Positions 1 through 47,760 of a stretch of 47,760 bases of DNA are shown here, in pieces. The DNA comes from Thermoplasmatota archaeon (lineage in GTDB: Archaea; Thermoplasmatota; E2; DHVEG-1). Under the pieces are notes generated by a model. The model did not search any database, was not told where the DNA came from, and was given only the letters and a program-made list of their open reading frames with translations. The DNA lies in NCBI GenBank assembly GCA_016932245.1, contig JAFGDG010000049.1, positions 1-47,760 of the forward strand, in the 5' to 3' direction. The first letter of the stretch is position 1. Every line of letters begins with the position of its first letter. A program made the translations under genes and the position numbers.

Positions 1-1
1 A

Positions 2-676
2 GATGGTTTGACATTTGAAAAAGTAGGAATTGCTATCCATAATGGTGAACCTGGTTCTATGGAGGAGATGGTTTCAAATTCTGCAATAATAGAGTTAAAT
101 AATGGAAGCTACAGGATGATTTATGAAGGCCGGGATGACAATTATGATAGACGACTTTTCAGTGCCTTCTCAGATGATGGTTATACTTGGTCAAAAGAAG
201 AAGGTATTAGATTCCAAGATTATGGTGATGGAAAACCTGATGAGCTTTTTACCTCTGTACCAGAAACAATTAGGTTGGACAATGGTGATTTAAGAATGTA
301 CTATACACGCGGTGTCTCATCAGCTACAGCAATATCTCATGATGAGGGTCTAACTTGGGAGAAAGAAGGAAATTTGGATCTAGGTAGAATTGTTATCGAT
401 CCAGATATTCTACGACTTGATGATGGTAGTTATAAATTGTTTTTTACAACTTTTGATGAAGAATTTGGAGTGGGTGCACAGTATGTTATGAGTGCTAGTT
501 CCTATGATGGCATTACACTTACTATTGATAGTGGTAAACGTCTTGAACCAATCTCTATCAATAATTTATTACTCGACCCAGATATTATTAGACTATCGGA
601 TGGCCCTTATAGGATGTATTTTTCTGAAATGCAAGATGATGGGTCAATCAGAATTTTAAGTGCTATAAGTAGCTAA
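2..676 (+). CDS. BNR/sialidase-like or GH43-like beta-propeller protein, 5' truncated by window edge
   Basis: Frame stays open to base 2 (D-G-L-T-F-E-K before the listed start). Repeated D-x-G-x-T-[WF]-x-x-x-G blades (DDGYTWSKEEG, DEGLTWEKEG, YDGITLTIDSG) alternate with RLDDGSYKLFF / RLSDGPYRMYFS strands. Confidence 0.75.
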   Translation, partial: DGLTFEKVGIAIHNGEPGSMEEMVSNSAIIELNNGSYRMIYEGRDDNYDRRLFSAFSDDGYTWSKEEGIRFQDYGDGKPDELFTSVPETIRLDNGDLRMYYTRGVSSATAISHDEGLTWEKEGNLDLGRIVIDPDILRLDDGSYKLFFTTFDEEFGVGAQYVMSASSYDGITLTIDSGKRLEPISINNLLLDPDIIRLSDGPYRMYFSEMQDDGSIRILSAISS

Positions 677-858
677 ATGATACCTTAACGGATAGCTGCA
701 TACAAACAAAAAAGATGCGTTCTAAATGCAGTCCCCTCCTTTAAAATCCTTCTAACCCGCCAGGTCCGTCTAAAATCCACTAGGTATCGCTTTCATAATG
801 CCATGTTTTCAACACCATCAGAGCAGACAGAACCCAAAGAGCAGTTTTGTTAGAACAA

Positions 859-1899
859 TTATTGAATAATTCCTGCTTTTTTGATTTGTTGATAGTTATC
901 CGGATGCTTCTCAAAATACACGTGAACGGGCTTGAGAACCTCATTGACATACTGCGCTGTTGCATTTTTCACATCCAGTGGATGCAACCCCTCTTCAAAT
1001 GCCTCAGCCAATGCACCATAGGAATCAAACTCAAGATTTCCACCAAACTTTTCCGGCCGTTCTATCAAAAACGATTTCCCTTCCAATTCAGGAAAGATAA
1101 CAAACTTACAGATCTCAAGAACCGGATTTCCTTCCACCTGCTTTTCAGGACAATACGCCTTTTTCATTTTACTGTGTACTTCCTCTGGACTATCATGAAT
1201 AGAAATCATGGAATCCGGCTTACTTTTACTCATTTTGACTTCCAGCGGATTCATCCGTCCGCCAGCCTGCAATCCCGTCAACAGCGGGGTATGCAATGCA
1301 ACGGGAGGTTTTCTTCCAATCTTCTTTGCGACATCCCGAGCAAGCATATGCGCATGACGCTGGTCCATTCCCCCATAGGCAACATCAAGGTTAAGATAGA
1401 AAATGTCAGAGACTTGCATCGCAGGATAAAAGAGTTTAGACAAATCCTTTTCTGCTTCTTCCTCTCCGCGACCCATAATATCCAATGCTCGCTTTACCCG
1501 GGCAACGGTTGATGCTTTTGCCGTTCTCAACACCAGTTCCCAATACTTTGGGTCACTCACATACTCGCTGGCATAGACAAAGGTGACCTTGGTTTTGTCA
1601 ACACCCATGGCAGCAAAACAATCTTCCATATATTTGCCACAGAGTTTAATTTTTTCAATATCTCCTCCCAGCTTATCGTTAATATACGCATGCCAATCGG
1701 CAAGCAAAATGGTCACGTCAAAGCCGCACGAAAGAAAATCGTTAATTTTATTCGTACAAATCTTCCATCCAAGATGAACGGTTCCCGACGGTTCAAACCC
1801 AATATAGGCACGGGGCGTTGGTTTATTCAAAACCTCTTGTAGTTCTTCACGAGTAACAACTTCTTCGGTATGTGCAGTCAATTGCGCAATCTTATCCAT
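859..1899 (-). CDS. tyrS: Tyrosyl-tRNA synthetase (archaeal type)
   Basis: Class I motifs HLGW and KMSKSKPDSMI; GGMDQRHAHMLARD; about 346 aa. Confidence 0.93.
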   Translation of the reverse strand: MDKIAQLTAHTEEVVTREELQEVLNKPTPRAYIGFEPSGTVHLGWKICTNKINDFLSCGFDVTILLADWHAYINDKLGGDIEKIKLCGKYMEDCFAAMGVDKTKVTFVYASEYVSDPKYWELVLRTAKASTVARVKRALDIMGRGEEEAEKDLSKLFYPAMQVSDIFYLNLDVAYGGMDQRHAHMLARDVAKKIGRKPPVALHTPLLTGLQAGGRMNPLEVKMSKSKPDSMISIHDSPEEVHSKMKKAYCPEKQVEGNPVLEICKFVIFPELEGKSFLIERPEKFGGNLEFDSYGALAEAFEEGLHPLDVKNATAQYVNEVLKPVHVYFEKHPDNYQQIKKAGIIQ

Positions 1900-1905
1900 G
1901 GTATC

Positions 1906-3255
1906 CTATCTCTCTAATTTGGTAATGACTCGATCAATAATCTGCTCAGTGGCACCGAGATAATTCTTCGGGTCCAATGCCGCATCAATTTCTTTTGTGG
2001 CAAGCAGTGGTTTCTTGCTCTGTTTGGCAACAAAGACTTCCTTTAACGTTTTGTGTTCTTTGGCTGCCTGTAATGCTATGGTTCTCATCAACTCATGGGC
2101 ATCTCCCCGACCCATGCCTTTGGCAATCAGCGTAGTCATCAGGGATTCGGCCATAGGAAGGCCGTTGGAGATGGTCATATTCTGCAGCATTCTTTGGGGG
2201 AAGACCTTCAGATTCTTGAACACATCATTGGTTTGATACACAATCCAGTCCGTGAGAATCAGGGAATGAGGAATAATGAAGCGTTCTGAGGACGAATTAC
2301 ACAGATCCCGCTCATGCCATTGAATGGCGTTTTCATACGCAGGAGTAAGAAAGCCACGGACGACACGGGCCAGCCCGCAGATCTGTTCACAAGTGATCGG
2401 ATTTCGTTTGTGCGGCATCGTTGACGAGCCAACCTGTTTCTTTGCTTCAAAAGCTTCGGCCACCTCGCCGATTTCATCACGTTGTAAATTCCGAATTTCG
2501 GTGGCAAACTTTTCCATGCTGGTGGCAATATTGCACAAACAACCAAGCAGTTCATTGTACCGGTCTCGGCACACAATCTGTGTGGAAACATCTTCCACTC
2601 CCAGTTTGAGCTCCCTGAGCATGTAATCTTGTAGTTTGAGGGCTTGTGTACCTAATGCAGCACCCGTACCAACGGCACCGGAAAGTTTCCCGACCAACAA
2701 TCGACTCTTGCATTCATGCATGCGTTCTAAATGACGATCTACTTCCATGGCATAGCCTGCCATTTTGAGACCAAAGGTAATGGGTATAGTATGTTGGCCA
2801 TGGGTTCTCCCCAGCATCACCGTTTTTTTGTATTTCTTTGCCAAACCGACAAACGTTTTCCGCAACTCCTTGAGTCCTGAGGAAAGATAGGCGGTTGCTG
2901 CGGCAAATTGCAATGCATTTGCCGTATCTACAATATCGTAACTCGTGGCACCAAGATGGATGTATTTTCCGGCAGTACCCTCACATTGCTCAGCAAGCGC
3001 ACGAGTAACGGCCATAACGTCGTGTTTCGTTTCTTTTTCTATCTCGGCCACTCGTTTGAGTTTGACAAACAACACCGATGCTTTTTTGGTAATCTCTTTG
3101 GCATCCTTGTCTGAGATATTGCCCACTTTTGCATGAGCGCGAGCAAGGGCGGCCTCAACATCCAAGAGATACTGCAGGCGCTGGTGCTCATCAAAAATCG
3201 TCTTGAGTTCCTCTCTTCCATATCGATAATCAAGTGGGCATACGGGGCTGTACAT
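1906..3255 (-). CDS. purB: Adenylosuccinate lyase
   Basis: Signature GSSTMPHKRNP, GRTHGQHT. Start placed at MYSPVCPLDYRYG (3255) rather than the longer ORF start at 3414. Confidence 0.93.
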   Translation of the reverse strand: MYSPVCPLDYRYGREELKTIFDEHQRLQYLLDVEAALARAHAKVGNISDKDAKEITKKASVLFVKLKRVAEIEKETKHDVMAVTRALAEQCEGTAGKYIHLGATSYDIVDTANALQFAAATAYLSSGLKELRKTFVGLAKKYKKTVMLGRTHGQHTIPITFGLKMAGYAMEVDRHLERMHECKSRLLVGKLSGAVGTGAALGTQALKLQDYMLRELKLGVEDVSTQIVCRDRYNELLGCLCNIATSMEKFATEIRNLQRDEIGEVAEAFEAKKQVGSSTMPHKRNPITCEQICGLARVVRGFLTPAYENAIQWHERDLCNSSSERFIIPHSLILTDWIVYQTNDVFKNLKVFPQRMLQNMTISNGLPMAESLMTTLIAKGMGRGDAHELMRTIALQAAKEHKTLKEVFVAKQSKKPLLATKEIDAALDPKNYLGATEQIIDRVITKLER

Positions 3256-3381
3256 GGGAAATCTCCAATCAAAGAATCCCGTTATGCTTAATGATTTTTT
3301 CCACCGCCCTCTAGAATTCAAAGAGACATCTTTTATATATGGCCTAAAGAGTACTAGAAGACACAGTAGGGAGGAAAAATT

Positions 3382-3924
3382 ATGGATAAATCTGAGAAAG
3401 AAATGATACATCAACCTGGATTTGGATGGCGTGTGTCCCTCTCAATACTTGTTGGTGTCGGGTGGCTGATCTTTTTAGTTCTTTGGCTCTTTTTTTATGC
3501 AGAGATATTCAGCTGGGAAAAGAACGTCGCGATATTTTTGCTTTCCATCCTTCTGGTTGGCGTCATACTAGGCATCCCTTGGACGATTTGGGGAGTGCGC
3601 TTTCGAACCAGACAAGAGAACGAAATATGGCATATGAAAGGATTCAGAACCCGCGTGTATGCATCAGTTGTTGTTGCATTAGTAATGGTCGTCTTTTTGA
3701 TTTGCTGGTTCTGGTTCTTTGCGGAACCCTTTAGTGTCTACCAAAATCTGGCCATCTTCATTGTCTCGATTCTTACGGTCGGTGGCATCATGGGCGCATC
3801 GTGGGCACCGTGGGGCATGAAGCATGGCCCTGAATTCGATCAGCATCCCAAAGGGAAAGCAGCATACTATCACGAAGAAATAGATGGTGAAGAAAACAAA
3901 AAAGACACCACCTCCAACGAATAA
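3382..3924 (+). CDS. Membrane protein with two tandem copies of a 2-TM unit
   Basis: ATG preceded by GGGAGGA; repeated pattern W..FFAE.FS...N.AIF..SIL.VG.I.G..W..WG occurs twice. Confidence 0.75.
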   Translation: MDKSEKEMIHQPGFGWRVSLSILVGVGWLIFLVLWLFFYAEIFSWEKNVAIFLLSILLVGVILGIPWTIWGVRFRTRQENEIWHMKGFRTRVYASVVVALVMVVFLICWFWFFAEPFSVYQNLAIFIVSILTVGGIMGASWAPWGMKHGPEFDQHPKGKAAYYHEEIDGEENKKDTTSNE

Positions 3925-3989
3925 ATCGTTGGATTCTTTTTCTTTTTAAAAAATAAAGAAAGGGAAAAGAAGGGGCGGATTGATACGAA

Positions 3990-4499
3990 TTACTCAGGTC
4001 TTGCAATCCTTGACCAAATATTTGTGACAAAAAGGATTATCGCACCAATCAAGAATACATAAAAGCCCCAGCCAAGCCCTGAATGAATACCAAATGTAGT
4101 TAGGTCGGATGTATCTGGTATGTTCACAATATAGTAGACGATCGTGATAATCGCTACAATAAATGTGAGGAAACCGCAGATTTCACCGATGTTTTGCATC
4201 ATTGATCTATCTCCAAATCCAACCATTGTCCCAAGAATTCCTATCAGGGTAATGCCTGCTAGAATTATGGTTAGTATCGCCATGTACATTATGGTATCAA
4301 CTTCACTTCTATCAATAGATGTGATTAAAGTAGTTGCACCGGTTCCACCGCTAAAGATTGTTTCCATCAAACCAACATCGATTGATGCTTTTACGCCAAA
4401 AAACTCTCCACTTATCGTATACCAAGGCCCTATGAATCCCATTGTGAATACAATTATTGCTAAAACAGCCCCTATTGCTGTGTAATTATATTTTGCCAT
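3990..4499 (-). CDS. Small multi-TM membrane protein, unknown function
   Basis: 169 aa with about 4 hydrophobic helices; purine-rich SD (GAGGGAGGA) upstream of ATG. Confidence 0.7.
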   Translation of the reverse strand: MAKYNYTAIGAVLAIIVFTMGFIGPWYTISGEFFGVKASIDVGLMETIFSGGTGATTLITSIDRSEVDTIMYMAILTIILAGITLIGILGTMVGFGDRSMMQNIGEICGFLTFIVAIITIVYYIVNIPDTSDLTTFGIHSGLGWGFYVFLIGAIILFVTNIWSRIARPE

Positions 4500-4631
4500 T
4501 CTTCCTCCCTCGATCTACAATTTGAAAACTGCTACTATTTTAAAAACCCTGGGGTAACAGGTTTATATACCCATCCTATGTCCATGGGTTCAAATCCCTG
4601 CATTATTAATTATCAAAAGATAAAAAGAGGA

Positions 4632-5054
4632 TTATTCTTTCTTGACCATAATTCTTGCTACGATTGAAAGAATCAATCCTGCTGCTCCTATTGAAAAAAA
4701 ACTACCAATGGTAAGGTTCTTCTCCATATAAGCAACGACAATTGAAACTATCAAACCAATCAAACCAAGTCCTGTTCCAAGGCTAATAAGAAGTTTACCG
4801 GTTCCAATTTTATCTTTACCTATTAATAAACCACCTGCAATTACCGCAATACCGCCTAATGATGCGATAAAAATTAAAATGACAAATACAATCTGAACTA
4901 TACTATTATCCATGATATGGGTAGTAACAAAATCCTTAATTGTTTCCCATGTTGCTACACCACTTACCCCTGCCACTAACAATAATATACCTGCTGCAAT
5001 GGCAATAATCATAGCTTTACTATTTTGTGATGTCATTATTTTTCCTCCACCCAA
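4632..5054 (-). CDS. Small multi-TM membrane protein, unknown function
   Basis: About 140 aa with about 4 hydrophobic helices; GGTGGAGG just upstream of the internal MTSQNSK start. Confidence 0.7.
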   Translation of the reverse strand: MGGGKIMTSQNSKAMIIAIAAGILLLVAGVSGVATWETIKDFVTTHIMDNSIVQIVFVILIFIASLGGIAVIAGGLLIGKDKIGTGKLLISLGTGLGLIGLIVSIVVAYMEKNLTIGSFFSIGAAGLILSIVARIMVKKE

Positions 5055-5279
5055 TATAATATTATGTAATTTATTATGAGTTTAAAAAGAATTTCCAAGT
5101 CCTTGTATTTGATTTTTTCTAATAAATCATGGGTTCAACTCCCTTCCCTTGCGTGCAACCTTGCGCAAGTTTGTTAGTCAATTTTTATCTTTTCTCAATC
5201 AATGACTTGATCTTTTGGTAAGTGGATGTTTAAATAATGTATAGTTAAAAACGTAATACCACAGTAACTGAAGTATTGT

Positions 5280-6014
5280 TTACTTATATAGTTCGACCTT
5301 CAAACTCTCTAGATGTATCCCGTTATACTGTCTTTTACTGATAGCTACGTCTTCGTCTAAAATGCGATAGGTAAAACCAGCATTGGTAATAATTTCTAGA
5401 TACTCATCTTTTAACAGTGCTCCACTCACACATCCAGCAAGTAGCTCATCATTATTTTTCTGCTCTTCAGTTAACTCATCCAATAACACAATATCAGAAA
5501 CGTACATTCGTCCTGTTTTTTTCAAAACACGATGCGCTTCCTTAAAAACCTTTGATTTATCAGGAGAAAGATTGATTACGCAGTTACTAATGATGACATC
5601 GATCGATTCATTTTCAACCGGTAACTGTTCAATATCGCCAAGCCTAAATTCTACATTTTTAAAACCATATGTATGGGCAAGATTTCTTGCTTTTTCAACC
5701 ATTTCTTCCGTCATATCTACGCCGATTACCTTTCCCGTATCGCCTACTTTTTTTACAGCTAAAAACGCATCAAAACCTGCACCTGAACCTAAATCCAATA
5801 CGACGTCGCCTTCAGAAATATTTGACAAAGCCACAGGATTTCCACATCCAAGTCCCATATTTGCTTCTGATGCAGTTGCAATTTCTTCGTCAGTATACCC
5901 CATGGATTTTGCAATCTCTACATCATTTTGTGAGCCACATGAACAACTGCAACTTCCGCCACTTTTAGCAATTTTACCGTAACTATTCTTTACAATTTTT
6001 TTTACATCCTTCAT
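5280..6014 (-). CDS. arsM: Arsenite S-adenosylmethyltransferase-like protein
   Basis: SAM motif VLDLGSGAGFDAFLA; ArsM-type cysteines (CSCSCGS, LGCGNP, NCVINLSPDK, GCVSGAL). Confidence 0.87.
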   Translation of the reverse strand: MKDVKKIVKNSYGKIAKSGGSCSCSCGSQNDVEIAKSMGYTDEEIATASEANMGLGCGNPVALSNISEGDVVLDLGSGAGFDAFLAVKKVGDTGKVIGVDMTEEMVEKARNLAHTYGFKNVEFRLGDIEQLPVENESIDVIISNCVINLSPDKSKVFKEAHRVLKKTGRMYVSDIVLLDELTEEQKNNDELLAGCVSGALLKDEYLEIITNAGFTYRILDEDVAISKRQYNGIHLESLKVELYK

Positions 6015-6015
6015 A

Positions 6016-6873
6016 CTATCTACCTATGCACGTTATGATATCAACACATCTTTTTGTTTCTTTTACATCATGAACCCGAAGGATATCAGCACCGTTCATT
6101 ACTGCAATGCATGCTGCTGCCAGGCTCCCTTCCAAGCGTTCGGAAACAGGAAAAGGCGTTTTTTCACCACACACATTGCCGATAAACGTTTTCCGAGAGG
6201 CACCAATCATGAGCGGATATCCGAGTGTTTTCAATTCAGACAATCGCCGCAAGATCTCACAGTTGTCTTCAATGCCCCTTCCCGTTCGTTTGCCAAATCC
6301 CAGACCAGGATCAACGATAATGTTTTCCTTTTTGATATCATGGAACAAGGCATAGTCTGCCCGTTCTTTCAAAAAGGCACGTATCTCGCGTACCACATCG
6401 GTATAGGTAGGATGTTTTTGCATATCGCGCGGATTTCCCTTCATATGCATCAGACAAACGGGAACGTCGTATTCAGCGACGATATTGACCAGTTTTGTAT
6501 CGCCCTGTAACGCGGTGATGTCATTGACCATGGCAACACCGAGATCCAGTGCCCTCATGGCAACATCTGCGTTGTAGGTGTCAATGGAAAGAGGAATACT
6601 CACCTTGTCAACCAGTTCTCTGATAATAGGAATAACCCGTTTCATCTCTTCATCGGTTGAAACCTTCATTGCACCGGGTCGTGTTGACTCTCCCCCTATA
6701 TCAATAAGGTCTGCGCCTTGCTGCTCCATTGCGAGGGCATGGTTGACGGCCTGTTCTGTTGAAGTATAGCGTCCGCCATCGGCAAAAGAATCTGGGGTGA
6801 GGTTTAAAATACCCATAACAAGCGGTCGTTTTCCCAGGGTGAACGTTTTTTTTCCAATGGTTAACGAGGTCAT
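6016..6873 (-). CDS. folP: Dihydropteroate synthase, catalytic TIM barrel
   Basis: GILNLTPDSFADGG, DIGGESTRPGA, DPGLGFGK, IGASRKTFIG. Confidence 0.92.
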   Translation of the reverse strand: MTSLTIGKKTFTLGKRPLVMGILNLTPDSFADGGRYTSTEQAVNHALAMEQQGADLIDIGGESTRPGAMKVSTDEEMKRVIPIIRELVDKVSIPLSIDTYNADVAMRALDLGVAMVNDITALQGDTKLVNIVAEYDVPVCLMHMKGNPRDMQKHPTYTDVVREIRAFLKERADYALFHDIKKENIIVDPGLGFGKRTGRGIEDNCEILRRLSELKTLGYPLMIGASRKTFIGNVCGEKTPFPVSERLEGSLAAACIAVMNGADILRVHDVKETKRCVDIITCIGR

Positions 6874-7241
6874 CTCACGTCCTTCACTACCTGATCGATT
6901 TCGTCTGCAATGGTACGGAGCCGAGGATAATGTCGCTTGAGTTTTTCCACCAGGGTTTGTAATTGAGCGAGTGTACCCATGATGAGAATGTCTCCTGTTT
7001 TCTCGTGTAATTCAAAGGTCTTTTGGGGAACGGCCACTTCCCCGCCGAGAGAAAGCATATCTTGTTTGATGATAATGGCGTCCTGAAGCACCACGTGTTC
7101 CAGTTTGATGACTTTTAACACCGCTTTTGGTGCCATGATGTCTATGCTATGAGGGTCGCTCCCAATGTTGAGTATTGCCTGTCTTGCGTCATGCATGGTG
7201 TGTATATCTACAATATGAGGATTATGGTCGGTCACAAACAC
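6870..7241 (-). CDS. Separate ORF resembling the N-terminal domain of long-form dihydropteroate synthases
   Basis: DIMAPKAVLKVIKLEHVVLQDAIIIKQDMLSLGGEVAV...DILIMGTLAQLQTLVEKL; ATGA overlap with folP. Confidence 0.65.
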   Translation of the reverse strand: MFVTDHNPHIVDIHTMHDARQAILNIGSDPHSIDIMAPKAVLKVIKLEHVVLQDAIIIKQDMLSLGGEVAVPQKTFELHEKTGDILIMGTLAQLQTLVEKLKRHYPRLRTIADEIDQVVKDVR

Positions 7242-7285
7242 ACAGAATACAGTTTTTCTATATCAAATATTTGTAGAAAACAAAA

Positions 7286-7510
7286 TCATTTCTTTTTTTG
7301 CTTCTCTCGTGCTTTTTTTACTTTGATGGGAAGATACAGAATATAAAAAATGACAAAAAACTCAATATTCCCCATAATAATTAGCATGATTGGGTCCCGA
7401 AAGATTCCACTCCAGGTATAATAATGGAACGCCCCTAATGCAAATGTGACCAAAAGTGCAATAATGACATAGATGACAATAAGTTCTTTTTCACTTCGAT
7501 GTTCAAACAT
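7286..7510 (-). CDS. Small 2-TM protein, unknown
   Basis: 74 aa, two hydrophobic helices and a basic tail. Confidence 0.5.
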   Translation of the reverse strand: MFEHRSEKELIVIYVIIALLVTFALGAFHYYTWSGIFRDPIMLIIMGNIEFFVIFYILYLPIKVKKAREKQKKK

Positions 7511-7560
7511 GAGCTCAAGCTATCAACTTTGTCATATTAACATTTTTGGAGGCAAGAAGT

Positions 7561-7824
7561 TTACTGCTTGGTGTATTTTTTCCTTTCGTGTTCAAACACA
7601 GAAGATCCAATCAATGTTAGAGCAATAAATAACACGCTTACAATCAGCGTCCATACCCATAACTCGACAGGGCTTTGAGGGCCTATTGCCCAATATTGAA
7701 TATAAAGAAAGAACAATCCCGCTCCAACAATTACTGCCGTTAATAGAACGGTTTTCCTTCTATTCATGTTCTGATAGAACCATTTCTCGGTTTCAATATG
7801 CCTTTGTTTATAGTCCATCTGCAT
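7561..7824 (-). CDS. Small 2-TM protein, unknown
   Basis: 87 aa, two hydrophobic helices. Confidence 0.5.
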   Translation of the reverse strand: MQMDYKQRHIETEKWFYQNMNRRKTVLLTAVIVGAGLFFLYIQYWAIGPQSPVELWVWTLIVSVLFIALTLIGSSVFEHERKKYTKQ

Positions 7825-7857
7825 CCCATCACCATTTTGTAAACCGCATGGACCGTA

Positions 7858-9156
7858 TTAATATTTTTCAGCACTCTTCACAAGAAAATCTCTTGCTTCT
7901 CCAACAGTAAACAGTGATCCAGTAATACAGATAAGATCGTCTTTTTTCGCCCTATTCTTCGCGTATCGGATAGCATCAGCGATTGTTTCCTTTACAATAA
8001 CCTCTTTTTCCGCACCTATTTGTTTTATATTTTCTTTGAGTTTTCCTGGTTCGCACGCCCGTGTATTTTTTGATTGGGTAACCACAATTACATCTGCCAA
8101 GGGTACGATGATGTTCAGCATTTCTTGAATCTTCTTATCGGCAAGGATGCCTATTACCAACACTAATCGATTATAGACAACATCGTTTTCTAGTGTCTCT
8201 TTCAATACGGACATTCCTGCGATGGTATGGGCTCCATCTAACAGTAGCAAAGGCTCAGTACTAAGAATTTCCATTCTTCCAGGATGTGCTACCGTTGCAA
8301 TACCCTCGTTGATTGCCTCATCAGTGATATACATCCCACTCATCTGTAGCTGCTCTATTGCTGCTAATGCTAATGAAATGTTTTCTCCTTGATATCGCCC
8401 CATCATCGATGTTTTAACCACATACTCTTTCAAGGTTCCGGTAACGTGAAATTCTTGCCACGACAAACCACCTTTGCACCGTTTCCAGGAATGATGGGTA
8501 ATAACCGTCAGCGGTGCGTGTTTTTTTTTTGCTATATCCTTGATAACCGATAATGATTGGCCTTCTGCTGCAGTAATGAGGGGAACGTCTTTTTTGAGGA
8601 TGCCTGCTTTCTCACAAGCAATTTTTTCAATCGTATCGCCAAGGATTTCTTGGTGTTCAAGGGAGATATTGGTGATGATACAGAGTGCCGGAGTCACGAT
8701 AGTAGTGGCGTCAAACTGTCCCCCCAAGCCCACTTCAACCACTGCGATATCAACATTCTTGTTTTGAAAATATAGAAATGCCATTGCCGTGACAATCTCA
8801 AAGTAGGTGGGTGTTTTTCCTTTGTTCGTCATGTCGTCAACAAGAGGCTTTATCTGTTCAATGAGCGTGAGAAGATCATCCTGAGAAATTTCCTCACCGT
8901 TTACCACCATGCGTTCTGAAAATCGTTGCAGATGAGGAGAGCGATACAGGCCTACTGTATAGCCGCTCTGCGAAAGAATAGAAGCAATGATGGTGGAGAC
9001 TGACCCTTTTCCATTGGTCCCGCCAACATGAATAGTTTTGTAGCGATGTTGGGGATTATGTAATCGTTCACAAAGATGAATAATACGTTCTAATCCTAAC
9101 TTCATACCAAACGATTCAAAGGCGTTCAACCAGTCAAGCGCTTCCGTATACTTCAT
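7858..9156 (-). CDS. folC: Folylpolyglutamate synthase / dihydrofolate synthase
   Basis: HVGGTNGKGSVSTIIASIL P-loop; VEVGLGGQFDATTIV; LLDGAHT. Confidence 0.92.
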   Translation of the reverse strand: MKYTEALDWLNAFESFGMKLGLERIIHLCERLHNPQHRYKTIHVGGTNGKGSVSTIIASILSQSGYTVGLYRSPHLQRFSERMVVNGEEISQDDLLTLIEQIKPLVDDMTNKGKTPTYFEIVTAMAFLYFQNKNVDIAVVEVGLGGQFDATTIVTPALCIITNISLEHQEILGDTIEKIACEKAGILKKDVPLITAAEGQSLSVIKDIAKKKHAPLTVITHHSWKRCKGGLSWQEFHVTGTLKEYVVKTSMMGRYQGENISLALAAIEQLQMSGMYITDEAINEGIATVAHPGRMEILSTEPLLLLDGAHTIAGMSVLKETLENDVVYNRLVLVIGILADKKIQEMLNIIVPLADVIVVTQSKNTRACEPGKLKENIKQIGAEKEVIVKETIADAIRYAKNRAKKDDLICITGSLFTVGEARDFLVKSAEKY

Positions 9157-9162
9157 GGTTTG

Positions 9163-9843
9163 TTAGTATCCTTCTGCATATAGTACATCAGGAATGGTGC
9201 CGTATGTTTTCTTCCAAGAGCTATCCTGTTTAATGTGCACCTTTCGTCCCTGAATGCTAAGCTTTCCTTGGGCAAATAAATCAATCGTTCTTGGTAGGAT
9301 CTGATGCTCAACGGCAAGAATTCGCTTTGCAAGTGCATCACGATCATCATCAGGCATGACGTTTACGGCTGCTTGTAAGATGATGGGTCCATGATCGGTC
9401 TGTTCATCCATAAAATGAGTCGTGCAACCAGAGATTTTAACCCCATACTCTAAAGCATCGCCTTGGCCGTTTTCCCCTTTAAAAGAAGGAAGAAGGGCAG
9501 GATGAATGTTAATCAATTTTCCATACCACTTCTTGACAAATGAGGGGGAGAGGATGCGCATATACCCTGCACCTACTAGCAACCCTACCTTATGTTCTGC
9601 TAAGATCTCGTGAATCTCTTTCTCATGTTCTTCTTTCTTTTTTCCCGATGGATTCACGAAATAGGCAGGAATGCTGTGTTGTTTTGCACGTTGCAAGGCA
9701 TACGCCTTAATATCGTCACTGATAACCGCAACAACGACCGCATCGATCATGCCTTTTTCGGACGCATCGATGATGCTTTGCAGATCAGTGCCGCTACCCG
9801 ATGCTAAGACGCCCACGCGCAGTTTTTCTCCCATACTCATCAC
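9163..9843 (-). CDS. purN: Phosphoribosylglycinamide formyltransferase
   Basis: GVLASGSGTDLQSIID; INIHPALLPSFKG; GCTTHFMDEQTDHGPII. Confidence 0.9.
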   Translation of the reverse strand: MMSMGEKLRVGVLASGSGTDLQSIIDASEKGMIDAVVVAVISDDIKAYALQRAKQHSIPAYFVNPSGKKKEEHEKEIHEILAEHKVGLLVGAGYMRILSPSFVKKWYGKLINIHPALLPSFKGENGQGDALEYGVKISGCTTHFMDEQTDHGPIILQAAVNVMPDDDRDALAKRILAVEHQILPRTIDLFAQGKLSIQGRKVHIKQDSSWKKTYGTIPDVLYAEGY

Positions 9844-9956
9844 ATATCAGGTATAGCTGGTAGCTGTTAATCCCCCATTTTACAGACTATGTATGTACTC
9901 TAGTATTTTAGATGTTTTCCCTCGCCAAACCACATTTTTATTATAATAAAAAGATA

Positions 9957-9966
9957 TTTATATAAA
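9957..9966 (+). promoter_or_regulatory. TATA-box candidate for the ORF at 9986
   Basis: tttatataaa centred about 25 nt before the ATG. Confidence 0.5.
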
Positions 9967-9985
9967 AACAATATTAAAAAATCGA

Positions 9986-10378
9986 ATGAACGCACTTGGG
10001 GAACAAAAATCTACCGCTCGTATTATTGTAGTGGGGTTCTTACTTGTCTCTAGTATGATACTTATCACCACTCCTGTTCACGAAGCAGCACATTGGGTGA
10101 TGTCAGAGATTGATCCGTATATTGAGCCTGTAGAGTTTCATCTCTTTGATGAGACCTCGTTTCAACAGGGAGATCATATGCTTTCATCAGCGCTTGGCTG
10201 TGTGATTATCCGAGAGGCCTATCCTGGTGCGTTTAAAGAGAGAGGACCCTGGGCAGATATGTTGCAGGAAATCATCTGCATGGTTCTTCAGCTAGCACTT
10301 ACCTGTATTGTCGTGCTAAAACTTCTCCGCCTGATTATGAATAAGCAACAGGTAATGTTGTCTACTTCTGCTGCATAA
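9986..10378 (+). CDS. Small membrane protein with intramembrane HEAAH (HExxH) motif
   Basis: ITTPVHEAAHWVMSEIDPY within/after TM1; second C-terminal TM. Confidence 0.7.
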   Translation: MNALGEQKSTARIIVVGFLLVSSMILITTPVHEAAHWVMSEIDPYIEPVEFHLFDETSFQQGDHMLSSALGCVIIREAYPGAFKERGPWADMLQEIICMVLQLALTCIVVLKLLRLIMNKQQVMLSTSAA

Positions 10379-11474
10379 ACATTGATTTTATCGTCGCGAG
10401 AGGCGCGTTTGTCTTAAATCCTGCGGGCGTGCAATGTGTTCGGGAAACTGTGTATCCATTCTTCCTCAGAAGGCCAAACAATAACTTCCGTTTCGGAGGT
10501 GAGCATTTTAAGGTTGATGCTACTTCATCTACGGAATAAAAAAACGGAGGAGCTGTTGCTTCTTCTTCTAGGATGTCAAGTAATTTAACAAGGTCATGTT
10601 TTGTCTGTAACTGCTTTGTAAAAAGGATGTTACGTACTTCTTGGATAAATTGTTTCTGTTGTATGGGTCCTAGCCACAGAGGCCCAACCATTGTTTGCGA
10701 AGCAGTATAAAATCCATCGATTGCTTTTGATGAGATGGCAGAAACACGACTAATCGCAGTATCAGCTGCACCTACTCCTCGACTCACTTTGACGTAGAGA
10801 CGGCTATAATGGTCGGTTGTATAACAAAGGAGAGGTTCAATCCCTTTTCCATACTTTGTTGCCTCTCGGCAGAGGGATCCTAACAGAATACGCAGTCCTA
10901 TTTCTTTCATACATGGAGCGTGCAATGGTTGTGCATGATACCGGCGTTGGCATGCCTTTGGGTAAACTCCACAGAGTGCAGCAGTGTCTGTTGCCGTGCA
11001 CGCAATAATGCCGCCGTGCTGAATACTCTTCATTACCACATCAAAAAAATATACTGGTGAGCCAAACGGGTCAATATCGATATACTCAAACTTTTCTTCA
11101 GTAAGCAGGAGATGCAAATTCTTTTTTGTCGTGGTGATATGGGGACTCGAGTATATTTGCGCATTTTTTTTAATGAGTTGATATGACTCTTCATTCCAGT
11201 CATTAATGGTTACGTGAAAATCCCCTTCAAGTTCATGGGCAAATCGTATACCTCTAATGCCCGAAGCTGCCAACCCATCTAAGAGACGAACGGATTTTTT
11301 ACTACTCGCGATTAGGTTTTGGGCGACCAGTATAGATACATCTCTATTAAGTATCATTGACGGATTGTAAAACGGAACCTTCTCTTTTGCACCTGGTCCT
11401 TTTGTTGCCTGCTTAGTGGAAACCACAAAAACAGCACTCTTTCCTTCAGTAATCTTGGTAGCTTGAGTCTTCAT
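10362..11474 (-). CDS. trm1: tRNA (guanine-26-N2) dimethyltransferase
   Basis: KVPFYNPSMILNRDVSI, LDGLAASGIRGIRFA, EYIDIDPFGSPVYFFD, ATDTAALCG. Start placed at MKTQATK. Confidence 0.92.
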   Translation of the reverse strand: MKTQATKITEGKSAVFVVSTKQATKGPGAKEKVPFYNPSMILNRDVSILVAQNLIASSKKSVRLLDGLAASGIRGIRFAHELEGDFHVTINDWNEESYQLIKKNAQIYSSPHITTTKKNLHLLLTEEKFEYIDIDPFGSPVYFFDVVMKSIQHGGIIACTATDTAALCGVYPKACQRRYHAQPLHAPCMKEIGLRILLGSLCREATKYGKGIEPLLCYTTDHYSRLYVKVSRGVGAADTAISRVSAISSKAIDGFYTASQTMVGPLWLGPIQQKQFIQEVRNILFTKQLQTKHDLVKLLDILEEEATAPPFFYSVDEVASTLKCSPPKRKLLFGLLRKNGYTVSRTHCTPAGFKTNAPLATIKSMFMQQK

Positions 11475-11475
11475 G

Positions 11476-12057
11476 TTAAAATAACGGTGGTAACTTTTCT
11501 TCCATGATTTTCTCAATCTTATACGGAAGCAGATTTCTATTGACCGGCGTTACTTCTAAAATACGAATATCATCGCGTCGTCGTACATCTTGGAGTAACG
11601 GTGTTCGTGATTTTTTGTGCAAGGTAACCATAATCGGCTTATCAGAATCAAACGCCTCGATCACCACTTCACAAAACCGCTCAGAAAGCATTTCCATTTT
11701 GCCGATTTCGTCAATAATGATGATATTTGTTTTTTCATCGGCAATGGCTCTTTCGACAGCAGGTATTCCAGCACGTTCAAGAGCAGCAATGTCGACTCCA
11801 TATTTGCCGACTTTTTCTTTGGTGTCGTAGTCTATATGGGCAAATACTTCACTTGCTCCTGTTTGCCAATCCCGAACGGTAAAGCCCACTCGCTTTTTCT
11901 TTTCAATGACCGGCTCGGTGACCATGCCGCCAAGAGTATAGCCATGTCCTTCAAGAAACTCGATGATTTTAATCAGGGTTTGTGTTTTTCCAACGCTCGG
12001 CATTCCAGTAATGCCAATTTTCGGTATATCGTCCATAAACAGCATCATGTAATGCAT
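11476..12057 (-). CDS. THEP1-type nucleoside-triphosphatase
   Basis: GITGMPSVGKTQTLIKI Walker A; IIIIDEIGKMEMLSERF Walker B; ARR-type C-terminus. Confidence 0.85.
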   Translation of the reverse strand: MHYMMLFMDDIPKIGITGMPSVGKTQTLIKIIEFLEGHGYTLGGMVTEPVIEKKKRVGFTVRDWQTGASEVFAHIDYDTKEKVGKYGVDIAALERAGIPAVERAIADEKTNIIIIDEIGKMEMLSERFCEVVIEAFDSDKPIMVTLHKKSRTPLLQDVRRRDDIRILEVTPVNRNLLPYKIEKIMEEKLPPLF

Positions 12058-12126
12058 TTTTTGTTTAGAAATGTTTTTATTGCGCTCTTTCGAAAAAAAA
12101 TCAATATTCTCTTCAGTTATGTCTTA

Positions 12127-12792
12127 CTATTTGCTTTTTTTCTGCAAATACAGTGGCCCGCCGATTGCATAGCACATGAGTGCAACAAACAATATCATGG
12201 GGCCAATGCCGTCATAGAGTTTTCCGGTTAGTATGGAAATAATGATAAGAATCGTGGCGACACCATTGATTTTTAACCCTGGTTTTGGAAAAGGTGTCGG
12301 GGCAATTGATGCAAGAGACACCACCACGACAATTGCCAAGATGTAGAAAAAAGAAACCTCAAGAAAGGCAGGAACCATAACCAATACGGATCCTGCAGTA
12401 ACGGGCAGACCAATAAAATACTTCTTGTGTTTCATACGATGAAAGGCAGTGAGCCGTATCATGCTGCACGAAAGAAAGACGACTAGGACAATAAGAAGAT
12501 AGCTAGTGTAATAGGGGCAGTAGGAAACCTTTGCATAATAGAGAGTAAAGATGAACAACGCAGGAGCAATACCAAGGGCGGTCATATCAGACATTGCCTC
12601 AAAATATTCTCCTAACTCTCCTTGTTTAGTCTTTCGGGCAACCATGCCGTCAATCCCATCCACAAGTATGGCCAGCAGAATAAATGAAAACGACCAATGC
12701 ACCTCTCCTAAAAAGATCAGTATGCTGGAAAAAAAGCCAAATAGTGATTTAAGCAAACTTATCCCATCAGCAATGGAAAGAAGGCTAAGCAT
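12127..12792 (-). CDS. pssA: CDP-alcohol phosphatidyltransferase, archaetidylserine synthase-like
   Basis: DGIDGMVARKTKQGELGEYFEAMSD motif, multi-TM. Start placed at MLSLLSIADG, overlapping the decarboxylase stop. Confidence 0.82.
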   Translation of the reverse strand: MLSLLSIADGISLLKSLFGFFSSILIFLGEVHWSFSFILLAILVDGIDGMVARKTKQGELGEYFEAMSDMTALGIAPALFIFTLYYAKVSYCPYYTSYLLIVLVVFLSCSMIRLTAFHRMKHKKYFIGLPVTAGSVLVMVPAFLEVSFFYILAIVVVVSLASIAPTPFPKPGLKINGVATILIIISILTGKLYDGIGPMILFVALMCYAIGGPLYLQKKSK

Positions 12793-13432
12793 TGATTTCA
12801 GCAAGGGTATCTTCTCCTGCACGTATATGGTCAGCCACACGCACGGTAAGATGTTTAATTGCTTTGGTTGGTAAATAGATGTCGACCCGAGAACCAAGGC
12901 GGATGATACCAATTCGCTGTCCTTTTTTTAGCATATCTCCCTTTTTGATATAGGGAACAATACGGCGTGCTACAGTTCCTGCAATTTGCACTACCTTTAC
13001 CCTGCCAATTGAGGTATCTAGAGTAATGACCACGCGCTCATTTTTCTCAGATTCTTTAGTAAATGCGGGAAGGTGACTACCAGGAACGCGGGTCATTTCT
13101 TCGACTGTACCATCAAGAGGCATTCGATTGACATGCACATTATGAATATTCATAAATGTTGAAATGCACGTGTAAGGTTGGTCATTTTCTGTCGTTGTGG
13201 TAATCGATCTAATTGCCCCATCAGCAGGAGCGACAATTCCTTTACCCACCGTCCGCTCTGGATCTCTAAAAAATACAAGAAACCACATGGTAAGAAGGAG
13301 CAGTATGAAGGAAAAAAATACTGCAATAGCAAAAAATGATGTCGTCGCAAAGACAAGAGCAATGAACAGTAAGAGTATTCCGAGGACACATGGTATCAGA
13401 ATCCAGGTGTACGATCCTCGTGCAAGTTTCAT
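12785..13432 (-). CDS. asd: Archaetidylserine/phosphatidylserine decarboxylase (PSD-A type)
   Basis: FFRDPERTVGKGIVAPADG; MNIHNVHVNRMPLDG; RIGIIRLGSRVDIYLP with the GS processing site. Confidence 0.9.
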   Translation of the reverse strand: MKLARGSYTWILIPCVLGILLLFIALVFATTSFFAIAVFFSFILLLLTMWFLVFFRDPERTVGKGIVAPADGAIRSITTTTENDQPYTCISTFMNIHNVHVNRMPLDGTVEEMTRVPGSHLPAFTKESEKNERVVITLDTSIGRVKVVQIAGTVARRIVPYIKKGDMLKKGQRIGIIRLGSRVDIYLPTKAIKHLTVRVADHIRAGEDTLAEINA

Positions 13433-13433
13433 A

Positions 13434-14384
13434 TTATGATTTTCTCCATAACCTTTTAAGTTGTTGCTCGAGTGGCCCATTCCTCGTGGGTAACTCCGAA
13501 AGACAAATGATTTCATCAAAGAGTTCTGGTATTCGTTTAGAAACTATTAAAAGCAAGAGTACCAAGGCAACTAAACTCAATCCTTTGCCAATGACGTTAT
13601 GCGCCATAAAAAACATGTCGGGATTATCTTTGACAAGGAGGGCAATGAGTGCATTCCGAAAAAGATTGAGGAAATAGATAGGAACAATCGTGATGAGCAG
13701 TCCGTACATCTTTCGTTTCCATTCCACCTGTGAAAGAGGGAGAATGCCACCAACAAAGATAACAATTGATTGTATTGCGGTGCATGCAAAGATAATATTT
13801 ACGACATATGCCCCATCGTAAAGAATAACATTTCCCTCTGTTTCGACATTTCCTATGATTAGATTCAATAAGGCAGCACTTTGCACCGTGACAACATCAA
13901 CGAGCCAGTATGCTAACGGCGTGAGCTCAACCACAAAATAGATCAGGCCTGCCGTAGCTGCTACACCAGCGGCCCAATTCAAACAACGGACGTGTTTTTC
14001 TCCTTTTGCTGTTATCCATTCATGATATGCTACATAACAAAGTAAAAAGATACCCGCAATACAAAGGAACGCATTGACAATATCTTCCCCTTCCCCGTAA
14101 TAGAGTTCATTAATTTTGGTTGCCCAAAAAAAAGAAAAACCAAACCATCCTGCCATTTTGAGATAATTTTCAGTATTCTTTGCTTTCCAAAAAAATCCTA
14201 GAAACAAACATAACAAACTACTAAAGAGAACAACGGTTTGTAAAAGTAAATCGGGCTCTTGGAATCGTTGAAAAAGATACATTGATTTATAGGGAAAGAA
14301 CAACACTCCAACGATAACAAAAGTAATAGGAATGACAAGAAAAAGAAACGAAAAAGACTCATCTGTCTTTGAATACTGTTTCAT
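13434..14384 (-). CDS. artA: Archaeosortase A family transpeptidase
   Basis: Polytopic protein with ordered Cys (FACTAIQSIV), Arg (NLFRNALI) and His (MAHNVIGKGLSL) characteristic of exosortase/archaeosortase. Confidence 0.85.
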   Translation of the reverse strand: MKQYSKTDESFSFLFLVIPITFVIVGVLFFPYKSMYLFQRFQEPDLLLQTVVLFSSLLCLFLGFFWKAKNTENYLKMAGWFGFSFFWATKINELYYGEGEDIVNAFLCIAGIFLLCYVAYHEWITAKGEKHVRCLNWAAGVAATAGLIYFVVELTPLAYWLVDVVTVQSAALLNLIIGNVETEGNVILYDGAYVVNIIFACTAIQSIVIFVGGILPLSQVEWKRKMYGLLITIVPIYFLNLFRNALIALLVKDNPDMFFMAHNVIGKGLSLVALVLLLLIVSKRIPELFDEIICLSELPTRNGPLEQQLKRLWRKS

Positions 14385-14444
14385 GGGGTGATCCGTTCTT
14401 TTGAATGCCTGATGACTTTAAGAGTATTATGATGTCTAAATTGC

Positions 14445-15500
14445 CTAGGCTAATCCAAGCATTGAAAGCACAGGTTGCAAGCCAAACTCCTGCATGGTAT
14501 AGCTATCCCACATGATACAGATTAAGCCTACCAGGGCGATAAGGGTAAGTGGTACCCAATACGCATACACGATTTGATCGATTTTTAGCCGAGCCACAGC
14601 AACGCGTATCAGAGTTACGGAGAACAGGACGATTAACAGGACTTTTACCAGATAAAAGATGATATCAACGGCAAACGCGGGATAACTGTCCAGTCCGAGT
14701 AATGGAGAGAGGTTGTACGGGAAAAAGAGTGCCACTATTAACGAAGCCAAAACAAGAGTTTTCACCCCATCGGTCAGGTAAAACATAGCAAGGTTTCTCC
14801 CCGAATATTCGACGAGCAGACCACCAGCAATCTCTGTTTCTGCTTCAGGAGAGTCGAACGGAATTTTTGACAGTTCTGCAGGAGTGACGATAATGAGGAC
14901 TAACAACAACAATAGTAGACCTATGAAACCCAACGGTCCAACAATATTCCATACTGGAGTACTGGCAATAGTTGATAAAGCAAAGGGGGTTGCTGCTCCG
15001 TAATAACTCAATCTCCAGGCAATACTAATGATGATAATGGCAAGAGGAAATTCATACGCAATCATGGTAGCCATTTCTCGCTGTGCACCAATAGTTGCAT
15101 AGGGTGATCCCGCGGCAAATCCGCCAATAACCATGGCAAGCGAAGGAATAATCAGTAGGTAGAGTATGAGAATTAAATCTCCTTTTGTGGCAAGCAGTGG
15201 TTCAAAACCGCCTAAAGGTAAGTAAAGTAAAATCGAAATGGTTGCCACCAGTCCAGCTAGCGGTGCAAGATGAAATACCCAGGGAATGGCATTTTCGGGA
15301 ACGATATTTTCTTTGGTAAACAATTTTACGACATCACGAAACGGCTGTCGAATTGGTGGACCGATTCTTCCTTGCATATGCGCAGAGAGCTTCCGGTCAA
15401 CACCTTTATAGAATAACCCAAAGACGATACCAAAGAGTGCAACACCGGCAGTTCCAAAAATAACCAGGGCGGCTGTTGTTACGATTGTTTGGATATCCAT
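14445..15500 (-). CDS. mbhM: MbhM/NuoH-like membrane subunit
   Basis: KLFTKENIVPENA; SPYATIGAQREMATMIAYEFPLAI; PFDSPEAETEIAGGLLVEYSGRNLAMFYL. Start at MDIQT, ATGA-type overlap with the upstream stop. Confidence 0.88.
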   Translation of the reverse strand: MDIQTIVTTAALVIFGTAGVALFGIVFGLFYKGVDRKLSAHMQGRIGPPIRQPFRDVVKLFTKENIVPENAIPWVFHLAPLAGLVATISILLYLPLGGFEPLLATKGDLILILYLLIIPSLAMVIGGFAAGSPYATIGAQREMATMIAYEFPLAIIIISIAWRLSYYGAATPFALSTIASTPVWNIVGPLGFIGLLLLLLVLIIVTPAELSKIPFDSPEAETEIAGGLLVEYSGRNLAMFYLTDGVKTLVLASLIVALFFPYNLSPLLGLDSYPAFAVDIIFYLVKVLLIVLFSVTLIRVAVARLKIDQIVYAYWVPLTLIALVGLICIMWDSYTMQEFGLQPVLSMLGLA

Positions 15501-15856
15501 TAGAGCATCACCACCAGGATAAAGAGTACTCCCATAACAACCACAAACCACATGACGTAATCACTTGCATTTCCGTTATGCATCTTTTTGAGAAGGTCGT
15601 ATACTCCTTTCAGCACCTCCGTAAATCCCCAGTACACGTTGCTTCCTTTGATATGCATTTGTTCTTTTTCATATTCGGGATTTCCAGAGAGAAATGACTT
15701 TGTTTGTTCTGTTTGCTTTTTGTATGCTTTATTCCCTAATCCTCTTAGGATGTAGACAATGAGCAAGGCAATGCCAATAGCAATTCCCCAGATGAGAGGA
15801 TGCCAAAATCCACTTCCTGTTTGTAATGATTCAAGTAACGCCTCAAATGATACCAT
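15500..15856 (-). CDS. mbhI: MbhI-like small membrane subunit
   Basis: 118 aa, two TM; NPEYEKEQMHIKGSNVYWGFTEVLKGVYDLLKKMHNGNASDYVMWFV; position between MbhH and MbhM. Confidence 0.7.
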   Translation of the reverse strand: MVSFEALLESLQTGSGFWHPLIWGIAIGIALLIVYILRGLGNKAYKKQTEQTKSFLSGNPEYEKEQMHIKGSNVYWGFTEVLKGVYDLLKKMHNGNASDYVMWFVVVMGVLFILVVML

Positions 15857-15857
15857 C

Positions 15858-17429
15858 TTAGACTCCTCCTAGTACTGCACCAATGTATTGTGTATGATTC
15901 AGAATGGCTGTTGTTGCTGGTTCTACGATATTGGTGATAACAAACTCTGGAAAGAGCCCAAAGAACAAAATGATGCATACAATGATACCCATCGCAATGA
16001 GCATAGGTTTTGGCACTTCTTTTACATTCTTTAAACTCTCTTGTTCAGGACCTAAAAAGATTGCATGAAATACCTTGACAAAGACGGCAAGAATCATAAT
16101 ACTTGCGAGTATTGCAACGATGGCAATTATGGGATTTAACTGATACGTTGATTCATAAATCAGTAATTTTGACACAAAGCCATTCAAGGGCGGCATACCC
16201 GCAGCAGCAAGCAATCCAATCACGAAAAACACTGTCGTGTATTTCATCTTTCGCGCTAGGCCACCCAACTGGTCTACAGAGATCTTTTTTGTTGCATAGT
16301 AAATAGATCCAGCAACCAGGAACAGCAATCCAATAGTTAATGCATCATTCATTATGTGAAGGATACTTCCTTGTAAGGCTGTGGTGGTATATGGAGGCCA
16401 CACCACGGTTTGGGTTACCTCATTATAGAGTGCTGCGTTCAACCGAACGCCAATGCCAAGTACCATATAGCCAATCTCTGCAACAGCAACATAGGCAATC
16501 ATGCGCTTGAGATTACTCTGACGCAAAGCCATAATCACGCCAATAAGCATGGTTGCAAGTGCCAGGATTACCAAAAATGCACCAATCACATTAGAAGCAA
16601 ATGCAGTATCACTAAAGACACCACCATACACGGTAAATATTACCCGAAACGCACCATATAAACTGGCTTGTGTCGTCCCAATTAAAATGAGCGTAACCGG
16701 TGCAGGTGCACTGCCATAGGAATCAGGTAGCCACATGTGCATGGGGACAAGTCCTGCTTTCATCGCAAGTGCCGCAATTAAGATGACAAGGGCAATTTTG
16801 TCTAGGAACGTGTACTGTATTGAATTCGCTAGCACAGCCATATTTAGCGCGTTGTATTGCCCATAGAGCAAGGCAATTGCAAAGAGGATGAACAGTGCAC
16901 CAATGGCGCTGATAATAATATATTTAAAGGCAGCCTCCACCGATTCTCCTTTATGTGTCCAAAAGGCAATGAGTGCACACGATGCAATAGAGGTGATTTC
17001 TAAAAACACAAAGAAGTTGAACAAATCACCAGTCAGCATCATGCCCAACATACCTGCGGTCATGAGCAATGCCAAAGTGTAGAATTTATCCAGGCCCGAG
17101 TATTCCTTCATAAAGGAAAGAGAATAGAGCACACCAACGAAGGAAAGAATGGCGGCGATAAGTGCCATAAAAACACTCATGGCATCGACTTCAAAGAGAA
17201 TGCGAACAACAGGCAAACTTAAGTCAGTAGCACCAAACACGTAGGTACGAATGCCGTTGGTAAGAATATCTGAAGCAAGAAGACCGATAAGAATGCCATT
17301 AACACCTAACACTATAACGACAAATGCATTTCTCGCCTTTCCGCTAAGACGGCTGACCAGTGGAGTCAAGAATGCCCCAAGTAACGGAAGTGCAACAACT
17401 AAAGGAATGAAGTAATCAGGAACGTTCAT
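15858..17429 (-). CDS. mbhH: MrpD/MbhH-type antiporter subunit
   Basis: Polytopic NuoL/M/N family; MTGDLFNFFVFLEI; MKAGLVPMHMWLPDSYGSAPAPVT; GMPPLNGFVSK. Confidence 0.9.
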   Translation of the reverse strand: MNVPDYFIPLVVALPLLGAFLTPLVSRLSGKARNAFVVIVLGVNGILIGLLASDILTNGIRTYVFGATDLSLPVVRILFEVDAMSVFMALIAAILSFVGVLYSLSFMKEYSGLDKFYTLALLMTAGMLGMMLTGDLFNFFVFLEITSIASCALIAFWTHKGESVEAAFKYIIISAIGALFILFAIALLYGQYNALNMAVLANSIQYTFLDKIALVILIAALAMKAGLVPMHMWLPDSYGSAPAPVTLILIGTTQASLYGAFRVIFTVYGGVFSDTAFASNVIGAFLVILALATMLIGVIMALRQSNLKRMIAYVAVAEIGYMVLGIGVRLNAALYNEVTQTVVWPPYTTTALQGSILHIMNDALTIGLLFLVAGSIYYATKKISVDQLGGLARKMKYTTVFFVIGLLAAAGMPPLNGFVSKLLIYESTYQLNPIIAIVAILASIMILAVFVKVFHAIFLGPEQESLKNVKEVPKPMLIAMGIIVCIILFFGLFPEFVITNIVEPATTAILNHTQYIGAVLGGV

Positions 17430-17770
17430 TCTTTCAGCCTCCGTATCTTCCGAACATCAAGTGTTCCGTAGTGTCGATAGATATGAATGACCAACGAGAG
17501 CATTAAGGCCAGTACGGCAACACCAATCACAATGCTGGTGAGCGTTAAGGCCTGTGGCACGGGTAATGACATGATGCCACCGGGAGAGCCGGTATAGATG
17601 GGTGCGATACTGTTCTCCCGGTACCCAAGAGTAATCAAGAACAGATTCACCCCACTCTCGATTAAGGTAACACCGATGACCATTTTGATCAAGTTTCTCT
17701 TGAACAATAGTGCATAAAGGCCAATAAGTACTAAGGCAACAACCGCAAGATAAGGAATGTTGTAGATCAT
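17426..17770 (-). CDS. mbhG: MrpC/MbhG (NuoK-like) subunit
   Basis: KRNLIKMVIGVTLIESGVNLFLI; PVPQALTLTSIVIGVAVLALMLSLV. Confidence 0.88.
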   Translation of the reverse strand: MIYNIPYLAVVALVLIGLYALLFKRNLIKMVIGVTLIESGVNLFLITLGYRENSIAPIYTGSPGGIMSLPVPQALTLTSIVIGVAVLALMLSLVIHIYRHYGTLDVRKIRRLKE

Positions 17771-18246
17771 AGTTTTTCCTCCTTAGTATGAATGGCATAG
17801 GCCATGACAAGCACAATTGCAAAAAGCCCTGCAATCACTTTTAAACCTACAGCAAAATTCATCAAGGGAAGTACACCGCCCGTGTTGAAATTGGCAAGGG
17901 TTGATCCTGTTTCGGGCACCATGCCAAAGAGGAAATTATTGTCAACTAAAAAATTCTTAAAAAATACCGTACCAAACCCCAGGCCAAGAAATGCAAGTAA
18001 AATAAATGAGATGGCACCAAGACTTTCAAACAAGGAAAGTTGTTTTTCTTTGATTTTTCCCATGGTCCAAATGGAGCCAAAAGCAACAAGTATCATGGCA
18101 AGTGCAGAAGCAACAATAGCACCTCCCTGGAATCCTCCCCCAGGAGTTAAATGTCCATGAGCAATAACATATAACCCATAGATCATGATGAACGGAAAGG
18201 CAGCACTGGCAATAGTTTTTACAATCTTTGACATGCCTTCGCTCAT
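17767..18246 (-). CDS. mbhF: MrpB/MbhF-type subunit
   Basis: [43 protein letters not shown]. Confidence 0.88.
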
Positions 18247-18518
18247 TTCTTTAACCTCCTAAAGACAAGAATAACCCCTGCAACAGCAGTAAACAGTATC
18301 GTCGCTTCGCCGAGCGTGTCGAACCCTCGATAGTCAAATACTACGGAGGTTACCGCGTTGTTTGCTCCTGTTTCTTCTTGTGCATTTGCAATGATAGATT
18401 CATCCATCTCTGGGCTTTCTGGTTCGCCAAAAGGATGCATCATCAAGGCGCTGAAGCATAAAAATAAAGCAACAATGGCAAAGAAAGTAACAGCAAGAAT
18501 CGTTCGTTTTGACATCAT
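18243..18518 (-). CDS. mbhE: MbhE-type subunit
   Basis: [35 protein letters not shown]. Confidence 0.85.
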
Positions 18519-18775
18519 GCTTCTTCCTCCATACGTTTCGTTCCCTTAATCGCAAGAATGAGAATTGCGGTGGTTAAGCACGCGCCTACTCCTGCTTCTG
18601 CAATGGCGACGTCAGGAGCTTGTAGGATAAAAAACTCTAACGACAGCAGCAGGCTCATAGCAGCAACAGCAATGGCGGCTGCGAGCAAGTCTTTTAAGAT
18701 AACGGCAAACACTGATGCAATAATAATTAAAATAGGTAACAGAATATGAATAGCAGCAATGAATCCATCCATCAT
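18515..18775 (-). CDS. mbhD: MbhD / DUF4040-type subunit
   Basis: [48 protein letters not shown]. Confidence 0.87.
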
Positions 18776-19203
18776 TTTTTCTTCACCTCTTTCTTTGTTG
18801 CAGATGATTTTTTTGCAGTAGATGGTTTCCGCCGTGCACTTGGTTTTGGCTGTTCTTTTTTCGGTTCTAATTCATCAATCACTGCACCTGCAGGTTTGAT
18901 ACCACTCCGATGAGCTGCACGAGCAAGCGCATGAGCACCAGTAGGATTGGTTACCAGAATGGCAATGAGAGCAACAGCACTATGAATGGCCAATACCGAA
19001 CCATTTACATTCCCCTGGTACCACATTTTCAGTCCAAGGAGAATCACAGAGCCACAGATGAAAATGGAGCCGAATGTTGTACATTTTGTTCCTGCATGAA
19101 GTCTCGTATAAACATCAGGGAATCGTAGAAGACCAACGCCTGCAAGCACATTGAAAAAGACACCAATGGCAAGAAACAGATAGACAACCCACTCAAAAAT
19201 CAT
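18772..19203 (-). CDS. mbhC: MrpG/MbhC subunit with Lys-rich C-terminal tail
   Basis: GVGLLRFPDVYTRLHAGTKCTTFGSIFI core; tail ...[24 protein letters not shown]. Confidence 0.87.
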   Translation of the reverse strand: MIFEWVVYLFLAIGVFFNVLAGVGLLRFPDVYTRLHAGTKCTTFGSIFICGSVILLGLKMWYQGNVNGSVLAIHSAVALIAILVTNPTGAHALARAAHRSGIKPAGAVIDELEPKKEQPKPSARRKPSTAKKSSATKKEVKKK

Positions 19204-19472
19204 TAGAACTTTCCCCCCTCAAGATATTTTGCAATAAACAATGTTGAAATGTATGAAAGCAGCGCGTAGACGATAGCGACGTCGATATAAATCACTTCAT
19301 TGAACGCGGCGCCAAAGATGACCATACTGACAATGACAATGGTATTTATGGTATCCAACCCTACTGCCCTATCTGGGGCCGTTGGTCCTTTGATCACTCG
19401 TATAATGGCCATAATAACACATAACAAGAGCGCAAAGAGCACCACTAAACATTCAGTAGCCATGGCAATCAT
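19203..19472 (-). CDS. mbhB: MrpF/MbhB subunit
   Basis: IRVIKGPTAPDRAVGLDTINTIVIVSMVIFGA. Confidence 0.87.
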   Translation of the reverse strand: MIAMATECLVVLFALLLCVIMAIIRVIKGPTAPDRAVGLDTINTIVIVSMVIFGAAFNEVIYIDVAIVYALLSYISTLFIAKYLEGGKF

Positions 19473-20002
19473 TCTGCAATCCTCCTAATCCATTTGGGAA
19501 AACTTCCACAGATGTAGTTGCAATCCACTGGATTTTTGGTAAGTGCTTCTTTTTTCACATTGATCCAATGAATGTACAAATCATTATTTTTCTCATCAAC
19601 ATCAACCGTTAATGTACCTGGTGTTAGGGTAATAGAATTGGCAAGCATAGTTGTACCAAGATCAGTTTTCAACTCTGGCGATATCTTGACAATGCCTGGG
19701 TTGATTTTTCCGGTGATAACTCGATAGGCAACGTCGATATTGGATTTGGCCATGCCGTAAAAAAACGGACCGATGACATAGCCGACAAACAACCCCCATC
19801 TGACCGGGTTGAGCATACGTAAGCTTTTTTTTATAAAGATGGTCCGCGTGATAAATCCTACGATGGCTGAGAGAATAAACCCAAACAGAAATTCTTCGAT
19901 ACTCCATAACCCAAGAATGTTGGATGCATCGGTTGCACTTCCTGTGGTTAGCAGGAGATAGGTGATAAAACAGACAACCGTCGTTACAATAAATGCTATC
20001 AT
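19469..20002 (-). CDS. mbhA: MrpE/MbhA subunit
   Basis: NP..GIVKI..ELKTDLGTTMLANSITLTPGTLTVDVDE...YIHWINV. Confidence 0.87.
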   Translation of the reverse strand: MIAFIVTTVVCFITYLLLTTGSATDASNILGLWSIEEFLFGFILSAIVGFITRTIFIKKSLRMLNPVRWGLFVGYVIGPFFYGMAKSNIDVAYRVITGKINPGIVKISPELKTDLGTTMLANSITLTPGTLTVDVDEKNNDLYIHWINVKKEALTKNPVDCNYICGSFPKWIRRIAE

Positions 20003-20086
20003 GTTTTCCTCCCTTTTTTCCAGTATATGGTATCACGGTAATTCTGTTGCTTTTTAAAAGCTTATTGTTTTAAACACAGCTGGAGT

Positions 20087-20164
20087 ATGATGGAAGTAAA
20101 TAAAGGAAAGACCACCTCAAAAGTAATAAAAGCAGATGATATACTGGCTGCGGGGAGTTCTTGA
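20087..20164 (+). CDS. Possible short leader ORF (MMEVNKGKTTSKVIKADDILAAGSS)
   Basis: CTGGAG a few nt upstream of ATGATG; stop overlaps the thyX ATG as TGATG. Not in the supplied ORF track. Confidence 0.35.
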   Translation: MMEVNKGKTTSKVIKADDILAAGSS

Positions 20165-20826
20165 TGAACGTCAAACTCATCGGTGTCACACCAAATCCAG
20201 AATTGCTACCTGCCATGGCGGCAAAGCTTACCCATAGCAAAACCAAACCAGAAGATCTTGATAAAAGTTCAGAAAAAGAACTAAAGGCAACGCTTGAGCA
20301 GGTGATGAAACTAGGACATACCAGCGTAGTTGAGCATACCAGTTTTACCTTTGCTATCAGTGATGTTAGTCGATCACTTACCCACCAATTGGTCCGTCAT
20401 CGTATTGCGAGTTATTCCCAACAAAGTCAGCGATATGTGAATTTAAATGACCCGTGCTATATTATCCCCCCCAAGATAGAAAAAAATAAAACCATGAAGC
20501 AAGCATATGAAGAAACCATGCACACCATCTGGGAACAATATAACAAACTACTATCCATGGATATCCCTGCAGAGGATGCACGGTATGTACTTCCCAACGC
20601 TACGTGTACCAATATTATTGTCACGATGAATGCCCGGTCGTTGTTGAATTTTTTTGATTTACGTTGTTGTTTACATGCTCAGTGGGAAATTCGATCACTT
20701 GCTAACCGCATGTTACAGGAGGTCAAAGTAGTTGCACCTACCATTTTTAAACATGCGGGCCCCTCTTGTAAACGAAAAGGAATTTGTCCTGAGAATAAGA
20801 AAGACTGTCCGCTATATCCTAAGTGA
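20164..20826 (+). CDS. thyX: Flavin-dependent thymidylate synthase
   Basis: ThyX motif RHRIASYSQQSQRYV; VLPNATCTNIIVTMNARSLLNFFDLR. Confidence 0.93.
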   Translation: MNVKLIGVTPNPELLPAMAAKLTHSKTKPEDLDKSSEKELKATLEQVMKLGHTSVVEHTSFTFAISDVSRSLTHQLVRHRIASYSQQSQRYVNLNDPCYIIPPKIEKNKTMKQAYEETMHTIWEQYNKLLSMDIPAEDARYVLPNATCTNIIVTMNARSLLNFFDLRCCLHAQWEIRSLANRMLQEVKVVAPTIFKHAGPSCKRKGICPENKKDCPLYPK

Positions 20827-20831
20827 TACGT

Positions 20832-21473
20832 ATGAGACGGCCACATGTTACCATCAATTGTGCCATGTCTGTTGATGGAAAAATCGCATCGCCTTCTGGA
20901 AAACAACTGCGTATTTCGTGCGAAGAAGACATCCAACGCATGTATGAATTAAGAAATGCATCAGATGCAGTGTTGGTCGGCATCAATACCATTCTTTCCG
21001 ATAATCCTAAATTAACTGTGAAGAAAGCCTATGTAAAACAACCACAGCATCCGCTACGCATCGTGTTAGACACGCATTGTAAAACACCGACTGATGCGTT
21101 GGTAGTCACTGACAACGCAAAAACTTTAATTGTGGTGGGAAGCGCGTGTACCAAACACTATGGCAGTAATGTTGAAGTGGCAGTCTGCAAGCAAACGGCG
21201 AACGGTCTTATCGATTTGGAATCATTCTTGAACATGCTTTCACAACGAGGCATCAAGAAATTGATGGTTGAAGGAGGTAGCACGGTCATTTGGCAATTTT
21301 TACAGAAACATCTTGTCGATGATATGTATGTGTACGTTGCTCCTATGGTCATCGGTGGAACCAATACGCCGACACTTGCACAAGGCGATGCTAGAGCCCC
21401 CATAGAACTTAGTCTCGTAAATGCAAATAAACTTGGTCCTGGTCTACTTCTTCATTATCGATTGATACCATGA
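20832..21473 (+). CDS. RibD C-terminal/DHFR-fold reductase (archaeal 2,5-diamino-6-ribosylaminopyrimidinone 5'-phosphate reductase type)
   Basis: VTINCAMSVDGKIA; DAVLVGINTILSDNPKLTV; KKLMVEGGSTVIWQFL. ATG at 20832 chosen over upstream GTG. Confidence 0.82.
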   Translation: MRRPHVTINCAMSVDGKIASPSGKQLRISCEEDIQRMYELRNASDAVLVGINTILSDNPKLTVKKAYVKQPQHPLRIVLDTHCKTPTDALVVTDNAKTLIVVGSACTKHYGSNVEVAVCKQTANGLIDLESFLNMLSQRGIKKLMVEGGSTVIWQFLQKHLVDDMYVYVAPMVIGGTNTPTLAQGDARAPIELSLVNANKLGPGLLLHYRLIP

Positions 21474-21934
21474 AACTCCTGTGTGACCACATGCTCGGTA
21501 CTCTTGCAACCTGGCTCCGGTTATGTGGATTTGATACGGCGTATGCTTCGGCAAACATCGATGATGCAGGGCTCCTTGATCTTGCTCAAAAAGAAAATCG
21601 TGTTCTCATTACTAGAGATAAACAACTCTTACATCGTGCGCAAACACGAAAACTCACTGTTGTCGGGCTTACTTCAACAGATCTCGATGAGCAACTGCAG
21701 CAGGTTCTATGGCACATACCACTTGATCCTGCCCGCATCTTAACTCGTTGTTCTGTGTGTAATACACCTCTTGAATCTATAGAAAAAAACAGGGTCAAAG
21801 AACATATCCCTCAGAAGGTGCTTGCACATCAAGAAACTTTTTGGCATTGCCCTCATTGCAACAAGATATATTGGGAAGGAAGTCATGTTGATAAAATTCG
21901 CAAAAAAATAGATATCCTCAAGAAACCCCGTTAA
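21470..21934 (+). CDS. Mut7-C (PIN-like) RNase-domain protein with zinc ribbon
   Basis: LGTLATWLRLCGFDT; ENRVLITRDKQLL; CSVC...CPHCNKIYWEGSH. Confidence 0.85.
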   Translation: MKLLCDHMLGTLATWLRLCGFDTAYASANIDDAGLLDLAQKENRVLITRDKQLLHRAQTRKLTVVGLTSTDLDEQLQQVLWHIPLDPARILTRCSVCNTPLESIEKNRVKEHIPQKVLAHQETFWHCPHCNKIYWEGSHVDKIRKKIDILKKPR

Positions 21935-21938
21935 TGTG

Positions 21939-22238
21939 TTATGTCAACATGCGAACCATCTGCGCGTGAGGCACTCCTTTAACCTTAAGAACACACTCAG
22001 CATCAACAAGACCAAGTTCGATAGCACAACGAACTGTTTTTTTACCCACGAGATTAGCAATAGTCACATCGGCCAATATTTTTTTCAATGCATTAACCCC
22101 TACCCTTTTTCCGTCATAGAATTCTTTAGTGACTTTAATTTCAAACTTCCCCTCAGAAAAGGTTTTTCCAATCAATTCTTCGTCACATGCACCTAGAAGA
22201 AGGTCATTTCCTTGTTTGTAGAGTTTGATACTGATCAC
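21939..22238 (-). CDS. DUF424-family protein
   Basis: GACDEELIGKTFSEGKFEIKVTKEFYDG...ADVTIANLVGKKTVRCAIELGLVD. Confidence 0.75.
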   Translation of the reverse strand: MISIKLYKQGNDLLLGACDEELIGKTFSEGKFEIKVTKEFYDGKRVGVNALKKILADVTIANLVGKKTVRCAIELGLVDAECVLKVKGVPHAQMVRMLT

Positions 22239-22516
22239 GTAGGTCCCTTTCTATCTAATTCTATGTTAGTTTTTTCTCTTTTATATTTCTTTCGAAAAAG
22301 ATGGTCAAATGTGGCGATTTTTTATTTCCTTAGTTAAATTTGATATCACTTGCAAATAAACAACTGATTTTTGATATTTTTATGCAAAAATATATATAAT
22401 GCCAAAATAACGCGCATTTTGCACGTGAAACATTCTCGACCATAATGCTAAAAACCTACGATGATATATACGTGTTCTGCGACATATAAACACAGTATTT
22501 TTTGTGGGATAGAGGA

Positions 22517-24193
22517 ATGAAAACAATACTCAAGTTGTTCTCTGGCCATGGAACGTTCGTTCAACCAGATGCATTAACTTATATCTTATCAAAAGAACAT
22601 CCACAAACGTTTACCCAATTCATTCTTGATAATTTGAAAGAATATCCTTTCATTCTTACCCTTGAGCAGATTAAAACACTTGAACAAGCTGATGAACCCG
22701 AGAAACTGCCTCTATCGCCAAATCCTGTACTAGTGAATAAAGAGCTACAAACAAAAATACTGTCAACGATGTATGGCAGTCAGACCATTCACATCCCTCC
22801 TGCTGATGATGCCGACTTAGAGTACGATGATCCTGATAAAGACGATCAGATTGTCCTACCCTCAGAAAAACAAGAAAAATCAACAGCGTTTTCAGATATC
22901 GACGTCAAAAAAGTCAAAGGATGGAAGCCAAAGGCACGAGACTACGAATCTGAAGTACATGTTACTAAAGATATTACTGGTAATAGCACGTGCGAGGGGA
23001 CAACAAGTGATTTCACCAAGCTTTTCGTTAATCGATATCAGTCATTACGCAAAATACTACAAACACAACGTCGAGAGCTCGTTAATGTCATGCCTATCGA
23101 TCGTATCAAACGAAATGGCGTGAAAGAGGTTCAGATTATTGGTATTGTTAAAGCGGTCAAAACCACCGTCAATGGTCACCGATTAATCGAACTTGAGGAT
23201 GAAACAGGTGTGCAACCAGCAATTGCACTGAAAAACAACCGGGAGGCGATGGCTCTAGCGAATGAGGCATTATTGGATGAAATTATTGGTATTCGCGGGC
23301 AATTGAGCAAAAACGGAGATTTGCTCATTGTTCACAGCATCGTCTTTCCAGATGTTAGTATTCAAAATCAACGACACAAAGCAGATGTTCCTGTGTATGC
23401 TGCATTTCTTTCGGATATTCATATTGGCAGCAATAAATTCATGAAAGATGAATGGCGTTCTTTTCTTCGATGGATAACTGGTGGTATTGGTAATTCAAGA
23501 CAAAAAGATGTTGCCAGTAAAATCAAATATTTGGTATTGCCTGGAGACCTGGTCGACGGTATAGGTGTCTATCCTGGTCAGGAACAAGAACTGGATGTTG
23601 CTAATCTGTATGAACAATATGAGACGTTAGCAAAACAGCTCGAATTTATCCCCGGTCACATCACTATGATTATGCAACCCGGAAACCATGATGCGGTGAG
23701 ACCTGCAGAACCCCAACCAACATTTGAAAAAGAAGTGCAGCAACTCTTTTCTGGTAAAGAATTTATTTTTGTTGGAAATCCGTGTTATTTTTCTTTGCAC
23801 GGAGTCGAGATTCTTTCGTATCATGGTGTAAGTCTACTTGATTATGCTACCAGTATTCAACACCTCAATTACAATCAACCAACAGAGGTGATGAAAGTGA
23901 TGTTAAAAAAACGTCATCTCGCCCCCGTCTATGGCGGATACACACCACTAGCACCTGAGCATTTGGATCATATGGTAATTGACAAAGTGCCTGATATCTT
24001 TGTGACGGGCCATGTTCATACCGCCAATATTGATAAGTATCGCGGTGTCACGCTTATTAATGCATCTGCCTGGCAAGCACAAACCTCATATCAAAAAATG
24101 TTGAATTTTGTTCCAGATTCAGCAAAGTTGCCCATTGTTGATTTGAAATCAGGCAACGTCACAATGATGGATTTTAGTAAAGCCTTTTCGTAA
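22517..24193 (+). CDS. polB: DNA polymerase D small subunit (DP1)
   Basis: OB-fold plus calcineurin-like motifs FLSDIHIGS, PGDLVDGIG, QPGNHDAVR, VTGHVHTA. ATG at 22517 preceded by AGAGGA. Confidence 0.92.
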   Translation: MKTILKLFSGHGTFVQPDALTYILSKEHPQTFTQFILDNLKEYPFILTLEQIKTLEQADEPEKLPLSPNPVLVNKELQTKILSTMYGSQTIHIPPADDADLEYDDPDKDDQIVLPSEKQEKSTAFSDIDVKKVKGWKPKARDYESEVHVTKDITGNSTCEGTTSDFTKLFVNRYQSLRKILQTQRRELVNVMPIDRIKRNGVKEVQIIGIVKAVKTTVNGHRLIELEDETGVQPAIALKNNREAMALANEALLDEIIGIRGQLSKNGDLLIVHSIVFPDVSIQNQRHKADVPVYAAFLSDIHIGSNKFMKDEWRSFLRWITGGIGNSRQKDVASKIKYLVLPGDLVDGIGVYPGQEQELDVANLYEQYETLAKQLEFIPGHITMIMQPGNHDAVRPAEPQPTFEKEVQQLFSGKEFIFVGNPCYFSLHGVEILSYHGVSLLDYATSIQHLNYNQPTEVMKVMLKKRHLAPVYGGYTPLAPEHLDHMVIDKVPDIFVTGHVHTANIDKYRGVTLINASAWQAQTSYQKMLNFVPDSAKLPIVDLKSGNVTMMDFSKAFS

Positions 24194-24274
24194 TTATGGG
24201 AACAAGCATTATCCAAAGATTTAAACCCCTTCTTTGCATTTGTTAATTAATACATTTTTTACGAGTCCGATATT

Positions 24275-27200
24275 ATGGGTGGGGACCTATCCAACGATGT
24301 GTCAGCGAGCTCCATCATGCGCGAGTATTTTATGCAACTGCAAGAAAACATCGAGGCGTGCTATTCCCTTGCTGGACAAGCAAGAAAAAAAGGTTTTGAT
24401 CCAGAGTTCATCGTAGAAATACCTCAAGCACGTGATTTAGCAGATCGAGTCGAACAATTAGTTGGCCCTAAAGGCATCGCCCCTACTATTCGTGAGGTGA
24501 CTAAAAAGATAGGAAATCGTGAACTAGTTTCACTTGATATTGCCAAACGGATTGTCAACGGAAAAACCTACAAATTTAAAACTACCGAGGAAGCACTAGA
24601 CCAAGCAATACGAACCGGTCTTGCTATTCTTACTGAAGGCGTGTTGGTTGCACCGTTGGAAGGCATTGCTGAGGTAAAATTGGGGACAAACAAGGATGGA
24701 ACAACCTATGTTGATCTCTATTTTTCAGGACCTATCCGAAGTGCAGGTGGGACAGGTCAAGCAATGAGTGTGTTGATTGCTGATGTCGTTCGCCGAGAAC
24801 TTGATATTGGGAACTACCAACCGACTCCTGGAGAAATTGAGAGATATAAAGAAGAAATCCCTCTGTATAAACGAGCCCAGCACCTCCAATATACGCCGTC
24901 TGTTGATGAAATTGATAAAATTGTGAAGGGATGCCCCATCTGCATTAATGGTGAAGGGACAGAGGACGTAGAAGTAACTGGTTATCGCGATTTGCCACGT
25001 GTAGGCACCAACCGTTTGCGAGGTGGTGCCTGTTTAGTTATTGCTGAAGGACTGTGTCTCAAAGCCCCTAAGATTCTCAAGCATGTTAAAAAGTTGAAAC
25101 TGAAGGGATGGGAATTTCTTGATAGTTTTGTCAATAAAGATGCTGGAAAAACACCGGATGGGGAAAAAACAACCAAAATTCCTACTATTGCTCCTTCAGC
25201 AAAATATATTGGTGAAGTTATTGCTGGTCGTCCCGTATTTTCACATCCCTCTCGAAAAGGAGGATTTCGACTACGATATGGACGGGCTAGGACTGCTGGG
25301 CTAGCAGCTACCGCGATAAATCCTATGGCTATGCACATTCTTGATGGGTTTATTGCTGTTGGCACGCAAATGAAAACAGAACGACCCGGTAAAGGAACCA
25401 TTGCCACTCCTTGTAGTCAAATCGAAGGTCCGATTGTACTTTTACAAAACGGTGATCTCGTTCAAATCAATACAAATGACAAACATTCCGTCTATGCTGT
25501 TAAACAAATTGTTGATCTTGGGGAAATTCTCATTCCTTTTGGAGAATTTATTGAAAATAATGCACTGTTGCCTGATGCAAGCTATACTTATGAATGGTGG
25601 ATTCAAGAGTTACAACAATCAATTGATTGTTTACCCAAAGAGTACACTCCTCAAGCGATACAACAAGCAGATGCAGTGCTTCAACAAAAGCTCAACGACG
25701 TGCTGAGGAAACCCATAAATCTCCAAGAAGTATCGGCACAAGAAGCGTTTTTCCTTTCAGAATCCTACAACATCCCCCTGCATCCGCGATATAATCTCTT
25801 CTGGCACGATATTGTGGCACTAGATGTCGTGGCACTTTCCCAGTATATCAAAGAAAAAGGAAGACTCGTCGATCAAACATTGCAGTTGCCTTTTGATACT
25901 GATATCAAGCGCATCCTCATCGATCTCGGTGTACTGCACAAACAACGAAATGAGGAATTCATCATCGATCATTATGCATATCCACTCATACGATGTTGTG
26001 GATTTGATGTAAAAAACACCAGTATTATTGAAACGCCAAGAAGCAAGATACTTCAGGATGTAGATACTAAAATGGATCCTACATCTCTTGTGTCCTCTCT
26101 TGCAGGTGTTGAGGTAAGAAAGAGAGCACCGTTTCGGATTGGAACGAGGATGGGCAGGCCTGAAAAAGCTGCAGCACGAAAAATGAGACCACCACCACAC
26201 GTTCTCTTTCCTATTGGTAATTATGGTGGTAACCAACGATTGCTACGCACTGCTGCCGAGAAAATGGAAATTGAAGTTGAAGCGGGAAAACGAACCTGTA
26301 AAACTTGTGGAAAATCAACATATAGGCTAACATGTGGGTGTGGTACCCATACCGATGTTGTTTTCACGAAAGAAAAAACAAATGGCACAAGCACCGTCAA
26401 AGGAAGAATAGAGGTTCATAAAATCAACATGGGGGAAGAACTCAACCGAGCAAAAAAGGCGTTGAAAGAACGTGCTCTCCCCGAAACTATCAAAGGAGTC
26501 ATTGGCACCATTTCAAAACACAAGACACCCGAGCCCCTTGAGAAAGGAATTTTGCGAGCAAAATATGATGTCTCGGTGTTCAAAGATGGTACGACTCGAT
26601 TCGATATGACTGATTCTCCGTTAACCCACTTTAAGCCTAAAGAAATCGGTGTCCCCCTGGAGCGGTTAAAAGAGCTGGGATATACCACAGACTATCTTGG
26701 AAACCTGTTGGAACGAGAAGGCCAGTTGTGTGAACTGAAGGTTCAAGATGTTATTATCTCAAGGGCATGTGCTGAATACTTTGTTCAAGTTTCAAAATTT
26801 ATTGATGACCTGCTTGCGAAGTTCTACAAACTCGATCGGTTTTATACCATACGAAAACTGGAGGATTTAACAGGTCACTTGGTCGTGGGTTTAGCTCCCC
26901 ATACTTCAGCAGGTTCCCTTGCAAGAATTATAGGATTTACCGATGCCCAAGTGTGTTTTGCCCATCCCTTCTATCATGCATCGAAACGAAGAAATTGTGA
27001 CGGCGATGAAGATGGTCTCATGCTGCTTCTCGATGCACTGTTAAACTTCTCTCATTCCTATATTCCTGATAAAAGAGGGGGACGCATGGATCTACCTCTC
27101 ATTCTCACCACTCGTATCGATCCATCAGAGGTGGATAAAGAAGCACATAATGTTGATACCCTTGCACGATATCCGCTGGAATTCTATCGGGCAACTATAC

Positions 27201-27748
27201 AACACGTTCATTCAAAAGAAATGGAATCGATCATGGGTTTGGTGTCTTCACGGTTAGGAACCGAATTGCAGTATGAACAGTTCGGGTTTACTCACGGCAC
27301 CAACGATATTTCAGAGGGACCAAAGCAATCTACCTACAAAACGTTAAAAACCATGATGGACAAGATGAATGCACAACTTAATCTTGCGGCAAAGATTCGG
27401 GCTGTTGACGAAGCTGATGTTGCCTACAAAGTCATCGAGCGTCACTTTTTGCCAGATATCATTGGCAATATGAGAGCATTTAGTAAACAAGCTGTTCGCT
27501 GTCCTACGTGTAATATTTCCTACCGACGACCTCCGTTGCAAGGATGTTGTACAAAATGTAATGGCAAACTCACTCTTACTGTTCATGAAAAGTCAGTAAA
27601 AAAATATTTAGAAATCTCAAAAGAGATTGCAGAACGGTACAGTATTTCTCCCTATGCACGCCAACGGATAAATTTAGTTGAGAAAAATATTGACTCACTG
27701 TTCATGAGCGACAAAGTAAAAACAACGAAATTAACTGATTTTTTCTGA
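24275..27748 (+). CDS. polC: DNA polymerase D large catalytic subunit (DP2), intein-free
   Basis: Catalytic NCDGDEDGLMLLLDALLNFS uninterrupted; zinc ribbons CKTCGKSTYRLTCGCG and CPTCN...CCTKC; 1157 aa. Confidence 0.95.
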   Translation: MGGDLSNDVSASSIMREYFMQLQENIEACYSLAGQARKKGFDPEFIVEIPQARDLADRVEQLVGPKGIAPTIREVTKKIGNRELVSLDIAKRIVNGKTYKFKTTEEALDQAIRTGLAILTEGVLVAPLEGIAEVKLGTNKDGTTYVDLYFSGPIRSAGGTGQAMSVLIADVVRRELDIGNYQPTPGEIERYKEEIPLYKRAQHLQYTPSVDEIDKIVKGCPICINGEGTEDVEVTGYRDLPRVGTNRLRGGACLVIAEGLCLKAPKILKHVKKLKLKGWEFLDSFVNKDAGKTPDGEKTTKIPTIAPSAKYIGEVIAGRPVFSHPSRKGGFRLRYGRARTAGLAATAINPMAMHILDGFIAVGTQMKTERPGKGTIATPCSQIEGPIVLLQNGDLVQINTNDKHSVYAVKQIVDLGEILIPFGEFIENNALLPDASYTYEWWIQELQQSIDCLPKEYTPQAIQQADAVLQQKLNDVLRKPINLQEVSAQEAFFLSESYNIPLHPRYNLFWHDIVALDVVALSQYIKEKGRLVDQTLQLPFDTDIKRILIDLGVLHKQRNEEFIIDHYAYPLIRCCGFDVKNTSIIETPRSKILQDVDTKMDPTSLVSSLAGVEVRKRAPFRIGTRMGRPEKAAARKMRPPPHVLFPIGNYGGNQRLLRTAAEKMEIEVEAGKRTCKTCGKSTYRLTCGCGTHTDVVFTKEKTNGTSTVKGRIEVHKINMGEELNRAKKALKERALPETIKGVIGTISKHKTPEPLEKGILRAKYDVSVFKDGTTRFDMTDSPLTHFKPKEIGVPLERLKELGYTTDYLGNLLEREGQLCELKVQDVIISRACAEYFVQVSKFIDDLLAKFYKLDRFYTIRKLEDLTGHLVVGLAPHTSAGSLARIIGFTDAQVCFAHPFYHASKRRNCDGDEDGLMLLLDALLNFSHSYIPDKRGGRMDLPLILTTRIDPSEVDKEAHNVDTLARYPLEFYRATIQHVHSKEMESIMGLVSSRLGTELQYEQFGFTHGTNDISEGPKQSTYKTLKTMMDKMNAQLNLAAKIRAVDEADVAYKVIERHFLPDIIGNMRAFSKQAVRCPTCNISYRRPPLQGCCTKCNGKLTLTVHEKSVKKYLEISKEIAERYSISPYARQRINLVEKNIDSLFMSDKVKTTKLTDFF

Positions 27749-27815
27749 TTTTGTAGGAGCATAACCTTCAAATAGCAATTCTATTATGTAGTGTGTACTA
27801 AAAGGAGTTAATAGC

Positions 27816-28073
27816 ATGGCGAGTGATATGTTACAACAAATGAGTAAAAAAACATGGTATCGTTGGTCATTTTACATCAACATTGTGTTATTCTTCATTA
27901 TTGCGTTGTGCATCTATTTATTGGTAATTGATTGTCTTAGTTTACATCTCTCCGCAGATCCTTATGCATGGTTGTACATTACACGAGACTTAGCATTTCT
28001 TTCCATCGCACTCGCGTTAATTTTCTTTCAATTCTTCAGAAATTTACTGCTTATTATGCGACGAGCACTATAA
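27816..28073 (+). CDS. Small 2-TM protein, unknown
   Basis: 85 aa, two hydrophobic helices; AAAGGAGT SD. Confidence 0.65.
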   Translation: MASDMLQQMSKKTWYRWSFYINIVLFFIIALCIYLLVIDCLSLHLSADPYAWLYITRDLAFLSIALALIFFQFFRNLLLIMRRAL

Positions 28074-28089
28074 TGACAACGCAATGGCG

Positions 28090-28410
28090 AAAGGTGTAGA
28101 ATAGACTGGGGAGGTAGGCGTTCCCTGTAACCAGAAATCGCCTTCATGCTGGGGTCGAAACCAAGAGGCGATGTAACGAGCGTTTATTGATCCGTTTGTT
28201 GACGATGAGACCCTGTCCTCTGGGATCAGAGGTGGTGCTACATATGACCGGAGGGCCATATGTACATCTTCGTTGCGGGAACCGGGCGAGGCACGGAAGT
28301 GAGCAGCCTTACCGTAAACTGCTGATGCTCAAAGGGTCAACGGGGTCGAGAAGGCAGATGGGTAGTCAATGAACGACCCGTGCACCCACTCGCGACCTTC
28401 TACACCCGCT
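28090..28410 (+). ncRNA. ffs: Archaeal SRP (7S) RNA
   Basis: Terminal stem ggtgtagaa (28093-28101) / ttctacacc (28398-28406); Alu-domain ctgtaacc...; helix 6 acatatg..ccggaggg..catatgt; helix 8 ggcacGGAAgtgaGCAGCC with an AC/GT pair next to the GGAA loop. Confidence 0.92.
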
Positions 28411-28468
28411 AAAATTATTTAACCTAGATTTGCATTTCACCTTTTTACCGATAGTTGGGGGAATTCAT

Positions 28469-30577
28469 ATGGTACGATTGCTAAAAGATGAGAGTGTAGT
28501 CGCGCAATGGAAGAACTTCTTTGAAGATGTCTGCCGATCAGAAATTGAAACTGTTGCTGTATCTTATCCAGAGAAGCGAAGTCTTTTTGTCAATTATTGG
28601 GATATTGATAAGTACGATACAAAGCTTGCTGAGCTTCTTATCCACCAACCATATAAAGCCATTTTTAATGCTGAGGAAGCACTGAAACAAGTTGATGCGA
28701 CAGCAGAACGTAAATTGGCACTTCACCTTCGGGTCAACAACCTACCCGAACCTCAGAAAATTGTTATTCGTAAAATACGAGCAAGTCATTTAGGAAAATT
28801 GACAGCGATAGAAGGCTTGGTCAAGAAACGAACGGAAGTACGACCAAAGCTACAGGTTGCTGCATTTCAATGTCAAAAATGCGGAGCAATCATAAAAATT
28901 GAACAAGAGGAAGATATTCTCAAGGAACCCTCTGAATGTTACGAGGACCAGGGAGGGTGTGGCCGTGTTTCGTCTTTTAAGTTACTATCAAACCTATCGA
29001 GCTTTATTGATTCACAAAAAATAGAGATTCAGGAAAATCCCGAAGGTCTTCGGGGGGGAGCCCAACCAGAGCGAATTAGCGTCTTTCTGGAAGATGACTT
29101 GGTTGGAGAAATTGCACCGGGCGATCGAGTAATTGCCAATGGTATCTTGCATTCCGCACAACGACGAAGAGGCACCTTTCGCTTAACATCTTTTGATAAA
29201 GCCCTCGAAGCAATTAGCATTGAAAGTCAGGAACTTGCCTTTGAGGAGGTCGAAGTTACTGAAGAGGATGAACAAGAAATTATCAAGATAAGTAACGACC
29301 CTCGTATCTACGAAAAAATGATGCGAAGCATCTCTCCAACGATTTATGGTATGGAGGTGGAGAAAGAAGCACTGGTCTTACAATTATTCGGCGGTCTTGC
29401 AAAGAAAATGCCTGATGGAACATATATTCGAGGCGACATTCATACCCTTTTGGTGGGTGATCCCGGTACAGCAAAGTCACAAATGCTTACGTATATGTCA
29501 AAATTAGCGCCTCGAAGTATTTACGCCTCTGGAAAAGCTACGTCAGCAGCAGGTCTTACTGCTGCAGCAGTGAGAGATGAATTTGGGGAGGGGCAATGGA
29601 CCCTTGAGGCAGGTGCCTTAGTACTTGCTGATATGGGCGTTGCCTGTATTGATGAGATAGACAAGATGGAGGAGACCGATCGAAGTTCCATGCACCAGGC
29701 GATGGAACAACAAGAAATTTCTGTTGCAAAAGCAGGAATTAATGCCACCCTTAAATCACGCTGCGCAATACTCGCCGCGGCAAACCCCAAGCTGGGACGG
29801 TTTGATGAGTTTATGCCCATCCATGAGCAGATTAATATGCCTCCTGCACTTCTCTCTCGTTTCGATCTTATTTTTTCCATTCTTGATAAACCAAACAAAG
29901 CACGGGATACCGATCTTGCGACTCATGTGCTTCGTACTCATAAGGCGGGCGAAGTGAGTGAGAATATTGCCCATTCAAAAAAGACAAAACATACTAAAAA
30001 AGAACAGGAAGGATTGGTCGAGAACATCATGCCGGTATTTCCGCCAGATTTCCTCAGGAAATACATAGCCTATGCAAAACGAAGTATTTTTCCCGTATTG
30101 AATAATGATGCCTTGGAGGTATTGAAAAACTATTACGTCGATTTTAGAAGTAGTTCTGAAGACTCGGTTCCCTTCACTCCGAGACAATTGGAGGCCTTTG
30201 TTCGACTTTCAGAAGCAAGTGCACGAGTGCGACTCAGTGAAGAGGTGACGGTCACTGATGCAAAACGAGCAATCGGCATTATCGACCAATATCTGCGCCG
30301 GGTAGGAATGGATAGAGAGACCGGTAAGTTTGACATTGATATTATTGCAACAGGCATCAGCCACAGTCAGCATGAGCGTATGCGATCATTAATGGATATC
30401 ATTCAGAAAATCTGCAATGAATCTAAAGATGGCAACGCTGCTCGAGGAGATATTGTCCAAGAAGCTGAAATCGAAGGCCTTGAATCAAGTAAAGTTGAAG
30501 AAGCATTAGACCGACTCAAAAGAAACGGACAGATTTACGAGCCGGTTCATGGGAAATACCGGATTACTAACCGCTAA
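28469..30577 (+). CDS. mcm: Replicative minichromosome maintenance helicase MCM, intein-free
   Basis: GDPGTAKSQ Walker A; CIDEIDKM; zinc motif CQKCGA..CYEDQGGCG; SRFDLIF arginine finger. Confidence 0.95.
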   Translation: MVRLLKDESVVAQWKNFFEDVCRSEIETVAVSYPEKRSLFVNYWDIDKYDTKLAELLIHQPYKAIFNAEEALKQVDATAERKLALHLRVNNLPEPQKIVIRKIRASHLGKLTAIEGLVKKRTEVRPKLQVAAFQCQKCGAIIKIEQEEDILKEPSECYEDQGGCGRVSSFKLLSNLSSFIDSQKIEIQENPEGLRGGAQPERISVFLEDDLVGEIAPGDRVIANGILHSAQRRRGTFRLTSFDKALEAISIESQELAFEEVEVTEEDEQEIIKISNDPRIYEKMMRSISPTIYGMEVEKEALVLQLFGGLAKKMPDGTYIRGDIHTLLVGDPGTAKSQMLTYMSKLAPRSIYASGKATSAAGLTAAAVRDEFGEGQWTLEAGALVLADMGVACIDEIDKMEETDRSSMHQAMEQQEISVAKAGINATLKSRCAILAAANPKLGRFDEFMPIHEQINMPPALLSRFDLIFSILDKPNKARDTDLATHVLRTHKAGEVSENIAHSKKTKHTKKEQEGLVENIMPVFPPDFLRKYIAYAKRSIFPVLNNDALEVLKNYYVDFRSSSEDSVPFTPRQLEAFVRLSEASARVRLSEEVTVTDAKRAIGIIDQYLRRVGMDRETGKFDIDIIATGISHSQHERMRSLMDIIQKICNESKDGNAARGDIVQEAEIEGLESSKVEEALDRLKRNGQIYEPVHGKYRITNR

Positions 30578-30924
30578 AGTTTAGGAGAAGACAACTTACT
30601 TACCGCCCTTTTCACATGTTCTCGTTTTTTTTCTCCTAATTCAGTAATGATGTAGTCAGTAAATTTCGTTTTGATGTCATTCCAGTTTAAGGTGCTAATG
30701 CCAAAATCTAGTTTTTTATTGCCGCTTGATGCTTTATATACTCGAGGCATCATCTGCCTAGTGTTTGCATTATCCATATGCATGACATACTGTTTCTTTA
30801 AAGTCTTTTTTTCCAACACAATAATTTCAAATTTTCTATTGAAATATTTGTAACCAGGATCTCTGTCATAATACCGATATTCAAGTTCAAAATCTTTGGT
30901 TATCGGAATACATCCTCTTTCCAT
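30574..30924 (-). CDS. Conserved-looking soluble protein, unknown
   Basis: 116 aa, stop codon overlaps the mcm stop in convergent orientation. Confidence 0.5.
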   Translation of the reverse strand: MERGCIPITKDFELEYRYYDRDPGYKYFNRKFEIIVLEKKTLKKQYVMHMDNANTRQMMPRVYKASSGNKKLDFGISTLNWNDIKTKFTDYIITELGEKKREHVKRAVSKLSSPKL

Positions 30925-31008
30925 CGTGCATCTCCAACAGGTGTAAGTGTACCTTCTTTATAATAATTTTTTATTTTTTAATAAAAAAAGAAAGATTAGA
31001 GTTGAGCT

Positions 31009-33207
31009 CTAATCCATGTAATACTCTGGCGGGTAAGGTTCTGGTTTCAGCCCTTTTCTTTCTCTAATTTGTTTAACAATTTGCGTCTGTAGTTGTCGTG
31101 GTAACGGCTCGAATCCCATATTCTCCGTGTTCCATAATACTCGTCCACCTGTTGCTGAGCGGATCGCAGAGGCAAATCCAAACATCTCTGCAACTGGTGC
31201 CTTTGCATCGATATTTACACTATCTCCTTCGGTAGTCATATCACGTACTTCAGCACGTCGTTGATTTAACTCACGTGATGCATCTCCCATCAACTCTTGC
31301 GGTGTACTAATGAACACTTTTTGCATCGGTTCAAGTAAGATGGGATCGGCAATGGTCATTGCACCATAAATAGCGTTTCTTGAGGCAGGAATAACTTGTG
31401 CAGGCCCCCGGTGAATGGCATCCTCGTGTAATTTTGCATCAACTAACTTAATAAGTAATCCTTGGCAAGGCTCATTTGCTGTCGGCCCGCTTTTCATGAC
31501 TTCGTCAAATGCTTCTTTGATCAGCTCTCTTGTTTCAAACAAGTGTTGGATGCCCTTGGTAACATCAGTCATAATATTTTGACCATGGATGCCAAACACT
31601 CCTTTTGCAACATCCTTCGGCATACCTAATTCTTGTAAAATTTTCACCACTTCGTTTTTATATTTCTTTGCATTCTCAGGAACCTCGTTGTTATACAGTG
31701 CTTTCGCGATATTGTCTGGAAGTGGTTCCACTTCAATGTAAAATCGGTTGTGTTTGTTTGGTGATTTTCCTTCAAATTTATAGGGGCTGGATTTTGATAC
31801 CGATTCTCTGTACACAACAATCGGTTCAGAACATACAATATCGACGCCGTGTTCATTTTTAATGCGATATTCAGTAATTTCAAGATGTAATTCACCCATG
31901 CCAGACATGAGATTCTCTCCTGTCTCTTGATTAATATCTACTTGAATGCTAGGATCTGCTTTAGAAACAATACGGAGCACTTCGATGAGTTTTGGTAAAT
32001 CCTTCATATTCTTTGCTTCAACGGCAACTGTTACTACCGGCTCGGAAACATGAACAATTCGCTCAAATGGCTCCGCATCGGGATCGTCGGTAACGGTACT
32101 GCCTGCCATGGCGTCTCTGATGCCTGTTGCCGCAACAATATTTCCGGCGCTTACATATTCCACGGGAATACGATCTCCACCAACCATGAGGTTAACCTGT
32201 TGTACTCGATTCATTCGCGGCATGCCAATGACATAGCATTCTTGCCCTCGTTCTATTTTTCCGCTATACATACGTCCAACGGCAACCTCGCCAGCGTGAG
32301 GATCCATAATGATTTTGGTAATCATTAGGGCAAGCGGTCCGCTTTCTTTCACTTCTGCCATACTTTTTCCGAGCTTACTTGCTTCATCCCCTCTCCATAT
32401 GTGAGGAATACGATATTTCTGCGCCACTTTTGGGGAAGGAAGATGATCAACGACCATATCTAACAAGACTTGATGAATGGGTGATTTTTTCGCCAGTTCT
32501 TTTTGGTTGTTTTCATTGCAATAGTTGTAGATGTCCTTGAAGCTGAGTCCTGATTTTTGCATATAGGGTGCTGAAATTGCCCAGTTGTAGTAGGCAGAAC
32601 CAAAGGCAACACTGCCATCTTCAACTTTCACATTCCATTTGCCTTTGAAATCTTCTGGAACGACTTTGTTGATAAGCTCATTGAATTTTGCAATGATTTT
32701 TATAAATCGCTGTTGCATTTCTTCAGGAGTTACTCGCAATTCGTTGATTAACCGATCAACTTTGTTGATGAATAAGATAGGTTTTACTTTTTCACGGAGT
32801 GCTTGTCGTACCACAGTTTCCGTTTGAGGCATTGCCCCCTCAACGGCACAAACCAAAACAATAGCCCCATCGACTGCTCGCATCGCTCGGGTAACGTCGC
32901 CACCAAAATCGACATGCCCAGGTGTATCGAGTAAATTAACTAGGTACTCTTTTCCTTCAAATTCATGCACCATCGATGCAGATGCCGCATTAATTGTAAT
33001 GCCTCGTGCTTGTTCTTGCTCATCATAATCAAGCACTAATTGTTTGCCGGCAAGCTCCTCACTCATCATGCCGCAACCTGCAAGCAGGTTGTCTGAAAGA
33101 GTCGTCTTTCCATGATCGATGTGGGCAGCAATGCCGATGTTCCGAATCTGATCAAGCTTATTCATCAAGTTTTTTGCTTTCTTGATGTTATCTTCTTTCT
33201 TTCCCAT
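31009..33207 (-). CDS. fusA: Translation elongation factor aEF-2
   Basis: [38 protein letters not shown]; diphthamide loop [13 protein letters not shown]. Confidence 0.96.
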
Positions 33208-33247
33208 ACTAATGTCCTCATATTTTCATTATAAATTAATTTCATGG

Positions 33248-33841
33248 TTATCGAGCTGATTTTGCAACCCGCTCTGCATCATTTTTCTTGGCAACTGCAA
33301 AGGACGAAACGTCATTTTTGCTTGCTTTGATAATTTCGTCAGCAAGGCATGCTTCAATACTTTTTTTATTTTTGTGACTGGCAGAAACAGATCCTTGACA
33401 GATATTGCGAAGTGCAATATCCAATCGTCTTTGAGGGGCAACATCAACTGCTTTGGGGACAGAAATGCCGCCAAATCGCAACCGGGTTGTCTCTTCTTTC
33501 GGTGCTGCATTTTGCAACGCATCAACAAGAACCTGCATCGGATTAGTTTTTGTTTTTTTATCAATACTCTCGAAGGTAGATCGAACTACTTTGTATGCTT
33601 TTGTTTTTTTACCGGTGTACTGCTCCGTTCGCATGAGATTGTTGATCAAGCGTTCAACAAGAGGCATCTTTGCTTTTGCAAACATTTTATCTGAGTATAT
33701 GCCGCCGACATGGATGTTTTCTGCATCAAGATTAATGTATCGCTCCAGCCCTTTGTCCTCGATTTTTACTTCATCCATATTGTACTTGGTCAGCATAGGA
33801 AAAAACGGGTTGGTCTTTTCAACAGGTTTTTTTGCAGTCAT
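33248..33841 (-). CDS. rps7: Ribosomal protein S7
   Basis: Archaeal uS7: VERLINNLMRTEQYTGKKTKAY, ETTRLRFGGISVPKAVDVAPQRRLD. Confidence 0.94.
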   Translation of the reverse strand: MTAKKPVEKTNPFFPMLTKYNMDEVKIEDKGLERYINLDAENIHVGGIYSDKMFAKAKMPLVERLINNLMRTEQYTGKKTKAYKVVRSTFESIDKKTKTNPMQVLVDALQNAAPKEETTRLRFGGISVPKAVDVAPQRRLDIALRNICQGSVSASHKNKKSIEACLADEIIKASKNDVSSFAVAKKNDAERVAKSAR

Positions 33842-33843
33842 AT

Positions 33844-34275
33844 TTACCGTCTCATTGCCTTTTCGACTTTTCCTTTGATCATTTCATTAAGTGATACATC
33901 GTTGACTTTAATCACTTTAAATCGAACGCCGGGAATGTCGCCATAAGAACGTCCCATTCGTCCTCCAATTCCTTCTACCATGACTTCGTCGTGCTCATCA
34001 ATAAAACTTATGGCATTATTCCCAGGGGCAAAGGCCGTGATTTGCCGTCCGTTTTTGATGAGTTGAACTTTAACGCATTTTCTGATTGCGGAGTTGGGTT
34101 GCTTTGCTTCAATCCCTACTTTTTCAATAACAATCCCTCGAGCTTGTGCTGTACCCTCAAGCGGATCTGCCTTTTCTTTGAGATGCAACACTCGCTTCTT
34201 ATAGTATCTATCATTCCAGAGCTGTTTTTTCCGCCCCTTTTTGAGTTTCCGTGCTGCATTAATTCCTTTACCCAT
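33844..34275 (-). CDS. rps12: Ribosomal protein S12
   Basis: [28 protein letters not shown]; start at [12 protein letters not shown]. Confidence 0.95.
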
Positions 34276-34413
34276 GGTTCTACCTACTAGATAAGAGTAC
34301 GCCAGTATACAGCTTTTCATATTTAAATGCTTAGCTTATGATAACATAGTTTTTCCGTTAAAAACATCGAGAAAAGAAAAACTACTTTATTTATATCCGA
34401 GTAAGAAAATATT

Positions 34414-34794
34414 TTACTTTTTCGCACTCAGCACTTTGTCAACTCGCCGTTTCAAATCTTCAGGATCATAGGGCTTTTCGATATAGTCTTCTCCCAGAAA
34501 GCTACCGGCATTTTCTGCCGTTCGATCGACACGTGCCGTTAAAAAGACGATGGGAATTTTTTCCCATGACGGATTTTCCTTTATCTTATTATAGGTTTCC
34601 CATCCGCTCATCTCCGGCATCATAATATCGAGTAAGATGAGATCGGGAATTTGTTTTTCTTGCAGGAGCTCTAAGCATCGCTTGCCGCTCTCCGCTCGGA
34701 TGACTTCATACTCTTCGTTAAATTTTTTAAGATTAAATTCAACTGCAAAGATAACATCAGGTTCATCATCGACAACCATGATCTTTTTTTTCAA
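34414..34794 (-). CDS. Single-domain response regulator
   Basis: Receiver domain KIMVVDDEPDV, LILLDIMMPEMSG, VFLTA, EKPYDPEDL; no output domain. Confidence 0.9.
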   Translation of the reverse strand: MKKKIMVVDDEPDVIFAVEFNLKKFNEEYEVIRAESGKRCLELLQEKQIPDLILLDIMMPEMSGWETYNKIKENPSWEKIPIVFLTARVDRTAENAGSFLGEDYIEKPYDPEDLKRRVDKVLSAKK

Positions 34795-34867
34795 TCTTTT
34801 TCACCCCTCTTTTTATGTATCGCTCAATAATTTAATTAATTTTCTTATATTTATCAATCTCTTATTT

Positions 34868-35251
34868 TTATGCGCGGCTTTTCGTTAAAATTTTCTGTAA
34901 TCTGTCCCTCAACTCTGTCGGATCGTATGGTTTTTCGATATACTCCTCACCGAGATGGGTGGTATGCTCTCCAGAAAACTCATCAACTTTTGCAGTGAGA
35001 AACACTACGGGAATGCCCTTCCACGAAGGATTTTCTCTGATTTTTTCATACGTCTCTTCGCCACTCATCCCTGGCATCATAATGTCAAGTAAGATGAGAT
35101 CTGGCGATTCCCCATTCTTTAAAAGTTCTAAGCATTGCTCTCCACTACTTACTCTGGTAATTTCGTAGTCTTTGTCAAACATTTTAAGATTGAGTTCGAT
35201 AGTATATGTTACGTCAGGCTCATCATCGACTACCATAATTTTCTTCTTCAT
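34868..35251 (-). CDS. Single-domain response regulator (paralogue)
   Basis: Receiver domain near-parallel to the ORF at 34414; start at MKKKIMVVDD (35251). Confidence 0.9.
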   Translation of the reverse strand: MKKKIMVVDDEPDVTYTIELNLKMFDKDYEITRVSSGEQCLELLKNGESPDLILLDIMMPGMSGEETYEKIRENPSWKGIPVVFLTAKVDEFSGEHTTHLGEEYIEKPYDPTELRDRLQKILTKSRA

Positions 35252-35255
35252 TACA

Positions 35256-37142
35256 TCACCTCTTTTTTTGATTATATGGTAATGAGAACTTAAACATCGT
35301 TCCCTTATTGAGTCCCGGGCTTTCTGCCCAAATTTTCCCTCCATGTTTTTCAACAATACGTTTACAAATCGATAGTCCCAATCCACTTGATTCTAGATCA
35401 TGTCTTGCAGGGTCAACCTTGTAAAATTCTTCAAAGACATGGTCAATTTGCTGCTGTGTCATACCAATACCTGTATCTTTTACTGATATGATTACCTTTC
35501 CCTTCTCTTTTACTGCATCAATGGTCACGTTACCTCCCTTTGATGTAAATTTTGCGGCATTTGTTAAAAGATTGTCAAAGACTTCACTGAGTTGAAGCTT
35601 ATCTCCTTCTACAACTAGACGTTTGTTGATATTGTTATTAACAGAAATTTCCGCTTCTTTAAAAATCAACTGCTTGGTATCAATGATAAAATCTACTAGT
35701 TCTACTACGTCCACTTCTTCAATATTAAATACGGTGTTTGGTGAATTCAAACGCTCAAGTTGCAATGTTTTTACAACAAGATCGCGCATATATTTCACAT
35801 TACGAATGCTGACTCTAATAAGTTCTTTTAACTTCGGATCCGTTTCCTCTTCTTCTACCATGGGAAGTAATCCAATGAGCGGTGTTAATGGGCTTTTGAG
35901 ATCATGACCAAGTTGGGCAATAAAATCATCCTTATGTTTGAGTAATGTTTCTATTTTAGCTGTCCTCTCTTCTACTTTTTGTTCAAGTTCTTTGTTAAGG
36001 TCCCGAAGTTCATCCCGCGTTGCAGTTAGCATTTCATTTGCCATTCTTAGATGTTCAGCACCACTACGTCTCTCTTCTTCTACCTTCTTATGATCAGTGA
36101 TGTCTCTTAGTGATATAACATGACCTGTAAAACTATCATGGCTGCCATACAAGGGGTTTATTTTCATATCGAAATAACGCTTCTCCCCGTTAGTATCTAC
36201 GAAAATTTCAACTTGAGCTTCTTTCTTATCTTGAATATATCCAACAATATCATACTGATTAGAGAATACCTCTTCAACTTTTTTCCCTATTGGCCCCGAA
36301 CCATCATAATCAAAGATTTTTAATGCAACAGGATTAATATCAACAATTCGATCCTGAGCATCCAATACAAATACCGGATCGCTCATATTTTCAAAGACAA
36401 TATCTCTAGCTATTGGTATCGTCTCAATCAGCTTTAATTTGGAGAATCCCCAAACATAGACTACGCAAGTTATAACAAAAAAGATAGGGGTTATATCTAG
36501 ATTGTACAGAATTGGAATCAAATATATGTTATAGAGTATATTTGCTACCCACGGTGCTAGAGTCCCGGCTAATAAAACAACGACCTGTTTACGATAGATG
36601 CGTCTTAAATTGATCAATTCTTTCATCAGAATAAAAACACCTATCAGGATTAGGAAATAGCAATAAAGTGTAAAGAGCCACCAAAGTCCACTATAGCCAT
36701 AATCTATTAATATAATCGACCCATGCGAAAAAAAATCCACTCTAGTAAAAATCAGATGATGCAATTCATCAGTAAAAATAAGAAACAAAAACAGTAATGG
36801 AACGATGTATATGAGAGAAATTTTCTTAGCAGTCAGCCATTTATCCTTGCCCGTCCATTGTAACGCAAAAATAAGCCAAGTAGGACAAAGTAGTATTGTT
36901 CCTATGTACAAAAATTGTTCTATAAAAAATTTATAAGAAAAATCTGAAGTTATAAATCCCAAAGCAAAACCAAACATCCATAAAATCATTAATGACATTA
37001 AAAAAATGAGATATCTAGCGGGATGCAGGCGTCTCTCCAACCAGTATTTTCGCCAGACGTAGAAAGCCAATGCTAACATCAAGCAACCGGATATACTGGA
37101 TATAACCATCAATATGAGGTATATTTCATGTAGCTCTAGCAT
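35256..37142 (-). CDS. Sensor histidine kinase: N-terminal 7TM, PAS, HisKA, HATPase
   Basis: Seven hydrophobic helices; PAS FVLDAQDRIVDINP; H-box AQLGHDLKSPLTPLIG; DNLLTNAAKF; DTGIGM; SSGLGLSICKRIVEKHGGKIW. Confidence 0.92.
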   Translation of the reverse strand: MLELHEIYLILMVISSISGCLMLALAFYVWRKYWLERRLHPARYLIFLMSLMILWMFGFALGFITSDFSYKFFIEQFLYIGTILLCPTWLIFALQWTGKDKWLTAKKISLIYIVPLLFLFLIFTDELHHLIFTRVDFFSHGSIILIDYGYSGLWWLFTLYCYFLILIGVFILMKELINLRRIYRKQVVVLLAGTLAPWVANILYNIYLIPILYNLDITPIFFVITCVVYVWGFSKLKLIETIPIARDIVFENMSDPVFVLDAQDRIVDINPVALKIFDYDGSGPIGKKVEEVFSNQYDIVGYIQDKKEAQVEIFVDTNGEKRYFDMKINPLYGSHDSFTGHVISLRDITDHKKVEEERRSGAEHLRMANEMLTATRDELRDLNKELEQKVEERTAKIETLLKHKDDFIAQLGHDLKSPLTPLIGLLPMVEEEETDPKLKELIRVSIRNVKYMRDLVVKTLQLERLNSPNTVFNIEEVDVVELVDFIIDTKQLIFKEAEISVNNNINKRLVVEGDKLQLSEVFDNLLTNAAKFTSKGGNVTIDAVKEKGKVIISVKDTGIGMTQQQIDHVFEEFYKVDPARHDLESSGLGLSICKRIVEKHGGKIWAESPGLNKGTMFKFSLPYNQKKR

Positions 37143-37175
37143 GATGTTTATCTCCTACGTTCAAACTAGTTTGCA

Positions 37176-37286
37176 TTAATTTTTTCTTATTATTGCCCTG
37201 CCATTATGTTTTTCAACAATATTTACATGAAAATTAATAGTTTCTTCAATAGCAGAGACTAATGCATTGCACAGTTTGCATCCCAT
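37176..37286 (-). CDS. Possible 36-aa microprotein with CxxC (MGCKLCNALVSAIEETINFHVNIVEKHNGRAIIRKN)
   Basis: ATG with GGAAGGA SD, stop 34 nt before the kinase ATG; below the supplied ORF-track length cutoff. Confidence 0.45.
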   Translation of the reverse strand: MGCKLCNALVSAIEETINFHVNIVEKHNGRAIIRKN

Positions 37287-37344
37287 TTTGTTCCTTCCAA
37301 TAAACGAAACGTTTTGTAATATAAAACATTAATGGCACCACCAT

Positions 37345-38454
37345 TCAAGAGGATGAAGTGTAGGTTCGTATACTATTTTCATCAATGGTGAGTGATTTTG
37401 ATTCCAAGACTTCAAAATTTTCAATCGTCACAAACGGAACTAAATTGACTGTTACCCCACTACCATATCTTACGCGGGGACCTGAAAGGGAAACATTTAA
37501 TGATTCGTTACTCCCATCATCAATAAATAATCGAAGATGCCCTGCGCTTTCAATGGCAAAATTTTGATAAATTTGCACATCACTGCACTGCGAAGGACAG
37601 GCACATTCGACGGAAATCCATCCATCATGTCCTAGACTTCCTCCAACAAATACTTCGGCCCATGCATGGGAAACGGCAGTGGCAATGCCGTTTGTCTCTT
37701 CAATGAGATATCCTCTGATGAACCGCGCAGGAATTCCGATGGATCTACAGAGTGAGATGTATAAAAAGGACAGATCATCACAATCTCCTGTTTTTAATAA
37801 AAAGGTAGTGCGTGCAGGTTGTACACTACTATCTTCAGGATGAGTTTGATAGGCCGTCTGTTCTTTTAACCACCTAAATAAGGCTTTAGCAAGGAGAAAC
37901 GTGTTGTTGGTTCCTATTTCTCCTGCTATTCCCTTGGCAGTTGAAAGAACCAACGGATCATCTGGATCAATGTAGGTACTATTTTGAACCTGTTGTCTAT
38001 GACAATACTGGTTGCACAATGTAGCATATGCTGTAGATATTTCTTGCAGGGTTGCTGCATTATTTCCGTTTAAATCTGAAACGAGAGATGCTTCCGCATT
38101 TGCACTTGCTTCTATACCAAGTTCATATGTTGCTGCGTTGTTACCTGAGATGTTCCAAGAGATGAAGTCGTTACTAACCTTTGTCACTTCAGTATAATCA
38201 TAGCGATATAATACTTCAAAAGGAGAGAGCGTTCCACTTAACAGCGAGGGGAGATCACAATCATACGTTATCTCATACTGTCCTGCCCCTTCGCAGGTGA
38301 CTGAATATCCATATTGAGCGTCGTATCTAATGCTTGTAGGATGTGCTTCATAGGTTATTGTGTTGTCCATAAAAGAAAACTCCAAGCATCCTGATGTTAC
38401 AATAAAGAAAGAAAAAATGAGAACCCCCATTCCGATGATTGCCTTTTTGTTCAT
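37345..38454 (-). CDS. Lipoprotein with transglutaminase-like domain
   Basis: Lipobox IVTSGCLEF; catalytic TGDCDDLSFLYISLCRSIGIPARFIRGY ... HAWAEVFV. Confidence 0.85.
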   Translation of the reverse strand: MNKKAIIGMGVLIFSFFIVTSGCLEFSFMDNTITYEAHPTSIRYDAQYGYSVTCEGAGQYEITYDCDLPSLLSGTLSPFEVLYRYDYTEVTKVSNDFISWNISGNNAATYELGIEASANAEASLVSDLNGNNAATLQEISTAYATLCNQYCHRQQVQNSTYIDPDDPLVLSTAKGIAGEIGTNNTFLLAKALFRWLKEQTAYQTHPEDSSVQPARTTFLLKTGDCDDLSFLYISLCRSIGIPARFIRGYLIEETNGIATAVSHAWAEVFVGGSLGHDGWISVECACPSQCSDVQIYQNFAIESAGHLRLFIDDGSNESLNVSLSGPRVRYGSGVTVNLVPFVTIENFEVLESKSLTIDENSIRTYTSSS

Positions 38455-38462
38455 ATGTTCTG

Positions 38463-40301
38463 TTACTTTTTTCTAAACAGTCCGCCCTTTTTTCCTTGTG
38501 TTACATAGTATTGGCACCCTTGACTCATCGGACATTTTGAACATGTCGGGTCTTTTTCATGGCAAAAGGTTCTTCCCAGTTTTGCCAGTGATTCTAGATA
38601 TTTGTAGACGTTTTCCTTCATTTTTTCCGCTTCTTTTGATAATATCTGGATCGTTTCTTCAGGGTCATCAGTGGAAACCCATCCAAGTCTCTTTGCCACT
38701 CGATTGACGTTCTTTGCCTTATCCGTAAATGCCTCTTCTTTTTTTGGTGGCGGAGAGGGGGAGGACGATCTCTGCACCTGAGGTGGTGGTGGCATCTTAG
38801 GAATTTTTGGTGTATAGGTGGTATCAGTGCCTCCTTTAAAGATGTCTACGGAGCGTCCACCATGGCTCGTTTCTCTTGTACGAATTTCCGTCATGATGGG
38901 AATTTGAAGCGAGGCACCAGAAATCAGAGCAACGCCTATGGCAAGGCGCTGGATCTCATCATACGTTTGGCTGGTGAGTCCTTCTACAGATTGAATGATG
39001 GCCTTCAAGTCATTGGGGTTTGTAACTTTAAGAATGATGTTGGTGTTACACTGAGAGATAATATTTTTATCCACTTTTGCAGGACGCTGACTTACGATGC
39101 AGAGCCCCATACCAAATTTTCTTCCCTCCGAGGCAACCGTTCGTAGGATATTTGAGGATACGGCATTACCAAACCCTCGTTCCGGACAATAGTTGTGCGC
39201 TTCTTCAACGATAAGTAAGAAGGGTGGAATTTTTCCTGATTTCCGCTGATCGAACAATTCTTTAGTAAGTCGAGCTACTACCACATCTTGTACATCGGGC
39301 GGTACCCCTTTCATATTAATGATTGAACATTTGCCCTTTTTCACCAGCTCATCCGGGGAGGTACCTTCTTCTGAGAATACCCCAATCGAATCAAGCGATT
39401 CAAGCGATGCGATAACATTCCATCGCGCGTTGCTTTTACTTCTGTTAACCGCTTCAATGATATCTCTGATAGTATAGGTGCTTTTGTATTCCTTCAACTC
39501 TTTTATTGCTTGGTAAAGCACGCCAATTTGAGGACCAGAAAGCTTTGCAGAGAGAATATCAATAATCTCCCGGGCTTCGAGATTGACACCATTCAGCGTA
39601 ATATGTTTTACATTTGCCTTTGAGTGTGGCGAGTATTCTGTAATTTGACTGCTGTAATGGTTCTGCTTGACGTTGAATTTTTGCATGTTTTTTTGTTCTT
39701 TTTTATCTTTGTTGGGCTTTGTCAAAGAAATGTATTCTCCATGCGTATCGATAACGACCATAGGTACCTTTTTCTTGAGTAGTTCCTCAACAAGAACTCC
39801 ACAGGCGTAGCTTTTGCCGCCACCCGTCTTGGCAAGAATACAGATATGCTTTTGAACAAGTGCGTCAATGTTCAGGAACACAGGGAGACTATGTCCTTTG
39901 AGAAGGCCAATATAGGCGCCACTCTCTTTGTTAGCATTGAGGCCCAACACGTGTCTGATTAAACCTTCATCAGCACGTATAATTCTGCCGCCAGTGTTAA
40001 ATGGCGTTCGAGGAACTTGCAGCACCCCTCGTTTGTCTCGATAGCCTATGACACCAGCAAATGCGGAAACATCACTTTTAACATGAGGCGTTTCCTCTTG
40101 GTATTTCTGAGTGATTGCATCCTCAAATTTTAAATCAGAATATCGTTTAATATCCATGACTTGTGCTAAAATATAGCCTTCCTTATGAGGCGCGGAAATA
40201 TAATCAAATTTTCGTACACTCTGGCCATTGACTGCGAAGTTAAACTCCGTTGATCCTATGTCTCCGTATATTACGCCAACAAATTCGTCTTTCTGTTGCA
40301 T
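38463..40301 (-). CDS. herA: HerA-family ATPase/translocase with C-terminal Cys4 motif
   Basis: AKTGGGKSYACGVLVEELL; FLLIVEEAHNYCPE; SEGRKFGMGLCIVSQRPAKVD; C-terminal CHEKDPTCSKCPMSQGC. Start at MQQKDEFVG. Confidence 0.87.
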   Translation of the reverse strand: MQQKDEFVGVIYGDIGSTEFNFAVNGQSVRKFDYISAPHKEGYILAQVMDIKRYSDLKFEDAITQKYQEETPHVKSDVSAFAGVIGYRDKRGVLQVPRTPFNTGGRIIRADEGLIRHVLGLNANKESGAYIGLLKGHSLPVFLNIDALVQKHICILAKTGGGKSYACGVLVEELLKKKVPMVVIDTHGEYISLTKPNKDKKEQKNMQKFNVKQNHYSSQITEYSPHSKANVKHITLNGVNLEAREIIDILSAKLSGPQIGVLYQAIKELKEYKSTYTIRDIIEAVNRSKSNARWNVIASLESLDSIGVFSEEGTSPDELVKKGKCSIINMKGVPPDVQDVVVARLTKELFDQRKSGKIPPFLLIVEEAHNYCPERGFGNAVSSNILRTVASEGRKFGMGLCIVSQRPAKVDKNIISQCNTNIILKVTNPNDLKAIIQSVEGLTSQTYDEIQRLAIGVALISGASLQIPIMTEIRTRETSHGGRSVDIFKGGTDTTYTPKIPKMPPPPQVQRSSSPSPPPKKEEAFTDKAKNVNRVAKRLGWVSTDDPEETIQILSKEAEKMKENVYKYLESLAKLGRTFCHEKDPTCSKCPMSQGCQYYVTQGKKGGLFRKK

Positions 40302-40329
40302 CCAAACCGATAATAAAGAGAAGGTGTAA

Positions 40330-41139
40330 TTATAGTTTTTGTAATTTTTTCCCCATTTTTTTAGGAAGATTTGCAAGTGTCATTAGTGCCTCGATTTCCA
40401 AAAAATGAAGCTTGCCAGGAACCACCAGGGTATGGAGTGGCGGTCCGAACTCATTGCCCACTAGGGCAGTGATGCGGTCGGCAGCAAGTACCGGTTTAGA
40501 TGACCCTGCACGACCTACCACACATATGGCTGTGTCGGGAGTAATAATGTTTTTTCTTTCTTTTTCTTCCATCTCCAACAAAAGCTTCATTCCTTCGTTA
40601 GCAGTCATATACTGTTCTTTTTCTGTTTGGATGTCCAGAAGAATAAGTGTGTGTAACCCCATGTTTTTATTGTCAGCAATAACATGGTAAGGGCTGGTCG
40701 GGAAATACTGCTTTTCAGGATAGGCAATTGTTGTTGTCCGTCCAAACTTATAATTTTGTAATCCTAAAAGACCAGGCACAGCAGTTGCAATACTACTTCC
40801 ATGGATGACCCTTGTTGGTATGCCCTGTTGTTCGGCCCGTAGTCGTAAATCGACATGTGTTGTTGCCGTCATAGGGTCTCCACAGACCAGCAATGCTACC
40901 TTATTGTTTGTAGCGGTGTTTAGAATCACATCTCCTTTTTCGGTTTCTGTCCTTGATAACACGTGTATTGATTTTCCCATGTTGTGTTCTAACTTAGTAA
41001 TGGTTGTGCCACTTAATTTTGCCGTATAAAATTCAGCAAAGACAGTATCACACAATTTAAGGATTTCAAACCCTTTGAGTGAAATGTCCTGTTCATCATA
41101 GAGACCAAGACCAATAAATACTAAGCTACCTGTTTCCAT
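40330..41139 (-). CDS. dphB: Diphthine synthase
   Basis: FIGLGLYDEQDISLKGFEILKLCDTVFAEFYTA; VCGDPMTATTHVDL; HGSSIATAVPGLLGLQNYKFGR. Confidence 0.92.
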   Translation of the reverse strand: METGSLVFIGLGLYDEQDISLKGFEILKLCDTVFAEFYTAKLSGTTITKLEHNMGKSIHVLSRTETEKGDVILNTATNNKVALLVCGDPMTATTHVDLRLRAEQQGIPTRVIHGSSIATAVPGLLGLQNYKFGRTTTIAYPEKQYFPTSPYHVIADNKNMGLHTLILLDIQTEKEQYMTANEGMKLLLEMEEKERKNIITPDTAICVVGRAGSSKPVLAADRITALVGNEFGPPLHTLVVPGKLHFLEIEALMTLANLPKKMGKKLQKL

Positions 41140-41200
41140 AGCACTCTTAAATCCTTAAAGAGGGTGCCTATAAAAAGGGTTTGTTTTACCTTTGTCCTTA

Positions 41201-41210
41201 GGTATATAAA
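41201..41210 (+). promoter_or_regulatory. TATA-box candidate for the exchanger gene at 41235
   Basis: ggtatataaa about 29 nt before the ATG. Confidence 0.5.
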
Positions 41211-41234
41211 CATCTCCTTTCATTACAGCCTGAT

Positions 41235-42185
41235 ATGCTCTCTATTGAACTATCCATCCCTGCATTTATTGCTGGCGTTGCTCTCCTTTACAAAGGATCG
41301 GACATTCTTGTCGATGGAACTTCAAAAACTGCAGCGCGATTAGGGGTCTCCACCCTTATTATCTCACTTGTTATTGTCGCTTTTGGCACGTCAGCACCAG
41401 AATTCGCTATTTCTGTTGGAGCTGCAGTACAACACAACGCGGGCATTTCGCTAGGAAACATTATCGGATCTTGTATTGCTAATCTACTGTTAGTCATTGG
41501 ACTCAGTGCAATTATCCGTCCTATTCGTGTCAATAAAAGCATCATCAAGCGAGAGATGCCCATCTTGTTGATAGTAACGGTGATGTTTCTAGTGGTCACT
41601 CTCCTCGGCCTTCTTGACACCTTTCATTTCATAGGTAGCGCTATCTTTCTTGTTTCATTTGCTCTCTTTATTGCCTATTTTATTCGATGCGCAAAAAAAG
41701 AACGTACCACAAAAAATACTTACAACGATGGAAAAACTATCAAAAATACACTTTTCGTTATTTTCGGCATCCTTGGTGTTGTTATTGGAGCATGGTTACT
41801 TATTGAATCAGCAACCTGCATCGCTGATTTTTTCGGCATCCCAGCAATTATTATTGCGCTTTCGATGGTTGCAATTGGCACTTCTCTTCCAGAACTTGTG
41901 GTCTCTGCCATGGCTGCCTACAAAGAAGAGTCAGATATTGCAGTAGGAAACGTTCTGGGATCAAATGTGTTTAATATCTTACTTATTTTGGGCGTTGGTA
42001 CTCTTTTTATCCCTCTTGATGCCCTTGGATCGCTTGATCATATTGTTTTTCTTTTAGCGGTTACTATTTTTATGATTCCCATTCTCTTTTCAGGCCATAA
42101 CATTTCGAGGGTTGAAGGGGGCGTACTTCTAGCATTATATGTCATATATATTGTGTACACTTTTCGATTCATGCTTTTTTTGTAA
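41235..42185 (+). CDS. CaCA-family Na+/Ca2+ exchanger-like protein
   Basis: Alpha repeats FGTSAPEFAISV...GNIIGSCIANLLLVIG and AIGTSLPELVVS...GNVLGSNVFNILLILG. Confidence 0.92.
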   Translation: MLSIELSIPAFIAGVALLYKGSDILVDGTSKTAARLGVSTLIISLVIVAFGTSAPEFAISVGAAVQHNAGISLGNIIGSCIANLLLVIGLSAIIRPIRVNKSIIKREMPILLIVTVMFLVVTLLGLLDTFHFIGSAIFLVSFALFIAYFIRCAKKERTTKNTYNDGKTIKNTLFVIFGILGVVIGAWLLIESATCIADFFGIPAIIIALSMVAIGTSLPELVVSAMAAYKEESDIAVGNVLGSNVFNILLILGVGTLFIPLDALGSLDHIVFLLAVTIFMIPILFSGHNISRVEGGVLLALYVIYIVYTFRFMLFL

Positions 42186-42232
42186 TACACCATCAAACTC
42201 TATAAATAGGATTTAGGTGTTCCAGGATTTCA

Positions 42233-43162
42233 ATGGATCGCGATACAAACAAACAGAGTAGTGACATACTTCCTATTGCCGTTATGGGGTGTTTATTTGT
42301 TGTTATCCATGTTCTTGCGCTACTGGTAATTGGCCCTTTTGAAGCAGCTGGCGTAGAGCCCGCTTTTGAAAACCCTGATGATCCTATGAATCTTGTCTAT
42401 TTCTTCGTCATCATTCTGGCCATGACTGCAATTATTCTTGTCATTGCAAAATATTGGAAAAAACAAGTCATTCAAGCCATTATTCTTGGGGCAATAGGGT
42501 ATACATCATGGTACGTCTTTTACCCTCTTTTAACACTTCTCATTCCCGACCTTTTTGCGTTGGTCTTTGCCGTGATATTTGCACTCCTGCTTATTGTCAC
42601 TCTCTATAAATTTCCAGAATGGTATGTCATTGATATCAGCGGTGTTATTGTAGGCGCTGGCGCTATTGCTATCTTTGGCATCTCTTTAGGTGTTCTCCTC
42701 GTTGTTATTTTGTTAATAGGTCTTGCTATCTATGATGCCATATCAGTCTATAAAACCAAACATATGATTGATCTCGCTGATACGGTCATGGATTTGAAAC
42801 TACCCGTACTTTTGGTCGTTCCCAAAAGACGACATTATTCTCTTATCAAGGAGACAAAACGATTGAAAGAACAACTCAAAGAAGGCGAAGAGCGTGATGC
42901 CTTTTTCATGGGATTGGGTGATATTGTGATGCCTGGTATTTTGGTTGCTGCTGTGTATTATACGGGAACACCGCACACCCTCGCTATCGCATTATCGGTA
43001 ATAGTAGGCACCTTAGTTGGTTTTAGTATGTTAATGACGTTTGTTATAAAAGGAAAACCACAGGCAGGACTTCCCTTGCTCTGTGGCGGTGCTATTGGTG
43101 GTTACCTTATCTCGAGCTATCTATTTGCAGGTGAATTGGTCGGTTTAATATTACCTTTCTAA
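42233..43162 (+). CDS. Presenilin/SPP-like intramembrane aspartyl protease
   Basis: Catalytic motifs YD (LAIYDAISVYKTKHM) and GLGD (FFMGLGDIVMPGIL) plus C-terminal QAGLPLL in place of PAL. Confidence 0.87.
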   Translation: MDRDTNKQSSDILPIAVMGCLFVVIHVLALLVIGPFEAAGVEPAFENPDDPMNLVYFFVIILAMTAIILVIAKYWKKQVIQAIILGAIGYTSWYVFYPLLTLLIPDLFALVFAVIFALLLIVTLYKFPEWYVIDISGVIVGAGAIAIFGISLGVLLVVILLIGLAIYDAISVYKTKHMIDLADTVMDLKLPVLLVVPKRRHYSLIKETKRLKEQLKEGEERDAFFMGLGDIVMPGILVAAVYYTGTPHTLAIALSVIVGTLVGFSMLMTFVIKGKPQAGLPLLCGGAIGGYLISSYLFAGELVGLILPF

Positions 43163-43167
43163 CAGAA

Positions 43168-44139
43168 TTAATACGTGGTTTTATGCCCGCAGTGCTCGCA
43201 CCAAATCTTTCTGTCAAAATGATTGAGCGGATTCTTACATTTCGGGCATACGGTCTTTTCAAGAAAATGCTCAATCCAAATGTCACGGTTTTGCGGGATG
43301 GTTTCTGCTTCAATTTTCTTCAGCATTTGCTGAAGCTCAGGGGTTGTTGCCAGTTTTTGAAGAGATGAAAAATCAATCTTTTTCCCTTGGTGAGGGGCAA
43401 ATGAATCGTAGTATATGGTTTGTCCTTGTGTTGTGTGCGTCTTTCTTTTTCTCAGTAAAAGAGCGGCAAGGATAAACCCGCCAATTAATCCCCCAAGATG
43501 AGCAAAATGAGCAGTGGTGTCTTCAACGCCAACATAAACAATAATTGTTTCAAATGCTGCAAAAAGAATCACCGCATAAATGACCTTTATTCTCATGATT
43601 AACATGATGCCAATCGGCACAGGCATCACTACCTCATCTCTTGGGTAGGAGAAAGCAAACGCTCCCATAATCCCAAAAATGGCGCCTGACGCACCAATTA
43701 ATACCGTTACCGATCCTAAATTGACGAGCGAATGAGTAAGTGTGCCACATATCCCCGCAAGAAGATAAATTATAATAAAGTTCTTCCACCCAACACGCTG
43801 CTCAAATGCCGTACCAATAAAAAAGAAGATGAACATATTCCCAAAGAGATGAAGGAATCCTCCATGAATAAACATCGATGTGAAGAGTGTATAGAGCTGA
43901 GGGATCTGTTCGACAGACAGATATCCTGGCCGAAATCCAAGATCTACCACGAGCATACTTATGTTTCCAAATGGCGTCTGGTATTGGAAGAGTAAGGTCA
44001 AAATAAAGACGATAACATTTGCAATAATCAGGGCATAGGCCATCATCCATTTTTTCAAGTAGGCAACAACAAGTGTTCCCGCCATAATAACAATAGCAAT
44101 GACCGATATTGGTTCTATAGGGATAACTGTCAACTCCAT
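43168..44139 (-). CDS. Rhomboid protease with C-terminal zinc ribbon
   Basis: GASGAIFGIMGAFA; HFAHLGGLIGGFILA; CPKCKNPLNHFDRKIWCEHCGH. Confidence 0.9.
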   Translation of the reverse strand: MELTVIPIEPISVIAIVIMAGTLVVAYLKKWMMAYALIIANVIVFILTLLFQYQTPFGNISMLVVDLGFRPGYLSVEQIPQLYTLFTSMFIHGGFLHLFGNMFIFFFIGTAFEQRVGWKNFIIIYLLAGICGTLTHSLVNLGSVTVLIGASGAIFGIMGAFAFSYPRDEVVMPVPIGIMLIMRIKVIYAVILFAAFETIIVYVGVEDTTAHFAHLGGLIGGFILAALLLRKRKTHTTQGQTIYYDSFAPHQGKKIDFSSLQKLATTPELQQMLKKIEAETIPQNRDIWIEHFLEKTVCPKCKNPLNHFDRKIWCEHCGHKTTY

Positions 44140-47100
44140 TGTCGTTTTCTCCAGTCACGTGCAATGATTGCAAAAGTCATAGTAAATAGCATGGTAATAT
44201 AAATAGTGTTTTTCTGACTTTCTACCGTCAACGTGGTAATTGGAGGGTCTCGTTCAGTAAGATGCCAGTCATAATAAAATACCTCTGCATAGTACTGAGC
44301 AACTTCCTCATGTTCAATAATAATCCCTGCTTCTCTATTTCTGGTCACAGAATTTTCGTTCCAATTGATGCTCGAAATCAACACAGAGCGATTATCAACA
44401 ATCATGCCTTTATTATGAACATTAGTGAAGTATGACCAATTAGTATAGAGAAACTTCACGCTAATATTATGCTGTTCAAGATGCTGCTTTGTCTGATTGC
44501 ATTTGTCATTAGAGGCCTCATAATACGGATTATAGTTCAGTATAACGTTAATCTGAACTCCTTCGTTTGCTTTTTTGATTAACCGTTCAACAAAAGGACT
44601 GATGCGCGCTCCCCACTCCTTGTACACATATAATTGCTCAATTAAGATACTTTCATTTGCGCTTTCTATCAGATTACAAATCGCCTCGAGACTGGTATCG
44701 GGGGAAAAGACAGGTGTGACAGAAAAAGAACCTGTTACTGTTTTTGAGACAAACTGCGGCTCATAGGAACCAGTAAAAATCGTCTTATCTACAAAAAACT
44801 CAACAGGAATGTCGATAGGCATATCTTTTAATGCATAACTGTCGCATCGGGCGGGATTCCAATCATCCAAAAAGACGGAGAGAAAATAGCGAGCGACACT
44901 TTCATTTCTGACGATAATGCCCCATTCTCTATTTCCAAATGAAGGATTTGGCGGTATGCCTGTTTTTGCCCAATTACAGCTTTCGACAATCACGGTTTCA
45001 TTATCAATAACAAGATATTTTCCATGATCGAAGGTGTAGCGAGCATAGACGTTTTTTTCCGCATCATTGACAATGAACCGGATTTTACCGCCGTATTGTG
45101 CAATTCGTTCCAAGAGTACAAACTCTCTATCAGATATGCCACTAATGGGAGATCCTTCAAGAAAGATATGGACAGCAACACCTCTTTTGAGTGCGTTAAT
45201 GAGTTCGTCACAAAGAAACGGATGCGTAAATTCATAGATATTAAAATAAATTGATTGCTGTGCATTTCGAATTTCATTAACAAGAGCATCATAACTACAA
45301 TCCGGTGATACAAACGTTGTTATTTCCCCATAACAAGAAAGACGTGTATAGGGAAACATCGATTGTCCTATTTGATAGCGTCGAGCATTCTCCCAATCCC
45401 TTGAGGTATTGGTATCGATTGGTGTTCCGCTCCAATCAGTATTACGTTTGAGTATAACACCCCTCCCGGAAGATAGAATGGACGGTCCATTCCATCCTTC
45501 TCCAGTATAGAGTGAATTCCCGTAAACAACAAGATCTATCGTATGATTGTACCAATCCTTGAGAGCCACTTCACCGCCAGTGTTACTTAGTGTAACGGTC
45601 TTGGTAACATTCATCTGAGGAATGCTTTCATCCGCATCAACTGCATATTCAAAATCTGCTGTTTCTCCTGTTTGCCACAAGTAGTCACTTGCATTTTGTG
45701 TAATATAGAGCCAGGTTTTTGATGGTAAATAAGTGTCCTTGGGGAAGATGAGTTTTGGTTGGCTTCCTTGTTGTTTTGCTGGCCGATGAGTAAGATACCA
45801 TCCTGTTAGGTTAATGCTATCGTTGGTTGGGTTATAGAGAGCGACAAATTCATTTTTTATGTTTGGATACGTATGATAATACAGCTCGCCAATTATCAGT
45901 TTCCTGCTTTGTGGTGGTGGAAGTGAATCAAAGATAATAATCGGTACCATCAATTCGTTGTTGTCTTTATTGAGTTCATCATGGAAGTTATCTTCTTCTG
46001 CGACCACGTAAATAGTGTGCTCACCGGCTGAAATACCTTTCGTATCCCACACTACCGAAGGATATTTCTGATAGGTTTCAATACTATCATATCCCTTTGT
46101 TCCAATCAGATGATTATCATCCTTTTTATCATAATAAAAAGAAACCGTGGCGTTTGTGGCGTTTTCGTTACCAACATTTTTACAAAATGCTTTTATCCGT
46201 AGCATTTCGCCCTCACTGAAACTGGTCCGTTGTTCACCTTCAGAATCATAGAACTTTACGGTAGTCACATTGAGATCTGGTCCGAGGAGTTCAAAAGAAA
46301 GCGTTAGTTCATCACGTTCTCCCGGGTCTGTTACCGAGGTGGCAGAAAGAGAGACCGTTCCATATCTTTCGTTAGTACTTGAACGATGGGATACATGTAA
46401 ACAAATCTTTCTTTCCTCTTGTGGGTCTAACGAAAGAGAATGAGGTAGAAGATCAACAATCCATCCTGGCGAACTATCATTGATAGCCATCGTAACGACA
46501 TCAGAAAAATCACCGGTGTTTTTGACAGAAACAAAAACATCAAGCTCTGCATGCTTTTTCATAAGGTGGTGTGCGTTAGGTGCATGCATGTCAAGAGCAT
46601 ATCTCCCCTGTCGTATCGTGACGTTCTCTATGGTTTGGAATGTTGTTCCGGTGTTATCAAAAAACTCCAATGTGTACCCGTTTCCGACAGGTCCGGTGAT
46701 GCGATAATATCCCGGTGATGAACAAAATCCCTCCTCTATCTGATTATCCTCAGTTGCATATATGCCTGCATATGCACCTGCATATGCTGCTGTGTTATTT
46801 TTCAAAACAATATGGGTGTTGTCAAGTGTTGTTAGATTAAACGTAGCAACGCCAACAACGTACCCTCCCGCTGTGCCATTGGATGAGGAATCATCAAGAT
46901 CAAGTAACAAAACCTGTTGAGAATGAGAATAGGTGATGTTTTCTGTTTTTACTTTTAACCAAAGATATGCAGTTGTATTTTTCCTAATGGCGCGCTGGTA
47001 TTCTTTGTAGTTGCTGTTGAATCGGAGATATACCCAATCTGACCAGTTCCCCTGCGAATCCGTTGTTATGGTCGAAGTGTAATAATTTGAATATTTCCAA

Positions 47101-47760
47101 GATTCACCGTTCCATGTCTGGGTTGCTGGTAGAGTGCTTGTGCTGCTGCCTGTCACATATGCTTTGAGTTGGTAGGTGGTATTCGGACCGCCATTGGTTA
47201 TTTCTGCACATACCCCAAAGGGAAAACTGAACGATGACACATTGTATACTTTTGGAAGATAACAGGGATATTGCGTCATGTTTATTTTCGGTTTTTGGGT
47301 AAACACGTTTTCTAATCCAGGAGTGGGAGTATATTGTTCAAAGAAATCAGAAAGAGTGTTGTCGGTATCTCTGCCGTGATGTCTTGCCAATGAGTGGCCT
47401 TCGATAACTACCAACGCAGGTGATCCAGGAACCTCAGTATAGTTGTATCCCCATTCCATAGCATCAATAATTGCTCCTGTTGCATTTTTTAGTATCAATT
47501 TGTCTGCGTTATTACTTAACCCGTTACCAATGCTTGCATCATCGACATAGAGCCGCGTCACATTAGCAGGAATGGAAAAATTCCCATCTATCTGTGTTCC
47601 ATGATCGGCAATAATTGCATATCCTTTAGAGGGTATGATGGTGGTGCCGTTTCCGTGGTCAAAATCCCCTTCAAGATAATCTTCAGCAGTATTATCAGCA
47701 ATGCTCCAACCAGAAAGGTTAATGGAATAGTTGGTGGGATTGTAAAGTTCGATCCATTCA
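44130..47760 (-). CDS. Large surface protein: lamin-tail domains, CARDB-like domains, two phospholipase D (HKD) domains, C-terminal TM; truncated by right edge
   Basis: Frame stays open to the edge (EWIELYNPTNYSINLSGWSI... upstream of the listed start). HGKYLVIDNETVIVESCNW and HNKGMIVDNRSVLISSINW; second LTD NEFVALYNPTNDSINLTGWYLTH; C-terminal TM then RKRQWS. Confidence 0.87.
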   Translation of the reverse strand, partial: EWIELYNPTNYSINLSGWSIADNTAEDYLEGDFDHGNGTTIIPSKGYAIIADHGTQIDGNFSIPANVTRLYVDDASIGNGLSNNADKLILKNATGAIIDAMEWGYNYTEVPGSPALVVIEGHSLARHHGRDTDNTLSDFFEQYTPTPGLENVFTQKPKINMTQYPCYLPKVYNVSSFSFPFGVCAEITNGGPNTTYQLKAYVTGSSTSTLPATQTWNGESWKYSNYYTSTITTDSQGNWSDWVYLRFNSNYKEYQRAIRKNTTAYLWLKVKTENITYSHSQQVLLLDLDDSSSNGTAGGYVVGVATFNLTTLDNTHIVLKNNTAAYAGAYAGIYATEDNQIEEGFCSSPGYYRITGPVGNGYTLEFFDNTGTTFQTIENVTIRQGRYALDMHAPNAHHLMKKHAELDVFVSVKNTGDFSDVVTMAINDSSPGWIVDLLPHSLSLDPQEERKICLHVSHRSSTNERYGTVSLSATSVTDPGERDELTLSFELLGPDLNVTTVKFYDSEGEQRTSFSEGEMLRIKAFCKNVGNENATNATVSFYYDKKDDNHLIGTKGYDSIETYQKYPSVVWDTKGISAGEHTIYVVAEEDNFHDELNKDNNELMVPIIIFDSLPPPQSRKLIIGELYYHTYPNIKNEFVALYNPTNDSINLTGWYLTHRPAKQQGSQPKLIFPKDTYLPSKTWLYITQNASDYLWQTGETADFEYAVDADESIPQMNVTKTVTLSNTGGEVALKDWYNHTIDLVVYGNSLYTGEGWNGPSILSSGRGVILKRNTDWSGTPIDTNTSRDWENARRYQIGQSMFPYTRLSCYGEITTFVSPDCSYDALVNEIRNAQQSIYFNIYEFTHPFLCDELINALKRGVAVHIFLEGSPISGISDREFVLLERIAQYGGKIRFIVNDAEKNVYARYTFDHGKYLVIDNETVIVESCNWAKTGIPPNPSFGNREWGIIVRNESVARYFLSVFLDDWNPARCDSYALKDMPIDIPVEFFVDKTIFTGSYEPQFVSKTVTGSFSVTPVFSPDTSLEAICNLIESANESILIEQLYVYKEWGARISPFVERLIKKANEGVQINVILNYNPYYEASNDKCNQTKQHLEQHNISVKFLYTNWSYFTNVHNKGMIVDNRSVLISSINWNENSVTRNREAGIIIEHEEVAQYYAEVFYYDWHLTERDPPITTLTVESQKNTIYITMLFTMTFAIIARDWRKRQWS

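Follow-up and report, generated by a model that had tools for sequence, protein, structure and literature searches.

Several DNA motors and nucleases carry an accessory [4Fe-4S] domain, among them XPD/FancJ/DinG, AddB, Dna2, and Cas4. Their clusters are built into folds of the SF2 helicase or RecB-nuclease type and have no relation to the EndoIII subdomain; to our knowledge, none of these enzymes is an FtsK/HerA pump. Why the glycosylases of the EndoIII/MutY type keep their own [4Fe-4S] cluster is an old question. Here, we analyzed a stretch of 47,760 nucleotides from a Thermoplasmatota genome (the window), in which one gene encodes a HerA-type ATPase that ends in an EndoIII-type Fe-S domain. 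As far as our searches show, this would be the first HerA/FtsK-family pump with such a domain. No description of this architecture was found in the literature, of which our search covered a part, and an earlier mention in an FtsK-HerA comparative-genomics survey is possible. Both parts are known; as far as the literature search shows, their combination and its strict conservation are new.

Gene model and domain architecture

An earlier note on the window, made from the sequence alone, had assigned 637 residues to this protein, which corresponds to an open reading frame starting at a TTG codon (38463-40376, minus strand; TTG at 40376). That start is probably not used. Relatives align from a conserved ATG at 40301, which gives 612 residues and leaves no overlap with the dphB-like gene upstream (Table 1). 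The last 33 residues, CHEKDPTCSKCPMSQGCQYYVTQGKKGGLFRKK, correspond together with the stop codon to minus-strand positions 38463-38564 and have the Cys spacing that the note had described (C-X6-C-X2-C-X5-C). A chance motif was ruled out, given that only 4 of 200,000 shuffles of the protein, which has 10 Cys, contained it and that the Cys are conserved in relatives.

The protein has the features of the HerA/FtsK superfamily, namely, a DUF87 motor with Walker A and Walker B motifs and a sub-threshold HAS barrel. The HAS-barrel-like region is beta-rich in the structural model and matched HerA structures in Foldseek. The motor extends to about position 38856 and includes a Walker B-like IVEEAH, an SQRPAK motif, and a closing SHGG; sequence comparison indicates that its motifs are intact, and its best Foldseek match is Sulfolobus HerA (4d2i; E value of 4.7e-36). 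The cut-offs of the canonical HerA equivalogs are missed (150 versus 970 bits for NF040819 and 134 versus 800 bits for NF040937). By analogy with its HerA relatives, the ATPase would form a hexameric ring that pumps dsDNA. The sole other DUF87 protein of the host above the cut-off is a divergent ATPase of 425 aa. In the full-length model, the tail forms a separate, confidently predicted domain (residues 527-602), which a disordered linker joins to the motor; the length and sequence of this linker vary among relatives.

Table 1. Features of the tailed HerA-like gene and its flanking genes in the window
Feature	Position	Strand	Basis or remark
HerA-type ATPase with C-terminal EndoIII-type Fe-S domain	38463..40301	-	Alignment with relatives, profiles
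HAS-barrel-like N-terminal domain	40062..40280	-	PF09378, E 1.4e-4, just under cut-off
HerA/DUF87 RecA-like motor	39258..39914	-	PF01935, E 2.7e-39; Walker A AKTGGGKS; invariant columns
Disordered Pro/Ser-rich linker, residues 483-523 of 612	38733..38855	-	pLDDT <50
EndoIII/MutY-type Fe-S subdomain, helices and Cys4 loop	38490..38723	-	Profiles, phmmer, Foldseek, hhalign
Putative [4Fe-4S] cluster loop, C-X6-C-X2-C-X5-C	38514..38564	-	Cys4 and Pro invariant in 33/33 orthologues
C-terminal basic motif GGLFRKK	38466..38486	-	Resembles the ends of tailless HerA-like relatives
TP_methylase family (diphthine-synthase-like, dphB-like)	40330..41139	-	Upstream; in 27/36 tailed loci
Transglutaminase-core protein, lipoprotein-like N-terminus	37345..38454	-	Downstream; in 29/36 tailed loci

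The tail and the EndoIII Fe-S subdomain

NCBIfam profiles for mutY (E value of 6.9e-8) and nth (6.5e-5) matched residues 555-626, and a phmmer search of the PDB with the last 92 residues retrieved EndoIII (9nzd; 2.7e-9) together with ROS1 and MutY. The phmmer alignment runs from the helix bearing the catalytic Asp in EndoIII through the Cys4 loop, and the profile search is concordant. When 33 tails were compared with 24 archaeal EndoIII-type proteins by an HMM-HMM search (hhalign), the EndoIII assignment of the earlier note was borne out, with a score of 99%, an E value of 6.6e-18, and 37% identity over 75 columns; three column-shuffled controls scored about 0%. AlphaFold2, run without templates, modelled the tail at a pLDDT of 90.8, and the top 50 Foldseek matches of this model were all EndoIII, MutY, NTHL1, ROS1, or TDG structures, with probabilities mostly between 0.8 and 1.0. 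Their E values of 0.02-0.9 (best, 0.019 at a probability of 1.00) are modest because the domain is small. Sequence comparisons and models together indicate that the likeness to EndoIII is homology and not convergence.

The homology reaches back about 50 residues from the first Cys (NVNRVAKRLGWVSTDDPEET...); thus, the module, a domain of about 80 residues, comprises the entire Fe-S subdomain of the EndoIII C terminus rather than the loop alone. The proposal that a HerA ATPase carries an EndoIII-type Fe-S module without the catalytic half of the glycosylase therefore stands, except that the earlier note had confined the module to the loop, whereas the helices came too. With PF10576 (EndIII_4Fe-2S), which covers the 17 positions of the Cys4 loop, the tail does not rise above the cut-off, and a search of the host genome returned only one stand-alone EndoIII. 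Since this very short profile misses the tail and longer profiles match it clearly, routine annotation would overlook the domain.

Identity to the host tail falls as low as 23% among the 33 orthologues. Nevertheless, as the earlier note had anticipated, the four Cys are invariant, and so are the loop Pro (P61), the Pro of the CP pair, V11, R14, and G16; R10 is kept in all but one. Two tails of family f2 have C-X5-C at the start of the loop and retain the four Cys (L045, 3370-3609; L047, 2227-2469). According to our alignment, R10, R14, and P61 correspond to R241, R245, and P295 of human MUTYH. In that enzyme, the substitutions R245H/C, P295L, C290W, and C306W lead to loss of the cluster, R241 hydrogen-bonds toward the cluster ligand Cys290 and contacts the DNA backbone, and N238 and D236 serve catalysis (PMC12000561). 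The tail position of Asp236 (the Asp of VDTHV) is Ala in 29 of the 33 sequences, Thr in two, and Asp in two that lack the VDTHV context, and that of Asn238 is variable. The six-helix barrel, the HhH (LPGVGxKTA), and the catalytic Lys are absent, as the tail is preceded by the disordered linker and then the HerA motor. A full glycosylase hidden in the longer linkers of some lineages (G043, G045, G047, and G051) was also rejected, as these linkers are Pro/Ala/Glu-rich, of low complexity, and without an HhH.

This pattern, in which cluster-side residues are kept and catalytic residues are lost, points to selection on the cluster domain and not on glycosylase activity; judging from the alignment, the tail is a catalytically dead EndoIII-type domain. 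From the fold, the Cys4 motif, and the MUTYH-equivalent Arg and Pro residues, we infer that it binds a [4Fe-4S] cluster. Its surface charge differs from that of the parent family. The X6 loop has a mean charge of -1.3 in the tails versus +1.3 in archaeal EndoIIIs (Mann-Whitney p of 1e-9, a value that overstates independence because the sequences are related), and the domain has a net charge of +0.3 versus +3.0. Beyond the last Cys, the sequence is strongly basic, at +5.8 on average.

Distribution, origin, and gene neighborhood

Across 293 genomes of the phylum, tailed HerA proteins scored 80-146 bits, and the next matches were stand-alone EndoIIIs of about 210-270 aa, at 60 bits or less. The tailed form occurs in 53 of these genomes, belonging to seven families, and in none of the others. 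Full-length tailed orthologues (62-77% identity) are present in almost all genomes from the family and order of the host; the three f1 genomes without a match are only 65-74% complete. Four more families of the class carry the tail with longer linkers (in G043, G045, G047, and G051). The named tailed relatives are uncultured Thermoplasmata, such as SM1-50 and SG8-52-3, and a pattern scan of IMG/VR found no viral carrier. Among the best 80 relatives, the HerA-like proteins of Methanobacteriota and other Thermoplasmatota lack the Fe-S domain and end in a short linker, often with a basic motif; no archaeal orthologue that we compared outside the tailed branch has the fusion.

In a tree built from the motor only, 14 tailed proteins form one clade (support, 89/91) together with L036, a protein whose sequence is cut by the end of its contig. 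The simplest reading of this single clade is that the fusion is ancient and goes back to one event in the ancestor of a single Thermoplasmata branch, followed by vertical inheritance. The host assembly is fragmented (161 contigs; 88.7% complete) and has 5.4% contamination, which could raise the suspicion that herA was joined to part of nth by an assembly or gene-fusion artefact. This explanation can be practically dismissed, however, since the fusion recurs in the 53 genomes and seven families, single-contig assemblies included; moreover, the linkers differ from lineage to lineage and the tails form a subfamily of their own.

In 4 of about 51 loci with tailless HerA-like genes, an EndoIII gene lies 2-5 kb downstream on the same strand (L087, 10307-11071; L114, 3832-4983; L119, 12017-12970; and L128, 11805-12479). 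Such proximity, in these four Thermoplasmatota-type loci, is a possible route to fusion, although other tailless relatives are closer. In a record labelled Proteobacteria, one HerA-like protein on a long branch (L084, 4741-6720) has no Fe-S tail but another kind of C-terminal extension, which is apparently helical.

No repair gene was found among the conserved neighbors of tailed HerA (Table 1), and these neighbors give no functional clue. Elsewhere in the window, genes for the PolD large subunit DP2 and then MCM occupy 24275-30577 on the plus strand, about 8 kb from the HerA-like gene. Between ribosomal/EF-2 genes and the transglutaminase-like gene lie genes for a 7TM-PAS histidine kinase and then two receiver proteins of the response-regulator type (34414-37142). 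At 41235-47561, a protein of 1143 aa that combines CARDB, lamin-tail (LTD), and PLD domains adjoins a rhomboid protein, with a presenilin-type signal peptide peptidase and a Na/Ca exchanger nearby.

Tailless HerA-like genes are often followed directly by a DUF357 gene (L087, L097, L100, L108, L128, and others), which encodes a protein of about 100-120 aa (PF04010 E value of 2.8e-27 for L100). DUF357 also follows two tailed genes (L032 and L034). This arrangement is probably the older one, and the DUF357 protein is a candidate functional partner of the HerA-like subfamily. Tailed and tailless proteins also share a short basic/hydrophobic end motif (GLFRKK, LFRKIFGG, GLFSRFGRQ, or SLYRKMFGSRKK), seen in the window (Table 1) and at L037-L039, L089, L095, and L122; it is possibly a partner-binding peptide.

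NurA (PF09376) had no match in the host genome at its 88.7% completeness, nor in the genomes of families f1-f4, f6, and f8 except for G020, a 65% complete genome in which NurA is present and a tailed HerA gene was not detected. Nearly all tailed lineages are therefore without a NurA match. Most genomes of the tailless families f7 and f10 have NurA, and G051 (f9) has NurA and the tailed HerA together. As the tail arose once and G051 has both, loss of NurA is only suggestive as the cause of the fusion. The host has an mre11-rad50 pair with no nurA or herA beside it, which was recognized with AAA_23 and by reading the locus; the Rad50 zinc-hook profile matched just 3 of 14 controls and is uninformative for this genome.

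Possible roles and comparison with known systems

We favor, with a probability of about 0.6, the view that the protein is a HerA-family dsDNA translocase whose dead EndoIII [4Fe-4S] domain serves as a tethered docking/sensing module. An ancestral gain would have supplied the translocase with the [4Fe-4S] subdomain from the C terminus of an EndoIII-type glycosylase. Each subunit of the ring would then bear one cluster domain off the C terminus of the motor, on a disordered leash of about 40 (up to about 160) residues, and a domain on such a long leash fits recruitment or sampling. The non-catalytic tail may recruit a partner or touch DNA close to the motor, and its cluster may be a structural element or a switch that responds to redox state or iron. 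Because of the acidic loop, docking to a protein is somewhat likelier than EndoIII-style contact with the DNA backbone; this preference draws on charge, and the basic stretch after the last Cys could bind nucleic acid. The Deinococcus enzyme binds NurA through its N-terminal HAS barrel; this barrel makes up the putative exit, and a helix bundle the putative entrance (PMC9960219). The tails would depart from the C-terminal end of the motor, from which they might reach the entry side.

The three roles that we consider for the tail are not exclusive, and docking/sensing ranks above gripping of DNA, which ranks above redox switching. The earlier note had called the tail a DNA-binding module. In that case, the Fe-S subdomain, together with the basic extension at the C terminus, would grip the duplex near the motor and raise processivity or sense lesions ahead of the pump. 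The parent domain does bind DNA, R10 occupies the position of the backbone-contacting R241 of MUTYH (PMC12000561) in 32 of 33 tails, and the region after the last Cys carries +5.8 on average. Against this stand the acidic X6 loop, which argues against an EndoIII-like backbone contact by the loop itself, and the near-neutral net charge of the domain. The tail also lacks the HhH, from which most sequence-independent DNA contacts of EndoIII come. We regard DNA gripping as a tentative second possibility. It is unlikely, though still conceivable, that the cluster acts chiefly as a redox/oxygen or iron switch whose oxidation or loss unfolds the tail and toggles the ATPase or the recruitment of a partner. 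Cluster residues are the most constrained of the tail and the catalytic ones are lost, as a switch would have it, yet the EndoIII cluster itself is usually regarded as structurally stable.

A zinc knuckle in place of the cluster is very improbable. Cys4 sites accept either metal in vitro, and the first spacing is X5 in the two f2 sequences mentioned above, but the fold and the sequence context are those of [4Fe-4S] glycosylases. The top 50 Foldseek matches contain no Zn ribbon, which led us to reject that fold, in agreement with the structural expectation of the earlier note. Damage sensing or end resection, which the note had also raised, finds little encouragement in a genome without a NurA match and a locus without conserved repair neighbors. 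A broader version of that idea, that after loss of HerA-NurA a second HerA-type pump with a dead EndoIII cluster domain took over DNA end processing or lesion handling, and that the domain gives the ring its sensor or recruitment arm, seems doubtful to us. If true, it would describe an Fe-S-regulated dsDNA pump, a kind so far undescribed.

In this protein, the EndoIII Fe-S subdomain appears as a portable unit, moved off the glycosylase and stripped of catalysis, with its cluster residues invariant across several archaeal families. As a natural construct with a cluster and without an active site, it would allow structural, DNA-binding, and redox roles to be separated from catalysis.

The tail shares with EndoIII/MutY the C-terminal helices and the C-X6-C-X2-C-X5-C loop, colinear over about 75 residues, and the cluster-retaining Arg and Pro. 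It differs in that the six-helix barrel, the HhH, and both catalytic residues (Lys and Asp) are missing, in the reversed charge of its loop, and in its fusion to a motor ATPase. With canonical HerA (NF040819; Sulfolobus 4d2i and the Thermococcus HerA-NurA complex 9x1m), the protein has in common the HAS-barrel-like domain and the DUF87 motor with the same Walker motifs, whereas it scores 150 versus 970 bits, lies outside a nurA/mre11/rad50 operon, and has gained a linker and an Fe-S tail. The tailless archaeal HerA-like proteins, for example those of Methanoperedens, Archaeoglobi, Methanomassiliicoccales, and Aciduliprofundum (L083-L131), belong to the same motor subfamily (43-53% identity) and end in a similar basic/hydrophobic motif; in contrast to the tailed protein, they have no Fe-S domain and often have a DUF357 gene next to them.
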